From positions 1,090,001-1,154,000 of the forward strand of contig NZ_CP136419.1 in NCBI RefSeq assembly GCF_039233145.1: 64,000 nt of DNA. The letters run 5' to 3'. Below the pieces are notes generated by a model. The model worked only from the letters and a program-made list of their open reading frames with translations, did not search any database and had not been told where the DNA came from. Origin of the DNA: Moorella humiferrea. Lineage in GTDB: Bacteria > Bacillota > DSM-521 > Neomoorellales > Neomoorellaceae. Positions 1-64,000 of the stretch are shown here, piece by piece. Position 1 is the stretch's first letter. Each line of letters opens with the position of its first letter. A program made the translations under genes and the position numbers.

Positions 1-1
1 C

Positions 2-187
2 CTAAGAGATTATCTGCAAGTACCTCTCCCACAATTCGGGCAGCACTCTGCTGATTTGCAAGAAAAGGTGCAGAAAATAAGCGACCTCCAAATCCTGGAC
101 CGCATTCTGGAAGAACTGTTTACTGCTGATACTATAGAGGAAGCACGGGCAGTTATTTTAGTAAAGATCGCCGGGAACCTCCAGTAG
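2..187 (+). pseudogene. C-terminal remnant of an unrecognised protein, truncated by the window edge
   Basis: Sixty-one codons stay open from the window edge to a TAG at 185-187 and end in the helical segment DRILEELFTADTIEEARAV. The last 34 codons and the 3' flank recur at 910-1055. A related tail containing SADLQEKL appears at 10652-10741. The tails resemble those of Rpn/PD-(D/E)XK transposase-like proteins, but I cannot assign the family. It may be the end of an intact gene that begins outside the window. Confidence 0.4.
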
Positions 188-232
188 GTGCTTTTAGGCT
201 CCGAACAACTGCGCTGCCGGCTCAGGAGTACG
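87..232 (+). repeat. 146-bp direct repeat, copy A
   Basis: This stretch covers the end of the upstream reading frame and 45 bp of 3' flank. It matches 910-1055 over its full length without gaps and with only scattered substitutions. The two copies bracket the DUF433/DUF5615 toxin-antitoxin pair exactly, which suggests the cassette arrived with, or was captured by, a duplication of this gene tail. Confidence 0.85.
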
Positions 233-268
233 CCTAAATTATCCCTGCGGTGCAGAACCTAATTCTAG

Positions 269-523
<255 letters not shown>

Positions 524-539
524 ATTAAGGGGAATAAAG

Positions 540-905
540 ATGCTGAGATTTAAAATCGATGAAAATCTTCCCATTGAGATTGCTGATCTTCTCAGGGAAG
601 CAGGTTATGAAGCTGAAACTGTCTGGTCAGAACAAATCCAAGGATTTTCTGATATTGAACTTTTAGGTATTTGCCGGAATGAAAAGCGGGTTCTAGTTAC
701 CCTTGATATGGATTTTTCGGATATTCGCAGGTATAGACCTGAAGATTATCAAGGAATAATTTTACTTCGTATAGCGTCTCAAGGCAAACAGAGTGTTATA
801 AATCTTTTCAAAAAAGTCATCCCCCACCTACGTTATCAGAATCTTATTGGATATTTATGGATAGTACAAAAAGATCGAATCAGGATTAGAGGACCTGAAA
901 GATGA
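540..905 (+). CDS. DUF5615 PIN-like toxin
   Basis: This 121-aa protein belongs to DUF5615, a PIN-like nuclease fold paired with DUF433 antitoxins. Acidic motifs characteristic of the family are visible: FKIDENLP at residues 4-11 and LVTLDMDFSD near residues 55-65, which would hold the catalytic metal. The product presumably cleaves RNA, by family analogy. ATG 540 has AAGGGGA just upstream; a TTG start 18 codons earlier would overlap the antitoxin. The gene ends five bases before repeat copy B. Confidence 0.8.
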   Translation: MLRFKIDENLPIEIADLLREAGYEAETVWSEQIQGFSDIELLGICRNEKRVLVTLDMDFSDIRRYRPEDYQGIILLRIASQGKQSVINLFKKVIPHLRYQNLIGYLWIVQKDRIRIRGPER

Positions 906-909
906 AAGG

Positions 910-1055
910 TCCAAATCCTGGACCGCATTCTAGATGAGCTGTTTACTGCTGATACTATAGAAGAAGCGCGGGCAGTTATTTTAGGAAAGATCGCCGGGGG
1001 CCTCCAGTAGGTGCTTTTAGGCTCCGAACAACTGCGCTGCCGGCTCCGGGGTACG
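910..1055 (+). repeat. 146-bp direct repeat, copy B
   Basis: This is the second copy of 87-232, carrying the same protein tail (QILDRILDELFTADTIEEAR) and 3' flank. It has no start codon or upstream part of the gene, so it is a remnant. It sits between the DUF5615 stop and the Druantia-like operon. Confidence 0.85.
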
Positions 1056-1129
1056 GATTTGGGCACAAGAGAACAACCCTTCGCTTGTTCTTAGGTGACA
1101 CTGGGGCCATTGTTGAAGAAGGTGTAAGA

Positions 1130-4100
1130 ATGAACCTGTTGCAATGTTGCCATTTGAGCGATAGTGACAGGTACTTTGAGGAATTGTTAGCCGGCTCTGC
1201 AGATCTGTCCCTTTTAGGGAATATCGAGTTGAATCCTGAGGAACTCGATCACCTGGCGAAGTTGATTGCTGGGGAATTAGGGAAACCTGATTTTGCTCAA
1301 AGAGGCTCTTTAAGTGTCGCCGTCTTTCTTGTTGGCATGGGTGTGAATTATTATCATGACAACTTCTGGGCCCCTGTATATACCGCCCTCGGGCTGCCTC
1401 CCGGACAGATTAAATGGCAGCGGCTGTTAGGGGAGGCTTTTCTGGCAACCGTTGAGAAATATAATTTGCCTGCATTTTCGGATGAATTGCGTTATATTAT
1501 GCCTATCCTGGCCCACGGTATCGTCCCAAATGCATACCTGAACGACTATTTTAGCGATGTGGTGCTGGCCATATATTACGAAAGGGAAAGAGCAGGACTG
1601 CCGGTGATGGAGGCCGAGATAGCCCATCTGGCGACCAACTGGCGCCGGGACTATCATACCCGTAATGAACTGGAAAGAGAACTTGCCGAAGTAAAAGGCC
1701 ATGAAAGTTCTTTGGCCCTGGCCATGGATATGTGGAAAAACAAAGAAAAGTTGGAGCGGTTGCAGGACCTGCGGGCCGGGGTTGAAGATTCCGTAGAGTT
1801 AAAGGCCGCTTTGGCTGTTCCTGAAGGTTGGTTGGAACAGGCTGAAGCTGAACGGAGCCGCTTGCAGCAACAAATCGACGCCTACTATAGTTCATTGAAG
1901 CATTTGCAGGAGATTGCAGCCGTCCAAGAAGCCGGTCATGTCGAGATTAACGCGTTAAACAGGGCGATAGAAGACGCCGGCAAAGAAATAATGGGCCACT
2001 GGGATGATAGTTTTGCAGGCAAGATAGAGGGCCTGCCGGTCGATGAGATTAATAAGCTGGCTTGGGAATATACGGAAGGCAATCGGGTATTCGTAGGATC
2101 AGGTCGCTTTTGGGTATGGCTATTACGTTTGCTTTTACGTCGCCGGTACCGGCAGGTAAAGCAGTGCCGGCAGATGCTTGAAGAAAAGCTTGATGGTCTT
2201 CCTGTGCGAAGTGAGCTGATGGCTAATCCATGGCCGGCTTTGCCCAAGGTTTTACGGGAACTACAGCAGCTTTTACGGGATTATCATAAGTTAGAAATAC
2301 TTTTAGAGAACCTTCGTAAAGCAGAGCAGGGAATTTTTGCGACCAGCCCTGCCCTTGATAGAATTTCCGAAACAGAAATCGCCCTCTGGCAGGAGAGGTT
2401 AACTAAACTGAACAGAAAAATAGCCGAATATAAAATGAATCTGGTCCGGCTGGGCAAAGGCGATTTAGAAGAAGGGTTGAGGAAGCTGTCTGAACAGAGG
2501 AGTATTCGCTGCGAAATTGAGACTATTGTGGCGGAACTCAATCGTGATGATATTGATTCCTTGGTGGCTATATTGCCATTGATAGAAAAGTACCCTGAGG
2601 AAACTTCCCTGTTCAATGACTTGATTGCTATCCGGGAGAAGGAAAATAATATCTTGGAAAAACTTAAAACAATTAAAGAACCGTTATATTTCCTTAATGA
2701 ATCAACCCGTATATTTATATTGCAGGGTGGGAACCTGGCGGAAAAATTCGTATTTCATTCCCTGTTATTAATGCAAAAACTCGACAAAGGTGAGGAACCC
2801 ATTGGCGATATTGTCTTACCCTCGCGGATTATTCGGGCTATGGAAAAGTGGTGGTACCAGCAGGGTAAAGACATGCTTGATAAAATGCGCTCCTCAAGGG
2901 GTGAGGACAGGGAGTCGTACGGCGTGACTTTACGGCGGCCGGTTATCAAATTGGATACTATCGCAAGATCCATCAAGGTTGAATTCCCCGAACAAACGGT
3001 GGGAGGACCGGCAAGGGCAACATTGGTGATACGGGGAAAAAGCGGTACTGTAAGAGAGGTCAATATCCCGGTACATAAAGTGGGAGAAGGGCAGTATAGG
3101 ACCGGAATTGTTGACGTTAATCTCGAGCCGCCGGAACCTGTTTATCACTTTGAGTTTCGCGCCGGGGAAATTTTTCGCTCCTGGAAGATTAACGGTATCG
3201 ACGGCAATAATGCTTGCTTGCTTTTTAGTTCGCAAAGAAAGCTGATCGAAGACGAACGGCTGCCGGAAGACGGTGCTTATCTGGTTGCTCCTGCCGGCAG
3301 CAGGGTGATGCCTGTCGAGGCGGTAAAAGAACAGGAAAGATTGACAGGTTCCTGGTCGGATTATGAATACTGGTATCTGGATCTAGATGGAATTGATGCA
3401 GTGCTGGTCAGGAATGAAAAAGAGGCAGCGGTTTTTAAAAAGCTCCCGGAAAAACTGGAACCAGGGTTACTTGGAGGAGAAGAAATAGTTATCGTAAAAA
3501 CAAGGGAGGGACCGGTCTACCGGGGTAAACTACCGATGCTCTTGTTCTCGAAAAACGAGCAGGAAGAGCTGCGCTCTTATGGTGTGCGCCTGGACTGGGC
3601 CGGGGTTGCTAAATATGTTTCTTTAGATACCCCGGGGGCGGTTATCAGTAAGGATGATATTATTTTTGTACCCCTTGCCGTTCTCTTCGGCGATGTATAT
3701 GGAGTATGCGGGATTACTTTGATTTACCGGGAGAGCGTCCTGTGGCATCAAAAGTGTGTCGTGGTGCCCGATTTGACATTAGAGTTTGATCGGGTGATAT
3801 ACAGCCCTCAAGATGGAAAAAGAGAAACAGGGCGATTGGAATTAAGTTCGCGGCATTATTTTACTTTCTTCGTCCGGCCCCCGGCGCAACTGGTCGAAAG
3901 CTCACCCGGCAGGACCCTGGTTGAGTTTGATACCCGCCAAAACCAGATTGTTGGACAATTGGGTTATTCTATAGATCAAGATAACGACTTCCGGGTGGAA
4001 GTTTATATAGATATTCCCGCTGTTCGTTGGCGGGGAAGTGCCGATACTCCCTGGAAAGCGGAAGTCGAAGAGATCTGGCATGAAGAACTGGGTGAAATCG

Positions 4101-5050
4101 AGGTTAAATTGCCGGCGTGTATTTCGGGAATGGTTAAATTGGCATTAGACAATGGGCGGCAGGTTATCTCCCGCCAGATAAGAAAAGGAGTTGCCGTCTT
4201 TAATTTGCGCCAGCTCAGTGACACCCTGGGGAGTGATAACCTGCCGGTTCACGATTTATATCTAAGTTTTCAGGATAGTACTATTCCGGCGTGTCTTTTG
4301 GTGCGCGTGCGGATGCGCTGGCAGGTTGCCGATATTTCTATAGTGCAGAGGTTAGAGGGCGAAAGACGTATCGTTGTTCTGGCCTGGCAAGATTTCGGGG
4401 TAGTTACCAATAGAATTGTACGTTTGTGGCCGTTAGGGTTGCCAGGGGCAGATATGCTTGAACGCCGTGTCCCTGACGGCGTATCCAAGGTGGAGATTAG
4501 GGAACATTACAGGCGGCTGCCGGCGGGCGGCTACAGGCTGCAGTTTACTATCGATGATCCCTGGGAAGAAGATGAAGTTTTACTGCCGGATCCTGAAAGC
4601 GAAAACTGCATAGATGTAATGCTTGGCGATAAAGCGGAAATATTACAGGATATATTGCAAAATGGGCTGTTGATCGAATCTTTTGCCTGTGAGGGCGAAA
4701 TTATCCCGGCCGGAAGATTATACTGGATCCAGGATATTGCTATAAAACCCGAGTTTCTGGGAGAGGAACGGTTCCAGGGCAACATTTGTACTGTTGATGA
4801 GCACGGCAATACGATTATCCTGGATTGTAATCCGGTAAGCTTTTATCTGGATTTAGATGAATTAAGCAGGTTGCCTTTTCTGATAGATAGAGATAGGGAC
4901 GGGGCGACATATTGCAAAAGATGCCGGGTATTGTTTTGGGAGATAGCTCATCAAGAATGCGGGCGTCAAGGGCAAGTAATTCTGCCTGAATATATTTTCG
5001 TCCAGATAAGGAGAGGTAAAAATGGGCCTGGATCCGTTGCGGACAACTGA
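1130..5050 (+). CDS. Large coiled-coil protein, candidate DruH-like component of a two-gene defence system
   Basis: The product is 1306 aa with no domain I can name. An N-terminal globular region (about 1-190) is followed by a charged coiled-coil stretch (about 190-480). A long region rich in predicted beta strands continues to a C-terminal Cys pair (CKRC) near residue 1270. ATG 1130 follows GAAGAAGGTG; a TTG 15 codons upstream is less likely. The last 29 bases overlap the helicase gene, so the two are translated together. Size, order and partner match Druantia type III, where DruH of unknown biochemistry precedes the DruE helicase. The assignment rests on architecture, not on recognisable DruH motifs. 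Confidence 0.5.
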   Translation: MNLLQCCHLSDSDRYFEELLAGSADLSLLGNIELNPEELDHLAKLIAGELGKPDFAQRGSLSVAVFLVGMGVNYYHDNFWAPVYTALGLPPGQIKWQRLLGEAFLATVEKYNLPAFSDELRYIMPILAHGIVPNAYLNDYFSDVVLAIYYERERAGLPVMEAEIAHLATNWRRDYHTRNELERELAEVKGHESSLALAMDMWKNKEKLERLQDLRAGVEDSVELKAALAVPEGWLEQAEAERSRLQQQIDAYYSSLKHLQEIAAVQEAGHVEINALNRAIEDAGKEIMGHWDDSFAGKIEGLPVDEINKLAWEYTEGNRVFVGSGRFWVWLLRLLLRRRYRQVKQCRQMLEEKLDGLPVRSELMANPWPALPKVLRELQQLLRDYHKLEILLENLRKAEQGIFATSPALDRISETEIALWQERLTKLNRKIAEYKMNLVRLGKGDLEEGLRKLSEQRSIRCEIETIVAELNRDDIDSLVAILPLIEKYPEETSLFNDLIAIREKENNILEKLKTIKEPLYFLNESTRIFILQGGNLAEKFVFHSLLLMQKLDKGEEPIGDIVLPSRIIRAMEKWWYQQGKDMLDKMRSSRGEDRESYGVTLRRPVIKLDTIARSIKVEFPEQTVGGPARATLVIRGKSGTVREVNIPVHKVGEGQYRTGIVDVNLEPPEPVYHFEFRAGEIFRSWKINGIDGNNACLLFSSQRKLIEDERLPEDGAYLVAPAGSRVMPVEAVKEQERLTGSWSDYEYWYLDLDGIDAVLVRNEKEAAVFKKLPEKLEPGLLGGEEIVIVKTREGPVYRGKLPMLLFSKNEQEELRSYGVRLDWAGVAKYVSLDTPGAVISKDDIIFVPLAVLFGDVYGVCGITLIYRESVLWHQKCVVVPDLTLEFDRVIYSPQDGKRETGRLELSSRHYFTFFVRPPAQLVESSPGRTLVEFDTRQNQIVGQLGYSIDQDNDFRVEVYIDIPAVRWRGSADTPWKAEVEEIWHEELGEIEVKLPACISGMVKLALDNGRQVISRQIRKGVAVFNLRQLSDTLGSDNLPVHDLYLSFQDSTIPACLLVRVRMRWQVADISIVQRLEGERRIVVLAWQDFGVVTNRIVRLWPLGLPGADMLERRVPDGVSKVEIREHYRRLPAGGYRLQFTIDDPWEEDEVLLPDPESENCIDVMLGDKAEILQDILQNGLLIESFACEGEIIPAGRLYWIQDIAIKPEFLGEERFQGNICTVDEHGNTIILDCNPVSFYLDLDELSRLPFLIDRDRDGATYCKRCRVLFWEIAHQECGRQGQVILPEYIFVQIRRGKNGPGSVADN

Positions 5051-8000
5051 GGCGGTAGTCGGCAAATACCTGGATTATTTAGAGACGACCTTTGCTTTTA
5101 AAGATACGGACCTGCGTCGGCAGTTGGCAGAGGAATTGAGTAAGGAAGGAAAGTTTGCCAAAGGTCCTATCTTGGAGGCCATCCCCCCCTTCAAGACCGG
5201 CTGCTCAATAGATGAGCTGATTGAGCAGGGTGTGTTATCACCAGAATTTAGGAAACTACAAACACCAGCTTTGCCGCTGGAGCGTCCCCTGTATTTACAT
5301 CAAGAAATTGCCATACGCAAATTAGTTGAAAATAGAAGGAATATCATTATTGCAACTGGTACGGGCAGCGGCAAGACGGAAACATTCCTGGTGCCTATTC
5401 TCAATTACTTATTCCGGCAACAGGAAGAGGGTATCCTCGGTCCGGGGGTGCGGGCCTTGTTGCTGTACCCCATGAATGCCCTGGCCAATGACCAGTTAAA
5501 AAGACTGCGCACCCTGTTAAAGAATTATCCAGCTATTACTTTTGGTAGCTATACTGGTGAGACAGAAAGGGATGAGAGAAAGGCAATTGAACAGTTCAGA
5601 AGAATGAATCCCCGGGAAGATTTGCTGCCCAATCAATTGTTGTCCCGGGAGCAAATGCAGGCAACCCCGCCGCACATTTTACTTACCAACTATGCTATGC
5701 TGGAATATTTATTGCTGCGGCCCCAGGATAATGTTTTTTTTGATGGTGAATATGCCCGGGATTGGCGGTTTATCGTGATTGATGAGGTCCATACCTATTC
5801 CGGAGCTAAAGGAATAGAGATGGCCATGCTCCTACGCAGGCTGAAAGATAGGGTTTGTGAAAGCAGGCCTGGCACCCTGCAGTGTATAGGTACTAGTGCT
5901 ACATTAGGTGTAGATGAAAAAGGGTTCCGGGAAGTGACTGAGCTTGGAACCAAGCTTTTTGGCGAAAAGTTTGAATGGATCGAAGATAATCCTGCCCGGC
6001 AAGATGTGGTAGTGGCCTTTAAAAAACATTTAAAGGTTGCTGAGAGCAGTTGGGGCAAACCTGGGAGTGAGCTTTACGGCAAATGGTCGGAAGTTATTGA
6101 TGGCGATGAGCCAGACAAGATTGAAAGGTTAATAGCTGGCGGGTTGGAATCAGGTATTCCCCAAAATATTTTAACTCTGGCGCAAAAAGATTGCCGGGGG
6201 GAATGGTCCAGATTTATTTATCTGGTACTTTCGGGAGACAGCAGGGTTATTACCCTGCAACAGAGACTGGAACAGGGGCCTTGTTTTCTACAGGATGTTG
6301 CCCGGGAATTATTTCCCGGGGTCCAGGACGGTCAAAACCGCCTGGTAGCATTGGTTTATCTGGCCAATAAGGCCAGGCTGGAACCCGGAAGCCAATCCCT
6401 GCTGCCGGCCAGATACCATTTATTTATCCGGGCACTAGAAGGTGCGTATGTTTCTTTGCTCCCTGAAAAGAGGCTTTATCTGGAACGACGGGAACAGATT
6501 AAAGGTGCAGATGGTAAAATGTTTCCTGTATTTGAAGCAGCTACCTGCCGTCAATGTGATGCGCTGTATCTTGTAGGCGAAGTGGTACGTGGAGGGGAAC
6601 ACGATATTCTTAAACAGCCGGGCAGGCGTTTCTATGAAGACAATAACAACCTTGTCTATTTTTTGCTCCTTGACGATAAAATGCCGGTTCCCGAGAATGA
6701 AGATGAAATAGTGGCAAGCGGTGAGGATATACCGCCAGGAGAGGAATATCATTTATGTGGTGGGTGCGGGGCCGTCAGGCCTAAAACTGATGCTGCAACC
6801 CTTTGTAGTTGTGGTGAGAAAAGCTTATTTTTGGTAATTAAAGTCTCCGCTAAAAACGGGAATGTATATAAGTGCCCGGCCTGCGGGAGCATTAATTCTC
6901 TCGGTTCCGTGGTGCGGCGGTTTGTCCTCGGTGCGGAGGCGGTTACCAGCGTTCTGGCGACTGCCCTTTACCAGCAGATACCGGAGCAGGTGGAAGTAAT
7001 GCAAGATGATGATACTGAAACAGACGACTGGGAGGTTCCCGACAATATAAGCTTTCACAAAAGTAATCGTCGCCTGCTTATTTTTTCCGACAGCCGCCAG
7101 GATGCCGCTTATTTTTCTACTTATTTGCAAGCCTCATACAATCAAATTTTGCAGCGCCGCCTAATTATCATGACGCTGGAGAAGTATAAAAGCCAGGTGG
7201 TGGCCAATGAATGGCGGGTAAACGATCTGGCAAACTTTGTTAAAAGGATGTTGTATGATCTGCAATTGTTCCCGCAAATGAGTATGCAGCAGTTGGAAAT
7301 AGAAGCATGGAAATGGGTGTTGCATGAATTCATTGTCAGCGATCGCATTATCGGCTTGGAAGGGCTGGGTTTAGTTGGTTTTAAGCCGGTATTACCGCCG
7401 GGTTGGAACCCACCCAGGGCTTTGTGTAAAGAACCGTGGAATTTTACGGTTGCAGAGGCTACTGATTTAATCATGGTTTTGCTGGACACGGTCAGAAAAA
7501 GCGGCGCCGTTCGTTTTCCGGATGTTGTGGATCCCCGAGATCCTTTCTTTGCACCTAGAAATAAAGAGTTTTATTTTAAAGAAAACATGTCTTACCCCGG
7601 CCGGGTTTACAGTTGGACTCCTACCCGCAAGGGTGGCAATAACTCCCGTATGGATTATTTATTACGCCTGGCTGCTGTGCAGGGCGGGATTGACCGCGAA
7701 AAAGTCGAAGAGCTGCTGGTGCAAATTTGGAACCGGTTGTTAACGGGTGAAAGGGCGCCGTGGAAGGGCCATTTTTCCAGCCATCATGAGTCCCAGGGCC
7801 TGGGGGAAGTATACTGCCTGAAACCGGAATACTGGCGGGTGCTGCCGGCAGTAGTTGATGATACTGTTACCTGGTATCGCTGCAGCAGGTGCCGGCGCCT
7901 GACGTTATATAACATTAAAGGTGTTTGCCCGACTTACCGGTGTGATGGCCAGTTGGTCGCCTGCAATCCAGCTCAGGAAATGGCCGGCAACCACTACCGA

Positions 8001-9857
8001 AAATTGTATCTGGATATATTGCCCTTGATCATGCAAACCAGTGAACATACAGCCCAGCTTACTACAGAGAAGGCTGCTGAAATACAGCAAAAATTTAATG
8101 ATGGGCAGATTAATGTTTTAAGTTGTTCTACTACCTTTGAGCTGGGGGTTGACGTCGGAGAACTGGAAACTGTTTTTATGCGTAATGTACCGCCTTCGGC
8201 TACCAATTACATCCAGCGGGCCGGCAGGGCAGGGAGGAGAACAGATTCTACGGCCTTTGTCCTTACCTTTGCTCAGCGTCATTCCCATGACTTTTCTCAT
8301 TATAATGAACCCCTGCGAATTATTAAAGGCGAAATCCGGCCACCCCATATAAAGATTAGCAATGACAAAATTATAAAGCGACATATGTATGCCGTCGCCC
8401 TGGCAATGTTTTGGAAATTAAGGCCGGAGTATTTCGGGCAGGTCAAAACCTTTTTCCCTGAATCTGGTGAGACGGCCTCTCAGGCGTTAGGAAAATTGTT
8501 GCGTGATAAACCCGGGGAATTACAAAAAAGTCTTAGTAGGATTATTCCCAACGAGATGCAGGAAAGACTGGGGGTTCATGACTGGAGCTGGCTGGACGGA
8601 CTTTTAGTTGAAACCGTTGGCGTACTGAGCAAGGCAGAGGCGAAGGTAATGGCGGATTTGCGCGAATTGAAAGCCATTGAAGCAGAGTATAGCAGGACCA
8701 AAAACCACTTGAAAGCCCAGGCCGTCCATAAAACCATTAATACCATTGAAAAGCGTTATATTCTAGATTTTCTGGCGCAACAAAATGTAATTCCCAAGTA
8801 TGGCTTTCCGGTAGATGTGGTGGAATTACAGATTTACCATCACGGTGAAGAAGCCAGGGGTCTGGAGCTGGATAGGGATCTCAAAGTTGCTTTGTCTGAA
8901 TATGCACCTGGGAGTCAGGTGATAGCAGGAGGCAAATTATGGACCAGCAAGTATATTAAAAAACTTCCAGACCGGAATCCTGTGGAATACGCCTACGCGA
9001 TCTGTGATTACTGCGGGTACTACCAGAGCGATATAGCCGAAAAAAATACCCCTATGGATACCTGCATTTGTGGTAATAAAATAGGAAACAATCGCGGTAT
9101 ATTTATTGTCCCGGAATTTGGCTTTATTGCCGGGCCGCCTGAAACGCCTACAATGACCAAACCACAAAAGACGTATACCACCAGGAAATTCTTTGCTCAG
9201 GAAGAAAATATCGAACAGGAAATTACCTTTACTTTAAACGGTTTCAAGCTCAATTTGCAAGCCGGCGCCGGCAGGCTGGCCGTAATTAATAGTGCCGGGA
9301 AGAAGGGGTTTAAAATCTGCCAGTCTTGCGGCTATGCTGAGGTTAATACCGGGGAGCCCCTGGGTCCCCACGAGACGCCCTGGGGGATAAAATGTAATGG
9401 TAGAGCTGCCCGTTATTCATTGGGTTACGAGTTTTACACTGATGTTTTAAGATTATGGTTTCCGGAATACCATGATCAACGTGAGGGTTTCTGGGAGTCT
9501 GTCTTATACGGCATTTTAGAGGGAGCCTGCAGTGCACTGGACATTGAGCGCCAGGATGTCGATGGTACTTTATACCCCTATGCAGGCAATCCTTACAGCC
9601 CTGCGCTGGTATTATTTGATGATGTGCCGGGTGGCGCAGGCCATGTCAAGCGGATTGCGGAAAAAGATAATCTGATGCGAGCTCTGCACCGGACGTTGGC
9701 GATACTCTCCAGATGCGAATGCGGTGGTAGTCTGGCCAACACAAGTTGCTACGGTTGCCTGCGCAATTATACCAACCAGTATTGCCATGATAAACTGAAC
9801 AGGGGCTATGTAATAGAGTTTATAAAGAAACTGTTAAGTAGTTCTCCTTCTGTCTAA
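5022..9857 (+). CDS. DEAD/DEAH superfamily 2 helicase with DUF1998-type C-terminus, candidate DruE-like
   Basis: The 1611-aa protein has all main SF2 helicase motifs. Walker A is ATGTGSGKT at 111-119, motif II is DEVH at 254-257, motif III is SAT at 292-294 and motif VI is QRAGRAGRR at 1065-1073. Several CxxC pairs occupy the insert between the RecA lobes, and a Cys-rich tail starting at C1565 (CECGG...CYGCLRNY) is typical of DUF1998/MZB helicases. The N-terminal 90 residues resemble the leader seen in Druantia DruE-type proteins. ATG 5022 has AAGGAGAGG upstream and overlaps the previous gene. It probably unwinds or translocates on nucleic acid during anti-phage defence; a DNA-repair role such as MrfA is the alternative. 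Confidence 0.75.
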   Translation: MGLDPLRTTEAVVGKYLDYLETTFAFKDTDLRRQLAEELSKEGKFAKGPILEAIPPFKTGCSIDELIEQGVLSPEFRKLQTPALPLERPLYLHQEIAIRKLVENRRNIIIATGTGSGKTETFLVPILNYLFRQQEEGILGPGVRALLLYPMNALANDQLKRLRTLLKNYPAITFGSYTGETERDERKAIEQFRRMNPREDLLPNQLLSREQMQATPPHILLTNYAMLEYLLLRPQDNVFFDGEYARDWRFIVIDEVHTYSGAKGIEMAMLLRRLKDRVCESRPGTLQCIGTSATLGVDEKGFREVTELGTKLFGEKFEWIEDNPARQDVVVAFKKHLKVAESSWGKPGSELYGKWSEVIDGDEPDKIERLIAGGLESGIPQNILTLAQKDCRGEWSRFIYLVLSGDSRVITLQQRLEQGPCFLQDVARELFPGVQDGQNRLVALVYLANKARLEPGSQSLLPARYHLFIRALEGAYVSLLPEKRLYLERREQIKGADGKMFPVFEAATCRQCDALYLVGEVVRGGEHDILKQPGRRFYEDNNNLVYFLLLDDKMPVPENEDEIVASGEDIPPGEEYHLCGGCGAVRPKTDAATLCSCGEKSLFLVIKVSAKNGNVYKCPACGSINSLGSVVRRFVLGAEAVTSVLATALYQQIPEQVEVMQDDDTETDDWEVPDNISFHKSNRRLLIFSDSRQDAAYFSTYLQASYNQILQRRLIIMTLEKYKSQVVANEWRVNDLANFVKRMLYDLQLFPQMSMQQLEIEAWKWVLHEFIVSDRIIGLEGLGLVGFKPVLPPGWNPPRALCKEPWNFTVAEATDLIMVLLDTVRKSGAVRFPDVVDPRDPFFAPRNKEFYFKENMSYPGRVYSWTPTRKGGNNSRMDYLLRLAAVQGGIDREKVEELLVQIWNRLLTGERAPWKGHFSSHHESQGLGEVYCLKPEYWRVLPAVVDDTVTWYRCSRCRRLTLYNIKGVCPTYRCDGQLVACNPAQEMAGNHYRKLYLDILPLIMQTSEHTAQLTTEKAAEIQQKFNDGQINVLSCSTTFELGVDVGELETVFMRNVPPSATNYIQRAGRAGRRTDSTAFVLTFAQRHSHDFSHYNEPLRIIKGEIRPPHIKISNDKIIKRHMYAVALAMFWKLRPEYFGQVKTFFPESGETASQALGKLLRDKPGELQKSLSRIIPNEMQERLGVHDWSWLDGLLVETVGVLSKAEAKVMADLRELKAIEAEYSRTKNHLKAQAVHKTINTIEKRYILDFLAQQNVIPKYGFPVDVVELQIYHHGEEARGLELDRDLKVALSEYAPGSQVIAGGKLWTSKYIKKLPDRNPVEYAYAICDYCGYYQSDIAEKNTPMDTCICGNKIGNNRGIFIVPEFGFIAGPPETPTMTKPQKTYTTRKFFAQEENIEQEITFTLNGFKLNLQAGAGRLAVINSAGKKGFKICQSCGYAEVNTGEPLGPHETPWGIKCNGRAARYSLGYEFYTDVLRLWFPEYHDQREGFWESVLYGILEGACSALDIERQDVDGTLYPYAGNPYSPALVLFDDVPGGAGHVKRIAEKDNLMRALHRTLAILSRCECGGSLANTSCYGCLRNYTNQYCHDKLNRGYVIEFIKKLLSSSPSV

Positions 9858-9937
9858 CGGGCGATTTGGGGATCGGCGGTAAGGATGGGCAGGTTTTCTA
9901 TCCGGGCGTGGGTAGCAAGAAGCTGAAAGGCCTTGCA
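9854..9937 (-). pseudogene. Remnant of a PIN-domain (VapC-like) toxin, C-terminal part
   Basis: On the minus strand about 28 codons read KAFQLLATHARIENLPILTA followed by DPQIAR and a TAG that overlaps the helicase stop codon. The pattern LATHARxxNLPILTAD is the usual last helix-strand of a PIN toxin with its final acidic residue. No start or upstream catalytic part is present, so this is debris of another toxin-antitoxin module. Confidence 0.5.
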
Positions 9938-9983
9938 TATCACGTAAATATGGGTTACACTTATTTACGTGGAGGTGTTTAAA

Positions 9984-10226
9984 ATGGAATACCAAAATAT
10001 TACTTTATCCCTACCAAAGCAGGTACTGCAAAGGGTTAAGCATATAGCCATAGAGAGGCAAACCTCTGTGTCAGGCCTTTTGGCTCGAACCCTTGAGGAA
10101 CTCGTCCGGCAAGAAGATAGCTACGCCAAGGCTCGCGAACGCCATACTGCTTTGTTAAGAAATGGTGTTTGCCTTGGTACCGAGGGTAGAATTACTTGGC
10201 GGAGAGCAGATATCCATGAACGATAA
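9984..10226 (+). CDS. Ribbon-helix-helix (CopG-like) antitoxin
   Basis: This is an 80-aa protein with an N-terminal strand and two helices (ITLSLPKQVLQRVKHIAIER, then TSVSGLLARTLEELV), the layout of a ribbon-helix-helix DNA-binding antitoxin. The C-terminal part should contact the toxin. ATG 9984 lies eight bases after GGAGG at 9971-9975; a GTG at 9969 sits too close to it. The gene overlaps the PIN toxin gene by 11 bases. Confidence 0.7.
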   Translation: MEYQNITLSLPKQVLQRVKHIAIERQTSVSGLLARTLEELVRQEDSYAKARERHTALLRNGVCLGTEGRITWRRADIHER

Positions 10227-10650
10227 TTTAAGGCGCCAGTTCGTCGATACTAATGTCCTCGTTTATGCTCATGATACCTCGGCTGGTATAAAACATGAGA
10301 AGGCCAGGGATCTTATATTAAGTTTGTGGGACTCCCGTCAGGGCTGTATTAGTCTGCAGGTGCTGCAAGAATTTTACGTGACGATAGTTCAAAAGGTAGC
10401 AAAACCGGTTGCGCCGGAAACGGCCGCAAGGATAATTGCCGATTTAGGCCAGTGGACGCTACATGTGCCTGATGTCGAGGATGTTCTGGAAGCTATTGAA
10501 ATCCAGCAGCGGAATGAACTATCATTTTGGGATTCGCTTATTATTTGCAGCGCCAAAAAGTTGGGCTGCGATGTCATCTGGACAGAAGACCTTAATAACG
10601 GCCATCATTACGAAGGGATAGTGGTTTTAAACCCGTTCCATCTGGATTGA
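10216..10650 (+). CDS. PIN-domain toxin ribonuclease (VapC-like)
   Basis: The 144-aa product is a PIN-domain nuclease. The first catalytic Asp is D11 in FVDTNVLVYAHD. Later acidic residues lie in the central region and in the conserved C-terminal segment (SFWDSLIICSAKKLGCDVIWTED without the leading residues). The family cleaves tRNA or rRNA with Mg2+. ATG 10216 overlaps the upstream antitoxin, so the pair is a translationally coupled type II module. Confidence 0.8.
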   Translation: MNDNLRRQFVDTNVLVYAHDTSAGIKHEKARDLILSLWDSRQGCISLQVLQEFYVTIVQKVAKPVAPETAARIIADLGQWTLHVPDVEDVLEAIEIQQRNELSFWDSLIICSAKKLGCDVIWTEDLNNGHHYEGIVVLNPFHLD

Positions 10651-10651
10651 G

Positions 10652-10741
10652 CAATCTGCTGATTTGCAAGAAAAATTGCAGCCGCTTACAGCGGCCCAGA
10701 TTTACAGTTTCTTTGCCGATGTGCCCCAATCCCGGTCTTGA
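10652..10741 (+). pseudogene. Second tail remnant related to the window-start fragment
   Basis: Thirty codons directly after the PIN toxin stop read QSADLQEKLQPLTAAQIYSF and end at a TGA at 10739-10741. The first part matches HSADLQEKV in the fragment at 2-187, while the rest differs. There is no start codon. It appears to be another piece of the gene family into which toxin-antitoxin cassettes have been inserted in this island. Confidence 0.4.
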
Positions 10742-10850
10742 GGAGAGTGCAAAAGGGGGATTTGCCGGCCTTGCGCTATGGACGGCAACTGCGCATACCG
10801 GCGAGCGCTTTAGAAAAATTAGGACGCCCAAAGTGAAGGAAGGTAGGAGT

Positions 10851-11285
10851 TTGGAACGGTTTAAGTTCTATTCCTTGACTGATGAGGAGAAGCATAGCCT
10901 GCTTCAAAGAATTGCTGCCTGCTTAAAAGGAAGAGAGGAGATAGCCTTTGCCTATCTTCACGGTTCTTTTCTCTGTGAAGGTCCTTTTAGGGATATTGAT
11001 CTGGCCGTTTATATCAATGATGAGGGGATAGATTCAGATTACTTCCTTTATGAGATGCAGTTGGAAGATTCCCTCCGGCAGCTCATTCCTTTCCCAATCG
11101 ATGTCAGGGTTATTAATAGAGCTCCTTTATCCTTCAAATATACCGTTCTAAAAAACGGTTACCTGTTAATAGAGAATGTCCCAAATATCAGAGTTGATTT
11201 TGAGGAATACACGCTGGACAGGTATTTTGATTTTGCCCCGTTTCGGAAACGCTATTTAAAGGAGACGCTTGGCCTTGAAATTTGA
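10851..11285 (+). CDS. mntA: MntA-type nucleotidyltransferase antitoxin
   Basis: This 144-aa minimal nucleotidyltransferase has the GS...DxD signature: G38-S39 followed by R47-D48-I49-D50 (RDIDLAVY). MntA enzymes add AMP residues to a tyrosine of the partner HEPN toxin and so inactivate it. TTG 10851 is chosen because AAGGAAGG lies seven bases upstream and the family fold begins there; the frame is open further upstream. Its 3' end overlaps the toxin gene by 17 bases. Confidence 0.8.
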   Translation: MERFKFYSLTDEEKHSLLQRIAACLKGREEIAFAYLHGSFLCEGPFRDIDLAVYINDEGIDSDYFLYEMQLEDSLRQLIPFPIDVRVINRAPLSFKYTVLKNGYLLIENVPNIRVDFEEYTLDRYFDFAPFRKRYLKETLGLEI

Positions 11286-11712
11286 TGCTTTAAAAGCCGG
11301 CAAACTTCTTGCTGCGTTCAAGCAGGCTCAAAAGCGGCTGCAAGACCTGGCCCGCTTGCCAAAAGAGGAGTTTTTGGCTGATCCTGATAAAATAGGCAGC
11401 GCTAAATATCATTTCATCCTGGCCATTGAAGCAGCCATTGATTTAAGCAATCATATTATCGCCAGAAACAATTTGAGAATACCGGAGGATTACGCTGATA
11501 CCTTTCGTGTTTTGGGTGAGGTTGGCATTTTTCCTCCTGAATTTACTGCTACTCTCATTAAAATGGCTAGATTCAGGAACAGGCTGGTCCATATTTATTG
11601 GGACGTGGATAATGATACCCTCTATAATATTTTAGTGAACGGGCTCAAAGATCTCGATGCTTATTTAAAGGCAATGGGCAAATTTTTCACTGGTAACAAG
11701 GAAGAGCCCTAG
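11269..11712 (+). CDS. hepT: HepT-type HEPN toxin ribonuclease (DUF86)
   Basis: This is a 147-aa all-helical HEPN protein. The active motif RX4HXY is present as R103, H108 and Y110 (RNRLVHIYW), where Arg and His cleave RNA and the Tyr is the residue AMPylated by MntA. TTG 11269 follows AAAGGAGA and overlaps the antitoxin gene. All key residues are intact, so the module looks functional. Confidence 0.85.
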   Translation: MALKFDALKAGKLLAAFKQAQKRLQDLARLPKEEFLADPDKIGSAKYHFILAIEAAIDLSNHIIARNNLRIPEDYADTFRVLGEVGIFPPEFTATLIKMARFRNRLVHIYWDVDNDTLYNILVNGLKDLDAYLKAMGKFFTGNKEEP

Positions 11713-11719
11713 ATTCACG

Positions 11720-12379
11720 GTGCGGCCCATTTTTTACGCTACCGGCTGCAGGGAGAGGCCGGGCAGAGGGCCGGGACCGCCGGGTCCGCTGGATTATCGC
11801 ATAGTCCTTATCGGTTCTATGCTGCCGGACATTATCGACAAGCCCCTGGGCGGGGTAATTTTCAAGGAAACCCTGGGTAACGGCCGTATCTACGCCCATA
11901 CCCTGGTTTTTTTATTATTTGCCAGCGCCGCCGGCCTGCTGTGGTGGCGGCGTTACCGGCGGCCGGGGGGCATGGTCCTGGCCGAGGGGAGCCTCATGCA
12001 CTACCTGCTGGACGGGATGTGGCGCTATCCGGCTACTTTCCTCTGGCCCCTGTACGGCTGGGGCTTCCCCCGGGGCCATCCGGAAGAGTGGTTCTGGCAG
12101 TGGCTGGCGGGGCTCCTGCATGACCCTTCTGTGTATGTGCCGGAAGTAACGGGTGGTGTCATACTTGTGGTTATTTTCGGGCGGCTTGTCTGCCGGGTAG
12201 GATTATTACCAAAAATGGCGAATATAGCAAGTGGACTTTTGGATGTTAACAAAATTTGCCCCTATAAATGCTCGTTGCAGGCGGGCCCGGAGATAGGAGG
12301 GTTATATGTGCGCATCAAGGGTTTATGGTCGTATCTGGCGGTTGTAGGTATGGTTTATACCCTCACCGCCGGGGGATAA
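11720..12379 (+). CDS. YdjM/DUF457-like membrane metal-dependent hydrolase, N-terminus altered
   Basis: The 219-aa product contains the family core DYRIVLIGSMLPDIIDKPLG, conserved His/Asp residues further on (HTLVFLLFASA, SLMHYLLDGMW) and several hydrophobic helices, as in the YdjM-like membrane hydrolases. The usual N-terminal His motif (MxxxxH) is missing. Instead there is an Arg/Pro/Gly-rich leader of about 24 residues, and the last 40 residues also look atypical. The gene may have lost its original 5' end at the junction with the toxin-antitoxin island. The true substrate of this family is not established. Confidence 0.55.
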   Translation: MRPIFYATGCRERPGRGPGPPGPLDYRIVLIGSMLPDIIDKPLGGVIFKETLGNGRIYAHTLVFLLFASAAGLLWWRRYRRPGGMVLAEGSLMHYLLDGMWRYPATFLWPLYGWGFPRGHPEEWFWQWLAGLLHDPSVYVPEVTGGVILVVIFGRLVCRVGLLPKMANIASGLLDVNKICPYKCSLQAGPEIGGLYVRIKGLWSYLAVVGMVYTLTAGG

Positions 12380-12502
12380 GGGGGTGATCCCCACCGGCAT
12401 CCCTGCCAGGGTCGAGGCGGTGGTAATGCTAAAGAGGCTGATGTAATTAAGGCTAGCTTTCTCCGGGAGCAGTGATTATTTGCCGGTCATGAATTCGGGA
12501 AG

Positions 12503-12531
12503 AGGCCTGCCTTATTTACCGGGGCGGGCCT
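12503..12531 (+). terminator. Weak hairpin between the hydrolase and marR genes
   Basis: AGGCCTGCC (12503-12511) can pair with GGGCGGGCCT (12522-12531) with one mismatch or wobble. The following bases (AGTTATTATAACT) are AT-rich but not a clean U-tract, so terminator function is uncertain. The rest of 12380-12652 contains no gene that I can see. Confidence 0.35.
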
Positions 12532-12586
12532 AGTTATTATAACTTACCGCGGCCGGCGGCCGGAATTATCGGCGAAGGAAAAATAC

Positions 12587-12633
12587 TTGACAAAAAGAAA
12601 AACTTGGTTAAAATGAAATTCGATAACCGAAAT
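12587..12633 (+). promoter_or_regulatory. marR promoter with palindromic operator
   Basis: TTGACA (12587-12592), a 16-bp spacer and TAAAAT (12609-12614) form a good vegetative promoter. The near-palindrome ATTCGATAACCGAAAT (12618-12633) covers the likely transcription start. A symmetric site placed here fits autorepression by the MarR protein encoded 20 bases downstream. Confidence 0.6.
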
Positions 12634-12652
12634 TTACGGGAGGCGAAAGAAC

Positions 12653-13138
12653 TTGGGCGGCCCGCAAGAGCCGACGCGGGAATTGGAGTATCTGCTGCGG
12701 CAGATCAACCATGTAATAAACCACTCTACCCGCAGCTATCTTGCCGAGCGGGGATTAACCATGCCCCGCTTTTGGGTTTTGAGCAACATGGTCGCCGATC
12801 GCCCCCTGACAATGGGGGAACTGCAGCGACGGCTGCTGCAGGCGCCGGGAACGGTTACCGGCCTGGTGGACGGCCTGGTGGAAGAAGGCCTGGTCCGGCG
12901 CTGGCGGGATGAAAACGACCGTCGATTGGTGTTTCTTGCCCTTACGCCGGAAGGGGAAAGATTCCTGGAGGAAATTTTGCAGTTCCGGGCGGCCGTATTG
13001 GAAAAGGCCCTCGTCGCCCTGGACGTTGGTGCAATAGAGGGGCTTAATAAAGAGCTTTCCCTAATCTTAAAAAACCTAAAAAACCAATTTCCCTGCAAGA
13101 CGGGCTGCAAAGCCGATAGAGGAACAGGAGCAGTCTAG
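12653..13138 (+). CDS. MarR family transcriptional regulator
   Basis: This 161-aa winged-helix regulator has the recognition region MGELQRRLLQAPGTVTGLVD and a wing containing RRWRDENDRRLV, the MarR signature (DxRxxxV/L). TTG 12653 is preceded by GGGAGG at 12638-12643. MarR proteins repress efflux or catabolic operons and release DNA on binding small aromatic or lipophilic compounds. The two ABC genes immediately downstream are the likely targets, giving a ligand-induced export system. Confidence 0.85.
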   Translation: MGGPQEPTRELEYLLRQINHVINHSTRSYLAERGLTMPRFWVLSNMVADRPLTMGELQRRLLQAPGTVTGLVDGLVEEGLVRRWRDENDRRLVFLALTPEGERFLEEILQFRAAVLEKALVALDVGAIEGLNKELSLILKNLKNQFPCKTGCKADRGTGAV

Positions 13139-13184
13139 ATCGTTACGGTGCGGGTACGGGCGCGTTCTTCCGGAACTGAGAGGG

Positions 13185-13997
13185 GTGGCAAAGGTTATGG
13201 TTTATTCCATAGAAGTGCAGGACTTGATCAAGCGCTTCGGTGATTATGAAGCCGTAGCGGGGATAAATTTCAGTATAAATAAAGGCGAGGTGTTCGGTCT
13301 GCTGGGGCCAAACGGCGCTGGTAAAACGACCACCATCCGCATGCTGGCTACCTTGCTACCGCCGACTTCGGGGAGAATATTTGTGGAAGGGTTGGACGTT
13401 CGCCGCCACGGCGGCCTGGTCAGAAGGTTGCTCGGTTACGTCCCCCAGGCCCTCTCGGCCGACGGAACTCTGACCGGTTATGAAAACCTCCTGCTTTTTG
13501 CCAAGTTACTACGCCTGGGTAAGGGAGAACGCGAGAGGCGTATTGACGAGCTCCTGAACCTCCTCAATCTGCAGGACGCCGCCCATAAGCTGGTACGGGA
13601 ATACTCCGGCGGCATGGTGCGCCGCCTGGAGATTGGGCAGGCCATCCTGCACCGGCCCCATATTCTTATTTTAGATGAGCCGACGGTGGGCCTGGACCCG
13701 GTGGCCCGCCACACCGTTTGGAACACTTTAAAGCAACTGCGCGAGGAGACGGGGTTGACGATCTTAATTACCACCCATTATATGGAGGAAGCCGAAGCGA
13801 CCTGCCGGCGGGTGGCAATCATGAACCGCGGGCGGATTGTAGCCCAGGGCACGCCCGAAGAGTTGAAAAGGGCGACGGGCAAACCGGATGCCACCCTGGA
13901 AGACGTTTTTACGTTTTATACCGGCGATCAGGTGGAGACAGGGGGGAGTTTCCATGAGTTACGAAAAACCCGCCTACGTGTCCAGCGTTTCAACTGA
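13185..13997 (+). CDS. ABC exporter ATP-binding subunit (DrrA-like)
   Basis: The 270-aa ATPase has Walker A GPNGAGKTT, a Q-loop, the signature YSGGMVRRLEIGQA, Walker B ILILDEPTVGLDP and the H-loop TTHYMEEAE. It groups with the drug/polyketide (DrrA, CcmA-type) family that powers ABC-2 permeases. The start may be GTG 13185 or ATG 13197; GAGAGGGG lies just upstream. The 3' end overlaps the permease gene by 44 bases, so the pair forms one transporter under MarR control. Confidence 0.85.
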   Translation: MAKVMVYSIEVQDLIKRFGDYEAVAGINFSINKGEVFGLLGPNGAGKTTTIRMLATLLPPTSGRIFVEGLDVRRHGGLVRRLLGYVPQALSADGTLTGYENLLLFAKLLRLGKGERERRIDELLNLLNLQDAAHKLVREYSGGMVRRLEIGQAILHRPHILILDEPTVGLDPVARHTVWNTLKQLREETGLTILITTHYMEEAEATCRRVAIMNRGRIVAQGTPEELKRATGKPDATLEDVFTFYTGDQVETGGSFHELRKTRLRVQRFN

Positions 13998-14808
13998 TAA
14001 ATCTGTTAAGGAGGGCAATCGCACCCGGAGTGCCGGTTCCCCTATAGCGGCCTATCTTACCGGCGCCCTGGTGGTGGCCGAAATGGAAGCCCGCAAACTC
14101 CGCCACGATCCTACGGAGTTGTTTACCAGGGCCGTCCAGCCGGTTTTATGGCTGCTGATATTCGGCCAGGCCTTTTCCCGCATCCGGGCCATACCGACAG
14201 GAGGCATAAATTACCAAACCTTTATGGCACCGGGGATTCTGGCCCAGTCGATGATGTTTATCGCCATTTTTTACGGCCTGAGCATTATCTGGGACCGCGA
14301 CCAGGGTATCTTACAGAAACTCCTGGTCATGCCCGTACCGCGGGCCGCCTTTGTCACGGGCAAGGCTTTAGGTGCCGGCATCCGCGCCTTGAGCCAGGTG
14401 GTTATTATTCTCTTCCTCGCCTTTTTGCTGCGCCTGGATATCCGCTGGAGTATCACCGGGATAGTTTTCAGCGCCCTGGCGGTTATTGTGGGGGCTTCTT
14501 TCTTTGCCACCCTGTCCATGATATTCGCCGCCCTTGTCAAGACGCGGGAGCGGTTCATGGGGATCGGCCAGGTGATTACCATGCCCCTGTTTTTTGCCAG
14601 TAACGCCCTTTATCCTATTGACATTATGCCCGCCTGGCTACAGGTGGTGGCTAAAGTTAACCCTTTAAGTTATGTGGTGGAACTGCTGCGCGGTTACTTG
14701 CTGAACGGTGCCGTGGCGGGGAGCTGCCATGCCTGGATGGTTCTTTTGGGTGCCACTATAATGATCCAGGTAATCGCCACCTACCTGTATCCCCTGATCG
14801 TCACTTAA
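13954..14808 (+). CDS. ABC-2 type permease (DrrB-like)
   Basis: This 284-aa membrane protein has about six hydrophobic segments and the ABC-2 pattern (FMAPGILAQSMMFIAIFYGL and, near the end, PLSYVVELLRGYLLNG). A polar N-terminal stretch of some 35 residues precedes the first helix. ATG 13954 is preceded by GGGGGGAG and lies inside the ATPase gene. Export substrates cannot be read from the sequence. Confidence 0.85.
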   Translation: MSYEKPAYVSSVSTDKSVKEGNRTRSAGSPIAAYLTGALVVAEMEARKLRHDPTELFTRAVQPVLWLLIFGQAFSRIRAIPTGGINYQTFMAPGILAQSMMFIAIFYGLSIIWDRDQGILQKLLVMPVPRAAFVTGKALGAGIRALSQVVIILFLAFLLRLDIRWSITGIVFSALAVIVGASFFATLSMIFAALVKTRERFMGIGQVITMPLFFASNALYPIDIMPAWLQVVAKVNPLSYVVELLRGYLLNGAVAGSCHAWMVLLGATIMIQVIATYLYPLIVT

Positions 14809-14865
14809 AGGGGAGGCTGTACGGGTAGAAACGGCTGCCGAAAACCTGCCCCGGCCTTAAGGCTG

Positions 14866-15111
14866 GCGCCCATGATCGAAGCTACATACCGTGAGGTGGA
14901 CAGCACGGTGAAGGCCAAGGACGTAGTGCTGGAGCGGGTGCAGAGCATCAGCGCGGTAGCCGAAGAGACGTCGGCCTCGGCGGAAGAGATAGCGGCCTTG
15001 GCACAAGAGCTGTCGGCCTCCACCCAGGATATAGCGGCCAATGCCCAGCAGGTGCTGGAGGTAGCCAGGCAGCTGGAGGAACAGGTATATTATATTACGG
15101 TCCGGCCGTAG
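14866..15111 (+). pseudogene. 3' fragment of a methyl-accepting chemotaxis protein
   Basis: About 80 codons ([20 protein letters not shown] onward) match the C-terminal end of the intact MCP at 57918-59699 almost residue for residue, through the last helix (QVLEVARQLEEQV). The end is frame-disturbed (YYITVRP). Even the terminator hairpin is shared with that gene. This is a displaced copy of an MCP gene end, not a functional receptor. Confidence 0.8.
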
Positions 15112-15143
15112 GCGGTACACGCGCCTTACGGCCGGCCTTTTTT
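15100..15143 (+). terminator. Rho-independent terminator (copied with the MCP fragment)
   Basis: TCCGGCCGTA (from 15101) pairs with TTACGGCCGG (from 15126) around an 15-base loop and is followed by TTTTTT. The same hairpin follows the intact MCP gene at 59724. It may now end the ABC exporter transcript. Confidence 0.75.
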
Positions 15144-15144
15144 G

Positions 15145-15399
15145 TCGCCGGGGGAGGCACGAAATATGGTACGCCCAGCATTTAAGGGGAGTCCCCTTGA
15201 AAAGTGCGGTGTGCAAATGATTGCTAATGTATCAAGATTAAACATGGATGATTTTTGGGAAAACCAAAATACAAATTTGTAAAACCAAATTTTAAACAAA
15301 AAAATATGTTAAACCAGAAGGAATCTGCTTTTAAATAGCGAATTAAATTAGCAAAACAAAAAGATATTTTTTTGTTTGCGGAAAGGGGGGGATGAGGTC
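15145..15399 (+). promoter_or_regulatory. Leader of the rhamnose/BMC locus with A/T-rich operator repeats
   Basis: This 255-bp gene-free stretch is markedly AT-rich. It contains several AAACCA or AAACAAA units and one imperfect inverted repeat, GCAAAACAAAAA...TTTTTTTGTTTGC at 15351-15379, directly before the deoR ribosome binding site. Repeated A/T-rich half sites are typical DeoR-family operators. A perfect small hairpin (AAGGGGAGTCCCCTT) lies near 15180. I see no convincing -35/-10 pair. Confidence 0.5.
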
Positions 15400-16197
15400 T
15401 TGCGGGCTGAAGACCGGCGGCGAGAAATCATAAGGCATTTAGAAGACTATGGTATTGTCAAAGTTACTGAACTTAGCAATTTGTTTCAGGTGACGGAAGA
15501 AACCATTCGCCGCGATTTAGAACGCCTGGAGGCCGAGGGCTATTTGAAGCGGACCCACGGCGGCGCCGTAAAAATAGCCTCTACCCAGGAAGAGACCGCC
15601 TTCCACATCCGCAACATGCGCAACCGCTATGAAAAACAATTAATAGGCAGGAAGGCGGCCGAACTGGTTCAGCCCGGCGACGTTATTGCCGTTGACGCCA
15701 GCACTACCGCTCTACAATTTGTTAATTTTATTAAAGATAAAAAGGATCTGGTGGTAATCACCCACGCCCTGAAGGTGGTCATGGCCCTGGCAGGCAATGC
15801 GGATATTACGGTTATATGTACAGGCGGCACCTTGCATTCGCGCACCTTTTCCTTTGTAGGGCCTCTAGTGGAGAACGCCCTGGCAAGTTACAACATTAAG
15901 AAGGCTTTCATCTCTTGTAAGGGGGTTACCCTGGAGGAAGGCATCACTGAATCTACCGAGGTCCAGGCCAGGGTGAAAGCAGAAATGGTACGCGGAGCCA
16001 AAGAGATCATTCTACTGGCCGATCATGATAAATTCGGCACGGCGGCCCTGGCTACGGTGGCGCCGGTAAAGGCAGTACACAAGTTGATTACTGATATGGG
16101 CACGCCTGAGGAGGAATTGGAAAAATTTCGCCGAGCCGGGGTGGAAGTAGTGGTGGCTGAGGGGGCAAGCGTTGCACCGGGCGGGCGATTGGCATAA
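15400..16197 (+). CDS. DeoR/GlpR family transcriptional repressor of the sugar/BMC locus
   Basis: This 265-aa regulator has the DeoR N-terminal helix-turn-helix (VTELSNLFQVTEETIRRDLE) and a sugar-phosphate sensor domain (GDVIAVDASTTA, TGGTLHSRTFSFVGP, DHDKFG). TTG 15400 is chosen because the long GAAAGGGGGGG purine tract ends eight bases upstream and family members start at this point; an in-frame TTG at 15376 lies within the operator. It probably represses the downstream operon until a phosphorylated sugar intermediate binds, as DeoR-type RhaR does in rhizobial rhamnose loci. Confidence 0.85.
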   Translation: MRAEDRRREIIRHLEDYGIVKVTELSNLFQVTEETIRRDLERLEAEGYLKRTHGGAVKIASTQEETAFHIRNMRNRYEKQLIGRKAAELVQPGDVIAVDASTTALQFVNFIKDKKDLVVITHALKVVMALAGNADITVICTGGTLHSRTFSFVGPLVENALASYNIKKAFISCKGVTLEEGITESTEVQARVKAEMVRGAKEIILLADHDKFGTAALATVAPVKAVHKLITDMGTPEEELEKFRRAGVEVVVAEGASVAPGGRLA

Positions 16198-16231
16198 GCA
16201 TATTGGGCGATAGGGAAGGACGGAATTTTAC

Positions 16232-17746
16232 ATGAGCCGAAAGCCTTTTCTGCAAATGAAAAATATAAGTAAAACTTTTCCGGGTGTTCGTGCTTTGGAC
16301 GAGGTCCAACTAGAAATTCTACCAGGTGAAGTTCATGCTCTAGTGGGGGAGAACGGAGCCGGTAAATCAACATTAATAAAGATTTTGGCTGGTGTAGAAC
16401 AACCCGATCCAGGAGCGGAAATTTTAATTGACGGACATCCCGTGAATATCCGGCAACCCATTGACGCTAATCAGCAAGGTATTGCTGTTATTTATCAGGA
16501 TTTCAGCCTTTTTCCTAACCTTACGGTAGCAGAAAATATAAGTTTTGGAAAGGAAATTGGTCTGGGTAAGCGTTTGGTCAACTGGAATGAGATTAAAGAA
16601 ACGGCTACAAAGGCACTTGCAGAGCTTGGGATCGAGTTAGATCTTAATTTACAACTAGAAAGGTTGCCTGTAGCCAAACAACAACTTGTAGCTATTGCCC
16701 GCGCCCTTGCTTTTAATGCAAGATTTATTATCATGGATGAACCCACTTCTTCCCTGTCCCGTGGTGAGGTTGAGAACCTGTTTAAAATCATCGCCACCTT
16801 GAAAGAGAAGGGAATCGCTATTCTTTTCGTTAGCCATAGACTACAAGAATTATTTACTATTGCCGAACGATTTACTGTTTTACGCGACGGTAAATATATT
16901 GGTACCTATCTTAAGGAAGAATTGAATGAAGACAAGCTCATTTCCTTAATGGTAGGACGGAAGATAGAATTCGTCAAGCAATCACGAAGTTCCCCGGGAC
17001 CGGTTTTGCTGGAGGTTAAATCCATAACAAAAAAGGGGAACTTTAAAGATATTTCTTTTACCCTGCATAAAGGAGAGATCTTGGGACTTACCGGTTTGGT
17101 CGGTGCAGGCAGGACAGAAGTAGCCCAGGCTTTGTTTGGCCTTAATGTACCAGAAAGCGGAGAAATTTTTTTGGAGGGTGTTAAAGTAAATATACACTCT
17201 CCAGAAGAAGCCATGGGTTTAGGCATTGCCTATATTCCGGAAGGCAGACAGCGTGAAGGCTTGGTGTTGAGGCAATCGGTAGCCCAAAATGTTTCTCTTG
17301 CCGTGTTAAAAAAGCTGCGGAGCAAATTTGGCCTACTGAATGCTGGCAAAGAACGGCAGCTGGTAGAAGAATATATGGAGGCTCTTGACATAAGGCCGCG
17401 TCTGCCTAATATGCTGGCCATGCAGCTTTCCGGAGGCAATCAACAAAAAGTAGTGCTGGCTAAATGGCTGGCAACCCATCCTAAAGTATTAATTATAGAC
17501 GAACCCACAAATGGCATAGATGTCGGCGCTAAAGCCGAAATCCACAAACTCCTTAAGCGGTTGGCTGAACAAGGTATGGGAATTATTATGATTTCATCCG
17601 AGCTTCCCGAAATTTTGGCGGTTAGCGACCGTGTTTTAGTGATGCGTCGAGGACGTTTAGTAGGCGAGTTTGCGATTGAAGAAGCAACTCAGGAAAAAAT
17701 TATGAACAAGGCATTTATGGGAACGCCTGGTAAGGCAACGGCTTAA
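16232..17746 (+). CDS. Sugar ABC importer ATPase (RbsA/RhaT-like)
   Basis: The 504-aa protein holds two fused nucleotide-binding domains, as in CUT2 sugar importers. The first Walker A is GENGAGKST at 39-47. Its signature is degenerate (LPVAKQQ), while the second domain has [16 protein letters not shown]. Unequal halves are normal for RbsA. Order and company (two permeases and a RhaS-like binding protein) match the rhizobial RhaSTPQ rhamnose transporter. Confidence 0.88.
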
Positions 17747-17774
17747 ACCAGCTGTTGTGCAGATAGGGGTTGAA

Positions 17775-18776
17775 ATGATGAAACAACTTACCAAATCAAA
17801 GGAACTATGGATATTTATAATGTTAATTGTTTTATCGGTTTTGATAAGTGTCCGCAGCAGTGTGTTTCTGCGACCTGATAATTTAATCGATTTACTCAAA
17901 AACAATGCTGTTTTGGGTATCATGGCTTTGGGGATGACTCTGGTTATTATTACAGGAGGCATAGACGTATCAGTAGGTGCGGTAGTGGCGCTCCTCACTG
18001 TTTTAGCCGGTAAATTTATGGTAACCTTTAGCGGCAACCTGTTGCTGGTTTTTTTGGTCGCTATTGCAAGCGGTATTCTCATTGGAATAATAAACGGTAC
18101 TTTAATTGCCTTGGCTAATATTCCTGCTATTGTTGTTACCCTTGGCTCCATGAGTATTATAAACGGTCTGATGCTTTATTACACTAATGGATCTTGGATT
18201 AACGATCTTCCTACCTGGTTTATAGATTTCGGGAAAATCACCTTTTTTAAGTTTACTGATGCTAGCGGAAATATGGTGGGGATCCCTATTCAGATAGTGA
18301 TTTTCCTAATAATGATCTTTTTGACCTGGGCTTTATTAAAATATACCCTCATTGGTAGAGCTGTATATGCCATAGGAGGTAATCCTGTTTCGGCCAAACG
18401 CGTTGGTATAAATATAGGACGTACTTTAATATTTGTGTACGCTTATATGGGTTTCCTTGCCGGCGTGGCGGCTGTCACCCATACGTCTATTATGCGTCAG
18501 GTTGATCCTAATGCCTTTTTAGGATTTGAACTTCAAGTGGTAGCGGCAGTAGTGGTAGGCGGAGCCAGCATTACGGGGGGCAGCGGTTCTGTTATCGGCA
18601 CGGTCCTAGGTGTCTTGTTTATGGCGGTCCTTAACAACGGGCTTATTCTAACCCATATCCCGACATTCTGGCAAAAGATAATTGTTGGCTTGATTATTAT
18701 ATTGGCCGTCAGCTTTGATGTTATCCAAAGGAAACGAATGGAGAAGAGCCTGCCTAGAGTAGATGTTGAATATTAA
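17775..18776 (+). CDS. Sugar ABC importer permease 1 (RbsC/RhaP-like)
   Basis: This is a roughly 333-aa polytopic CUT2 permease with the conserved segment GMTLVIITGGIDVSVGAVVA and the coupling region GGASITGGSGSVIGT. ATG 17775 or the adjacent ATG 17778 follows AGGGGT. A GTG at 17757 would lack a ribosome binding site. It pairs with the next gene to form a heterodimeric channel. Confidence 0.88.
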   Translation: MMKQLTKSKELWIFIMLIVLSVLISVRSSVFLRPDNLIDLLKNNAVLGIMALGMTLVIITGGIDVSVGAVVALLTVLAGKFMVTFSGNLLLVFLVAIASGILIGIINGTLIALANIPAIVVTLGSMSIINGLMLYYTNGSWINDLPTWFIDFGKITFFKFTDASGNMVGIPIQIVIFLIMIFLTWALLKYTLIGRAVYAIGGNPVSAKRVGINIGRTLIFVYAYMGFLAGVAAVTHTSIMRQVDPNAFLGFELQVVAAVVVGGASITGGSGSVIGTVLGVLFMAVLNNGLILTHIPTFWQKIIVGLIIILAVSFDVIQRKRMEKSLPRVDVEY

Positions 18777-18790
18777 AGAGGGTGGAAACT

Positions 18791-19801
18791 TTGTCTAAAA
18801 CGAGCAAAGAAATGATACTTTTATATGTTTTTATAGGCCTCTTTGTCTTAATGGCAGCGATATCTCCTGCTAAGTTTTTGAGCCTGGGGAATCTCCAGTC
18901 TATGGCCACGCAGTTACCCGAGTTAGGTTTAATAGCGCTGGGAATGATGGTAGTCATTCTTACCGGTGGTATAGATCTTTCGATTACGTATACCGCGGCC
19001 CTGTCTGGAATAGCCGGCGCCCTAGTCTTGTCTACCGGTTATAACGCGGGGATTGAGGGTGCGGCAGTTATGATTTTGATCATAAAGGCCCTCCTGGCGA
19101 CCTTGATTACCGCCCTGCTGTGCGGTTCATTGAACGGTTTTCTTGTGTCGTATGTAGGCGTTTCACCAATCCTTGTCACCCTCGGGACCATGACCCTTTT
19201 TGAGGGTGTAAGTGTTTGGCTCACCAAAGGCGGGGCCGTATCAGGCTTCCCGGAGCAATTTCAGTGGATTGGCAATGGCTATTTAGGATTTGTTCCCGTT
19301 CCAATTTTAATATTTATCGTCTTTGCCATCGTAACCGGAATTCTTTTAGAACGAACAGCGTGGGGAAGAAGTGTCTACATGTTTGGCTGCAACCCGATTG
19401 CTACCTATTTTTCGGGCATCAATACGAAAAAAGTAGTAATGTTTGTTTATCTTTATGCGGCCATATTGGCTGCCGTCGCCGCTATCATTATGATCTCCCG
19501 TTATAATTCGGCCAAGGTAGATTATGGTTCGTCGTATTTATTACAGAGCGTGGCCATTGTAGTTCTAGGGGGTACCGATATAGCGGGAGGCTATGGCAAA
19601 GTAATAGGAACGGTTGTAGCCGTAGGTATCGTTCAGGTGCTCTCCAGCGGCTTAAACTTAATTGGTATAAACAGATTTATAGTTGATGTTACCATGGGTG
19701 CCCTTCTGATTGCTGTGTTGTTATTAAACTACTTTATTGGTAAAAGAAAGCAAGAGAAGGGGGTAAGAAAAGAAGCGAAAAAGACAAGCATCGCTGCATA
19801 A
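18791..19801 (+). CDS. Sugar ABC importer permease 2 (RbsC/RhaQ-like)
   Basis: The product is about 336 aa and paralogous to the preceding permease. It has GMMVVILTGGIDLSITYTAA and a shorter equivalent of the second motif (GGTDIAGGYGKVIGT). TTG 18791 is preferred because AGAGGGTGG lies six bases upstream; a GTG at 18782 falls inside that site. Two different permeases per importer is the RhaPQ or LsrCD arrangement rather than the RbsC homodimer. Confidence 0.87.
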   Translation: MSKTSKEMILLYVFIGLFVLMAAISPAKFLSLGNLQSMATQLPELGLIALGMMVVILTGGIDLSITYTAALSGIAGALVLSTGYNAGIEGAAVMILIIKALLATLITALLCGSLNGFLVSYVGVSPILVTLGTMTLFEGVSVWLTKGGAVSGFPEQFQWIGNGYLGFVPVPILIFIVFAIVTGILLERTAWGRSVYMFGCNPIATYFSGINTKKVVMFVYLYAAILAAVAAIIMISRYNSAKVDYGSSYLLQSVAIVVLGGTDIAGGYGKVIGTVVAVGIVQVLSSGLNLIGINRFIVDVTMGALLIAVLLLNYFIGKRKQEKGVRKEAKKTSIAA

Positions 19802-19922
19802 AAGGTGAGGAGGCAATAAGACCCTCCCAGGAGGTGAGATGGAAAAGAAAAGCATTGAAGGAATTCAATCATATTCTCTTATTCCTAAATTTGCCAAAAG
19901 AAAAAAGGAGGTTACAGTTTTG

Positions 19923-20969
19923 ATGAAAAAACTATTGCTATTTCTATTATCGGCGATATTAATGGTTTCCCTTTTAGCTGGTTGCGGCAGCGGCAATTCT
20001 AACAACCAGTCCCAACAGCAGCAAGGAAGCCAGCAGACTGCTTCAAACAAGGACAAAAAATACAAGATTGTAGTCATGCCTAAACTGGTAGGTATTCCCT
20101 ACTTTAACGCTTCTGAACAGGGTGCCAAAAAAGCCGGCCAAGATCTCGGTGTAGAGGTAATTTATACTGGCCCCACCAAGGCCGACTCCGCTGAACAGGT
20201 GAAAATGATTGAAGACCTTATTACCCAGGGCGTAGACGCCATTGCTGTGGCGCCTAACGATCCGGCTGCCTTAACCCCTGTACTCAAGAAGGCGAAGGAT
20301 AAAGGCATCCTGGTAGTGGATTGGGATACACCGGCCGATAAGTCGGTGGTTGACCTCTCTATCCACCAAATCGATGACAAGGAGTATGGAGAGCATATTT
20401 GGGACCTGCTTGTTCAAAGCATGGGCACTGATAATGCCGAATACGCCATTATAACCGGAGGTCTTTCTGCTGCCAATTTAAACAGTTGGATTAATTATGG
20501 CCTGGAGTATGCCAAAAACAAATATCCTAACCTGAAACTGGTTACCGATAAGATTCCCTCCGACGAAAAGCAGCAGGTTGCCTACCAGAAAGCCCTGGAG
20601 TTAATTAAGGCCTACCCCAATCTGAAAGGGATAATTGGTATCAGCACACCGGCTCCCATTGGTGCTGCCCAGGCAGTTCAAGAGAAGGGCTTACAGGATA
20701 AAGTCAGCGTTGTAGGAACAGCTTTGCCCAATGATTCCAAGGCCTACTTAAAGGATGGTTCCCTCGATGTAGCGACTTTGTGGGAACCAGCTAAACTGGG
20801 TTATCTCACAGTGGCATTGATTAAAGATATGCTGGATGGCAAGCAACCTACCGAAGGCCAGGAAGTGCCCAATGTAGGCAAGATCCAGGTCAAATCGGAT
20901 GGCAAGACGGTCATTATGGGACCGCCGACCGATTTTACTAAAGACAACGTCGATCAATTTAACTTCTAA
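19923..20969 (+). CDS. Sugar-binding lipoprotein (RhaS/LsrB-like)
   Basis: The 348-aa product starts with a lipoprotein signal peptide (KKLLLFLLSAILMVSLLAGC), Cys21 being the lipidated residue, followed by a Gln/Ser-rich linker. The periplasmic-binding fold then begins at YKIVVMPKLVGIPYFNASEQ. The sequence looks closest to rhamnose-binding RhaS and LsrB proteins. ATG 19923 has AAAAAGGAGG 11 bases upstream. A frame with its own AGGAGG starts 28 codons earlier (19839) but would bury the signal peptide. Its 3' end is followed by a strong terminator. Confidence 0.85.
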   Translation: MKKLLLFLLSAILMVSLLAGCGSGNSNNQSQQQQGSQQTASNKDKKYKIVVMPKLVGIPYFNASEQGAKKAGQDLGVEVIYTGPTKADSAEQVKMIEDLITQGVDAIAVAPNDPAALTPVLKKAKDKGILVVDWDTPADKSVVDLSIHQIDDKEYGEHIWDLLVQSMGTDNAEYAIITGGLSAANLNSWINYGLEYAKNKYPNLKLVTDKIPSDEKQQVAYQKALELIKAYPNLKGIIGISTPAPIGAAQAVQEKGLQDKVSVVGTALPNDSKAYLKDGSLDVATLWEPAKLGYLTVALIKDMLDGKQPTEGQEVPNVGKIQVKSDGKTVIMGPPTDFTKDNVDQFNF

Positions 20970-20976
20970 AACTTTA

Positions 20977-21016
20977 AAAAGGGGAGGGCCGGGGGCCTGT
21001 CCCTCCCCTTTTAATT
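20977..21016 (+). terminator. Terminator between the transporter and the enzyme genes
   Basis: AAAAGGGGAGGG (20977-20988) pairs perfectly with CCCTCCCCTTTT (21001-21012), closing a 12-base loop and running into TTTTAATT. It should stop or strongly attenuate transcription after the binding-protein gene, so transporter expression exceeds that of the BMC genes unless a further promoter lies in the short gap. Confidence 0.85.
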
Positions 21017-21044
21017 AAATTACTTGCGGGCAGGTGAGATAAGC

Positions 21045-22019
21045 GTGGATATCCGTTTTTCCGCCGGCGTGTGGGCCTTTGACGGTTGCGGCGACCGCTT
21101 CCTGTTAAGGGGTTATCGCGACGGCAAACTCGTGGCGGAACGCCTTAAAGAAGCTGCCAGCATTCCCGGTTTGAGTGGCGTAGAGTTAAACTACCCGGCC
21201 GATGTAACCGACGCCAACCTGGATGAAGTCGAAGAGGCCTTGAAAGCGAATAAACTGCAGGCTTCCATTATTGGCGTGGACCACACCGGCCAGCGCAAGT
21301 GGCAGTTTGGCAGCTTGGCGGCTGCCGATCCCGGAATTCGCCGGGAAGCCGTTATCCTGGCCCAGCGCGGTATGGACGTGGCCGCCAGGCTGGGGGCGAA
21401 CCAGATCAATATCTGGCTGGGGCAGGACGGTTTTGATTACTGCTTCCAGGTGGATTATCAAAAGGCTTGGCGCTGGCTGGTAGAAAGCCTGAAGGAGATA
21501 GCCGGTTACCGCAGCGATGTCCGGGTTTGCGTTGAGTATAAGCCTAAAGAGCCGCGGACTCATGCTTTCATAAATAACGCCGCCAAGGCCCTCCTGCTGG
21601 TCCAGGAGGTAGGACTGGACAATATCGGGGTCACCATTGATGTCGGCCATTCCCTCAATGCCGGGGAAAATGTGGCGGAAGCCCTGGCGTTACTGGCCGG
21701 TCATGGCAAGATGTTCCATTTCCACTTCAATGACAACTACCGTAGCTGGGACGACGACCTGCTGGTAGGCTCGGTCCACCTGGTCGAGTATATTGAGCTG
21801 CTTTACTGGCTGCAAAAAGTAGGCTATGACGGTTGGTACTCCCTGGACGTCTTCCCCTACCGGGAGGACCCGGTACAGGTATGCCGGGAGAGCATTGCTA
21901 CGTTGCAAGGTATTTTAAACCTTGTAAACCGGCTGGGTATCCCCAAGCTTGACGAGTTAATTGCTAAAGGCGATGCCATAGCTACCTTGAGCTTTATCCG
22001 GCAGCACATTTTGCCCTGA
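21045..22019 (+). CDS. TIM-barrel sugar isomerase/epimerase (candidate rhamnose isomerase)
   Basis: This 324-aa protein belongs to the xylose-isomerase-like TIM-barrel superfamily. Metal-ligand segments are visible: CVEYKPKEP (Glu), VTIDVGHSLNAG (Asp/His) and FHFHFNDNY (His/Asp). GTG 21045 follows GGTGAG; TTG 21024 is an alternative. As the only isomerase in the locus it probably converts the imported aldose (L-rhamnose or L-fucose) to the ketose used by the kinase. It is shorter than classical RhaA or RhaI, so an epimerase role is possible. Confidence 0.65.
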   Translation: MDIRFSAGVWAFDGCGDRFLLRGYRDGKLVAERLKEAASIPGLSGVELNYPADVTDANLDEVEEALKANKLQASIIGVDHTGQRKWQFGSLAAADPGIRREAVILAQRGMDVAARLGANQINIWLGQDGFDYCFQVDYQKAWRWLVESLKEIAGYRSDVRVCVEYKPKEPRTHAFINNAAKALLLVQEVGLDNIGVTIDVGHSLNAGENVAEALALLAGHGKMFHFHFNDNYRSWDDDLLVGSVHLVEYIELLYWLQKVGYDGWYSLDVFPYREDPVQVCRESIATLQGILNLVNRLGIPKLDELIAKGDAIATLSFIRQHILP

Positions 22020-22055
22020 CAGCCAGGGCTGTAAGTAAAGAGAGGAGTCTTCGTT

Positions 22056-22856
22056 GTGGCTTCCGAGTATCAAATCAGGCAGGACATTTGTGAAGTAGGC
22101 CGGCGCATTTATGCCAAAGGTTTTGTCGCCTCCAACGACGGCAATATCAGCGTTCGCATCGGGGAAAACGAGGTTTTAACCACCCCTACGGGCGTGAGCA
22201 AGGGTTTTATGACGCCCGACATGATCATCAAGGTGGACCTGGAAGGGCGTAAAATCGCCGGCAACGCTAACCTGAAACCTTCATCGGAAATAAAAATGCA
22301 CCTGGATGTTTACCGGCACCGGCCGGATGTGCGGGCAGTGGTCCACGCCCACCCGCCTGTGGCCACCGCCTTTGCCGTGGCCGGTATTCCCCTGGACAAA
22401 CCGGTACTACCGGAAATCATCATCAGCCTAGGAGCCGTCCCCATCGCCAGGTACGGCACCCCTTCCACCGAGGAGATACCCTTGGCGGTCAGGGAATACC
22501 TGGATAAATACGATGCCGTCCTGCTGGAGAACCACGGGGCCCTTACCATGGGGACGGATGTCTACAACGCCTTTTACAAGATGGAATCCATTGAGCACTT
22601 TGCCAAGATCAGCCTGGCGGCCCGACAGCTGGGCGGGGAACGGGTTCTCCCCTGCGAGGAAGTAGAGAAGCTTCTGCAGATCCGCGAAAAACTCGGGGTA
22701 AGCGGCCGGCATCCGGGTTGCACGGGGTGTGGTGCCTGTACAATATCTGGACAGCCGCATAATGAAACGGGAGGTTTTACGGCCGAAGAGCTCCAGGAAA
22801 TCATCACTACCGTCACCCGGCGCGTTTTGGCCTCCCTTGGAGAAAGGAAACAGTAA
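22056..22856 (+). CDS. Class II aldolase (fuculose/rhamnulose-1-phosphate type) with BMC-targeting tail
   Basis: This 266-aa zinc aldolase has all catalytic residues in FucA spacing: E78, H97, H99 (VVHAHPP) and H160 (LENHGA). It should split a 6-deoxyketose-1-phosphate into DHAP and L-lactaldehyde. The family is about 215 aa; here a 50-residue extension adds a Cys cluster (HPGCTGCGAC) and then an amphipathic helix (FTAEELQEIITTVTRRVLA) that looks like a microcompartment encapsulation peptide. GTG 22056 follows AGAGGAG. It is the signature enzyme of the compartment. Confidence 0.85.
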   Translation: MASEYQIRQDICEVGRRIYAKGFVASNDGNISVRIGENEVLTTPTGVSKGFMTPDMIIKVDLEGRKIAGNANLKPSSEIKMHLDVYRHRPDVRAVVHAHPPVATAFAVAGIPLDKPVLPEIIISLGAVPIARYGTPSTEEIPLAVREYLDKYDAVLLENHGALTMGTDVYNAFYKMESIEHFAKISLAARQLGGERVLPCEEVEKLLQIREKLGVSGRHPGCTGCGACTISGQPHNETGGFTAEELQEIITTVTRRVLASLGERKQ

Positions 22857-22933
22857 AGAAGGGGCAAGGCAGCTTCGCCATCCCTTAAGCTAATTTGATT
22901 ATAAGCAGTACAAGTGAGTTTCGGAGGCTAATT

Positions 22934-23206
22934 ATGAATAACCAAGCCCTGGGTATCATTGAAGTTCGCGGCCTGGCCGCCGCCGTTGCCGCCGCAGACA
23001 CGGCCGCCAAGACGGCGGCAGTCACCATCCTCGGCTATGAGCCGACCAAAGGCAGCGGCCTGGTGGTATTAAAAATCAGCGGTGAAGTCAGCGCCGTCAC
23101 GGCGGCCATCGAAGCCGCCAGGGAACAGGCTGCTAGCGTCAGTACCGTTTTTGCCAGCCGGATTATCGCCCGGGCCCATGAAGAATTGGCGCGGCATGTA
23201 AGTTAA
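22934..23206 (+). CDS. BMC-H hexameric shell protein 1
   Basis: This 90-aa single BMC domain starts [20 protein letters not shown] and ends [12 protein letters not shown]. Six copies form a hexagonal tile of the shell facet. ATG 22934 follows GGAGG at 22922-22926. It is the most divergent of the three tandem BMC-H proteins: it lacks their EKIGSG pore loop and has EPTKGSG instead, which implies a different pore. Confidence 0.93.
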
Positions 23207-23252
23207 GGCAGAACCCGGTATGAAACAAAAAAAGCAAGGGGGAAAACCAATA

Positions 23253-23549
23253 GTGAGCGCATTAGGACTCATCGAAACCAAAGGACTGGTGGCGGCCATT
23301 GAAGCGGCGGACGCCATGCTCAAGGCCGCCGGCGTCGAGTTGATAGGCATGGAAAAGATCGGTTCCGGCCTCGTCACCGTCATGGTCAGCGGCGAAGTGG
23401 GTGCTGTCAAGGCCGCCACCGAAGCAGGCGGTGCCGCCGCCGCCAGGCTCGGGGAAGTCATCGCCGTCCACGTCATCCCCAGGCCCCATGCCGATGTAGC
23501 CCGCATCCTGCCCGGCCAAAAAGACGCCGCGGCTAAGGGGGTGGATTAA
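23253..23549 (+). CDS. BMC-H hexameric shell protein 2
   Basis: This shell protein of about 98 aa contains [20 protein letters not shown], the pore loop MEKIGSG and the end motif [13 protein letters not shown] 23253 follows AAGGGGG and gives the usual family start; an ATG at 23220 would add 11 basic residues. A short tail ([11 protein letters not shown]) follows the domain. It is close to identical to the next gene product, so one probably arose from the other by tandem duplication. Confidence 0.93.
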
Positions 23550-23550
23550 C

Positions 23551-23823
23551 ATGAAGGACGGCGCCCTGGGGCTTATCGAAACCAAAGGGCTGGTGGCGGC
23601 CATTGAAGCGGCAGACGCCATGCTCAAGGCCGCCGGTGTCGAGCTGGCCGGCATAGAGAAGATCGGCTCCGGACTGGTGACCGTCATGGTTACCGGTGAT
23701 GTCGGTGCTGTCAAGGCCGCCACCGAAGCCGGTGCCGCCGCCGCTGGTCGCTTAGGCGAGATTGTTGCCGTCCATGTCATCCCGCGGCCCCACATGGACC
23801 TCAGCAGGATATTACCAGCTTAA
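23551..23823 (+). CDS. BMC-H hexameric shell protein 3
   Basis: This 90-aa PduA/EutM-like shell protein is nearly identical to the preceding one along the whole domain ([20 protein letters not shown]; pore loop [17 protein letters not shown]). Its ATG lies one base after the previous stop codon, with AAGGGGG as ribosome binding site. It is expected to be a major facet protein. Confidence 0.94.
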
Positions 23824-23837
23824 AGCGGTGAGTAGAA

Positions 23838-25310
23838 ATGATCGACGAGACCACTATCGCCAGCATTGTGGCCGAAGTTTTGAAAAACATCCAGCAGCAG
23901 TCGCCCCAGGCGGCAGGAACCACACCGGTAACAGCAGGCGGCGGTGCCGGGCAGGGGCGGCTCAGTCAGGCCGGCTCCAAGACCTCCAGTGGTGACAAAG
24001 GCGTATACAGCGATTTAAATGCCGCCATCCATGCTGCCAAGAGAGCACAGCAAGAACTGGTCAAGTTAAGCCTCAAAACCAGGGGCAACATCGTCGCCGC
24101 TATCCGCCGGGCGGCCATTGAAAACGTAGAAACAATAGCCCGGCTGGCCCACGAAGAAACCGGCTACGGCCGGATAGAAGATAAGATCCAGAAAAAGCTT
24201 TACGCCGCCCGGTTAACTCCCGGCCTCGAAGACTTAAAAACCGAAGCCATCAGCGGCGACAACGGCCTTATCCTAATCGAGCGGACGCCCTTCGGCCTTA
24301 TCGCCTCCATCGAGCCGGCCACCCATCCCGGCTCTTGCGTTATCAACCACGCCATCAGCATGGTCGCCGCCGGCAACAGCATAATCTTCCTGCCCCATCC
24401 CAAGGGCCTCAAGACTGCCCAGTACCTGGTGCGCCTTTTCAACACCGCCATCCAGGAAGCCGGCGGGCCGGAAGATTTATTAGTAGTGGGCGACAGAGTT
24501 AGCCTGGAAAACCTGGATCTGGTCTTAAGCCATCCCGATGTTGATCTGGTTGTAGCCACCGGCGGCCCCGAAGTGGTTAACCGGGCTTTAAGGAGCGGCA
24601 AGAAAGCCATTGCCGCCGGGCCGGGCAACCCGCCGGTAGTCGTCGACGAAACCGTCAAGGACCTGGCCTACGCTGCCAGGTGTATCGTCGACGGCGCCGC
24701 CTTTGACAACACCGTCCTCTGCATAGCCGAGAAGGTCATCATCGCCGTGGCCGCAATAGCCGACGAACTCATCTTCCAACTGCAGAACCACGGCGCCTAT
24801 CTCGTGCAGGATGAAAGCGATAAAGAAAAACTTATCCGCACCATCCTGCCCGACGGCAAGCGTTTCCATCCCGACCTCATCGGCCGGGACGCCGCCGTTA
24901 TATTAAAACAAGCCGGCATAAGCGCTCCGGAAAACACAAGGATCGTCCTTATGGAATGCCCCCCGGAGCATCCCCTGGTGCAGGAAGAACAGTTGCTGCC
25001 GGTCCTGCCCCTGGTACGAGTACCGGACTTTGACGCCGCCCTGGAGCTGGCCGCCCAGGTGGAACACGGCTTCCAACACACAGCCATCATCCACAGCCAG
25101 GACGTCGGCCGCATTACGGCTTATGCCCGCAGGCTCCGCACCGACATCCTGGTGGCCAACGCCTCCTCGGCTGCCGGGTTAAATATCGGCGGCGAAGGGC
25201 ATTTCAGCCACACCATCGCCAGCCCAACGGGCGAAGGCATCTGCACACCCAGGACCTACACCCGGGAGCAGCGAACGGTCATCGTCGGAGCGCTGCGGAC
25301 GGTAGATTAG
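23838..25310 (+). CDS. CoA-acylating aldehyde dehydrogenase, BMC type (PduP/EutE-like)
   Basis: The 490-aa enzyme converts an aldehyde, NAD+ and CoA to acyl-CoA. The catalytic Cys is C295 in FDNTVLCIAEK, and the substrate loop ERTPFGLIASIEPATHPGS is well conserved. The first 18 residues (MIDETTIASIVAEVLKNI) form an amphipathic encapsulation peptide, followed by a Gly/Gln-rich linker, which places the enzyme inside the shell. With the aldolase upstream, L-lactaldehyde is the probable substrate and lactoyl-CoA the product. Confidence 0.9.
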   Translation: MIDETTIASIVAEVLKNIQQQSPQAAGTTPVTAGGGAGQGRLSQAGSKTSSGDKGVYSDLNAAIHAAKRAQQELVKLSLKTRGNIVAAIRRAAIENVETIARLAHEETGYGRIEDKIQKKLYAARLTPGLEDLKTEAISGDNGLILIERTPFGLIASIEPATHPGSCVINHAISMVAAGNSIIFLPHPKGLKTAQYLVRLFNTAIQEAGGPEDLLVVGDRVSLENLDLVLSHPDVDLVVATGGPEVVNRALRSGKKAIAAGPGNPPVVVDETVKDLAYAARCIVDGAAFDNTVLCIAEKVIIAVAAIADELIFQLQNHGAYLVQDESDKEKLIRTILPDGKRFHPDLIGRDAAVILKQAGISAPENTRIVLMECPPEHPLVQEEQLLPVLPLVRVPDFDAALELAAQVEHGFQHTAIIHSQDVGRITAYARRLRTDILVANASSAAGLNIGGEGHFSHTIASPTGEGICTPRTYTREQRTVIVGALRTVD

Positions 25311-25330
25311 GAAAAAGAAACGCGAGCGGA

Positions 25331-26692
25331 GTGAATACCGCCTTGAAGGAAACAACCGGCAATCAACTGGACTTCGTTATAAATAAAATAGCCGCCGCCG
25401 GGGTGGTCGGCGCTGGCGGGGGCGGTTTCCCCACCGCCTTTAAACTAAAGACCCCAACCCCCATCCAGACCGTCATCATTAACGGGGCCGAGTGCGAACC
25501 CTTACTTAAAGTAGACCAGGAACTTATGGCCCGTTATCCGGCGGAACTCCTGGCCGCCTTAGCCGCAGTAGTTCGTGCCACCGGTGCCCAAACAGGGGTT
25601 ATAGCCCTCAAAGAAAAATACCGGGTTGCCCATGCCGCCCTGGCCGGAGAAATAAGGAATTACCCCGGCCTAAAGCTCCACCTCCTGCCGGACGTCTACC
25701 CCATGGGGGACGAGCACTTGTTAACCCATAGCGTTACCAGCAGGACCATACCGCCCGGGGGGCTACCTCTACAGGCAGGAGCGGTAGTTCTAAACGTCGA
25801 GACCTTATACAATATCCACCAGGCCCTGGAAGGCAAACCTGTAACCCATAAGTTTGTTACCGTCACCGGTGCCGTCCGGCAGCCCCTCACCGCCAGGATA
25901 CCTGTTGGCACCCCGGTGCGGGAACTCCTGGCCCTGGCCGGCGGGCCGGTTGCAGACCAATACCTTGTTATCGCCGGCGGCCCCTGTATGGGCCAGGTTA
26001 TAAGCATAAATGCGCCGGTTACCAAAACCACCAAGGGCCTTATCGTCCTGCCCCTGGACCATCCCCTGTCGGCGGCTTACCGGCGGGATCTGGACCGGGA
26101 GTTGAAGATTGCCCTCAAGGTTTGCTGCCAGTGCATGCAGTGCAGCGACTTTTGCCCGCGGCACCTTTTAGGCCATCCCCTGGAACCCCACCGGGTCATG
26201 CGGGCGATTACCTATGGCCTGGCCGATACGACCCTGCCCCAGGCCCTCCTTTGCAGCGAATGCGGCCTCTGCGACCTTTACGCCTGCCCCTTCGGCCTTT
26301 CCCCGCGGCAGGTCAACAGGAAAATAAAAGCCGAACTGCGGCAAAGAGGGTTCCGGGCCGGCCCCTGGCAGGCTGCCGCCCCGTCCCCCCTCCGGGAAGG
26401 ACGGCAGGTTCCCACACAACGCCTGATCGACCGCCTGGGCCTAAAAGAATATTCCGCCCGCCCGGTAACTTTTTGGGAAGAAAACATTACGGTTAACCGC
26501 GTCCACCTCCCCTTAAGGCAGGGTGCTGGCGCCGTTCCCCGGCCGGTAGTCAAGGTTGGCGACCGGGTTGAAAAGGGCGACCTCCTGGCATGCATAGAAG
26601 ACAGCAGCCTGGGGGCCAGCCTGCACGCCAGTATAGGGGGCACCATTATAGCCCTCAATAATGAAATCGTGATTGAGGGAGGTGGTGACTGA
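25331..26692 (+). CDS. PduS-like flavin/iron-sulfur electron-transfer protein
   Basis: This 453-aa RnfC/PduS-family protein has a Gly-rich flavin site (GAGGGGFPTAFK) near residue 30, an NADH-binding Rossmann-like part and an SLBB-type segment. Two [4Fe-4S] motifs follow at C265-C275 (CCQCMQCSDFC) and C308-C319 (CSECGLCDLYAC). PduS reduces cobalamin in Pdu compartments. No B12 enzyme is present here, so a role in NADH reoxidation through the shell is more likely. Its stop overlaps the BMC-T start in TGATG, which suggests coupling to that Fe-S shell protein. Confidence 0.85.
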   Translation: MNTALKETTGNQLDFVINKIAAAGVVGAGGGGFPTAFKLKTPTPIQTVIINGAECEPLLKVDQELMARYPAELLAALAAVVRATGAQTGVIALKEKYRVAHAALAGEIRNYPGLKLHLLPDVYPMGDEHLLTHSVTSRTIPPGGLPLQAGAVVLNVETLYNIHQALEGKPVTHKFVTVTGAVRQPLTARIPVGTPVRELLALAGGPVADQYLVIAGGPCMGQVISINAPVTKTTKGLIVLPLDHPLSAAYRRDLDRELKIALKVCCQCMQCSDFCPRHLLGHPLEPHRVMRAITYGLADTTLPQALLCSECGLCDLYACPFGLSPRQVNRKIKAELRQRGFRAGPWQAAAPSPLREGRQVPTQRLIDRLGLKEYSARPVTFWEENITVNRVHLPLRQGAGAVPRPVVKVGDRVEKGDLLACIEDSSLGASLHASIGGTIIALNNEIVIEGGGD

Positions 26693-27237
26693 TGGGGATC
26701 GCCATCGGCCTCATCGAGGTAAAAAGCCTGGCGCGGGGTTTAATGGTCGCCGACAGTTGTCTCAAGGCGGCGCCGGTAGACGTAAAAATACGCACTACCT
26801 GTCCTGGTAAAAGCCTGATTATCTTAACCGGCGAGATCGGCGCCGTGACCAGCGCCGTAGAACACGGCGTCACCGCCGGCGGGATAACGGTAATTAGCAG
26901 TTTAATCCTCGGTAACCTCCACCCTGATGTCCTGCCGGCCTTGGCCGGGGTGGCTGCGGTACCCTCGAAAGGTGCCCTGGGCGTTCTCGAAACCTTCAGC
27001 GTCACGGCCGCCATCAAGGCCGCCGATACGGCCGCCAAGGCCGCCGTTGTGGAGCTTTTGGATATCCGTCTCGCCTACGGGCTGGGGGGCAAAGGGGTGG
27101 TCATTATTACCGGCGGCGTCGGTGCCGTCCAGGCCGCCATAAATGCTGCCGCGCAACCCCTCAAAGAAGAAGGCGAACTGGTGGATGCCGTCGTTATTCC
27201 CTCGCCCCATCCGGAAGTATGGGAGCAACTAAAATAA
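26692..27237 (+). CDS. BMC-T tandem-domain shell protein, Fe-S type (PduT-like)
   Basis: The 181-aa product contains two BMC domains (GIAIGLIEVKSLARGL and GALGVLETFSVTAAIKAAD) and forms trimeric pseudohexamers. C37 in TTCPGKSL corresponds to the pore Cys of PduT, three of which hold a [4Fe-4S] cluster in the trimer. The overlap with the PduS-like gene supports an electron conduit across the shell. Confidence 0.9.
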   Translation: MGIAIGLIEVKSLARGLMVADSCLKAAPVDVKIRTTCPGKSLIILTGEIGAVTSAVEHGVTAGGITVISSLILGNLHPDVLPALAGVAAVPSKGALGVLETFSVTAAIKAADTAAKAAVVELLDIRLAYGLGGKGVVIITGGVGAVQAAINAAAQPLKEEGELVDAVVIPSPHPEVWEQLK

Positions 27238-27264
27238 AATCCCATAGAACAAGGTGAACTCTAA

Positions 27265-27948
27265 ATGTCCAATACCGCCCTTATCGAATTAATTACCAGG
27301 GAAGTCCTGGCCGAGCTAAGGGAACGCCGGGGTAAAACCACCGCGGCCGGCTTTTCTGCCCCTGTCACCCCGGCAGCCAAACGTGTCCCCGTGGCCGTTT
27401 CGGCCCGCCATGTCCACCTGGCGCAAAAGGAGATTGATATCCTTTTCGGCCCCGGTTACCAGCTTACCAAAAGGAACGACCTCTACCAGCCGGGAGAATT
27501 TGCCGCCAACGAAGTGGTCACCCTGGTAGGCCCGAAACTGCGTCCCCTGACCAACGTCCGCATCCTGGGGCCGGTACGTGACCGCACCCAGGTGGAGATA
27601 TCCCGCACCGATGCCATCTTCCTGGGCATTCAGGCGCCGGTGCGCCGTTCCGGGGATCTAGCCGGGTCCGCACCCATTACCTTGGTGGGCCCGAAGGGCT
27701 CAGTTACTTTGCCCGAAGGGGCCATTATCGCCAACCGCCACATCCACATGAGCCCGGTCGAAGCGGAAAAATGGGGACTAAAAGATAACGACGAAGTTAC
27801 CGTGCGCACCGTTAACTCCGAACGACCCACCATTTTTGGCGGTGTCCAGGTGCGGGTAAGCCCCAAGTTCAAGCTAGTCATGCACATCGACACCGACGAC
27901 GCCAATGCCGCCGGGCTGCAGTGCAATGACGAAGTAGAAATAAGGTGA
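27265..27948 (+). CDS. pduL: Phosphate acyltransferase PduL
   Basis: The 227-aa PduL-type phosphotransacylase has both zinc-binding His motifs, VSARHVHLAQ and IANRHIHMSP. It converts acyl-CoA plus phosphate to acyl-phosphate and recycles CoA inside the shell. An N-terminal helix (LIELITREVLAELRERRG) followed by a linker is the expected encapsulation peptide. The likely product here is lactoyl-phosphate for the kinase two genes downstream. Confidence 0.93.
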   Translation: MSNTALIELITREVLAELRERRGKTTAAGFSAPVTPAAKRVPVAVSARHVHLAQKEIDILFGPGYQLTKRNDLYQPGEFAANEVVTLVGPKLRPLTNVRILGPVRDRTQVEISRTDAIFLGIQAPVRRSGDLAGSAPITLVGPKGSVTLPEGAIIANRHIHMSPVEAEKWGLKDNDEVTVRTVNSERPTIFGGVQVRVSPKFKLVMHIDTDDANAAGLQCNDEVEIR

Positions 27949-27952
27949 GAAG

Positions 27953-28231
27953 ATGCTCATTGCTGAAGTTACCGGCACGGTGGTCGCCACCCGTAAACAT
28001 GAAAGCCTAACCGGTAGCAAGCTCCTTCTCATCCGGCCCCTTTATGGCGGCCGCCGCGGGGAAACCCTGGTGGCCGTAGATACGGTGGGTGCCGGCAGGG
28101 GAGAACTGGTGCTGGTAGCCACCGGAAGCGCCGCCAGGATGGGCCTGGGTGTCCCCCATGCTCCGGTAGACATGACCATAGTGGGTATTATCGACCAGGT
28201 AGAAGGGGACATCAAGGGACTGCCACGCTGA
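27953..28231 (+). CDS. BMC-P pentameric vertex protein (EutN/CcmL family)
   Basis: This 92-aa protein has the family start MLIAEVTGTVVATRKHESLT and the motif VDTVGAGRGELVLVATGSAA. Pentamers cap the vertices of the icosahedral shell. It begins four bases after pduL with AAGGTGAG as ribosome binding site. Only one BMC-P gene is present, together with three BMC-H and one BMC-T, enough for a closed shell. Confidence 0.93.
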   Translation: MLIAEVTGTVVATRKHESLTGSKLLLIRPLYGGRRGETLVAVDTVGAGRGELVLVATGSAARMGLGVPHAPVDMTIVGIIDQVEGDIKGLPR

Positions 28232-28333
28232 TCTTGTGCCGGAAGGCGCCGGTACCAAAAGCTTATTTTTAGCGTTTGTGCCCTTCCGGGCATGGGTGAT
28301 TCCCAAGAAAATAAGGCCTAAAGGGGGAAAAAG

Positions 28334-29512
28334 ATGCAAGTTTTGGCCTTGAACTGCGGTGGGTCTTCGATAAAATACAAGGTTTTTTCCATGCCGGAAG
28401 AAAAAGTATTAGTCCAGGGCAGCGTTGAAGGTATCGGCGGGCAGGATACCATCCTGCGACATCAAGATTTAGCAGGCGGGGCGCCTGAGCATCGAAAGCA
28501 TTTACCCCGGGGCGACTACGGCGAAGCTCTGGAAGAAATCCTCAAGTTATTGCGGCCTTACCGCATAGAGGCCGTCGGTCACCGGGTGGTTCACGGCGGT
28601 GCGAGCCTTCGGCGGCCGGCCCGGATTGATGCCGCTGTCCTGGCAACTTTAAAGGCTTGCTGCCAGCTGGCGCCCCTGCATAACCCGGCCAACATTGCCG
28701 GTATCGAGGCCGTGGCGCGAATCCTGCCGGAAGTGCCTCAAGTGGCCGTCTGTGACAACACCTTCCATCTGACCCTGCCGCCCCGGGCCTATCTCTACGG
28801 CCTGCCCTACGAATACTACGAAAGTTACGGCCTGCGCCGTTATGGTTTCCACGGTATAACTTTCGCTTATATGGTCCACCGCGCCGCGGCAATGCTGGGA
28901 CGGGATCTGCAGGAGCTGAAAATTGTGTCCCTCATGTTTGGCAGCGGTACGACGGCCAACGCTTGCTGCGGGGGAAAATCTATCGATGTTTCTACCGGCT
29001 TCACACCTACGGAAGGGCTGCTCCAGTCGACGCGCTGTGGCGATGTCGATCCCGGCGTCTTGATTTTCCTCTTGCGCCGGGAAGGCCTTACCCCTGATAC
29101 CTTGGAGGAAGTAATCAACAAAAAAAGCGGCTGGTTGGGTATCTCGGGCATCAGCAACGACTACCGGGCGGTGGAGGAAGCCGCCCGTCAGGGGCATGAA
29201 CGCGCCCGCCTGGCCCTGGACGTTCTGGCTTACCGGGCCAAAAAATATGTCGGCGCCTATGCAGCAGCCATGGGTGGGCTTGACGTCCTGGTTTTCTCCG
29301 GGGGCATCGGTGAAAAGAGCAGCAGCCTGCGCCGGGAAGTATGCCGCGGGCTGGAGTTTCTGGGCATCAAGTTGGATACAGAACGCAATGAAAACGGGAG
29401 CGGCGACCGCTTAATCTCCAACCCGGAGGCCAGAGTTCAGGTCCTGGTGGTGCATACCGACGAAGAAGTGATGATCGCCCGGGAAACGATAAAGGTGCTG
29501 GCTGCAAAATAA
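28334..29512 (+). CDS. Acetate/propionate kinase-like acylphosphate kinase
   Basis: This is a 392-aa ASKHA-fold acetate-kinase family enzyme (ALNCGGSSIKYKVF, VGHRVVHGGASL, RYGFHGITFAY, VFSGGIGEKSS). It makes ATP from an acyl-phosphate, probably lactoyl-phosphate from PduL, and so recovers energy from lactaldehyde oxidation. It lacks an encapsulation peptide and should act in the cytosol. The 102-bp gap before it contains an 8-bp perfect inverted repeat (CCGGAAGG/CCTTCCGG). Confidence 0.88.
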   Translation: MQVLALNCGGSSIKYKVFSMPEEKVLVQGSVEGIGGQDTILRHQDLAGGAPEHRKHLPRGDYGEALEEILKLLRPYRIEAVGHRVVHGGASLRRPARIDAAVLATLKACCQLAPLHNPANIAGIEAVARILPEVPQVAVCDNTFHLTLPPRAYLYGLPYEYYESYGLRRYGFHGITFAYMVHRAAAMLGRDLQELKIVSLMFGSGTTANACCGGKSIDVSTGFTPTEGLLQSTRCGDVDPGVLIFLLRREGLTPDTLEEVINKKSGWLGISGISNDYRAVEEAARQGHERARLALDVLAYRAKKYVGAYAAAMGGLDVLVFSGGIGEKSSSLRREVCRGLEFLGIKLDTERNENGSGDRLISNPEARVQVLVVHTDEEVMIARETIKVLAAK

Positions 29513-29577
29513 CCCGATGCCGCCTTTCGCCTGGCGTAATTTCTTAGACTGCATACTTTAAAAGGAGTTGGGCAAGC

Positions 29578-31043
29578 ATGCGCTATCTTGCCTTTGACCT
29601 GGGGGCCGAGAGCGGCCGGGCCATAATCGGCACCCTGGCAGATGCCCGCCTCACCCTGGAAGAAATCTATCGTTTTCCCAACGAACCGGTACGGATCCCG
29701 GACGGCCTGCACTGGGATGTCTTACGCCTCTTTCACGAGATGAAAGAAGGCCTGCGCCGGGCTGCGGCCCGCTACGGGACGGGCCTTAAAAGCCTGGCCG
29801 TCGATACCTGGGGCGTGGACTTCGGCCTCCTGGGGGATAAAGATATTCTCCTGGCCAATCCTTACCATTACCGGGACGGCCGCACCCGGGGCGTGATGGA
29901 GGAAGCCTTCAAGATAGTACAGCGAGAAGAGATTTTTTCCCAGACCGGCATCCAATTTCTGCCTTTCAATTCCCTTTACCAGCTTCTGGCCTGGCGGCAG
30001 CAACATCCGGACCTGTTAAGCCAGGCGCAGGCCTTTTTGATGATACCCGATCTTTTCAACTTCTTTTTTACCGGCATAAAAGCCGGGGAATTTACTAATG
30101 CCACTACCACCCAGATGTACAACCCCCGCACCGGAGCCTGGGCCGCTGATATGCTGGCAAAGCTGGGGTTACCCGTTAACCTGCTCCCGGCCGTCAACCC
30201 GCCGGGTACGATTGTAGGCCAGATTTTACCCCGGGTGGCCCGGGAAACGGGAACCGGGGAGATACCAGTTATCGCCCCCGGCAGCCACGATACCGCCAGC
30301 GCCGTAGCCGCCGTACCGGCGGCAGGTCCGGATTATATGTACATCAGCTGCGGCACCTGGTCTCTAGTAGGGACGGAAGTAAGGGAACCGGTAATCAATG
30401 AACAAACCCTTAGCCTCAACTTTACCAACGAAGGCGGGGTGGGTGGTACCTTCCGGCTCCTCAAAAATGTCACCGGCCTATGGCTGGTCCAGGAATGCCG
30501 CCGTACCTGGGCGCGCCGGGGGGAAAATTTAAGTTACAGCGAGCTTACGGCCATGGCCCGGGAAGCGAAGCCCCTGGAGGCAGTTGTCGACCCGGACCAC
30601 CCCTCCTTCCTGAACCCGGAAGACATGCCGGCGGCTATCCAGGCCTACTGCCGGGAAACGGGTCAGCCGGTGCCTGGGACAAAGGGCGAGATCGTCAGGT
30701 GCGCCCTGGAGAGCCTGGCCCTGAAATACCGCTGGGTGCTGGAAAAGCTGGAGGATATCCTGGGGAAAAAGCTACCTGTCGTCCACATGGTCGGCGGCGG
30801 TACGCAAAACGAGCTCCTCTGCCGGTTTACCGCCGGTGCCACCGGGCGTCAGGTGGTGGCCGGCCCGGTGGAAGCCACGGCCGCCGGCAACCTCCTGGTC
30901 CAGGCCATGGCTATGGGTGAAATAAAAAACCTGGTTGAAGCGCGGGAGATAGTGCGCCGCTCCTTTGTCCTGAAAACTTATGATCCGGAAAATACAGGGG
31001 CATGGGAAGAAAAATATGAAGTATTTGTTAAGCTGGTGAGCTG

Positions 31044-31044
<1 letters not shown>
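29578..31044 (+). CDS. rhaB: Rhamnulokinase (FGGY family)
   Basis: The 488-aa FGGY kinase starts YLAFDLGAESGRAIIGTL, the RhaB-type nucleotide site with Ala-Glu-Ser, and has LAVDTWGVDFGLL and HMVGGGTQNELLCRFTA as later motifs. It phosphorylates L-rhamnulose at C1, feeding the class II aldolase. ATG 29578 follows AAAGGAG. This is the best single indicator that L-rhamnose is the sugar. Fuculose is chemically close and cannot be excluded. Confidence 0.88.
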
Positions 31045-33203
<2,159 letters not shown>

Positions 33204-33287
33204 AGGTTGAAGGGCTTATAATTATATCTGGAAATTGGCGCTCCTTCAGCCCAGTCGTTTTAAATGGCCAAAGGGAAGTGACCGGTC

Positions 33288-34205
33288 CTGAAAAGTAGGG
33301 ATGTCCAACTATTGCTTTTAGTGACTTTTTTCTGGGGCGTGACTTTTCCCCTTTTAAAAATAGGCAACCGCTATTTGCCACCTTTATCCTTCGGTGCCTG
33401 GCGTTTTTTCCTGGGGGCGCTCTGCCTTTATTTTTGGGTGGTGCGGCGCCGGGGCGAGGTGTGGCATAAAAGGCGGGATTTCGGACCTTTAATGCTTTTG
33501 GGCCTCCTGCAGACCACCATCATGGGCGGGGCCCTGCATTTTGGGTCAAGTCTTGTTAAAAGTGGTTTAACCTCGGTTGTATTGTATAGCTATCCTTTCT
33601 TTTTCACTTTTATGGCATTTGTACTATTAAAGGAAGACCTGTCATGGAAGCAGATAACGGGTATGTTGCTTGGTTTTGTCGGCCTGGTTTTGGCCGTTGA
33701 CCCCTGGCGGGCCCATTTAACAGGGCCGGAAATAGCCGGTTTAATCATTCTTTTATGCGGAGCGGTAAGCTGGGGCCTCGCCAGCGTTTATTTAAAGGCA
33801 CGGTTTAAGGAGCATGACAAGCTGGCGGTAACTACTTACCAAATGTTATACGGTTCGGTGGTTTTATTTTTAGTTGCCGCTCTAATCGAAGGTGGGGTTC
33901 ATTTTTCCTGGGAGCCTGTAGCATTGGGAATCATATCTTATACGACCCTTTTTACATCGGCGTTGGGCTTTGCCATCCTCCTCACCGTCCAGACCCGTTA
34001 CCCGGCCGGAAGTACTAGCGTTTACCTTTTCCTGGTTCCTGTATTCGGCGTAACCTTCAGCTCCCTGATCCTGGGTGAGAAGCTGACCCTGAACCTGCTG
34101 CTGGGATTGGCCCTGGTGGCCCTGGGGATTGTTATCGTAAACCGCATGTCGACACAAGGCAGACCGAATTATAAAGCGAGAATTACCGTAAACGCGGGTA
34201 GATAA
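33288..34205 (+). CDS. EamA/DMT family transporter
   Basis: This is a ten-helix drug/metabolite exporter-type permease of about 300 aa with two EamA repeats (FFWGVTFPLLKIG at the start; ISYTTLFTSALGFAILL in the second half). The start is unclear: CTG 33288 after GGGAAG gives a full first helix, whereas TTG 33312 trims it. Substrate unknown. Its position after the sugar locus may be incidental. Confidence 0.8.
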   Translation: MKSRDVQLLLLVTFFWGVTFPLLKIGNRYLPPLSFGAWRFFLGALCLYFWVVRRRGEVWHKRRDFGPLMLLGLLQTTIMGGALHFGSSLVKSGLTSVVLYSYPFFFTFMAFVLLKEDLSWKQITGMLLGFVGLVLAVDPWRAHLTGPEIAGLIILLCGAVSWGLASVYLKARFKEHDKLAVTTYQMLYGSVVLFLVAALIEGGVHFSWEPVALGIISYTTLFTSALGFAILLTVQTRYPAGSTSVYLFLVPVFGVTFSSLILGEKLTLNLLLGLALVALGIVIVNRMSTQGRPNYKARITVNAGR

Positions 34206-34229
34206 TAAGGACAGGGAGAGATCATAGGT

Positions 34230-34976
34230 ATGGATTTTAAAGGCAAAGTGGTGGTGGTAACGGGTTCCGGTCGGGGTATAGGGCGGAGCATCGCCGGGAT
34301 GTACGCAGCCAATGGTGCCAACGTGGTCGTAGCCGATCGAGATTTTCGGGGGGCACAGGAGACGGCGAGGTTTATAAAGGAGGGAGGTGGCGAAGCCCTT
34401 GCCCTCCTTGTCGATGTGAGCAAGCCTGAAGATGTTGTGAAATTAATGGAAAAGACCGCAGAAAGGTACGGAAGACTGGATATTCTCGTAAACAACGCCG
34501 GGTTCGGCTGCTGGAAGTCTCCCTATGACCTCACGGTGGAAGAGTGGGACGGCGTCATAAATACCAACCTTCGCGGCACATTCCTGTGTTCCCGGGAAGG
34601 GGCTAAAATCATGAGAAAAAGCGGCGGAGGGTCTATAGTAAACATAGCTTCCACCAGAGCAATCATGTCCGAGCCCAATTCCGAAAGCTACGCCGCTTCG
34701 AAGGGGGGCATACTCGCCCTCACACATGCGCTGGCGGTTTCTTTGGGACCGGATCGAATAAGGGTTAATGCCATCAGCCCCGGATGGATCGAGACAGGGG
34801 ATTACGGTAAACTACGGGAAATCGACCATATTCAACACCCGGCAGGTCGCGTGGGAAGGCCCGACGATATCGCCAGGGCATGCCTTTTTCTTACGGCCGA
34901 TGAAAATAGCTTCATTACGGGAGCAAACCTCGTGATTGACGGCGGTATGACCCGGAAGATGATTTATGAGCCGTAA
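34230..34976 (+). CDS. Short-chain dehydrogenase/reductase
   Basis: This 248-aa classical SDR has the cofactor motif TGSGRGIG, NNAG, and the catalytic triad S141, Y154 and K158 (YAASK). The Asp following the second strand (VVVADRD) suggests NAD(H) preference. It lies 24 bp after the transporter gene and may share its transcript. A sugar or lactaldehyde-related alcohol is a reasonable substrate by proximity only. Confidence 0.85.
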   Translation: MDFKGKVVVVTGSGRGIGRSIAGMYAANGANVVVADRDFRGAQETARFIKEGGGEALALLVDVSKPEDVVKLMEKTAERYGRLDILVNNAGFGCWKSPYDLTVEEWDGVINTNLRGTFLCSREGAKIMRKSGGGSIVNIASTRAIMSEPNSESYAASKGGILALTHALAVSLGPDRIRVNAISPGWIETGDYGKLREIDHIQHPAGRVGRPDDIARACLFLTADENSFITGANLVIDGGMTRKMIYEP

Positions 34977-35188
34977 AAGGTGCGTTTAGTTATTACACTT
35001 GGGGTTATCAGTATAAATTACGGCAAGGGTAAAAATATATTGACAGGCAAAATGGGACACGGGAGAGGGGCCAGCGAGAAAGAGAAGAGTGCCAAAGCAT
35101 CCAACGGTTAACCATGCTGGAAGATAGACCAACCTTCTTTTAATCTAGCAGACTTAAGACTTTTTGTCCAAAGTAGTTAGGGAGCTAA
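34977..35188 (+). other. Gene-free stretch with a short dispersed repeat
   Basis: No coding potential is evident here. A 22-bp sequence at 35051-35072 (ATGGGACACGGGAGAGGGGC at its core) recurs exactly at 60330-60351, also in an intergenic stretch with gene debris. It may be the end of a small non-autonomous element. Confidence 0.4.
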
Positions 35189-35564
35189 ATAGTCTACAGC
35201 CACTACGTGGACGCCTGGGTTCTGGCGGCCTCCGTTTCAGGGGCTGAAAAACCGGACCACATCGGTTTCCACTATCTAGTCCCCCTCCGCTTCCAACGTC
35301 GCAAGCTGACCGGTTAGAACAGGAAAAAGGTGGCGTGCGGAAGCCTTACGGCGGCACCTGCAGTTGCGGTTTCAAGCGCGGGATCCTGGTGAAGCACCCG
35401 AACTACGATCTGTGCTCCATCGGCTGTCATTTAAACGGCCGCTTGAGCCTGTACGACCGGAAAACGGCAAAAGGCTCACCCAAAACGGAAGGCCGGAAGA
35501 CTGCCTAGTGTTCACCAGCGTTTCCTGGCGATCTTGCTATTTTTCCTCAAAAAAGGTGTCTTAA
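35189..35564 (+). pseudogene. RRXRR/IscB-like HNH nuclease, C-terminal remnant
   Basis: The reading frame starting with YSHYVDAWVLAASVSG continues to PLRFQRRKLTG, meets an in-frame TAG, and resumes as RKPYGGTCSCGFKRGILVKH and GRLSLYDRKT. It then shifts frame to GKRLTQNGRPEDCLVFTSVS. This is the pattern after the HNH domain of RRXRR-type proteins, relatives of IscB (DA motif, RRxLH, KGGxR, G-KRG-LV). The N-terminal and HNH parts are gone. At least one nonsense codon and one frameshift make it inactive. Confidence 0.5.
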
Positions 35565-35614
35565 CCGCCTTTCCTCCAGCCTTTTGAAGGAGGCGGGAGG
35601 AAAGGCGGTAATAT
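35565..35614 (+). other. Strong hairpin behind the RRXRR remnant
   Basis: ACCGCCTTTCCTCC and GGAGGAAAGGCGGT form a perfect 14-bp stem around an 18-base loop directly after the remnant's stop codon. No U-tract follows, so it is not a standard terminator. It could be the end of the mobile unit or a fragment of its guide RNA region. Confidence 0.6.
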
Positions 35615-35670
35615 CTATGAAGACTGCTTTAGCATAGTGTTCCGGTACGACCGCGTGCGGAGGTATTACG

Positions 35671-35886
35671 TTGAAAAACGCCCGTTTGTTCGCATGCCCG
35701 GCGGCCACATGCGGGTTTTGCCGGTGGTTGAGGGAAAACGGGGGCGGGACGTACCTGCGCAAGGCTGGGTCTCTGACAGAAATATACAATTCTCCTGTCC
35801 AGGGAGGTGCTGCCGAGCTTTTGAAAACGGCGATGGGGAGATTGTACCGCTACAGGCAATTAAAAACCTTGAAGCGCTCACCCTAG
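35671..35886 (+). CDS. Unrecognised small Cys-containing ORF
   Basis: This 71-codon frame starts with TTG seven bases after GGAGG at 35660-35664. It encodes a basic peptide with CPAATCGFC near the N-terminus and a helical C-terminal half (GGAAELLKTAMGRLYRYRQL). No family is recognised. A second frame over the same bases (35637-35909) is also open, so coding status is unsure. Confidence 0.3.
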   Translation: MKNARLFACPAATCGFCRWLRENGGGTYLRKAGSLTEIYNSPVQGGAAELLKTAMGRLYRYRQLKTLKRSP

Positions 35887-36018
35887 AACCTCTTCGCGAA
35901 TACCTTTAAGGTCTCGACTGCCGAAGATTAAGAGACGCAGCGCCTAACGCTGGAAAGTGACGAAATGGATAGAAAGGATAGGCCGGACGTTACCGGGTTG
36001 GGAGTTCTTGGCTATTAC

Positions 36019-36025
36019 TGTCGAG
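36019..36025 (+). promoter_or_regulatory. Spo0A-box-like site upstream of poly-G ORF 1
   Basis: TGTCGAG differs from the 0A box TGTCGAA at the last base and lies about 120 bp before the ORF at 36144. The two sister ORFs have perfect boxes at similar positions (54653, 56409). Confidence 0.3.
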
Positions 36026-36143
36026 ATTTTAGTTAATGTGATGAAATTTGTATTTCATTGTGGTTTTTAGGAGGAATTTTGAAGGAAACAGCGAATATAC
36101 AACTAATACGGTAGTAATTAAGGAATTGGGAAGGAGATTTAAG

Positions 36144-36309
36144 ATGGTAAAGAATGTTAAACGGGGGGGGGGGGGGGTATAATTACCATAACCTCCGATT
36201 ACTGGAAATAAACCCTCTTTACATCCTCATTCTATTTTGCCTCCTATTCCTTTGTCTCGCCCGCGGTAAAATTATTCTTCTTTTCCATAATTCCCCTAAC
36301 CAACAGTAA
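36144..36309 (+). pseudogene. Poly-G-containing small membrane-peptide ORF 1, out of frame by one G
   Basis: ATG 36144 follows AAGGAG and encodes MVKNVKR before a run of 15 G (36163-36177). With 15 G the frame stops at once. With 14 or 17 G it continues as YNYHNLRLLEINPLYILILF and a hydrophobic helix to TAA 36309, matching the ORF at 56455. The homopolymer may be a slippage switch, or its length may be misread. Function unknown. Confidence 0.45.
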
Positions 36310-36319
36310 ACTCACTTTA

Positions 36320-36418
36320 CCTACGTATCTTACACTCAAGGCAAACCTGGCGAAAGGCAGGGGCGCAAAGCCATGGGCCTAAAGCCCTTTCATGGGTTTT
36401 AACGCCAGTTGGCGTAGG
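36320..36418 (+). ncRNA. c-di-GMP-I-like (GEMM) RNA, variant form, copy 1
   Basis: The core GGCAAACC...GAAAGG...GGGGCGCAAAGCC and GGGCCTAAAG is the c-di-GMP-I aptamer core with its GCAAAGCC tetraloop-receptor strand. The outer helix would be CCTACG (36320) with CGTAGG (36413). The 3' arm is shorter than the standard type and contains a perfect hairpin (ACGCCAGTTGGCGT) next to a T-rich run, which could be the expression platform. It lies before the small ORF at 36567. Confidence 0.6.
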
Positions 36419-36566
36419 TTTTTGCCTTTTACTGGCATTATTTTCCTTTACCATGCAACAGTAAGGAAAAATCCTCAAGGCTATGGTTAAATGCTAAGTA
36501 GGGTAATAAGCCAGGCAACGCCTACCACCTGAAGTCATTAGACATTTGTTTACGGGGGAGCAAAGT

Positions 36567-36764
36567 ATGGTTGATGGCCCATTAACTGAGGAAGAAATTA
36601 ACGAACTGTTGGCTGCGTACGAAAAACTAATAGCCCAGATTAAGGAGGACAAAGTGCCGACACTAACTCGGCTACCTATACAGGAAAAAGATGGTACTTG
36701 CTGCTCTTTTGGAAGAAAAATGGTGGATTGTTTACCCAAAAAGCTAAGTAACGCCACATGTTAA
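36567..36764 (+). CDS. Small acidic protein of unknown function, between two riboswitches
   Basis: This 65-aa protein starts MVDGPLTEEEINELLAAYEK and has one likely helix and two Cys near the C-terminus. ATG 36567 has a strong GGGGGAG site six bases upstream. A paralogue at 56844 is nearly identical up to an A-run indel that changes the last 15 residues. The gene is preserved in both modules, always after a variant GEMM RNA and before a second one, so it is probably real and c-di-GMP-controlled. No family recognised. Confidence 0.6.
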   Translation: MVDGPLTEEEINELLAAYEKLIAQIKEDKVPTLTRLPIQEKDGTCCSFGRKMVDCLPKKLSNATC

Positions 36765-36811
36765 AGTGGAGTTAAATTGGAACTACCCTGAAAACCCCAT
36801 AACTGACAGAA

Positions 36812-36903
36812 GACACCGTTAAGGGCAAACCCGTCGAAAGACGGGGGCGCAAAGCCGTGGGCCTAAGGCTTGTATAAGCTATGGTTGTCAGGTTGCCGGT
36901 GAA
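36812..36903 (+). ncRNA. c-di-GMP-I (GEMM) riboswitch
   Basis: This is a close match to the class I aptamer. CACCG (36814) pairs with CGGTG (36897). Between them lie GGGCAAACCCGTCGAAAGAC, GGGGCGCAAAGCC, GGGCCTAAGGC and the closing AGGTTGCCGG. A rho-independent terminator follows 38 bases downstream, so control is likely by transcription termination. The regulated genes are the chemosensory operon starting with the MCP at 37189. Confidence 0.85.
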
Positions 36904-36940
36904 CCTTCTGGGAGATGAAGTGAATTGTATTGGCTCTTAG

Positions 36941-36972
36941 AGGGAACAGGTAACCTGTTCCCTTAATTTTTT
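36941..36972 (+). terminator. Riboswitch-associated terminator
   Basis: AGGGAACAGG (36941-36950) pairs perfectly with CCTGTTCCCT (36954-36963) and is followed by TAATTTTTT. It is the expression platform of the c-di-GMP-I riboswitch. Beyond it a good ribosome binding site (GGAAGGAGGAG) serves only an eight-codon ORF before the MCP gene; this may be a leader peptide or debris. Confidence 0.85.
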
Positions 36973-38885
36973 GCTAGAAGGTGGAAGGAGGAGTGGCTGC
37001 ATGAACTCAGGTTACAACACGACGTAGGAACAATTTACATATCAATATCAAAAGGCCTTTTAGTGAGCCCAAAGATATTTACAAGTTAAAGAACACTGAA
37101 GCCATAGCAGAGATCACTACTTGATGAGCTAAAGGAAATGGCAATAAACTAAACAAATACTAAAAAGTTTAAGGAGGAGTTAATAATCATGACTGTTAAT
37201 GCCACTAAAACATTGGAGCCTTTACCTTCTGCTAACCGTGGGATATACGGCGATGCCCGTAAAAGTGGAGCAGTCAAAGAAAGTGACAAAAAAGATATGG
37301 AAGCACGTCGGAAGCAGGCGCGGACTTTTGCGAAGCAACAACAGATCGCCGAGCGGATTGCCAGTGCGACGGAGCAACTTTCTTCTGGTGTGGAAGAGGC
37401 TTCCAGCGCAGTACAAGAATTGCGCACTGCCATGGAGCAGATAGCTAGCGGGGCACAGGAGGCCAGCGGTGCTAGCCAGCAATCCCTGTCCGCTATTCAG
37501 GTTATTGGCGAAGGGGCCAAGGTTTCGGTAAAACAGACACGGGAGTCCCTTGCTCGTTGTGAAGCCATAAGGAACCTTGTGAGCCGCACGAGTGAAGATA
37601 TTGAGGTTTTGATCCAAGGGGTGGACGCCAGCGCAGCCAGGAACGAGGAGTCGGCTAGAGTAGTAGCCAAACTGGAAGAAGAGGCGTCCAAGATTGGCGA
37701 GATCGTCCGGACCGTAGTAAGGATAGCCGACCAGACAAACCTTCTAGCCCTGAACGCTGCAATTGAGGCGGCGCGGGCTGGGGAGCACGGCCGCGGGTTT
37801 GCTGTAGTGGCAGATGAAGTAAGAACCCTGGCAGAGACTTCCGAGAAAGCGGCCAGCGACATACGGAAGATAGTAGACAATGTGCAAGAAGACGTGCGCA
37901 CGGTGGCTGAAGCCATCAACAAGGCAGCTGAGGTAGCCAGGGGCGAGGCGGAAAAAGGTAAGACTATCACGGAAGAGCTTAAGAAGATTGCTACTTCTGT
38001 AGCCAAAGTAGTGGAAGGAGCTGCTAGGATTGAGCAGCTGGTCACGGAAGTAGAAAAAGCGGTAGCCGAGTTCCAGAAAGGTAGCGAACAGATAGCTGCG
38101 ACTGCTGAGGAGCAGGCCAGCGCCACTGAGCAGGCCTTGCAGGGGGTTGAGCAACAGGCCCGGGCACTAGAGGAGATAAGCAATAACAGTAATAATTTAG
38201 CCGATCTGGCTGATGAACTCAAGCACTCGACTGATGTGGTCAAATCGGCCGAGGGCCTGGCGGCAGCGGCGGAGGAACTATCCTCGGCCATTGAGGAGGC
38301 CAGCCGTTCGGCAGAAGAGATTAACGCCGCCCTAAATCAAATAGCGAAATCGGCAGAGCAACAGGCATCGGCTTCTGAGGAATCCTCCGCCGCCATCAAG
38401 CAGATCGAAAAATCGATGGGAGTAATTGCGAAGGAGGCCGATGAGTCTAAAACTGCAGTACAGGAACTTAGTGACTTGCTGGCTGAGAACAAAGTCAGGG
38501 TAAATGAGTTGATTAAAGGGATCAGGCAGGCGGCAGCCACCAACCTTGAGAACGTACAGAAGGTTAACCAGCTTGAGCGGAACGCCCGCATGATCGACAA
38601 GATAGTAGACACCATAGCGAGCGTAAGCATCCAGACCAACATGCTGGCGGTAAGCGGCGCTATAGAGGCAGCCCGGGCCGGCGAGTACGGTAAGGGATTC
38701 GCGGTAGTAGCTTCAGACATCCGGAACCTTGCCCAGGAGAGTGCCCGCAATGCCGAGCAGATCAAGTGTTGATTGTCAATAGAATTGACCCACTATGTGC
38801 AAATAAAATTGACCCACTTGGGAACAAAAATAATAAGCTTCAAGTCATGCGCCAAAGGGAATGAAGGTATAGTCTCGCTGCCGAA

Positions 38886-39644
38886 TTAACGGTCGTTGGC
38901 TGCTTTCAGTTTACCTTTGAGCCGGTAGCTAGTGCCGTTAATATAGAAAATGCGGGCGTGATGCACAAGCCGGTCAATTATGGCCGCAGCCACCACTTGG
39001 TCGGAAAATATCTCCCCCCATTCGTTGAAGTTATAGTTGCTGGTCAGGATAATGCTCCCCTTCTCGTAACGCATGGAGACCAGGCGGAAGAGGAGGTTGG
39101 CCTGTTCTTTAGTTACGGGCATGTAGCCGAGTTCGTCGATGATTAAAAGGTTCAGCCGGGAGTAACTCAGCAGCTTGTCGAGGAGGCTGCCGTCTTTGGC
39201 GCTCAAAAGTAGTTCTTCTAAAAGCTTCTGGGCCGTGATAAATGCTACCCGATATTTAGCCATGCAGGCCTTGATACCTAAGGCCACTGACAGATGCGTC
39301 TTGCCGACCCCAGGGGGACCCAGGAAGATGATATTCTCCTTTTTCTCCACAAAATCCAGGGAGCCTAAAGCGATAATTTCTTTTTCCCGGATGGATGGTT
39401 GAAAGCTAAAGTCAAATTCCTCCAGGGTTTTGATAAAGGGGAAACGTGCTTTATTGATTTTCGTCTTGACCGTGCCTTCGTTTTTCCTTTTTAACTCCTC
39501 TTCAAAGAGGAGGGAGAGGTATTCGGTATAAGAGAGGTTGTTTTGCGAAGCCTTCTCTGTTACCTCCTGGTAATGGGCGAGCATCCCCTTTAGTTTTAAG
39601 GCCTGCATCTGATTTTCCAGATAACAGGTTAATTTGTTGCTCAT
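38886..39644 (-). CDS. istB: IstB-like ATPase, IS21 transposition helper
   Basis: The 252-aa AAA+ ATPase has Walker A GPPGVGKTH and Walker B LLIIDELGY, and the N-terminal helical region typical of IstB. It binds target DNA and activates the IstA transposase. Its start overlaps the istA stop by four bases. Confidence 0.93.
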   Translation of the reverse strand: MSNKLTCYLENQMQALKLKGMLAHYQEVTEKASQNNLSYTEYLSLLFEEELKRKNEGTVKTKINKARFPFIKTLEEFDFSFQPSIREKEIIALGSLDFVEKKENIIFLGPPGVGKTHLSVALGIKACMAKYRVAFITAQKLLEELLLSAKDGSLLDKLLSYSRLNLLIIDELGYMPVTKEQANLLFRLVSMRYEKGSIILTSNYNFNEWGEIFSDQVVAAAIIDRLVHHARIFYINGTSYRLKGKLKAANDR

Positions 39645-41128
39645 GATACTGCCGCCACCTCGCTCTCCTTTAGGGCATAACAGGAGAGGTCCCGTTTGAT
39701 TTTACCTGGCGGCATATTGACACTTGCGGGGTCACAAGTATAAGAAAGCGGGGCGACTGCTTTCTGCTCTAAGAGCCTTTTTACGCTGTTTTTGTGATAA
39801 GAGCCGATTTTCAAGCATTCTTTGATGGCTGCTATGATATCTTCCCGGTTGTATATGTCTTGGTAGCTTAAGATTTCTGCCAGGTGCCAGTACAGGTTGG
39901 CCCCGTTCTTATCACGCAGGCCTTCCAGATACCTTTGGCCGTCTTCGCCGAAGGCGCTGATAAACTTCTCCACCAGGGCCGAGCGCAGTTTCAGTTTCTT
40001 TTCCTGGTATTGACGGTTGATGGTTTCGTGTTCGGGGTGAAGGGGACGGGCGGTTTGTTTTTTAAGGTCAAGGTCGAACTCCCCTAAAAGCGCACCTGCC
40101 TCGTCATATACCTTCAGGCGCCGGCCGTAGATGTTTTCGACCCACACCCTCCTTAAGCAGTAGCGCATAGGTACGGGGTAGAGATTGCCGTCATGGGATA
40201 TATAGCCGTCATTGCTCACCTTCCGGGGTTCTTTATGGTGTAAGAAGGCCGGTTCGACAGCAGGTATTTGGAGAAGGCATCCTTTTTCCTCGGCAAACAT
40301 CTCCTCCGGCGGTCGGCCTAAGCTGCTGTGGGGCCTCTTGTTGTAGGCTTCCTGGAACTCGGAAAGCTTTACAGCGAATTCGTTCAAGTCCCCCACCTCC
40401 AGGCCCCGTAGCAGGTGTTCCTGGACATAGTAAAAGGGGCGTTCCACCTTTCCCTTGGTCCGGGCACGGTAGTTGGCGCAAGCCGAAGGCTGGATGCCAT
40501 ATAGCCCGCAGAATTTGAGGAACTCATCATTGTACCGGACGATACCGTCTTTTTGGTGGGTGATGACCATTTGCTTGCCGTTGTCTATCACCAACTCCGG
40601 GGCATAACCGCCGAAGAAGTCAATGGCCTCAACCAGAACCCGGATCACGTCGGCGGTGGTGATGCTTAAAGAGAAGGTATAAAATTTCATCCGGCTAAAG
40701 GATAAGACCACCTCGTGGAGATATATTTTCAGGGGCTTCCCGTCTACCGGTAACGTCCACACCTTCCAATCGTACTGCATCTGCTTACCCGGGCCGGTTT
40801 CCACCCGGGTGGTAGCTAATTTAGCTGCATTATCTTCTGCCTTTATGGACCTAAGATAACGGTGGACGCTGGCTAGGGAGCCTTGATAGCCCTTATCTTT
40901 CAGTTCTTTGTAAATCCTTGTGCCGATATATCCCTTGGCAAGCATAATCTTGATTTCTTCCAGAAACTTGTCCAGTTCTTTAACGTACTCCCTAGCTTTA
41001 AACTGGGGCGGGCCGGCTTCTTTCAGGTACTTCCTGACGGTATTCCTGGACACCCCAACATCCCTGGCTATTTGCCTGATGCCGACCCCTTGAGCATGCA
41101 GTGCCTTGATGCGCTGCCATTTGTACAT
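39641..41128 (-). CDS. istA: IstA-like transposase, IS21 family
   Basis: The product of about 495 aa has an N-terminal helix-turn-helix (GVGIRQIARDVGVSRNTVRK) and an integrase core with acidic residues in QMQYDWKVW and VIDNGKQMV plus a later Glu (RTKGKVERPF). ATG 41128 follows AGAGGTGG; GTG 41137 is possible. No frame damage is visible. Confidence 0.92.
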   Translation of the reverse strand: MYKWQRIKALHAQGVGIRQIARDVGVSRNTVRKYLKEAGPPQFKAREYVKELDKFLEEIKIMLAKGYIGTRIYKELKDKGYQGSLASVHRYLRSIKAEDNAAKLATTRVETGPGKQMQYDWKVWTLPVDGKPLKIYLHEVVLSFSRMKFYTFSLSITTADVIRVLVEAIDFFGGYAPELVIDNGKQMVITHQKDGIVRYNDEFLKFCGLYGIQPSACANYRARTKGKVERPFYYVQEHLLRGLEVGDLNEFAVKLSEFQEAYNKRPHSSLGRPPEEMFAEEKGCLLQIPAVEPAFLHHKEPRKVSNDGYISHDGNLYPVPMRYCLRRVWVENIYGRRLKVYDEAGALLGEFDLDLKKQTARPLHPEHETINRQYQEKKLKLRSALVEKFISAFGEDGQRYLEGLRDKNGANLYWHLAEILSYQDIYNREDIIAAIKECLKIGSYHKNSVKRLLEQKAVAPLSYTCDPASVNMPPGKIKRDLSCYALKESEVAAVS

Positions 41129-41636
41129 GCTGACCACCTCTTGTTCCTCCCCCTCTCAGGGGGGATTTTATCACAAGATTAGGTGGGTCAGTTTTATTTG
41201 ACGATCTAGGGTCAATTCTATTTTACGATCTACAATCAAGGAAATGGTAAAGGGTATTCAAGAACAAGTGATGAACGTACTCCGGGACATTACTTCTATT
41301 GGAGATGTAGTTCAAAAGGAAGCGGAAAAAGCCCAAAAGACAACGGCCGACCTTGACCTTATTGAAACCGATATGCGGGTGGTCGTTGAGGGGGTGGAAA
41401 TGGTTAAAAAGCAGGCAGATGAAAGCCTCCTAAGGGTAGAAGAGGCAGCCAAAGGAGTAGAGCAGATAAGTACGGCTGCCCAGGAAGCCAGTAAAGCGGC
41501 AGAAGAAGCAGCAGCCGCCAGCCGCCAGCAAGCAGAAGGCATGAAAGAGCTTGCCCAGGCTATCGAGGAAATTGCAGCTCTGGCGGACGAACTCCAGCAG
41601 GGCTAAAGAAATCGGAGTGAACGAGGAGGAAGGTAT

Positions 41637-43145
41637 ATGGCAATAGCCGGTGGGTCGGTTGCAAGCCTTGACCAGTACGTGATCTTTCGTCTGGGACAGG
41701 AAAGCTACGGCATAGCGATAGAATACCTCCAGGAGATCATTCGTGTTCCATACGTGGTGAAGGTACCCCTGACGCCCCCGTACATGCGGGGGCTCGCCAA
41801 CCTGAGGGGCAACATTCTCCCGATTTATGACACCCGCCTGCGGTTAGGCATAAATGCTACGAATGATGACGAGAGCAACCGGGTGATAGTGGTTAATGCC
41901 GGAGGGAAGCAGGCGGGCTATGTAGTGGATCGGGTAGAAGGCGTTGTAGATATTCCGGGAGAAGCCGTAGAAGAATTCCAGAAAAAAGGTGATACTGGAG
42001 GCTACGTTACCAGGGCAGCACGTGTGGGCGAAGGCAAGCTCGTCCTTCTTTTAGAAATGGACCAGATGCTTAAAGATGTTGGTTTAAACGACAGCAGTGT
42101 GACTTCCCTTAAAGACACTAAAGAGTACGAGAACCTTGGTGCGAAAGAAGAAGAAAGTAAGGCCGACGAAAACGAGCAACAACTTTTGACTTTCCAAGTA
42201 GGAAAAGAAGAGTATGCTTTGGACATTGCCGACGTTCAAGAAATAGTGCATTTACCGGAAAACTGGAATGTGGTTCCTGATGCTCCTCCTTATGTACTGG
42301 GATTGGTGTCATTGCGGGATAGGGTTTTACCCCTTATAAGTATGAGAAGGCTTTTCGGTCTTCCGGAAGGAGAAGTGGCCGGTGGCAGGATAGTAGTCGC
42401 GTACGTGGGGGAAGGCAAGAGAGTAGCGGTTGGTCTAGTAGTGGACAGCGTAGCCGAGGTTTTGAGGGTGGCAGAGCGTTTATTGGAGCCTGTGCCTGCA
42501 GTTGTGAGGCGTAGCGGGGACGAGTTTGCCGCCATTTGCCGGCTAACCGACGAGCGCATGTTATTTACAATTGAAGCCTCCAGACTTTTGCGCGACGTGA
42601 CATTTCTTACGGAATGGGAACAAGGCGGAGCAGATGAAGTCAGTGCATATAGCCATAAAACGCTGGAAGAGGAGCGGCAGCTTGTGACTTTCTTCCTGGG
42701 TGAAGAAGAGTTTGCCCTGCCCATAGACAGCGTACGCGAGATAATTCGCGCAGGGCGTATAACCGCCGTACCCAGGACGCCTGATTTTGTAAAAGGGATA
42801 TTGAACCTTCGCGGGAGCATAGTGCCGATTATCGATTTGCGGTGCAAATTCGGCTATCCCGAGAGAGAAATAGATGAACAGGTACGAATTTTAATCTGCG
42901 AAGGGAATACTTCGGTGATGGGCCTTATGGTCGACGGCGTAAAGGAAGTAGTCAAAATTAGTGTGAGCAGCATTGAAGCCGCACCGCAAGTTTTAGTGAA
43001 GGACAGTATCCAGTCTTTCGTGGCAGGGATAGCCAAGTTTAACGACGAGCGTAACGTAATACTTTTAGACCCGGCGCGGGTAATGTCCTGGGAAGAGGGC
43101 GCCGAACTTATGGAAGTGGTGGAGGAGACGGATATCAGCGGATGA
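41637..43145 (+). CDS. Triple-domain CheW-like coupling protein
   Basis: The 502-aa protein consists of three CheW domains: about 10-150 (LRGNILPIYDTRLRLG), 183-325 (LRDRVLPLISMRRLFG) and 352-490 (LRGSIVPIIDLRCKFG). Acidic linkers join them. A normal CheW has one domain of about 150 aa. Three domains in one chain could bridge several receptors or CheA P5 domains in an array. Domain 2 is the most divergent at the LRG motif. The 3' end overlaps cheB by four bases. Confidence 0.9.
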   Translation: MAIAGGSVASLDQYVIFRLGQESYGIAIEYLQEIIRVPYVVKVPLTPPYMRGLANLRGNILPIYDTRLRLGINATNDDESNRVIVVNAGGKQAGYVVDRVEGVVDIPGEAVEEFQKKGDTGGYVTRAARVGEGKLVLLLEMDQMLKDVGLNDSSVTSLKDTKEYENLGAKEEESKADENEQQLLTFQVGKEEYALDIADVQEIVHLPENWNVVPDAPPYVLGLVSLRDRVLPLISMRRLFGLPEGEVAGGRIVVAYVGEGKRVAVGLVVDSVAEVLRVAERLLEPVPAVVRRSGDEFAAICRLTDERMLFTIEASRLLRDVTFLTEWEQGGADEVSAYSHKTLEEERQLVTFFLGEEEFALPIDSVREIIRAGRITAVPRTPDFVKGILNLRGSIVPIIDLRCKFGYPEREIDEQVRILICEGNTSVMGLMVDGVKEVVKISVSSIEAAPQVLVKDSIQSFVAGIAKFNDERNVILLDPARVMSWEEGAELMEVVEETDISG

Positions 43146-44209
43146 AGACCATACGGGTACTAGTAGTAGACGATTCAGCGTTCATGCGAAGAGTTATAAG
43201 GCAAATACTAGAGGGGGCACCCGATATCGAAGTAGTGGACGTGGCGCGGGATGGGCAGGAGGGTGTGGAGAAGGCCATCACCCTCCAGCCCGACGTGGTC
43301 ACCCTGGATATCAACATGCCCCACATGGACGGCCTTACTGCCCTGCAGCATATAACCTCGAAGACAACCGCCAAAGTAGTCATGATTTCGTCACTGACCC
43401 AGGAGGACGCGCTCATAACGTTTGAAGCACTCGAACTCGGGGCGGTGGACTTTATAGCAAAACCGGACGGCACCATTTCGTTGGGTATAAGCAGGCTTGC
43501 GGATGAGATTATAGGTAAGGTCCGGGCGGCGGCCAGGGCTAGGGTGCGCAGGAGAACGCCCGGGAGAAAGGTTCCCCGCGTGGAAAAAAAGGTCGCCGAA
43601 AAACCAGGCGCCGCAGCTTCTGTCGCGGGCCTGGACTGGGTAGTAATGATAGGCGTATCTACGGGAGGGCCCAGGACGCTGGAGGACATACTGCCGCACC
43701 TGCCCGGGGATCTGCCGGCGGGAGTGGTAGTGGTGCAGCACATGCCGCCGCGTTTCACTGCAAGTCTGGCGCAACGTCTTGACCAGTACAGCAAGCTGCA
43801 TATATGTGAGGCCCAGGAGGGAATGAAATTAAGCAACGGTCTGGCGGTAATTGCTCCGGGGGGTTACCATCTTATGTTCAGGCGGCAGGGCAGCGGCCTT
43901 ACATGCTGCCTCTCTCTTAAGCCGGAAGACGCTCAGTTCCGGCCTTCAGTAGATGTAACCCTGCATGCGCTAATGAAAGCCTATGACCCCAGGCGAACCA
44001 TTGGTGTACTTCTCACAGGAATGGGGGACGACGGTGCAGAGGCGATGGTAGAGTTAAGGAGGCGCGGCGGGTGGACTGTAGCTGAGAGCGAGGAGACAGC
44101 GGTAGTATGGGGTATGCCCCGTGCCGCGATAGAACGCGGGGGCGCGGACGTAGTAGCCCCCAGTTATCAGATAGCGGACATTATACGGCGGAAAGTCGGT
44201 GGGAGGTAG
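43142..44209 (+). CDS. cheB: CheB protein-glutamate methylesterase
   Basis: This 355-aa protein has a receiver domain (D10, D11, phosphorylated D56 in TLDINMP) and a C-terminal methylesterase with the catalytic Ser in GVSTGGPRTLE, His in QHMPPRFT and Asp in LTGMGDDGAEA. It removes methyl groups from receptors and deamidates Gln. It is paired with CheR two genes on. Confidence 0.94.
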   Translation: MKTIRVLVVDDSAFMRRVIRQILEGAPDIEVVDVARDGQEGVEKAITLQPDVVTLDINMPHMDGLTALQHITSKTTAKVVMISSLTQEDALITFEALELGAVDFIAKPDGTISLGISRLADEIIGKVRAAARARVRRRTPGRKVPRVEKKVAEKPGAAASVAGLDWVVMIGVSTGGPRTLEDILPHLPGDLPAGVVVVQHMPPRFTASLAQRLDQYSKLHICEAQEGMKLSNGLAVIAPGGYHLMFRRQGSGLTCCLSLKPEDAQFRPSVDVTLHALMKAYDPRRTIGVLLTGMGDDGAEAMVELRRRGGWTVAESEETAVVWGMPRAAIERGGADVVAPSYQIADIIRRKVGGR

Positions 44210-44211
44210 CC

Positions 44212-44805
44212 ATGGAAGAGTTAACAACGTTTATAGAAGAGTTTGAGAAGGCCAGGGATGTAGCTGACCGCATAAATTTGGTCTGTAAGATAGGATCTTC
44301 GGGAGTTCCCGGTACGGCGAAAGTTTTGGTTGAGACGTTTGCTCGTGAGGGGGATGTAGTGGTAAGGGAAGCTATTGTGGGTTCGCTTCTCTCGTGTGAC
44401 ACGGAAGAAGTAATGCAGGAGGTCGTGCCTCTTTTGAAAAGCGAAGATGCGTCCCAGCGGAGCATGGCTTTCGATGTGCTTACATACAAGGCGGATGAGA
44501 AGGCTTTGGGTATTTTTGAGGGCCTTCTTCACGATGCTGACCGTGATGTGAGGGTAATGACAGTCCATGCTTTAGGCCGGAGCCGGTGCCCAGGGGTCTT
44601 AAGTCTTCTGCGGAAAGTAGCTGCCGAAGACGAGGATATAAACGTAGTGGGAGCCGCAGTCGAATACATAGGCGAGATAGGGGAGCGGGGGGACGTGGAA
44701 CTAGTGCAGCAGTGCAAGGAAAGGTTTGATCACCCGTATCTTGATTTTATAGTCGCGAGGGCCTTGATCCGCCTTGGCGGAGAGCCCGGTAAAATTGCCA
44801 GCTAA
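44212..44805 (+). CDS. HEAT-repeat protein of the chemosensory operon
   Basis: This 197-aa all-helical protein has at least four HEAT-like units (for example SQRSMAFDVLTYKADEKALG and DRDVRVMTVHALGRSRCPGV). ATG 44212 follows GGGAGG and lies two bases after the cheB stop. It probably acts as a scaffold binding another Che protein; no enzymatic residues are visible. Its place between cheB and cheR suggests a part in adaptation. Confidence 0.75.
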   Translation: MEELTTFIEEFEKARDVADRINLVCKIGSSGVPGTAKVLVETFAREGDVVVREAIVGSLLSCDTEEVMQEVVPLLKSEDASQRSMAFDVLTYKADEKALGIFEGLLHDADRDVRVMTVHALGRSRCPGVLSLLRKVAAEDEDINVVGAAVEYIGEIGERGDVELVQQCKERFDHPYLDFIVARALIRLGGEPGKIAS

Positions 44806-44826
44806 GGGTTTCAAAGGAGAAGAGCG

Positions 44827-45630
44827 ATGACCAAGGCAGAGTTTGAACGCTTGCGAGATTATATATATCGAGAGTCGGGCATCTACTTTGAAGACAATAA
44901 AGTTTACTATGTAGAAAAGCGCGTTGAGCAGCAAATGGAGAAGTACGGGTTTAAGGATTTTACAGCTTACCTGGGAGCCCTAAGATTTGACAGTACAGGC
45001 AAGATGCGCCAGGAACTACTGAACAGTTTAACTATTAACGAAACGTATTTTTTCCGCGAGTACGAGCAGTTAAAGTGCCTGGCGGAAGAAATCGTCCCTC
45101 TCTGGTGCCAGAATGGTGTAGGACGACAGGGAGTCAAGATTTGGTGCGCGGGATGCGCCTCCGGGGAAGAAGCCTATACCCTGGCTATCGTGATGCAGGA
45201 GATGGCGCCGGACATACCCTGGGAGATATACGCCACCGATATAGATACGGAGGTTTTAGATAAAGCCGAGAAAGGCATTTATAATCACTATGCCATCCGC
45301 CAGGTGCCAGAAGTCTATCTCAAGCGCTATTTTGTTCGACTGGGTGATAATTACGCTATTGCATCCTTGATTAAGCGAAAGGTCACTTTTTCCCACTTAA
45401 ACCTTGTAGACGATGCGGGAATGCGGAAGATGCAGGGCTTTCACGCCATATTCTGCCGTAATGTCTTGATATATTTTGACGACCTTTCTCGCCGCCGGGT
45501 GGCCCTGCAATTTTACCAGGCCTTGGAGTCAGGTGGGTACATATTTTTAGGTCATTCGGAGTCTATGAGCCGGATAACCACCCTGTTTAAGCCGGTACGG
45601 TTTAAAAATGCTATTATTTACCAGAAGTAA
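44827..45630 (+). CDS. cheR: CheR receptor methyltransferase
   Basis: The 267-aa enzyme has the N-terminal helical domain with TINETYFFRE and the SAM site WCAGCASGEEAYTLAI, followed by IYATDID and FCRNVLIYFD. It methylates receptor glutamates using S-adenosylmethionine. No TPR or pentapeptide-binding extension is present. Confidence 0.95.
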   Translation: MTKAEFERLRDYIYRESGIYFEDNKVYYVEKRVEQQMEKYGFKDFTAYLGALRFDSTGKMRQELLNSLTINETYFFREYEQLKCLAEEIVPLWCQNGVGRQGVKIWCAGCASGEEAYTLAIVMQEMAPDIPWEIYATDIDTEVLDKAEKGIYNHYAIRQVPEVYLKRYFVRLGDNYAIASLIKRKVTFSHLNLVDDAGMRKMQGFHAIFCRNVLIYFDDLSRRRVALQFYQALESGGYIFLGHSESMSRITTLFKPVRFKNAIIYQK

Positions 45631-45655
45631 TACTATTAGGGGGGAGTAAAGGCTC

Positions 45656-46054
45656 ATGGCACGCGTGCTTATTGTTGACGACTCGAGTGCGGTGCGAGCG
45701 TATCATGCCAGCATTCTCGTAAAGGATGGACATCAGGTAGACTTTGCGGACAACGGCTATGAAGGCCTGGAAAAGTTTTGTGCGGCTGATTATGATGTGG
45801 TGCTGGTAGATATTAATATGCCCAGGATGCACGGTTACGATATGGTGCGTGCGATACGCAGAATTGAGCGGGGCCAGAAAGTGGGGATTATCGTAGTTTC
45901 AACGGAAGCTGATTCTAAGGATATGGTTGAAGGTTACAAAGCCGGAGCCGATCTTTACATGGTCAAACCGGTCAAACCAGAAGAACTAAAACAGATATGT
46001 ACAATGTTCAGCCCTATGAAGGGCGAGGGCAATGATGTCGGCGAGGGAGCGTAA
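45656..46054 (+). CDS. cheY: CheY-like response regulator
   Basis: This 132-aa single receiver domain has D8/D9, phospho-acceptor D52 (LVDINMP), S82 in place of the usual Thr/Ser and K104 (VKP). A short Gly/Glu-rich tail follows. ATG 45656 follows GGGGGGAG. It is the likely output or phosphate sink of the split CheA. With no output domain, its target must be another protein. Confidence 0.92.
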   Translation: MARVLIVDDSSAVRAYHASILVKDGHQVDFADNGYEGLEKFCAADYDVVLVDINMPRMHGYDMVRAIRRIERGQKVGIIVVSTEADSKDMVEGYKAGADLYMVKPVKPEELKQICTMFSPMKGEGNDVGEGA

Positions 46055-46055
46055 T

Positions 46056-47489
46056 ATGGAAAAGGGGTCCAAAACTTTAAGAATTACGGCTGGCGAGCTT
46101 GGGAGCCGCGATGTGTGGCCTTTGCTACGGGATATGGAGGAAAAAGGATGGCTTGAACGTTTAAATCTTCTGGATTGCGGGGAAGGATACAGCCTGGAAA
46201 TTGAAGTCAGGCCTGAGCAAGACATAGAACTTTGCGAGCGACTAGTCAAGGATTACCTCGAGGGCAAAACGGTCTTAGGTGATACACCTCGTACAACTCG
46301 TGATGTAGGGAGGGAGATGATAGAGTCTCAAACAGTCAGGGTAGAACAGGGCAAAATTGACAGGCTTCTAGCTCTAGCGGGCGAGCTTATAGTTAGCACC
46401 AACGGGCTCACTCATCTGGTAAGACGTCTGGAAGACTTAGGTTTACCGGTTGAAATGGTGAGGGAGATTAAAGAATACCAGTCGTTGCTTAACCGGGCCA
46501 GTTGGGAAATACAAGATGTAATTATGGAAATGCGGCTTATGCCGGTGGGTTTTGTATTTGAGCGGTTTCGCCGGGTGGTACGGGAACTGGGACAGGAGCT
46601 GGGTAAAAAGGTTCAATTTAAAGTACTTGGCGATGACGTGACGATAGACCGCAACGTTGCCGCAATTATATATGAACCTTTACTACACTTGATCCGCAAT
46701 ACCCTTGATCATGGTTTGGAAAGGTCGGAAGAAAGAATACGGTCAGGAAAGCCGGAAGAAGGAGAACTTCTTTTACGAGCGGAACGCAAGGGGGAACACG
46801 TAGTTATAGCAGTAAAAGATGACGGTGCGGGGATCGACGTTGAAGCTGTTAAGAGTAAAGCTGTTAGCCGGGGGTTAATAACTAAAGAGCAAGCCGAGAA
46901 GATGGGCTTTAATGAAGCGCTGGAGCTCATATTTATACCGGGTTTTAGTACAAAGGACGAGGCCAGCACGGTTTCTGGCCGGGGAGTAGGTATGGACGTA
47001 GTCCGGGAAACGGTCGAACGGTTAGGCGGCAAGGTAATTGTGCACAGCGAATTGGGGGTTGGGACAGAGGTAGCCCTGGAATTGCCTATCACGATGAGCA
47101 TTACCAAGGTTGTACTCTTGGATTGCGGCGGTTTATATGGAATCCCTGTAGGGGAGGTCAAAGAGATAGTAAAGGTCGAAGCGTCCAGGCTGCATTCTTT
47201 AAAAGAGAGTGAAGTAGTGGTCTTGAGGGGAACCATATACCCCGTGTTCCGGCTTTCCCGTGTGCTTGACTCTAGTGTAGAGGGGGTAGATGGCAATGAA
47301 CTTACGCTGATAGTCCTATTGGCAGGTGTCGCAGTAGCCGTACCGAAAGTTTTAGGTGAACAAGATGTAGTGTTGAAGAACCTACCAACCCAGCTTTCTC
47401 ATTTGAAACTGTTTACCGGTGCGGCAATACTGGGGAACGGGGACATTGCTTTGATTTTAGATACTAGTATCATTGGAAGGATGGTGTAA
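46056..47489 (+). CDS. cheA: CheA histidine kinase core lacking the HPt domain (P3-P4-P5)
   Basis: This 477-aa protein starts with about 90 residues of unclear fold. It then has the dimerisation domain (VEQGKIDRLLALAGELIVST), the ATPase domain (LIRNTLDHGLE, DDGAGID, GRGVGMDVV) and a CheW-like P5. There is no phosphorylatable His domain; the following gene provides it. ATG 46056 follows GAGGGAG and lies one base after the cheY stop. An ATG at 46032 has no ribosome binding site. The split layout recalls CheA3/CheA4 of Rhodobacter. Confidence 0.88.
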   Translation: MEKGSKTLRITAGELGSRDVWPLLRDMEEKGWLERLNLLDCGEGYSLEIEVRPEQDIELCERLVKDYLEGKTVLGDTPRTTRDVGREMIESQTVRVEQGKIDRLLALAGELIVSTNGLTHLVRRLEDLGLPVEMVREIKEYQSLLNRASWEIQDVIMEMRLMPVGFVFERFRRVVRELGQELGKKVQFKVLGDDVTIDRNVAAIIYEPLLHLIRNTLDHGLERSEERIRSGKPEEGELLLRAERKGEHVVIAVKDDGAGIDVEAVKSKAVSRGLITKEQAEKMGFNEALELIFIPGFSTKDEASTVSGRGVGMDVVRETVERLGGKVIVHSELGVGTEVALELPITMSITKVVLLDCGGLYGIPVGEVKEIVKVEASRLHSLKESEVVVLRGTIYPVFRLSRVLDSSVEGVDGNELTLIVLLAGVAVAVPKVLGEQDVVLKNLPTQLSHLKLFTGAAILGNGDIALILDTSIIGRMV

Positions 47490-47495
47490 ACTCTA

Positions 47496-48383
47496 ATGGC
47501 TATTGACTTGATGCGTGAGTTTCTAAATGAAGCCCACGAGCAATTGGATATGTTAGAGCAACTGTTTTTAAAGTTAGAGGAAAAAGATGATAGAACTATT
47601 GATGCGATCTTCAGGATTGCCCACACCCTAAAAGGTTCGGCGGCTTGTGTAGGACTAAAAGAGGTGGCAGATTTCGCCCATAAGATGGAAACTTTACTTG
47701 ATAGCCTCCGGAAAGGAGAAGTGGTGATAAGCGAAAGCGTTTGCAACCTTTTGCTACAATCGGGAGATGTTTTAAGGGCGTTAATACATGGAGTTGAGGA
47801 AGGGCTGGAGAATTATGTTCCTCCGGAATACACCACGATAATCAACAAACTTGAGCATGCCTCTGATGAGAATATTATCCCGGTACAGGATAATAACAAC
47901 GCCTGTATGAAATTATTTGTACGGATTGGGCTTGACCTGGCTTCAGAAATGCGTGCCGCCAGGGCGTTTGTGATACTGAAACGATTGGAAGATATAGGCA
48001 GATTGAAGATTTCACGGCCTTCAGAGAACGACTTGCTCAACGGGCAGGTAGTTCCCAACGCCATAATAGCAGTTGTAGAAGGCGACATCGAGGAAGAAGA
48101 TCTCTATGAGTGTATAGCGGGATATCCGGACGTAACGGACGTTGATGTTAGGTATATGGTGGAAGTCCGGGAACCCGATTGGATGAGATATAAGGAATAC
48201 GGATGTATACTGGAATCAAAAGGAAAACGCATAGTCCTCGACTTCATGTCCGGTACATTAAAGCTTGATGGTGGTGCTTTGGGGTTTCTTGGCGAAGCCC
48301 TACGACGCGGGTGGCTCCTGTATTCAAACGACGACCTAACTTTTAGAGTGTTAAGCCGACTAACGTTAAAGCAAGTGGCTTGA
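47496..48383 (+). CDS. HPt phosphotransfer protein, detached P1/P2 part of CheA
   Basis: The 295-aa protein opens with an HPt four-helix domain with H43 in FRIAHTLKGSAACVG. About 160 residues with two ferredoxin-like halves follow (e.g. VFVILKRLEDIG-type CheA P2 pattern), then a C-terminal part of about 50 residues I do not recognise. Together with the upstream kinase it makes a complete CheA in two chains, encoded in reversed domain order. The gene starts six bases after the kinase stop. Confidence 0.82.
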   Translation: MAIDLMREFLNEAHEQLDMLEQLFLKLEEKDDRTIDAIFRIAHTLKGSAACVGLKEVADFAHKMETLLDSLRKGEVVISESVCNLLLQSGDVLRALIHGVEEGLENYVPPEYTTIINKLEHASDENIIPVQDNNNACMKLFVRIGLDLASEMRAARAFVILKRLEDIGRLKISRPSENDLLNGQVVPNAIIAVVEGDIEEEDLYECIAGYPDVTDVDVRYMVEVREPDWMRYKEYGCILESKGKRIVLDFMSGTLKLDGGALGFLGEALRRGWLLYSNDDLTFRVLSRLTLKQVA

Positions 48384-48395
48384 GGAGGCTTTTTC

Positions 48396-48548
48396 GTGAA
48401 GAGAATAATATGTTTGACCTATATAGGACCCGATGGAAGGGTTCAACTACCACGAAAAGTTTTGGATAAGCTTAAATGGAAAGGGGAGGACTACATTAAG
48501 ATAGAGGTAAAAGGGCAGGGTAAAGTGGAATTAAGAAAAGTCAACTAA
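48396..48548 (+). CDS. Small AbrB/SpoVT-like protein
   Basis: This is a 50-aa protein with GRVQLPRKVLDKLKWKGEDY and IKIEVKGQGKVELRKV, the swapped-hairpin pattern of AbrB-type DNA-binding proteins or antitoxins. GTG 48396 has GAGGAGG eight bases upstream. It follows the HPt gene by 12 bases and is probably the last gene of the che operon. There is no toxin partner. It could regulate the operon. Confidence 0.6.
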   Translation: MKRIICLTYIGPDGRVQLPRKVLDKLKWKGEDYIKIEVKGQGKVELRKVN

Positions 48549-48657
48549 CCCCTGGCTGAAGTCAGAAGGGAAGGATATTCCGTCATCGGCGTAATCAAAT
48601 GTAGCAGGAAATACCTAATGGTATTTCTTCAAGCAGCCCCCGGAACTGGAAGCGACA

Positions 48658-49517
48658 ATGAAATCTTGCCTGGATGGCAGGAAACCATCTTTCGTTGTCG
48701 AAAAAGTTAAAGGGATGCTTCAAAGAAATGATGATTGTCCCTGCGGCAGCGGCCGAAAATATAAGAAATGCTGCCTGTCCCGGGTGGAAGAAGCCAACCG
48801 CCTCCTTAACCAGGTAGTAGGGCCGGGTACATATACCACCACAGGGCGGAAAATCCTTGCCACCCTGGGTTTTATGTGCGGCCTCTCAATGGGAGAAGGG
48901 GGAACTTATCCCAACCCAGCCCGGATAGGCAGGGGGTTTGAAAGAAGCCTGGGAAGAAGAGGAGGCGTTAGATGCCGGAGAGAAGGACTTGCTGCATGTG
49001 CTGTCCGGACATTTCAAGAAGCTTCTCATTGCCAAAGAATATTTGCGCACTATCCGGGTCCCGGCCTATTTACTGAATTGATTCCATGGACTTATCCCTC
49101 CACCATGAAAGCTACACCGATGATGAACTAAAAATGTTGCTTATCGGTGTGAGCTGGACCGTCGATGACGATTGCCGGGTGTTATTCAGTACGGACGTAT
49201 TACAGGTGAGTGGGGACGAGATGGAAGAAGCGGAGACCAGGATAAAGGAAATTATGGAGGAAAATAAGGAAAATGAAGAGAAGCAGGAAGCTGGCCAGAA
49301 GATAATGCAGATCCTGGCCAAGTATCCCGCTTACGGTAATTTTATCTACGCCAATATGTGGAGAAAAGCACAACCTGCTTACCAGGCTCTCAAGGAAGGC
49401 AAACTGAAGCTGATAATGCCTTTATATGCGGTGGCAGGCGGTGTCTACGCCTTTATAGCCAGTACGATGGCCATTATACCTGCGGAGGTAGTTAAAAGTG
49501 TTATCAATAGGTGCTAA
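48658..49517 (+). pseudogene. SEC-C motif protein with two frameshifts
   Basis: The 5' part encodes a SEC-C zinc motif, RNDDCPCGSGRKYKKCC. The sequence then continues in a second frame (EALDAGEKDLLHVLSGHFKK, LLIAKEYLRTIRVPAYLLN) and returns to a third stretch from 49086 (LHHESYTDDELKMLLIGVSW to the end). Two single-base changes, near 48940 and 49083, would restore one protein of about 285 aa. SEC-C motifs bind zinc and often tag proteins for SecB or ribosome contact. Either a recent pseudogene or sequencing error. Confidence 0.6.
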
Positions 49518-49716
49518 TTTCCGGTGGGTAGGGGAAATCCCCTGGGAAAAAGAAGAGGCCAGTTACTTTATCCCGGAATTAATCCGGGTCTTGAGGTAAC
49601 GGCAATTCCAGGCGCTTGACCGGGAGGCCCGGGAGAAGTACGAAGCCGGAATTACCGGCCTGTTAGAGCTGCAGCAAGGCGCGTGAAGCAAGCAGCCGGA
49701 ATAAGGAGGTCCAACA
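49518..49716 (+). other. Gene debris before the diguanylate cyclase
   Basis: An in-frame stretch reads RWVGEIPWEKEEASYFIPEL, meets a TAA and resumes as REAREKYEAGITGLLELQQG before TGA. It looks like the tail of a decayed gene that I cannot identify. Confidence 0.3.
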
Positions 49717-50403
49717 GTGAAGTTCGTGCGTAAGATAGGTATCACCGGAAGAGTATACGGTGCTCTTATCGGACTAGTTATGTCAGGTTTATGCATTACT
49801 ATATGTTATTTATTTCCTATATGGTGGTGTTTATATTGGTTACCAATACTATACTTTCCTATCGGATTCTGGATAGGATACACTTATGACCGCATTAACG
49901 CTTTGGCCAACTTTGATTGCTTAACTGGCGTAGCTAACAGAGGGCTATTGATGAGAACACTATACCGTTGTCTTAATAAGGCTGCTAACTCCGGTACTCC
50001 GCTGTCAATTATATTTATAGACATCGATAACTTTAAGCAGATCAATGATATCCATGGACATGACCAAGGTGACCTTGCCCTTAAAATCGTTGCTAGGGAG
50101 ATTAAAGCAAATCTAAGATCGACAGATATTGCGGGTAGGTTCGGAGGAGATGAATTCGTAATTATCTGTCCAGGAGCCTCGAGGATCCAGAGTGAAGCAA
50201 TAGCCAGGAGGGTAAAAAAATCCATAGAATGCAAAGCCTTTGGTACCTTTGGTAATATTAAACTAACTATATCAACTGGAATCTCAGTGTATCCTGAAGA
50301 TGGTAGTACCATAGATAAGCTTCTAAGTTTCGCCGACAAAGTTATGTACCGTAATAAAGAAAAGCGGTGTTTGGCCGGTGGCGTTAGTGTAAAATTACAA
50401 TAG
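49717..50403 (+). CDS. Membrane diguanylate cyclase (GGDEF)
   Basis: The 228-aa protein has two N-terminal transmembrane segments (about 11-57) and a GGDEF domain with the intact active motif at 143-147. An RxxD inhibitory site (R134-D137) is correctly spaced five residues before it. It makes c-di-GMP from two GTP and should be product-inhibited. No sensor domain is present beyond the short membrane hairpin. GTG 49717 follows AAGGAGG. It lies just beyond an operon headed by a c-di-GMP riboswitch. Confidence 0.92.
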   Translation: MKFVRKIGITGRVYGALIGLVMSGLCITICYLFPIWWCLYWLPILYFPIGFWIGYTYDRINALANFDCLTGVANRGLLMRTLYRCLNKAANSGTPLSIIFIDIDNFKQINDIHGHDQGDLALKIVAREIKANLRSTDIAGRFGGDEFVIICPGASRIQSEAIARRVKKSIECKAFGTFGNIKLTISTGISVYPEDGSTIDKLLSFADKVMYRNKEKRCLAGGVSVKLQ

Positions 50404-50432
50404 GCAGGAGCAAAAAAGAGCAAAAAAGAGAA

Positions 50433-50560
50433 AAGAGGCCTCATAGGAAGAAAAATACCAAAAAGGAGTGAGGTCTCTTTATGGTAAACGGTAGTACCAG
50501 TACCGCTACAATCTTGGCAGATAAGGCAGGTCTTTTCCTGAATTTACGGCAGGCCAAAAT
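50433..50560 (+). other. Hairpin and truncated short ORF
   Basis: AGAGGCCTCA and TGAGGTCTCT pair across a 28-base loop at about 50433-50480, possibly ending the GGDEF transcript. ATG 50481, preceded by AAAGGAG, opens a frame (MVNGSTSTATILADKAGLFL, NLRQAKIIAP) that runs antisense into the next pseudogene. The frame looks like the first 30 residues of a transposase whose remainder is lost. Confidence 0.35.
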
Positions 50561-51535
50561 CATTGCTCCAGTTGTTTTTTCAGCGCGTTTATCTCTTCCG
50601 GGGCAAGACCCGTGGCTTTGATGATGGTTTCAATATCTACGTTTAACAGGAGCAAATTTCGGGCTACTTCCCGTTTGCCCTTCAGTTCGCCTTCCAATTC
50701 GCCTTCCAGTTTTCCTTCCATCTTGCCTTTCAACAAAGCCTGCTGCTGCATCTCTTCCAGGGTTAATTCCAGATTGTAAATCATCCGTTCCACCTCCCGG
50801 GGTTGCTTGCGTCCAGGATGCGGTCCACCTTTTCCCTAAAATTTTCAGGCATTCTGGGCTTGACGACGTTCTTAGCCAGGTAGTGATATGGCGGAACTCA
50901 TCAGGCGTGAGCCGCCTTAAGACCTCCGCCAGTTTCTGTAAACGTCCCACCAGGTCTTCCGGGTGTATCTTCTGGTCCAAAATAAAAACGCCACCGCTTA
51001 GATTGGCCGCCTTGATAAGCTCTTCTTCGCTGTAACGGTTGACATCAACCAGCAGGTAATGGAAGTCCAGGAGATGCCCGCTAAAATCCTGGTAACTGTC
51101 CAGCATTTCTTTGAAGGAAAGGGCCGCCGTCCAGGATTCTGCCCCCTTGTAGAGCATCGCCGGGATGAAAGGTGGCAGGCAAAAATTTTTGTTCTCCCGC
51201 TCATTCTGCGAGGTGCTGTTGTAAATCTCTCGCCAGATCTCTACCATCTAAAGCAAAAGCCGAAAGGGTATCAGGTAGTCTACCGTCGACTGCAGCTCCA
51301 GTAGAACGTAAAAGATGACGTTTCTTTTTTTTGTCTTGAGCCGGTAGACGATATCGGCTTCTTTCTCACTGAAATCCTGGAGGACGTAGGATTTGTTCAC
51401 CAGGATGAGGTCGTCTGCGTCAATGGCCTCCACCCAGTCTTCCCGGACGAAGGTCTTAAGCAGTTCAAGGAACACCTTTTTGTTGGCCAGGAGCTGCCTG
51501 TAACCCTTGTCGTGGGAGTAGTGGGGAGAACAGGG
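50560..51535 (-). pseudogene. Rpn/PD-(D/E)XK family transposase-like protein, inactivated
   Basis: On the minus strand DKGYRQLLANKKVFLELLKT and KKRNVIFYVLLELQSTVDYL (the PD-(D/E)XK core) precede an amber codon at 51248-51250, where the family normally has Tyr. The frame continues as MVEIWREIYNSTSQNERENK, shifts near 50830 and ends as MIYNLELTLEEMQQQALLKG with the Gly/Lys-rich repeat tail. No good ATG is visible at the 5' end. One nonsense codon and one frameshift make it a pseudogene. Confidence 0.75.
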
Positions 51536-51540
51536 CTGCT

Positions 51541-51909
51541 CTTCGTTTTCTGGCGAAAAAAAACCTTCTTCTAGTAGATAATTATATCATATTTTTAGGG
51601 CAGGACGATAGTTTGCACAAAAACCGGTAACGTCCGATTTTAGCAGAGCAGAAACACGTTAACCCCTTGGGCAGTAGAAGCCACAGGCCTGCTTTTCCAG
51701 CCGGACTTTCTACACAGCTTTGGACAGGGCTTCTTTACCGGCCAGCCAGATAAAGTCTCCAAGACGCAATAGGGCAGCCACCAGGCGTTCCCCGTAAAAT
51801 AGAGGTCCAGGGTTGATAGGGAGGCTACCAGTTTTAGCTTTTCTCAGACCAAAATATAGCAAGAGGATATATTGCAACCAACATGATACTGGAAAGAGTC
51901 TTAAACCAA
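51541..51909 (-). other. Intergenic debris downstream of fliD
   Basis: On the minus strand a 50-codon stretch ending at TAG 51710-51712 reads TGSLPINPGPLFYGERLVAA, LLRLGDFIWLAGKEALSKAV. It is coherent but has no start or recognised family, and it lies one frame off the end of fliD. The remainder shows no gene. Confidence 0.3.
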
Positions 51910-52825
51910 CTAAACCAACTGGTTAAAAAAGGACCCTGGAGGCAGCAGAACAGACCAAAGGCTTGCAGTGTTTATAAGCCCCCACCAATTGTAAGGGGGT
52001 AGGTAAGTGGTATTTAGTTGTGGTAAAGGGTTGGCAAAGGTAGTTAAGGGGCTGGTGGAGATCTTCTGTGCGTTAAACCCGGCTGTCACGGCCAAGCCGT
52101 TGACACCACTGAAAGTAGTCTCTACCAGTCCCAAGTTATTTTGGAGGGCGCTGGTAAGGACAGTTTGGTTAACGGCCAGGGTACCGTCCGGGTTCTGGGT
52201 AACGCCTATGGCGGCTAGGTTCGAGGCTTGATAACTATAGCTTTGCTTTAAAATAGAAAGCAACTGCGGGCTGATATACTGCGAATTTTGCGCCGTAAAG
52301 GTCACCAGGTTGTTATAAGCCGTCACGAAATTGTTGATGGCATTGCTTATGGCCTGGGTATCAGGGGTGACCGTAATAGTAGCACCAGTTACCGGACCCA
52401 AGAGATTCAATGTAAGCCTACGGTTGTCCAGGTATATGGTGTTGCTTTCGGAAGTGTAAGGGACACCATTGAGGGTGTAACTAGCATTGGCTGCCGCAAC
52501 CGAAACCGTGTTAGCCTCAGTATAAGCGACAGCATTGCCAGTTACATCGGTTAAGGTGAAAGCATTACTGGTACCGGTATTATTGGCAGTTAAAACCAGG
52601 CGGCTGGTACCGGCTACAGTATCGGTAGCTACATTGGCGTTAACCGGCGCGCCGGTAGCATTTATGGCATTGGCCATGTTAGTGAGCACAGTCAGGTTGG
52701 TATCCCCGGGGTTAACGGTAAAGGATATGGCGTAAGTCTTGCCGCCTGCTTGAAGGTTGAAAGTGACCCTCCCCCGATTTGTAGGACACAGAGTTAAGAG
52801 TGTATAATCAGAGTAAGGAGGCGTT

Positions 52826-53137
52826 GTGTCCATGGGGGAGCAAAGAAGAAAATATGACGAAGAGTTCAAGCGCAATGCCGTCGAGCTATGCCGCACCAGC
52901 GACAAAACCGCCAGCCAGATTGCTTATGACCTGGGTATCAACAGCAGCATGCTCAACAGATGGCGCAGAGAACAAGAAAAGTATGGAGAACGAGCTTTTC
53001 CCGGGTTAGGGAAACAGATGCGCGGCACCGAACTTGAAGAAGAAAACCGCCGCCTGAAAAAAGAACTGGCCATCGTCCAGGAGGAACGAGACATCTTAAA
53101 AAAAGCAGTGGCCATCTTCTCCAAAACACCGAGATGA
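52826..53137 (+). CDS. IS3-family OrfA (helix-turn-helix subunit)
   Basis: This 103-aa (or 101-aa from ATG 52832) protein has a helix-turn-helix ([20 protein letters not shown]) and a leucine-zipper-like C-terminal helix ([20 protein letters not shown]). It binds the element's ends. Its stop codon overlaps the OrfB start in ATGA, so OrfB is made by coupled initiation or frameshift fusion. Confidence 0.92.
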
Positions 53138-54009
53138 AATATCGGTTTATCCGGGAGCACACGGGAACTTTCCGTGTCGAGACGATGTGCCGCGTATTAA
53201 AGGTGTCCCGGACAGGATATTACCGCTGGTTAAAAAAGCCCGTAAGCCAGCGTAAAATCCAGGATGAAATTATCAAAGAAAAAGCAGAGCATATCTACAA
53301 CAAGAGCCGCAAAACCTATGGCAGTCCCCGTATTCATAAACAGCTCGGCAAGGAAGGTATTCATTGCGGCAAAAAGAGGGTAGAGCGGCTGATGCGCGAA
53401 GCGGGCATCCAGGCCATCCAAAAACGCCAATTCAAGGTGACTACCGACTCCAGGCATAATCTGCCGGTAGCCGAAAACATCTTAAACAGGGAGTTTACCG
53501 CCAGTAGCCCTAATAAGAGATGGGTAACGGATATAACGTATATCCCTACCGAAGAAGGCTGGCTGTACCTGGCGGCGGTTATGGACCTCTATTCCAGAAG
53601 GATTGCAGGTTATTCAATGCAGAAATATCTAACCCGGGAATTGGCGATTGAGGCCTTAAACAATGCCGTCACCAACCGCCGGCCGGGCCGGGGACTAATA
53701 ATCCACTCCGACCGCGGCAGCCAGTATGCGAGCCATGATTATCAGCAATTGCTGCAGCAATATGGCTTTATCTGTTCCATGAGCCGAAAGGGAGATTGCT
53801 GGGACAACTCCCCTATGGAAAGTTTCTTCAAGACATTGAAGACGGAACTCGTCTACCATCGCCGTTTTAAAACCCGGGCAGAAGCCAGAGTGGAAATCTT
53901 TGAGTACATTGAGGTTTTTTATAACCGGTTCAGGTTACATTCTTCCCTTGGGTATGCGACACCGGAAGAATTCGAGAAAAACTATGAGAACCTGAGAAAT
54001 GTGGCTTAA
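53134..54009 (+). CDS. IS3-family OrfB (DDE transposase)
   Basis: This 291-aa integrase-type transposase has the HTH_21 region ([18 protein letters not shown]) and the DDE core: D in [10 protein letters not shown] in [11 protein letters not shown] and E in [14 protein letters not shown]. All catalytic residues are intact. Confidence 0.94.
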
Positions 54010-54498
54010 GTTGGTGTCCTATTTATCGGGGGAAGTCCAAAGTATATGTACCTGGCGTAAGCCCGGTAGCCGCGGCGCTGGTCAGGGATATGCCTATATT
54101 TTGCTGGGCAGTGGCGATCTGGCTTATGCTTATAGCATAAGTAGATAAAGTTGCATCTGGCTGGGCCTGGGCAGTAACGGTGTTAGGAGCAGATGAAGTT
54201 GCTGTTCGCTGCAAGAATACGTTATTGCTGGTGCTAAGCTGCAATGGCTGGGAAGCCTCCCAAAGCTGGCGGGCATAGTTACTCAGAGTGACCAGGCTAT
54301 TGGCCAAAAGGGAAGGCTGCTGCCGGGTCCAGCTATTTACCCATAAGGCTTCCTGGGCAATGTTGATCGGGGCTACAGGTTGAGAATAGTAAGAAGGTGC
54401 CGCTGGATTTAAAAGATAACTTACCAGCCAGTAATTAGGGTACCAGTAATTGCCGTACACCGGGCTTACCATGCGAAACCATCTCCTCGGCAACCCAA

Positions 54499-54726
54499 TT
54501 GTCGAAAATTATTATAACACGCAGGAAACCCAAAAAGAAGATACAGTCCGACAAGATTAATGCTTTGTCCGGGTCATCCGGCAGTTTGGATAAAGGTTCT
54601 GGTTGGTGCTATTGCTTAATTATCGTTGGCAAAGGAGGAGAAAAATACCTTTTGTCGAATAGTAGAAATAAAATCGAACAAAAGGATAAAAAAGAGATAA
54701 AAATTAAAATAAAGAAGGCTGGAAAG
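54499..54726 (+). promoter_or_regulatory. fliD upstream region with Spo0A-box-like sites
   Basis: TTGTCGAAAAT at 54499-54509 and TTTTGTCGAAT ending at 54660 both contain the 0A-box core TGTCGAA. The first lies just upstream of fliD (minus strand), the second some 70 bases before the poly-G ORF at 54727. Whether Spo0A binds cannot be judged from sequence. Confidence 0.3.
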
Positions 54727-54813
54727 ATGAAGGACCAAACTATTAATACCAATAAATGCCAACGGGGGGGGGGGGGGGGGGGGGGGATTTACCCCATAAC
54801 TACCAGAAAATAG
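54727..54813 (+). CDS. Poly-G-containing small ORF 2
   Basis: ATG 54727 starts MKDQTINTNKCQR, followed by a run of 23 G and IYPITTRK before TAG. With a different number of G the frame would enter DLPHNYQKIELILLPAKSKP, which aligns loosely with the HN...LLEI part of its two sisters. The NTNKC segment is shared with the ORF at 56455 (ANKC). Only the first part of the module is present here; no GEMM RNA follows. Confidence 0.35.
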   Translation: MKDQTINTNKCQRGGGGGGGIYPITTRK

Positions 54814-55067
54814 AATTAATACTATTACCTGCAAAAAGCAAACCTTCCCGCCTTTACAGCCGCAGCTTAACTGCTTTCCTCAAAAGTCCAACCTGCAACT
54901 TTTTACCACAGGGAAACTTTTTTAGCCGGGCTATTTGCAATGCCGGTCCCCTCTGGAAGTCCCAGCTGCGCGCGCCTCCGCACACCGGTTCCCTAAAAAC
55001 TGCAGAAATGATGAGACTTTATTATCCAGCAGCCCTGTAATACTGGTACTTGCAGGGGGCGCATAAA

Positions 55068-56081
55068 ATGGGCAAAGGGCAAGGACTGTATAGTGAGGGC
55101 ATCGCTAACAAATGGGCTATTAATAATCTTATTTTTACCTCCCCTGCGGCCAAAATGCTCTTGCGGAGCGCAGCAGTTTTATCACTGCTGGCCGTCACAA
55201 TGTTAAACAATCATGCCCGGAGCCTGTCTTACCAGATCGTTCTTGATTTTCTCTACCTCGGGCCGGTGACCGTCGCCGCCTGGAATTCTCTTCTTGAAGG
55301 CTTGACGTTTGCCCTGATTGCCGTCTGCCTGCGCATGATTACGAACCCCCTGGCTTTTTCGGCAATGAGGGCCAGCGATTATATCGATTTTCTAGTAGTA
55401 ATGGTTTTTTATCTAATCGTTCCTGTTACCATCGAACTCTTAAGGCGCCTGGCCCGGCAGCGCCAGCAATTGCGGCGCAACCTGCAATTGACAACGGAAG
55501 CCTTGCTGGAGGCCCTACAATTGCGCGACCAGTATACCGGCCGGCACTCGCGCCAGGTAGCTAGATATGCGCGCTGGATAGCAGCCAGCTTAGGCTTATC
55601 GCCGCACTTCCAGGAGTACCTTTACCTGGCCGGGCTACTTCATGACATCGGCAAGATTGGCGTTGACGACGCCTGCTTGAATAAGCCCGGTGCGTTGACG
55701 CCAGAAGAATGGCAGGCCATCCGCCGCCACCCCGTACTGGGCTACAGGATAATCAAAAAAGTAACAGGCAATCAACAAATCATTGCCCGGGCAGTCCTGT
55801 ACCATCACGAGCGGTATGACGGCCGCGGCTATCCCAGGGGCTTGAAAGGCACGGCCATCCCCCTGGAAGCCCGCATTTTAAGCGTGGCAGACTGTTTTGA
55901 CGCCATGACCACTGACCGGGTTTACCGGCAGGCCATGGCTCCTTATGAAGCCGTGGAGGAATTGCGGCGCTGTGCCGGCAGCCAGTTTGATCCGGAAATA
56001 GTGGATGTTTTCTGCCGCATCCTGGCAGAAAACGCCCTTATCCACCCTCGGGAGGAGGAAAAAGAGGTAAACAGTCTTTAG
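55068..56081 (+). CDS. Membrane HD-GYP phosphodiesterase
   Basis: The 337-aa protein has four or so N-terminal hydrophobic segments (to about 125), a short coiled coil, and an HD-GYP domain with H192-D193 (LLHDIGKIG) and HHERYDGRGYP at 246-256. HD-GYP enzymes hydrolyse c-di-GMP to pGpG or GMP. ATG 55068 follows AGGGGG. It opposes the GGDEF enzyme at 49717 and so sets the ligand level for the nearby riboswitches. Confidence 0.9.
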   Translation: MGKGQGLYSEGIANKWAINNLIFTSPAAKMLLRSAAVLSLLAVTMLNNHARSLSYQIVLDFLYLGPVTVAAWNSLLEGLTFALIAVCLRMITNPLAFSAMRASDYIDFLVVMVFYLIVPVTIELLRRLARQRQQLRRNLQLTTEALLEALQLRDQYTGRHSRQVARYARWIAASLGLSPHFQEYLYLAGLLHDIGKIGVDDACLNKPGALTPEEWQAIRRHPVLGYRIIKKVTGNQQIIARAVLYHHERYDGRGYPRGLKGTAIPLEARILSVADCFDAMTTDRVYRQAMAPYEAVEELRRCAGSQFDPEIVDVFCRILAENALIHPREEEKEVNSL

Positions 56082-56454
56082 CAGCTGGCGCGGTAAATTA
56101 ATGACTGCTTTTTCCTGCTTATTATTTTAACAATAGGCGTCGCGCTGGCGTCCTATCGGGACTCCCTGCGCGCGAAGAAAGACATGTAATGTGGCCAAAC
56201 ACGCCAACCGCGTCTCTTCTCAGTCTGTAATTGAGACGCTGAAACGGCAATTCTAACAAAAGGCCGAAATCCGGTCTCTAACCCAGAGCAATATTAAATG
56301 ATTACCTTCGAAAAAAGCGTTGGCTCCGCGCATTGAGGACACCTACCCCTGTTTTGAAAGAAAAAAGTTGCATTTTAATGGCTGAATGCCTAAATAAAAT
56401 ATACTTTTTGTCGAATTAAAAATAAAAAGCAGTTAGTAAAGAAGGGAAGGCGCG
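56082..56454 (+). promoter_or_regulatory. Gene-free leader of module 2
   Basis: No gene is visible in these 373 bp. The end is AT-rich and has TTTTTGTCGAAT (TGTCGAA at 56409-56415), a perfect 0A-box core. It is followed by a purine-rich ribosome binding site (GAAGGGAAGG) for the ORF at 56455. The same site-to-ORF layout occurs at 54653. Confidence 0.35.
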
Positions 56455-56778
56455 ATGAATCGCGAAATTGTAATTGCCAATAAATGTAAATGGGGGGGGG
56501 GGGGGTACAATTACCATAACCCCCGGTTATTGGAAATAAATCTTCTTTACATCCTCTTTCTATTAAGCCTTCTTTTCCTTTGCCTCGCCCGCGGTAAAAT
56601 AATTCTTCTTTTCCATAATTCCCCTAAACCGGTAAACTTACTTCCCTACGTATCGTATGCTCAAGGCAAACAGTCAAAAGGCAGAAGCGCAAAGCCATGG
56701 GTCGAAAGCCCTTTCATGGGTTTGAGCGCCATTCGCGTAGGTTTTTGCCTTTTTACTGGAAACATTTTCCTTCAGTAG
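56455..56778 (+). CDS. Poly-G-containing small membrane protein, in-frame copy
   Basis: The frame encodes MNREIVIANKCKW, four Gly from a run of 13-14 G, then YNYHNPRLLEINLLYILFLL and a hydrophobic helix ending LCLARGKIILLFHNS. The corresponding DNA at 36144-36309 encodes the same peptide after a one-base change in its G-run and stops at a comparable point. Here the frame runs on through the variant GEMM RNA, so the natural end may be shorter. Possibly a phase-variable membrane peptide; no family recognised. Confidence 0.45.
   Translation: MNREIVIANKCKWGGGGYNYHNPRLLEINLLYILFLLSLLFLCLARGKIILLFHNSPKPVNLLPYVSYAQGKQSKGRSAKPWVESPFMGLSAIRVGFCLFTGNIFLQ
56645..56741 (+). ncRNA. c-di-GMP-I-like (GEMM) RNA, variant form, copy 2
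   Basis: This copy shares the outer CCTACG/CGTAGG helix, the GGCAAAC start, GCGCAAAGCCATGGG and CATGGGTTT with copy 1 at 36320. The linker (AGTCAAAAGGC) no longer has the GAAA loop of copy 1, so this copy may be decaying. A T-rich run (GTTTTTGCCTTTTT) follows, as in copy 1. Confidence 0.5.
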
Positions 56779-56843
56779 GGTAACAAACCAGGCAACGCCT
56801 ACCACCAGAAATCATTGGACATTTGTTTACGGGGGAGCAAAGT

Positions 56844-57023
56844 ATGGTTGATGGCCCATTAACCGAGGAAGAAATTAACGAACTGTTGGCTGCGTACGAA
56901 GAACTAATAGCCCAGATTAAGGAGGGCAAAGTGCCGACACTCACTCGGCTACCTATACAGGAAAAAGATGGTAATTGTGGTTCTTTTGGAAGAAAATGGT
57001 GGATTGTTTACCCAAAAAGCTAG
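56844..57023 (+). CDS. Small acidic protein of unknown function, module 2
   Basis: This 59-aa paralogue of the protein at 36567 starts MVDGPLTEEEINELLAAYEE with the same GGGGGAG ribosome binding site. One A fewer in an A-run gives the ending GRKWWIVYPKS instead of GRKMVDCLPKKLSNATC. Which ending is ancestral is unclear. The 5' 140 bp upstream are also nearly identical between the modules. Confidence 0.55.
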   Translation: MVDGPLTEEEINELLAAYEELIAQIKEGKVPTLTRLPIQEKDGNCGSFGRKWWIVYPKS

Positions 57024-57085
57024 GTAAGGCCACATGTTAAAGGGGAGTTAAATTAGAACTACCCTGAAAACCTTATAACTTACAG

Positions 57086-57119
57086 AAGACACCGTTAAGG
57101 GCAAACCCGTCGAAAGGCG
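57086..57119 (+). pseudogene. Truncated c-di-GMP-I riboswitch
   Basis: The first third of the aptamer at 36812 is repeated here (CACCGTTAAGGGCAAACCCG, TCGAAAGGCG), then the sequence breaks off into unrelated bases. The tetraloop-receptor strand, closing helix and terminator are missing. The CheW gene downstream is therefore no longer under this switch. Confidence 0.75.
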
Positions 57120-57336
57120 TCAATGTGATGCAGAGGGGGATGAATCTTGAAACCAATCAATATTAGTTGCTAATAGTATTAATTATCTTAGAGCCTTGTT
57201 TTATGTAAACTAAAAAGTAGAGAAAGGAGGTGGTCAAGTTAGTTTAGTAGCAAATTGGACGGGGCGGGGAGGTGAGCAGCAGGTCTGGAGAAAGCAAAGC
57301 GAACGCTTAGTCTGCTAAAGAAAGGAGAAAGTGTGT

Positions 57337-57783
57337 ATGGCCAGGAAGCTGGTAGTCTTCGACCTGGCGGGTGAACTTTATGGCCTGGACATATTCGATG
57401 TCCGGGAGATAGTCAAGGATACGCTCGTCACTCGAATACCGCAAACGCCTGAATTTGTAGAAGGCGTCGTCAACTTGAGAGGGAAGATAATACCGGTAAT
57501 CGATCTGAGGAAACGCTTCGGCTTTGAAAAGGGGGAAAAGACGAAAGATGCCAGGATAATCATTGTAGACATATCGGGGCAGGAAGCGGGGTTGGTTGTT
57601 GATTCCGTCAAAGAAGTGGCGGCAGTTGATGAAAGCACTATTGAGACTGCACCCGATGTCACGACAGTAAACGCCGCCTTTGTGGAGGGGCTGGCCAAGA
57701 AGGACGATAAGATCATCATCATAATCAAACTGGACCTGCTCCTCAAAGTCGAAGAAAAGGAAATGCTTAAGCGTATGCAATAG
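57337..57783 (+). CDS. cheW: CheW coupling protein
   Basis: This 148-aa single-domain CheW contains LYGLDIFDVREIVKDTLVTR and VVNLRGKIIPVIDLRKRFGF. It links receptors to CheA. ATG 57337 follows AAAGGAGA. It is most similar in length and sequence to domain 3 of the triple CheW at 41637. With the MCP downstream it forms a receptor-coupler pair with no kinase of its own. Confidence 0.92.
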   Translation: MARKLVVFDLAGELYGLDIFDVREIVKDTLVTRIPQTPEFVEGVVNLRGKIIPVIDLRKRFGFEKGEKTKDARIIIVDISGQEAGLVVDSVKEVAAVDESTIETAPDVTTVNAAFVEGLAKKDDKIIIIIKLDLLLKVEEKEMLKRMQ

Positions 57784-57787
57784 GGAG

Positions 57788-57917
57788 GTGATAACCGAAG
57801 ATTATACTGACTTTGGGATGCAGCGGGGCGCCGCCATCCAGGCCAGCGCCGCTATCGAAGAAGCCATGAAAAAGATGCGTGTTCCATTACTTTATGTCTA
57901 CTGGGGGGAGATAGAGA
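57788..57917 (+). other. Linker with short open frame between cheW and MCP
   Basis: A frame reading QRGAAIQASAAIEEAMKKMR precedes the MCP start and overlaps it out of frame. It has an alanine-rich helix, resembling neither neighbour clearly. It is probably debris, although the GGGAGGTGA at 57782 could serve as a ribosome binding site. Confidence 0.25.
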
Positions 57918-59699
57918 ATGTCTCTGAGAAGCATAAGAAGCAAGATCATGGCGCTGACGCTTATAGCTATACTAGCAACAGTAGTAATTCAATTGATTAC
58001 TTCTAACATTTCCCTGGCAAAACTCACCACTAATTCCCAGTCAATAACACAACAGCACGTGTTGAGTGAAGTACAAGCTGGCCTCAAAAACACAGTCGAT
58101 TCTATGGTTTCCTCCTTAACTGATATGTATAAAAGGAATGCTGGTACTATACCGGAAGATCAGCTTGTTGAGCTTATAAGGAAAACGCTGGATGCCAGCC
58201 GGTATGGCGATTCAGGATATTTCTTTGCTTACCGGTATGATGGTGTTAGGGTAGTGGCGCCGGAAAACAAGGCGCAGGAAGGCCAGAACCTCTGGGACCT
58301 AACAGATAAATCCGGCAAGAAGGTGGTTCAGGAATTCATCAAAACAGCCCAGAACGGCGGGGGATTTGTATCTTACCTTTGGCTCAACCCTAAAACTAAC
58401 AAAGAAGAGGAAAAACTCTCTTATATAGCCCCCCTTAAACTTGGTAACCTCGAGTTAGCGGTTGGGACGGGCACTTATTTATCCATGGTAGAAGTTGCCA
58501 AAAATGATGTAGCTCGGGAGATTGCACAGTCCAGGAAGGCACTCTCCGGTTCTTTGGTTACTATAAGTATTATTGTTTTATTGATTTTGGCCGTAATCAC
58601 TTATTTCTTTACTCGAACCATCACTACACCACTAATCCTGGCGGTTGACCTTCTGGGGCTCATAGCCAGCGGCGACTTCACCCGGACAGTTCCCGACAAT
58701 TTCCTCCGCATGAAGGACGAGATAGGGAAAGTGGCCCAGGCCGTCGACCGCCTGCAGGCCAACCTCAGACCGCTGCTTTCGGGCCTTAGAGACGACGCTA
58801 AAACCCTGGCCAGCAACTCGGAGAACCTAAGTGCGTCTTCAGAAGAGATCGCCTCATCTTCCGGCGAGGTGGCCAAGGCCATCCAGCAGGTGGCCGCGGG
58901 GGCCTCGGACCAATCAAGCCATCTGCAGGAAATACTGGGCCTCGTAGAAAACATAACCGCAAGTCTGGAGAAAGTATATACCGAACTTAGTCACGTTAAG
59001 ACTAACAGCGAAGAGACCTCTAGGCTGGCGAGTATAGGCAAGAAAGAGCTGGACGTCCTCATTGCCTCCATCAAGGGTGTTCACGAGGCCTTCAAGGTGG
59101 TTGCTGAGAAGTTGACGAGTTTGAGCGGTTCCGTAAACCAGATAGGTGAGATCCTGGAAGTGATCAACGGGATAGCGGAACAGACGAATCTTCTTGCCCT
59201 GAACGCGGCCATTGAGGCGGCACGGGCAGGGGAAGCTGGCCGCGGCTTCGCGGTGGTGGCGGAGGAGGTCCGCAAGCTGGCCGAGCAGTCCAGCGCTTCG
59301 TCGGATAAGATAAGGGTGCTATTGAACACTATCGGTTCGGAGACCAATGAAGTAGTGCATACTTCAGAGGAAGTCAGCAAGCAGGTAGTCGCGCAGCTGG
59401 AGAATGTAGAAAATACGGTCAAGGCCTTTGACAACATACTTGAAGCGGTGGCAGCCATCGCGCCCATGATCGAGGCGACTTACCGCGAGGTGGATAGCAC
59501 GGTGAAAGCCAAGGACGTATTGCTGGACCGGGTCCAGAGCGTCAGCGCGGTGTCGGAGGAGGCTTCAGCTTCGGCCGAGGAGATCTCCGCGTCAGCCGAG
59601 GAACTGTCGGCCTCCACACAGGAGATAGCGGCCAATGCCCAGCAGGTGCTGGAAGTGGCTAAGCGGCTGGAAGAACAGGTGGGGCGGTTTAAGGTGTAA
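57918..59699 (+). CDS. Methyl-accepting chemotaxis protein with sCache_2-type sensor
   Basis: The 593-aa receptor has a transmembrane helix (about 9-30), an extracellular single-Cache domain (about 35-195; [20 protein letters not shown] and the GTGTYLS end), a second transmembrane helix (about 205-228) and HAMP. The signalling hairpin has tip [20 protein letters not shown]. Small organic acids are common ligands of such domains. The last 80 residues and terminator are duplicated at 14866. ATG 57918 follows GGGGGGAG. Confidence 0.92.
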
Positions 59700-59723
59700 A
59701 AAGGCGGGAATAATTATGTTGCG

Positions 59724-59767
59724 GTCCGGCCGCGGGCGGCAGACGCGCCTTACGGCCGGACTTTTCT
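59724..59767 (+). terminator. Terminator of the MCP gene
   Basis: GTCCGGCCG (59724-59732) pairs perfectly with CGGCCGGAC (59753-59761), followed by TTTTCTT. It is the source or sister of the hairpin at 15100. Confidence 0.85.
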
Positions 59768-60034
59768 TAAGGAGCCAGAAGCACCGGCCAGGGCATAATA
59801 ACCCGTTGCCGCGATCCAAAGCTGCTCCAGCTCAATGTACTCATCAGTTATATGGGCGAGGTCTTCCCGGGAAGAACTAACTTGTCAATCCGCGTCTCGT
59901 CGTATCCAAGTTTTTGCATCCCCTCCCGAACGGCCCTGGCCACCTGCTTTTCTCTGCCGGAAAGGCTGGGTATCCTTACTAACTAACTGTTGCGCCAATT
60001 CCAGCACCTCGCGGCGCCTGGCTTCTGTCAGCAC
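59768..60034 (-). pseudogene. ygeY-like M20 peptidase remnant with large internal deletion
   Basis: On the minus strand GTG 60034 begins MLTEARRREVLELAQQLVSK, continues after a frameshift as REKQVARAVREGMQKLGYDE and then jumps to the C-terminal end AHITDEYIELEQLWIAATGY YALA. The usual middle of about 330 residues is absent. The termini resemble the YgeY family of selenium-metabolism-linked hydrolases. It is plainly non-functional. Confidence 0.5.
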
Positions 60035-60373
60035 GGTTAACTCCCCCCTTATTTCTGAACCCCGTTTTCCAGCTCAATTATAGTACCTCGAGAAAGTTAA
60101 TAGCAAAACCCCGCTGTAATTTATCTAAAAGATTAGCTCGGCGACTGGTGAGGGCTATAATTAAAGTAAAGAAGCGCCGCGGGTAAATAGCGTCAGCGTT
60201 TTTTATACTTAGCCGGGGAGGACCATTCTTAATCTAACATACCTGCCCATGCCTTTATCGTCCTGATCCGGGAAAATTCTCCGGATAATATTGGCACCGG
60301 GGACAAGCAGCTTTCAGAAATACATAAGTAATGGGACACGGGAGAGGGGCCCTGCTTTTGGCAGGGCGTTTCT
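60035..60373 (+). other. Gene-free stretch with dispersed repeat and hairpin
   Basis: No gene is visible. The 22-bp repeat shared with 35051 is at 60330-60351. A perfect 7-bp hairpin (GCCCTGC/GCAGGGC, 60349-60367) lies immediately past the ylzJ stop and may end the tepA-ylzJ transcript, though no U-tract follows on the minus strand. Confidence 0.4.
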
Positions 60374-60601
60374 CTAATATACACGCTTTGGGACAAACTC
60401 CAAGACGGCTCCCGGCTGATATGGGCCGTCCAGGTAGTCGGCAGGATCGGTGCTGATCAGGCGCACCACCCGGGCCCGGTTAAAGCTTAAAGGTTCGACT
60501 TCCAGGGTGAGTCGGCCCACTTTAATTTCCTGATAGTTAGGGTAGAAATTCTCCGCTCCTTCCCAGATAAGCTCCCACGGCATCGGACTGTAGATGTACA
60601 T
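60374..60601 (-). CDS. ylzJ: YlzJ-like protein
   Basis: This 75-aa protein has the YlzJ family start MYIYSPMPWELIWEGAENFY and ends AVLEFVPKRVY. Function is unknown; in Firmicutes it lies between tepA and ftsK/spoIIIE. Here it follows tepA by 15 bases on the minus strand, with GAGAAGGTG as ribosome binding site. Confidence 0.85.
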   Translation of the reverse strand: MYIYSPMPWELIWEGAENFYPNYQEIKVGRLTLEVEPLSFNRARVVRLISTDPADYLDGPYQPGAVLEFVPKRVY

Positions 60602-60616
60602 TTTATTTTCACCTTC

Positions 60617-61390
60617 TCAGTGTAGCTTGCCCGGGCCGGGGGCACCTTCAGCAATAAGCTTCTTTAAATACCGTACGGCCTGGGAGAGCCCGCCCACTTC
60701 ATCAATTAAGCCCACCTTTACGGCGTCTTTGCCCACCAGGATGGTACCGATATCCCGCGCCAGCTCGCCCGTTTGGAACATTAACCGCCGCAGCTCCTGC
60801 TCAGATATATTGGCATGTTCAACAATAAAGCGGATGACCCGGTCCTGCATCTTGTCCAGGTATTCATAGGTCTGGGGAACACCGATGACCAAGCCTGTAA
60901 GGCGGATGGGATGAATGGTCATGGTGGCCGTCTCGGCAATGAAGGAATGGTTGGCGGCCACGGCTATGGGGACGCCGATGGAATGACCTCCGCCCAGGAC
61001 CAGGGAAACCACCGGTTTCGACATACTGACCAGCATTTCAGCAATGGCCAGGCCGGCTTCGACATCGCCACCCACGGTATTTAAAACCACTAGCAGGCCT
61101 TTGACGGCCGGGTCCTGCTCAATGGCCACCAGCTGGGGGATGATGTGTTCGTATTTAGTGGTTTTGTTTTGGGGCGGCAGGACCAGGTGACCCTCAATCT
61201 GACCTACGATCTGCACGCATTGAATTTCACTTTTGTACTCGGCGACGTTTGTTTGCCCCAGCTCTTTGATGCTCTCCACCTGTGGACTGGCGGGAGGGCG
61301 GGCTACGACGCGCTCCGGTTCCCCGGATGGCTGGGGTGACGGCGGGGCCGGCTGGGGCCCGGGGTTGGGATTGACGTCAGGGTTGGGCAT
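60617..61390 (-). CDS. tepA: TepA/ClpP-like serine protease (translocation-enhancing protein)
   Basis: The 257-aa ClpP-fold protein has the nucleophile Ser in [15 protein letters not shown], His in TIHPIRLTG and the oxyanion pattern [16 protein letters not shown] Pro-rich N-terminal tail of about 35 residues is unusual. TepA is linked to secretion quality control and sporulation in Bacillus. ATG 61390 follows AAGGGGGA. Confidence 0.87.
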
Positions 61391-61536
61391 ATATGCAGTC
61401 CCCCTTGCTTAAATTGAGCCTGACTATGGCTTATTATAGGAAATAATGCCTTTAAACATACATATCCATCTTTTTATTTTGGAAGCAAGGAATTTCAAGC
61501 CTCGGTGTAGAATAGTAGCAACCGGGGTGATGGAAA

Positions 61537-63882
61537 ATGGCTCCGGCCAGGACCATTAACGAGAAGATAAAAAACGAGATAATCGGTGTGGCCCTGGTGG
61601 CCCTGGCCCTCCTCTGCCTGGCGGGGCTGTACGTCCTGGATCTAGGTTATATAAGCACGGCGGCCAGCATTGGTGCCGTTGGCCGTCTGCTGGCAGGTTT
61701 TTTAAAAACTTTGACCGGTGAAGGCAAATACCTTTTTCCCTTAATTTTAGGGGCTTGGGGCCTCCGCCTTATCGCCGGGGGAAAAGTCAAGGATTCCCGG
61801 CCGCGTTTGCTGGGCGGCATTTTACTTTTCCTTACTTTTTTAAGCGCCCTGCACCAGCCCTATTTAAACAGCGCGTCTTATAAAGACATCCTGGCGATGG
61901 GGTTGACCGGTCAGGGCGGTGGCCTCATCGGCGCCGTGGTGTCTATTATCTTTAAGTCAGTTTTCGGACGTGTGGGAACCTGGATTGTCCTGGTGGCTTT
62001 AGGCATTATCTCTTTTCTCCTGGTTACCGGCGTTTCTTTAACGCGTATGACGGCACGTCTCATACGGGTATGCAGTGCCTCTTTTCATATCATTAAGGGC
62101 TGGCTTGTGGCCTTTTTGTTTACCGAGGTAGACGAAGAAGAAGGAGAAGAGCCCAAGGCGCCGGTAAAGAAAAACCGTAAAGTCAAAGAAAGGGAACGGA
62201 GCGTTCCCCAGGAGCGGGAAGTAATTCCTGTAGTTATAAATCAACCGCCGGAGCCGCCGGCGCTGCCGATTGTCCGGACGACGGCCGGAGAAGATGCGCC
62301 GGTCGAGGCCAAAATCTATCCGGAAAGCCCGGTCCCGCCTGGCGGTGAAGAGGAAAAGAAAATACGGCGTCGACCGCCCCGGGTGAACCTTCAGGCGGAA
62401 GATAATGCCGCCGTCAAAGAAGAAGGAGGTAATCCCTCAGCAGAAGCGGTCCCTTATGTTTTACCCCCTTTAAGCCTTTTGACCCGTCCGGTAAGGGTAA
62501 AAAATCCGCGTTTAGAAAAAGATATAACCGACAGGATTAAAATACTGGAAGACACCCTGGACAGCTTCGGGGTAAAGGTCAAGGTAACCCAAGTAAGCTG
62601 CGGGCCAACGGTGACCCGCTATGAAGTGCAGCCGGCCCCGGGGGTAAAGGTGAGTCGTATCGTCAGCCTGGCCGACGATATTGCCTTAAGCCTGGCGGCC
62701 GCCCAGGTGAGGATTGAAGCTCCAATTCCGGGCAAAGCGGCGGTGGGTATAGAGGTCCCCAACAAAGAGATTGCCGTGGTCCACCTGCGGGAGGTTTTAG
62801 AGGATCCCGCTTTTCTCGAGTCTAACAGCAAACTAACGGTAGCCCTGGGTAAAGATATCGCCGGCAACCCGGTAATAGCCGATTTGGCAAAAATGCCACA
62901 TCTCCTGATTGCCGGAACGACCGGCTCTGGTAAAAGCGTTTGCTTAAATGCCTTGATCTGTAGCCTGCTGTTTAAGGCCACCCCCCAGGAGCTAAAACTT
63001 TTAATGATCGATCCCAAAATGGTAGAATTGACCCAGTATAACGGCATTCCCCACCTTTTGGCCCCGGTAGTGAGCCAGCCCAAAAAGGCCGCCACGGCCC
63101 TGCAGTGGATGGTCAGCGAAATGGAGAAGCGTTATGAACTCTTTGCCGGCGCCGGGGTTAAGGATATTACCCGCTATAACCGCTTAATGCAGAAAGAAAA
63201 CAACGGTCAAGGCGCTCTGCCCCTGGTGGTAGTCCTGATTGACGAGCTCGCCGATTTGATGATGGTGGCTCCGGCCGATGTGGAAGACGCCATCTGCCGT
63301 CTCGCCCAGATGGCCCGGGCGGCGGGTATTCATCTTGTCGTAGCCACCCAGCGACCGTCAGTAGACGTCATTACCGGGTTGATCAAGGCCAATATTTCAT
63401 CCCGCATTGCTTTTGCCGTTTCTTCCCAGGTTGATTCCCGTACCATTCTTGATATGGCGGGGGCAGAAAAGCTTTTAGGCCGCGGTGATATGCTATTTTT
63501 GCCGATAGGAGCCAGCAAGCCCATTCGTGTTCAGGGTGTTTACGTATCCGACCGGGAGGTTGAGGATCTTGTAACCTATGTTAAACAGCAGGGACGCCCC
63601 GAATACGATCCGAATTTCCTTAAAGGAGAAGAGGTTGCTGGCGAAACAGGGGAAGCGGAAGACGAGCTTTTCCCGGCCGCCGTCAGGGTGATTTTAGAGA
63701 CGGGGCAGGCTTCCATTTCCATGCTCCAGCGGCGGTTGCGGATAGGTTATACGCGAGCGGCGCGCCTGATGGATATGATGGAGGCCAGGGGTTTCGTGGG
63801 CGGTCATGAAGGAACAAAAGCCCGCGCCATCCTTACGAGTTGGGAAGAATACGAGGAATTATTTGGCCACAAGGAAGGATGA
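61537..63882 (+). CDS. ftsK: DNA translocase FtsK/SpoIIIE
   Basis: This 781-aa protein has four hydrophobic segments within the first 180 residues, a charged Pro/Glu-rich linker (about 200-310) and the RecA-like motor with Walker A GTTGSGKS at 460-467 and Walker B VVVLIDELADL. A C-terminal gamma winged helix follows (ISMLQRRLRIGYTRAARLMD) that reads KOPS-type sequences. It pumps chromosomal DNA through the septum at division and sporulation. It is divergent from tepA-ylzJ with a 146-bp shared promoter region. Confidence 0.96.
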   Translation: MAPARTINEKIKNEIIGVALVALALLCLAGLYVLDLGYISTAASIGAVGRLLAGFLKTLTGEGKYLFPLILGAWGLRLIAGGKVKDSRPRLLGGILLFLTFLSALHQPYLNSASYKDILAMGLTGQGGGLIGAVVSIIFKSVFGRVGTWIVLVALGIISFLLVTGVSLTRMTARLIRVCSASFHIIKGWLVAFLFTEVDEEEGEEPKAPVKKNRKVKERERSVPQEREVIPVVINQPPEPPALPIVRTTAGEDAPVEAKIYPESPVPPGGEEEKKIRRRPPRVNLQAEDNAAVKEEGGNPSAEAVPYVLPPLSLLTRPVRVKNPRLEKDITDRIKILEDTLDSFGVKVKVTQVSCGPTVTRYEVQPAPGVKVSRIVSLADDIALSLAAAQVRIEAPIPGKAAVGIEVPNKEIAVVHLREVLEDPAFLESNSKLTVALGKDIAGNPVIADLAKMPHLLIAGTTGSGKSVCLNALICSLLFKATPQELKLLMIDPKMVELTQYNGIPHLLAPVVSQPKKAATALQWMVSEMEKRYELFAGAGVKDITRYNRLMQKENNGQGALPLVVVLIDELADLMMVAPADVEDAICRLAQMARAAGIHLVVATQRPSVDVITGLIKANISSRIAFAVSSQVDSRTILDMAGAEKLLGRGDMLFLPIGASKPIRVQGVYVSDREVEDLVTYVKQQGRPEYDPNFLKGEEVAGETGEAEDELFPAAVRVILETGQASISMLQRRLRIGYTRAARLMDMMEARGFVGGHEGTKARAILTSWEEYEELFGHKEG

Positions 63883-63940
63883 TACGGGGGAGGATTTCCC
63901 CGTAGCCGTGTCGAAGAACTTTATCCATGGAGGTGAGGCT

Positions 63941-64000
63941 GTGGAAAAGGTAGGGGATTTGCTCCACTCCGCACGGGAGGCCAAAGGAATATCTTTAAGG
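63941..64000 (+). CDS. RodZ-like helix-turn-helix protein, 5' end only
   Basis: GTG 63941 follows GGAGGTGAGG and encodes MEKVGDLLHSAREAKGISLR, the start of a cro/C1-type helix-turn-helix as found at the N-terminus of RodZ/YmfM proteins. RodZ-like genes commonly lie near ftsK in Firmicutes. The gene runs out of the window. Confidence 0.7.
   Translation, partial: MEKVGDLLHSAREAKGISLR

Follow-up and report, generated by a model that had tools for sequence, protein, structure and literature searches.

The domains of the chemosensory kinase CheA are spread over two adjacent genes in Moorella humiferrea, which raises the question of whether the two products work as one kinase and how such an arrangement came about. 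The pair lies in a window of 64,000 nucleotides, the whole stretch of DNA analysed here (G000:C1:1090001-1154000; genome G000, 2.67 Mb). A sequence-only reading had proposed a CheA split in two with reversed domain order. Pfam bears out the split, with P3-P4-P5 in one ORF and P1-P2 in the next; the core gene comes first, and it is the order of the genes that is reversed, whereas the order of domains within a protein is not.

The kinase core and its phosphotransfer partner

The two genes and their terminal domains are as follows.

46056-47489, + strand: CheA kinase core P3-P4-P5, without P1/P2 (Pfam, motifs, solved-structure homology)
46071-46280, + strand: N-terminal alpha/beta domain of the core, predicted as β-α-β-β-α (AlphaFold2 model)
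47496-48383, + strand: stand-alone P1-P2 phosphotransfer (HPt) protein with His43 and a STAS-like C-terminal domain (Pfam Hpt, P2)
48150-48380, + strand: STAS-like C-terminal domain of the HPt protein, approximately residues 219-295 (AlphaFold2, VIA, hhalign)

The core ORF spans 46032-47489 on the + strand, and its likeliest start is the ATG at 46056, with GAGGGAG just 5' of it. With residues numbered from 46032, Pfam detects H-kinase_dim/P3 at 99-167 (E 1.9e-13), HATPase_c/P4 at 216-353 (E 1.2e-16) and CheW-like/P5 at 367-479 (E 2.1e-15), and neither Hpt nor P2 at E ≤ 1. All four ATP-site motifs are found (RNTLDHG, DDGAGI, GFST and GRGVGMD, which we take to be the N, G1, F and G2 motifs), and the kinase motifs of the core are intact. 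From P3 onward the protein is homologous to the solved CheA cores 3ja6 (E 6e-85) and 1b3q (E 1.4e-84), and the closest named relative among the matches listed is the CheA core of Moorella mulderi, which is 90% identical. The HPt gene starts 6 nt after the core gene on the same strand. Its product contains Hpt at residues 4-96 (E 5.3e-19) and P2 at residues 142-219 (E 6.3e-11), and Pfam finds no CheW-like (P5) domain in it at E ≤ 1. The sequence HTLKGSA begins at residue 43, making His43 the candidate phospho-acceptor on a protein separate from the core, as had been noted from the sequence.

The operon and its state in this strain

The pair is preceded on the + strand by further chemosensory genes, and 37189-48383, with small gaps or overlaps, reads as one operon in the order receptor (interrupted), triple CheW, CheB, HEAT-repeat protein, CheR, CheY, CheA core and HPt. 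It is an accessory chemosensory operon with the following upstream features.

37189-38772, + strand: 5' part of a soluble receptor gene, two MCP signalling regions, severed by an insertion (Pfam MCPsignal)
38767-41234, - strand: IS21-type element with inverted ends (Pfam IstB_IS21, E 2.8e-82, and rve)
38886-39644 and 39641-41137, within the IS21-type element: istB and istA, respectively
41244-41606, + strand: 3' part of the receptor gene (MCPsignal below cut-off; 92.5% identity with the last part of the gene that is intact in G005)
41637-43145, + strand: triple-CheW protein, 502 aa (Pfam CheW, E 4.3e-106, three stretches)
43142-44209, + strand: CheB, REC and methylesterase (Pfam)
44212-44805, + strand: HEAT-repeat protein (Pfam HEAT_2, E 6e-16, scanned as a longer reading from 44107 that overlaps cheB)
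44827-45630, + strand: CheR methyltransferase (Pfam CheR, E 6.8e-55)
45656-46054, + strand: CheY-like single receiver domain (Pfam Response_reg, E 6.5e-29)

The receptor ORF is split by the IS21-type element, whose junctions, read in the sequence, are flanked by the duplicated 6-bp target ATCAAG (38761-38766 and 41235-41240); the remaining operon genes are open. Pieced together from 37189-41606 and its relatives, the operon receptor is soluble-looking, about 640-650 aa long and contains a tandem of two similar MCP signalling regions, and intact relatives in L037, L014 and L015 measure 639-650 aa. A match of about 500 aa to the triple-CheW protein is present in every family locus that covers the gene, in two stretches in G005, while the G002 contig stops short. 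A second, intact receptor of 642 aa, 92-95% identical to that of the operon, lies at G000:C1:1839825-1841753, next to a fragment comprising the first 62 residues of the triple CheW. This region (L092, G000:C1:1839573-1841753) is a segmental copy of the operon start, 92-96% identical to it in DNA. The receptor encoded there might stand in for the broken one in the array.

Elsewhere in the window, fliD (51910-54493, - strand) is interrupted by a second element (52826-54009, + strand), with FliD_C and FliD_N in separate ORFs according to Pfam; the element carries rve and HTH_21 and is presumably of the IS3 type. The strain may be non-motile. The 8 kb that follow the HPt gene encode a GGDEF protein (49717-50403) and an HD_5-domain protein (55050-56081). 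Positions 22056-32168 hold a bacterial microcompartment cluster with two BMC shell proteins, an aldehyde dehydrogenase and a PduL-type acyltransferase, flanked by ORFs that were judged by eye to be transporter- and kinase-like.

Conservation across genomes

A complete CheA, in a frame of 697-787 aa with P1 and core matches, is encoded in all 11 genomes of the genus Moorella, eight of which pass the quality filter, whereas the bare core is found in four of the 11; two of the seven genomes lacking it are less than 90% complete. Across the phylum, the alignment search with the core, restricted to the best four candidates per genome, matched 23 of 398 genomes (E ≤ 1e-108). The match covers the whole length including the N-terminal domain in eight of these and begins at query position 61-101 in the other 15. 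The corresponding search with the HPt alignment (best six candidates per genome) matched 97 of 398 genomes at E ≤ 1e-36, and 12 of the 398 encode a stand-alone HPt, with E ≤ 1.6e-93 and frames of 297-387 aa among the same best six candidates. The best match outside these 12 has E 3.5e-52 and sits in a 711-aa frame, and the remaining matches, taken by score and length, lie at E ≥ 3.5e-52 in frames of 437-819 aa. Together with a locus from Desulfovirgula (L015), the 12 genomes, window included, give 13 loci; L013 and L014, from the same contigs as G002 and G013, were left out of the counts.

The HPt gene lies directly downstream of a CheA gene at all 13 loci, more often than chance would give, so that a small set of anaerobes shares the arrangement. 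The CheA beside it is without a usable P1 in 12/12 genomes, being a bare core in eight and longer in four. The bare core is open in seven of its eight genomes and the adjoining HPt in all eight, and among the aligned rows cores are 55-90% and HPts 42-85% identical to those of the window. The order MCP-CheW3-CheB-HEAT-CheR-CheY-CheA-HPt is retained where covered, with gene losses: in the G005 operon (L038, 855-5240) the core contains an in-frame TAA and neither cheY nor HEAT was matched, that of G084 (L079, 5881-13746) likewise lacks cheY and HEAT matches and has its receptor in two frames, no separate cheY was matched in the G350 operon, and in G002 the HEAT gene is shortened and the contig stops 0.7 kb past it. 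The exchange of HPt partners that the sequence-only reading had envisaged is not supported: the genome contains only two Hpt domains at E ≤ 0.001, the second of them within the complete CheA at G000:C1:302.6-304.6 kb, and each stand-alone HPt of the 12 genomes adjoins its own P1-less CheA.

Longer CheAs and the origin of the split

The longer CheAs (771-786 aa) belong to G133, G240, G350 and G167. In alignments, the N-terminus of the G133, G240 and G167 proteins is P1-like with the HTLKG motif gone, and Pfam detects no Hpt at E ≤ 1 in those of G133 and G167, the two scanned. Profile comparison with hhalign relates these N-termini to true P1 at P 2.7e-5 and 7.8e-6, with controls at 0.29 and 0.35. 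The CheA of G350 (L082, 9019-11331) has a CheY-like receiver domain (REC) in the P1 position and a stand-alone HPt alongside. Related operons in G140, G068, G048 and G314 encode a complete CheA with P1 (detected by Pfam in G140, G048 and G314 and by BLAST in G068), and no separate HPt was matched in their 18-kb loci.

The core tree was built from 32 rows: nine bare cores, four longer CheAs, nine complete CheAs of the operon type (including one truncated where its contig ends) and ten other complete CheAs, among which L117 was counted. L112 (G306), with its cheA in two frames, was left out of all trees, and L111, with a frame cut at a contig end, out of the P1 trees. Bare, longer and complete operon-type CheAs share one side of a branch against the ten others (100/100); the bare cores group together at 100/100, the longer four at 84/87 and the complete operon type at 80/72. 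The joining of long branches, bare cores and outgroup included, drew a warning from the program. Unrooted trees of P1 and of P1+P2 place the stand-alone HPts with the other complete CheAs, away from the complete CheAs of the operon (98/97 and 100/100). Constraining the HPts to group with the operon's complete CheAs is not rejected in the P1 tree (p-AU 0.24), where the nine bare-core HPts already sit with them at 93/82, and the P1+P2 tree is already compatible with that grouping at 73/59. For the 13 HPts as a whole, the trees neither establish nor reject a common origin (p-AU 0.14, 0.16 and 0.43).

Because the longer CheAs carry a histidine-less P1-like or REC domain beside an HPt, the split likely arose when a separate HPt gene took over, and not by domain reversal, and the longer CheAs are plausible candidate intermediates. 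Simple fission of the operon's own CheA was considered as the sole story and is unlikely: P1-P2 follows the core, and a worn P1 persists in the longer CheAs. Neither the P1 nor the P1+P2 tree is rooted, and neither rejects the alternative; the HPt may therefore derive either from a duplicate of the P1-P2 in the operon's CheA or from a P1-P2 captured from a different CheA, with sequence similarity suggesting capture.

The terminal domains

Both proteins carry a small additional domain. That of the core is predicted to fold as β-α-β-β-α (AlphaFold2 from the single sequence, pLDDT 72), and the residues 5' of P3 gave a Pfam family match in none of the four homologous fragments scanned (E ≤ 10). 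It compares with the P2 of the HPt protein at P 0.046, with the P2-like domains of longer and complete operon-type CheAs at 0.16-0.72 and with the P2 of other complete CheAs at 0.55 (hhalign); the P2-like domain of longer and complete operon CheAs is itself P2-related (P 1e-6). Across these five comparisons (P 0.046-0.72), homology of the core domain to P2 is not established, and homology to the HPt C-terminal domain was likewise set aside (P 0.11). Foldseek returned nothing at E ≤ 0.001, the 50 VIA rows contain no CheA and just common alpha/beta arrangements (Z ≤ 7.9), and the profile search against solved structures gave rows all at E ≥ 0.47. The domain is possibly a remnant of the P2-like domain of operon CheAs, a worn P2-type domain for which the direct profile comparison is not significant.

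The tail of the HPt protein, about 75 residues additional to P1 and P2, is predicted as β-α-β-α-β-α with pLDDT 87.8 (AlphaFold2, four-row alignment). STAS proteins make up seven of the top 11 VIA rows for this model (4xs5, 6m36_D, 2ka5, 3mgl, 1thn_B, 3oir and 6jhk), with rmsd 3.0-4.6 over 77-90 aligned residues and with Z 5.2-6.9, a range also reached by models without clear relatives; they are tied with 2fb6 (Z 6.9), which is not known as a STAS protein. Here, 2ka5, 3mgl, 3oir, 6m36 chain D and 1thn chain B are taken by us to be STAS proteins. Profile comparison with the seven STAS proteins gave P 0.0028, with four controls at P ≥ 0.25, while comparison with RsbR/RsbS rows alone gave P 0.11 and that of the HPt C-termini of one group with those of the other P 0.19. 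Pfam finds no STAS or STAS_2 above cut-off in the HPt protein of the window, with sub-threshold STAS_2 matches (E 0.19 and 0.23) in the HPt proteins of two relatives. A sequence search of solved structures returned eight rows up to E 10, none named STAS, and Foldseek gave nothing at E ≤ 0.001, nor was any of the 50 rows listed named STAS. The tail is therefore termed STAS-like, not STAS.

Stressosome-type neighbours

RsbR- and RsbS-type STAS genes lie within 7 kb of the operon at six of the 13 loci (G001, G016, G055, G133, G240 and Desulfovirgula). All of these except Desulfovirgula, where the stretch ends at RsbS, have RsbT-type, PP2C-like and GGDEF genes next in the module. These names derive from Pfam in G001, Desulfovirgula (RsbR) and the window genome and elsewhere from BLAST to the genes of the window genome; the PP2C-like gene has a sub-threshold SpoIIE match in the window genome (E 0.0062) and none in G001. 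G055, G133 and G240 show the series RsbR-RsbS-RsbT-PP2C-GGDEF-(CBS)HD-HD_5-receptor-CheW3-...-HPt on one strand, that of G055 including an ORF on the opposite strand and that of G240 having its GGDEF gene in two frames. The window genome has a stressosome-type module at 1833.4-1836.5 kb, about 700 kb from the operon and beside the second receptor, and G005 has one on another contig. RsbR was not found in G002, G013, G084, G350 and G167 at E ≤ 1e-15, and it was matched in six of 14 further genomes without a stand-alone HPt, in three of the six by the STAS part only. An RsbR at any genomic position accompanies 8/13 stand-alone HPts versus 0/4 complete-CheA operons (Fisher p 0.08); as the rows are related, no association is claimed.

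The linked module resembles the stressosome RsbR-RsbS-RsbT with a diguanylate cyclase, having STAS, switch-kinase-type, PP2C-like and GGDEF genes in the same order; unlike the split CheA proper, it is a neighbour of the operon. According to work cited in PMC4976288, the Moorella thermoacetica stressosome regulates c-di-GMP via a diguanylate cyclase. The RsbS of the window genome matches Bacillus subtilis RsbS (6jhk, E 7e-24) better than M. thermoacetica RsbS (3zxn, E 1e-14), so that this protein and the studied M. thermoacetica one may be paralogues. We consider it unlikely, if worth stating, that the array and the stressosome feed one c-di-GMP decision, in which the HPt tail would dock on the RsbR/RsbS STAS shell or the switch kinase RsbT, or compete for their partners, the phosphorylation state of His43 would tune the stressosome and diguanylate cyclase, or the reverse, and the split would free the HPt to travel between complexes.

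Proposed working and rival explanations

The core and HPt genes together probably encode one CheA of the accessory operon, with phosphotransfer in trans and a split brought about by HPt takeover. The phosphotransfer, partner specificity, direction of evolution and output that we infer would run as follows. The core would dimerise via P3, and P5, the triple-CheW protein and the soluble tandem receptor would tie it into a receptor array. Using ATP, it would phosphorylate His43 of the neighbouring HPt protein in trans, P2 would help to hand the phosphate on to the CheY and CheB of the operon, and CheR/CheB adaptation would act on the soluble receptor. The output may be c-di-GMP, to which the GGDEF and HD genes nearby point, rather than a flagellar switch; since no cheY was matched in the operons of G005 and G084 (2/13 loci), CheY cannot be the local target there. 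As for evolution, a stand-alone P1-P2 gene downstream of a complete CheA would have taken over phosphotransfer, after which the CheA's own P1 would have lost its histidine (G133, G240, G167) or been replaced (G350), and the Moorella-type lineage would have dropped the P1 of CheA and been left with the small N-terminal domain.

The sequence-only reading had named a second full-length CheA as a possible true partner. Such a CheA exists, at G000:C1:302.6-304.6 kb, where it has cheW and cheB neighbours of its own and presumably serves flagella, and the P1-P2 of the HPt protein is closer to that of complete CheAs of this elsewhere type than to that of the operon's own complete CheAs; the HPt might then be served mainly by, or shared with, the distant kinase, coupling two pathways. 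We regard this as quite unlikely. The complete CheA is in every genus genome and the core in four (with two others less than 90% complete), yet the HPt accompanies the core or its longer kin in all 12 genomes and lies in the same operon as the core here, 6 nt away. Because the complete CheA has its own cheW and cheB and falls into another CheA lineage in the core tree, it does not displace the neighbouring core as the likely HPt partner.

Breakage has been weighed at two levels. That the pair is an ordinary cheA interrupted by mutation, mis-assembled or a relic would fit the broken receptor gene of the same operon, the internal stop codon in the G005 core and the one complete-type cheA in two frames (L112, G306), but point mutation cannot produce an order in which P1-P2 follows the core, and the open frames and identities reported above for core and HPt make this reading highly improbable. 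Decay of the operon in this strain, with signalling lost since the IS element split the receptor, is somewhat unlikely: the insertion with its target duplication, the patchy occurrence of the core in the genus and the losses in G005 (core interrupted by a stop, cheY and HEAT unmatched) speak for it, whereas an intact receptor of 92-95% identity is encoded beside stressosome-type genes and the window's other operon genes are open.

Relation to known split CheAs

Core-only CheAs are rare, with 11 split versus 470 complete CheAs quoted in PMC3591291. In Rhodobacter sphaeroides CheA3/CheA4, as described in PMC3591291, PMC6829392 and PMC2829493, the kinase P3-P4-P5 and the P1 histidine are on separate proteins that act in trans, and CheA3 joins P1 to its own P5 by a 794-residue linker with CheY6 phosphatase. 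The Moorella core protein is likewise without P1, which resides on a separate protein; unlike CheA3, this P1 protein has no P5 of its own and carries P2 and a STAS-like domain, in keeping with the earlier view that the arrangement differs from that of Rhodobacter. In Synechocystis, PMC7656254 describes PilL-N/PilL-C (Hik36/Hik43), a CheA homologue of the pilus system encoded in two distant genes; the Moorella CheA is also in two genes, but adjacent ones. The split CheA as such is already known, and what sets the present one apart is the P1-P2-STAS-like partner without P5, the candidate intermediates and the stressosome neighbourhood. In the open-access literature searched, neither this CheA-HPt family nor its stressosome linkage was found described.

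How the rare split CheAs originated is poorly understood. CheAs with a histidine-less P1 beside an HPt that has the histidine are candidate living intermediates, which make the path to a split kinase testable. Additionally, the linkage of the operon with stressosome-type genes in five genera suggests that two well-studied sensing machines may share one output.
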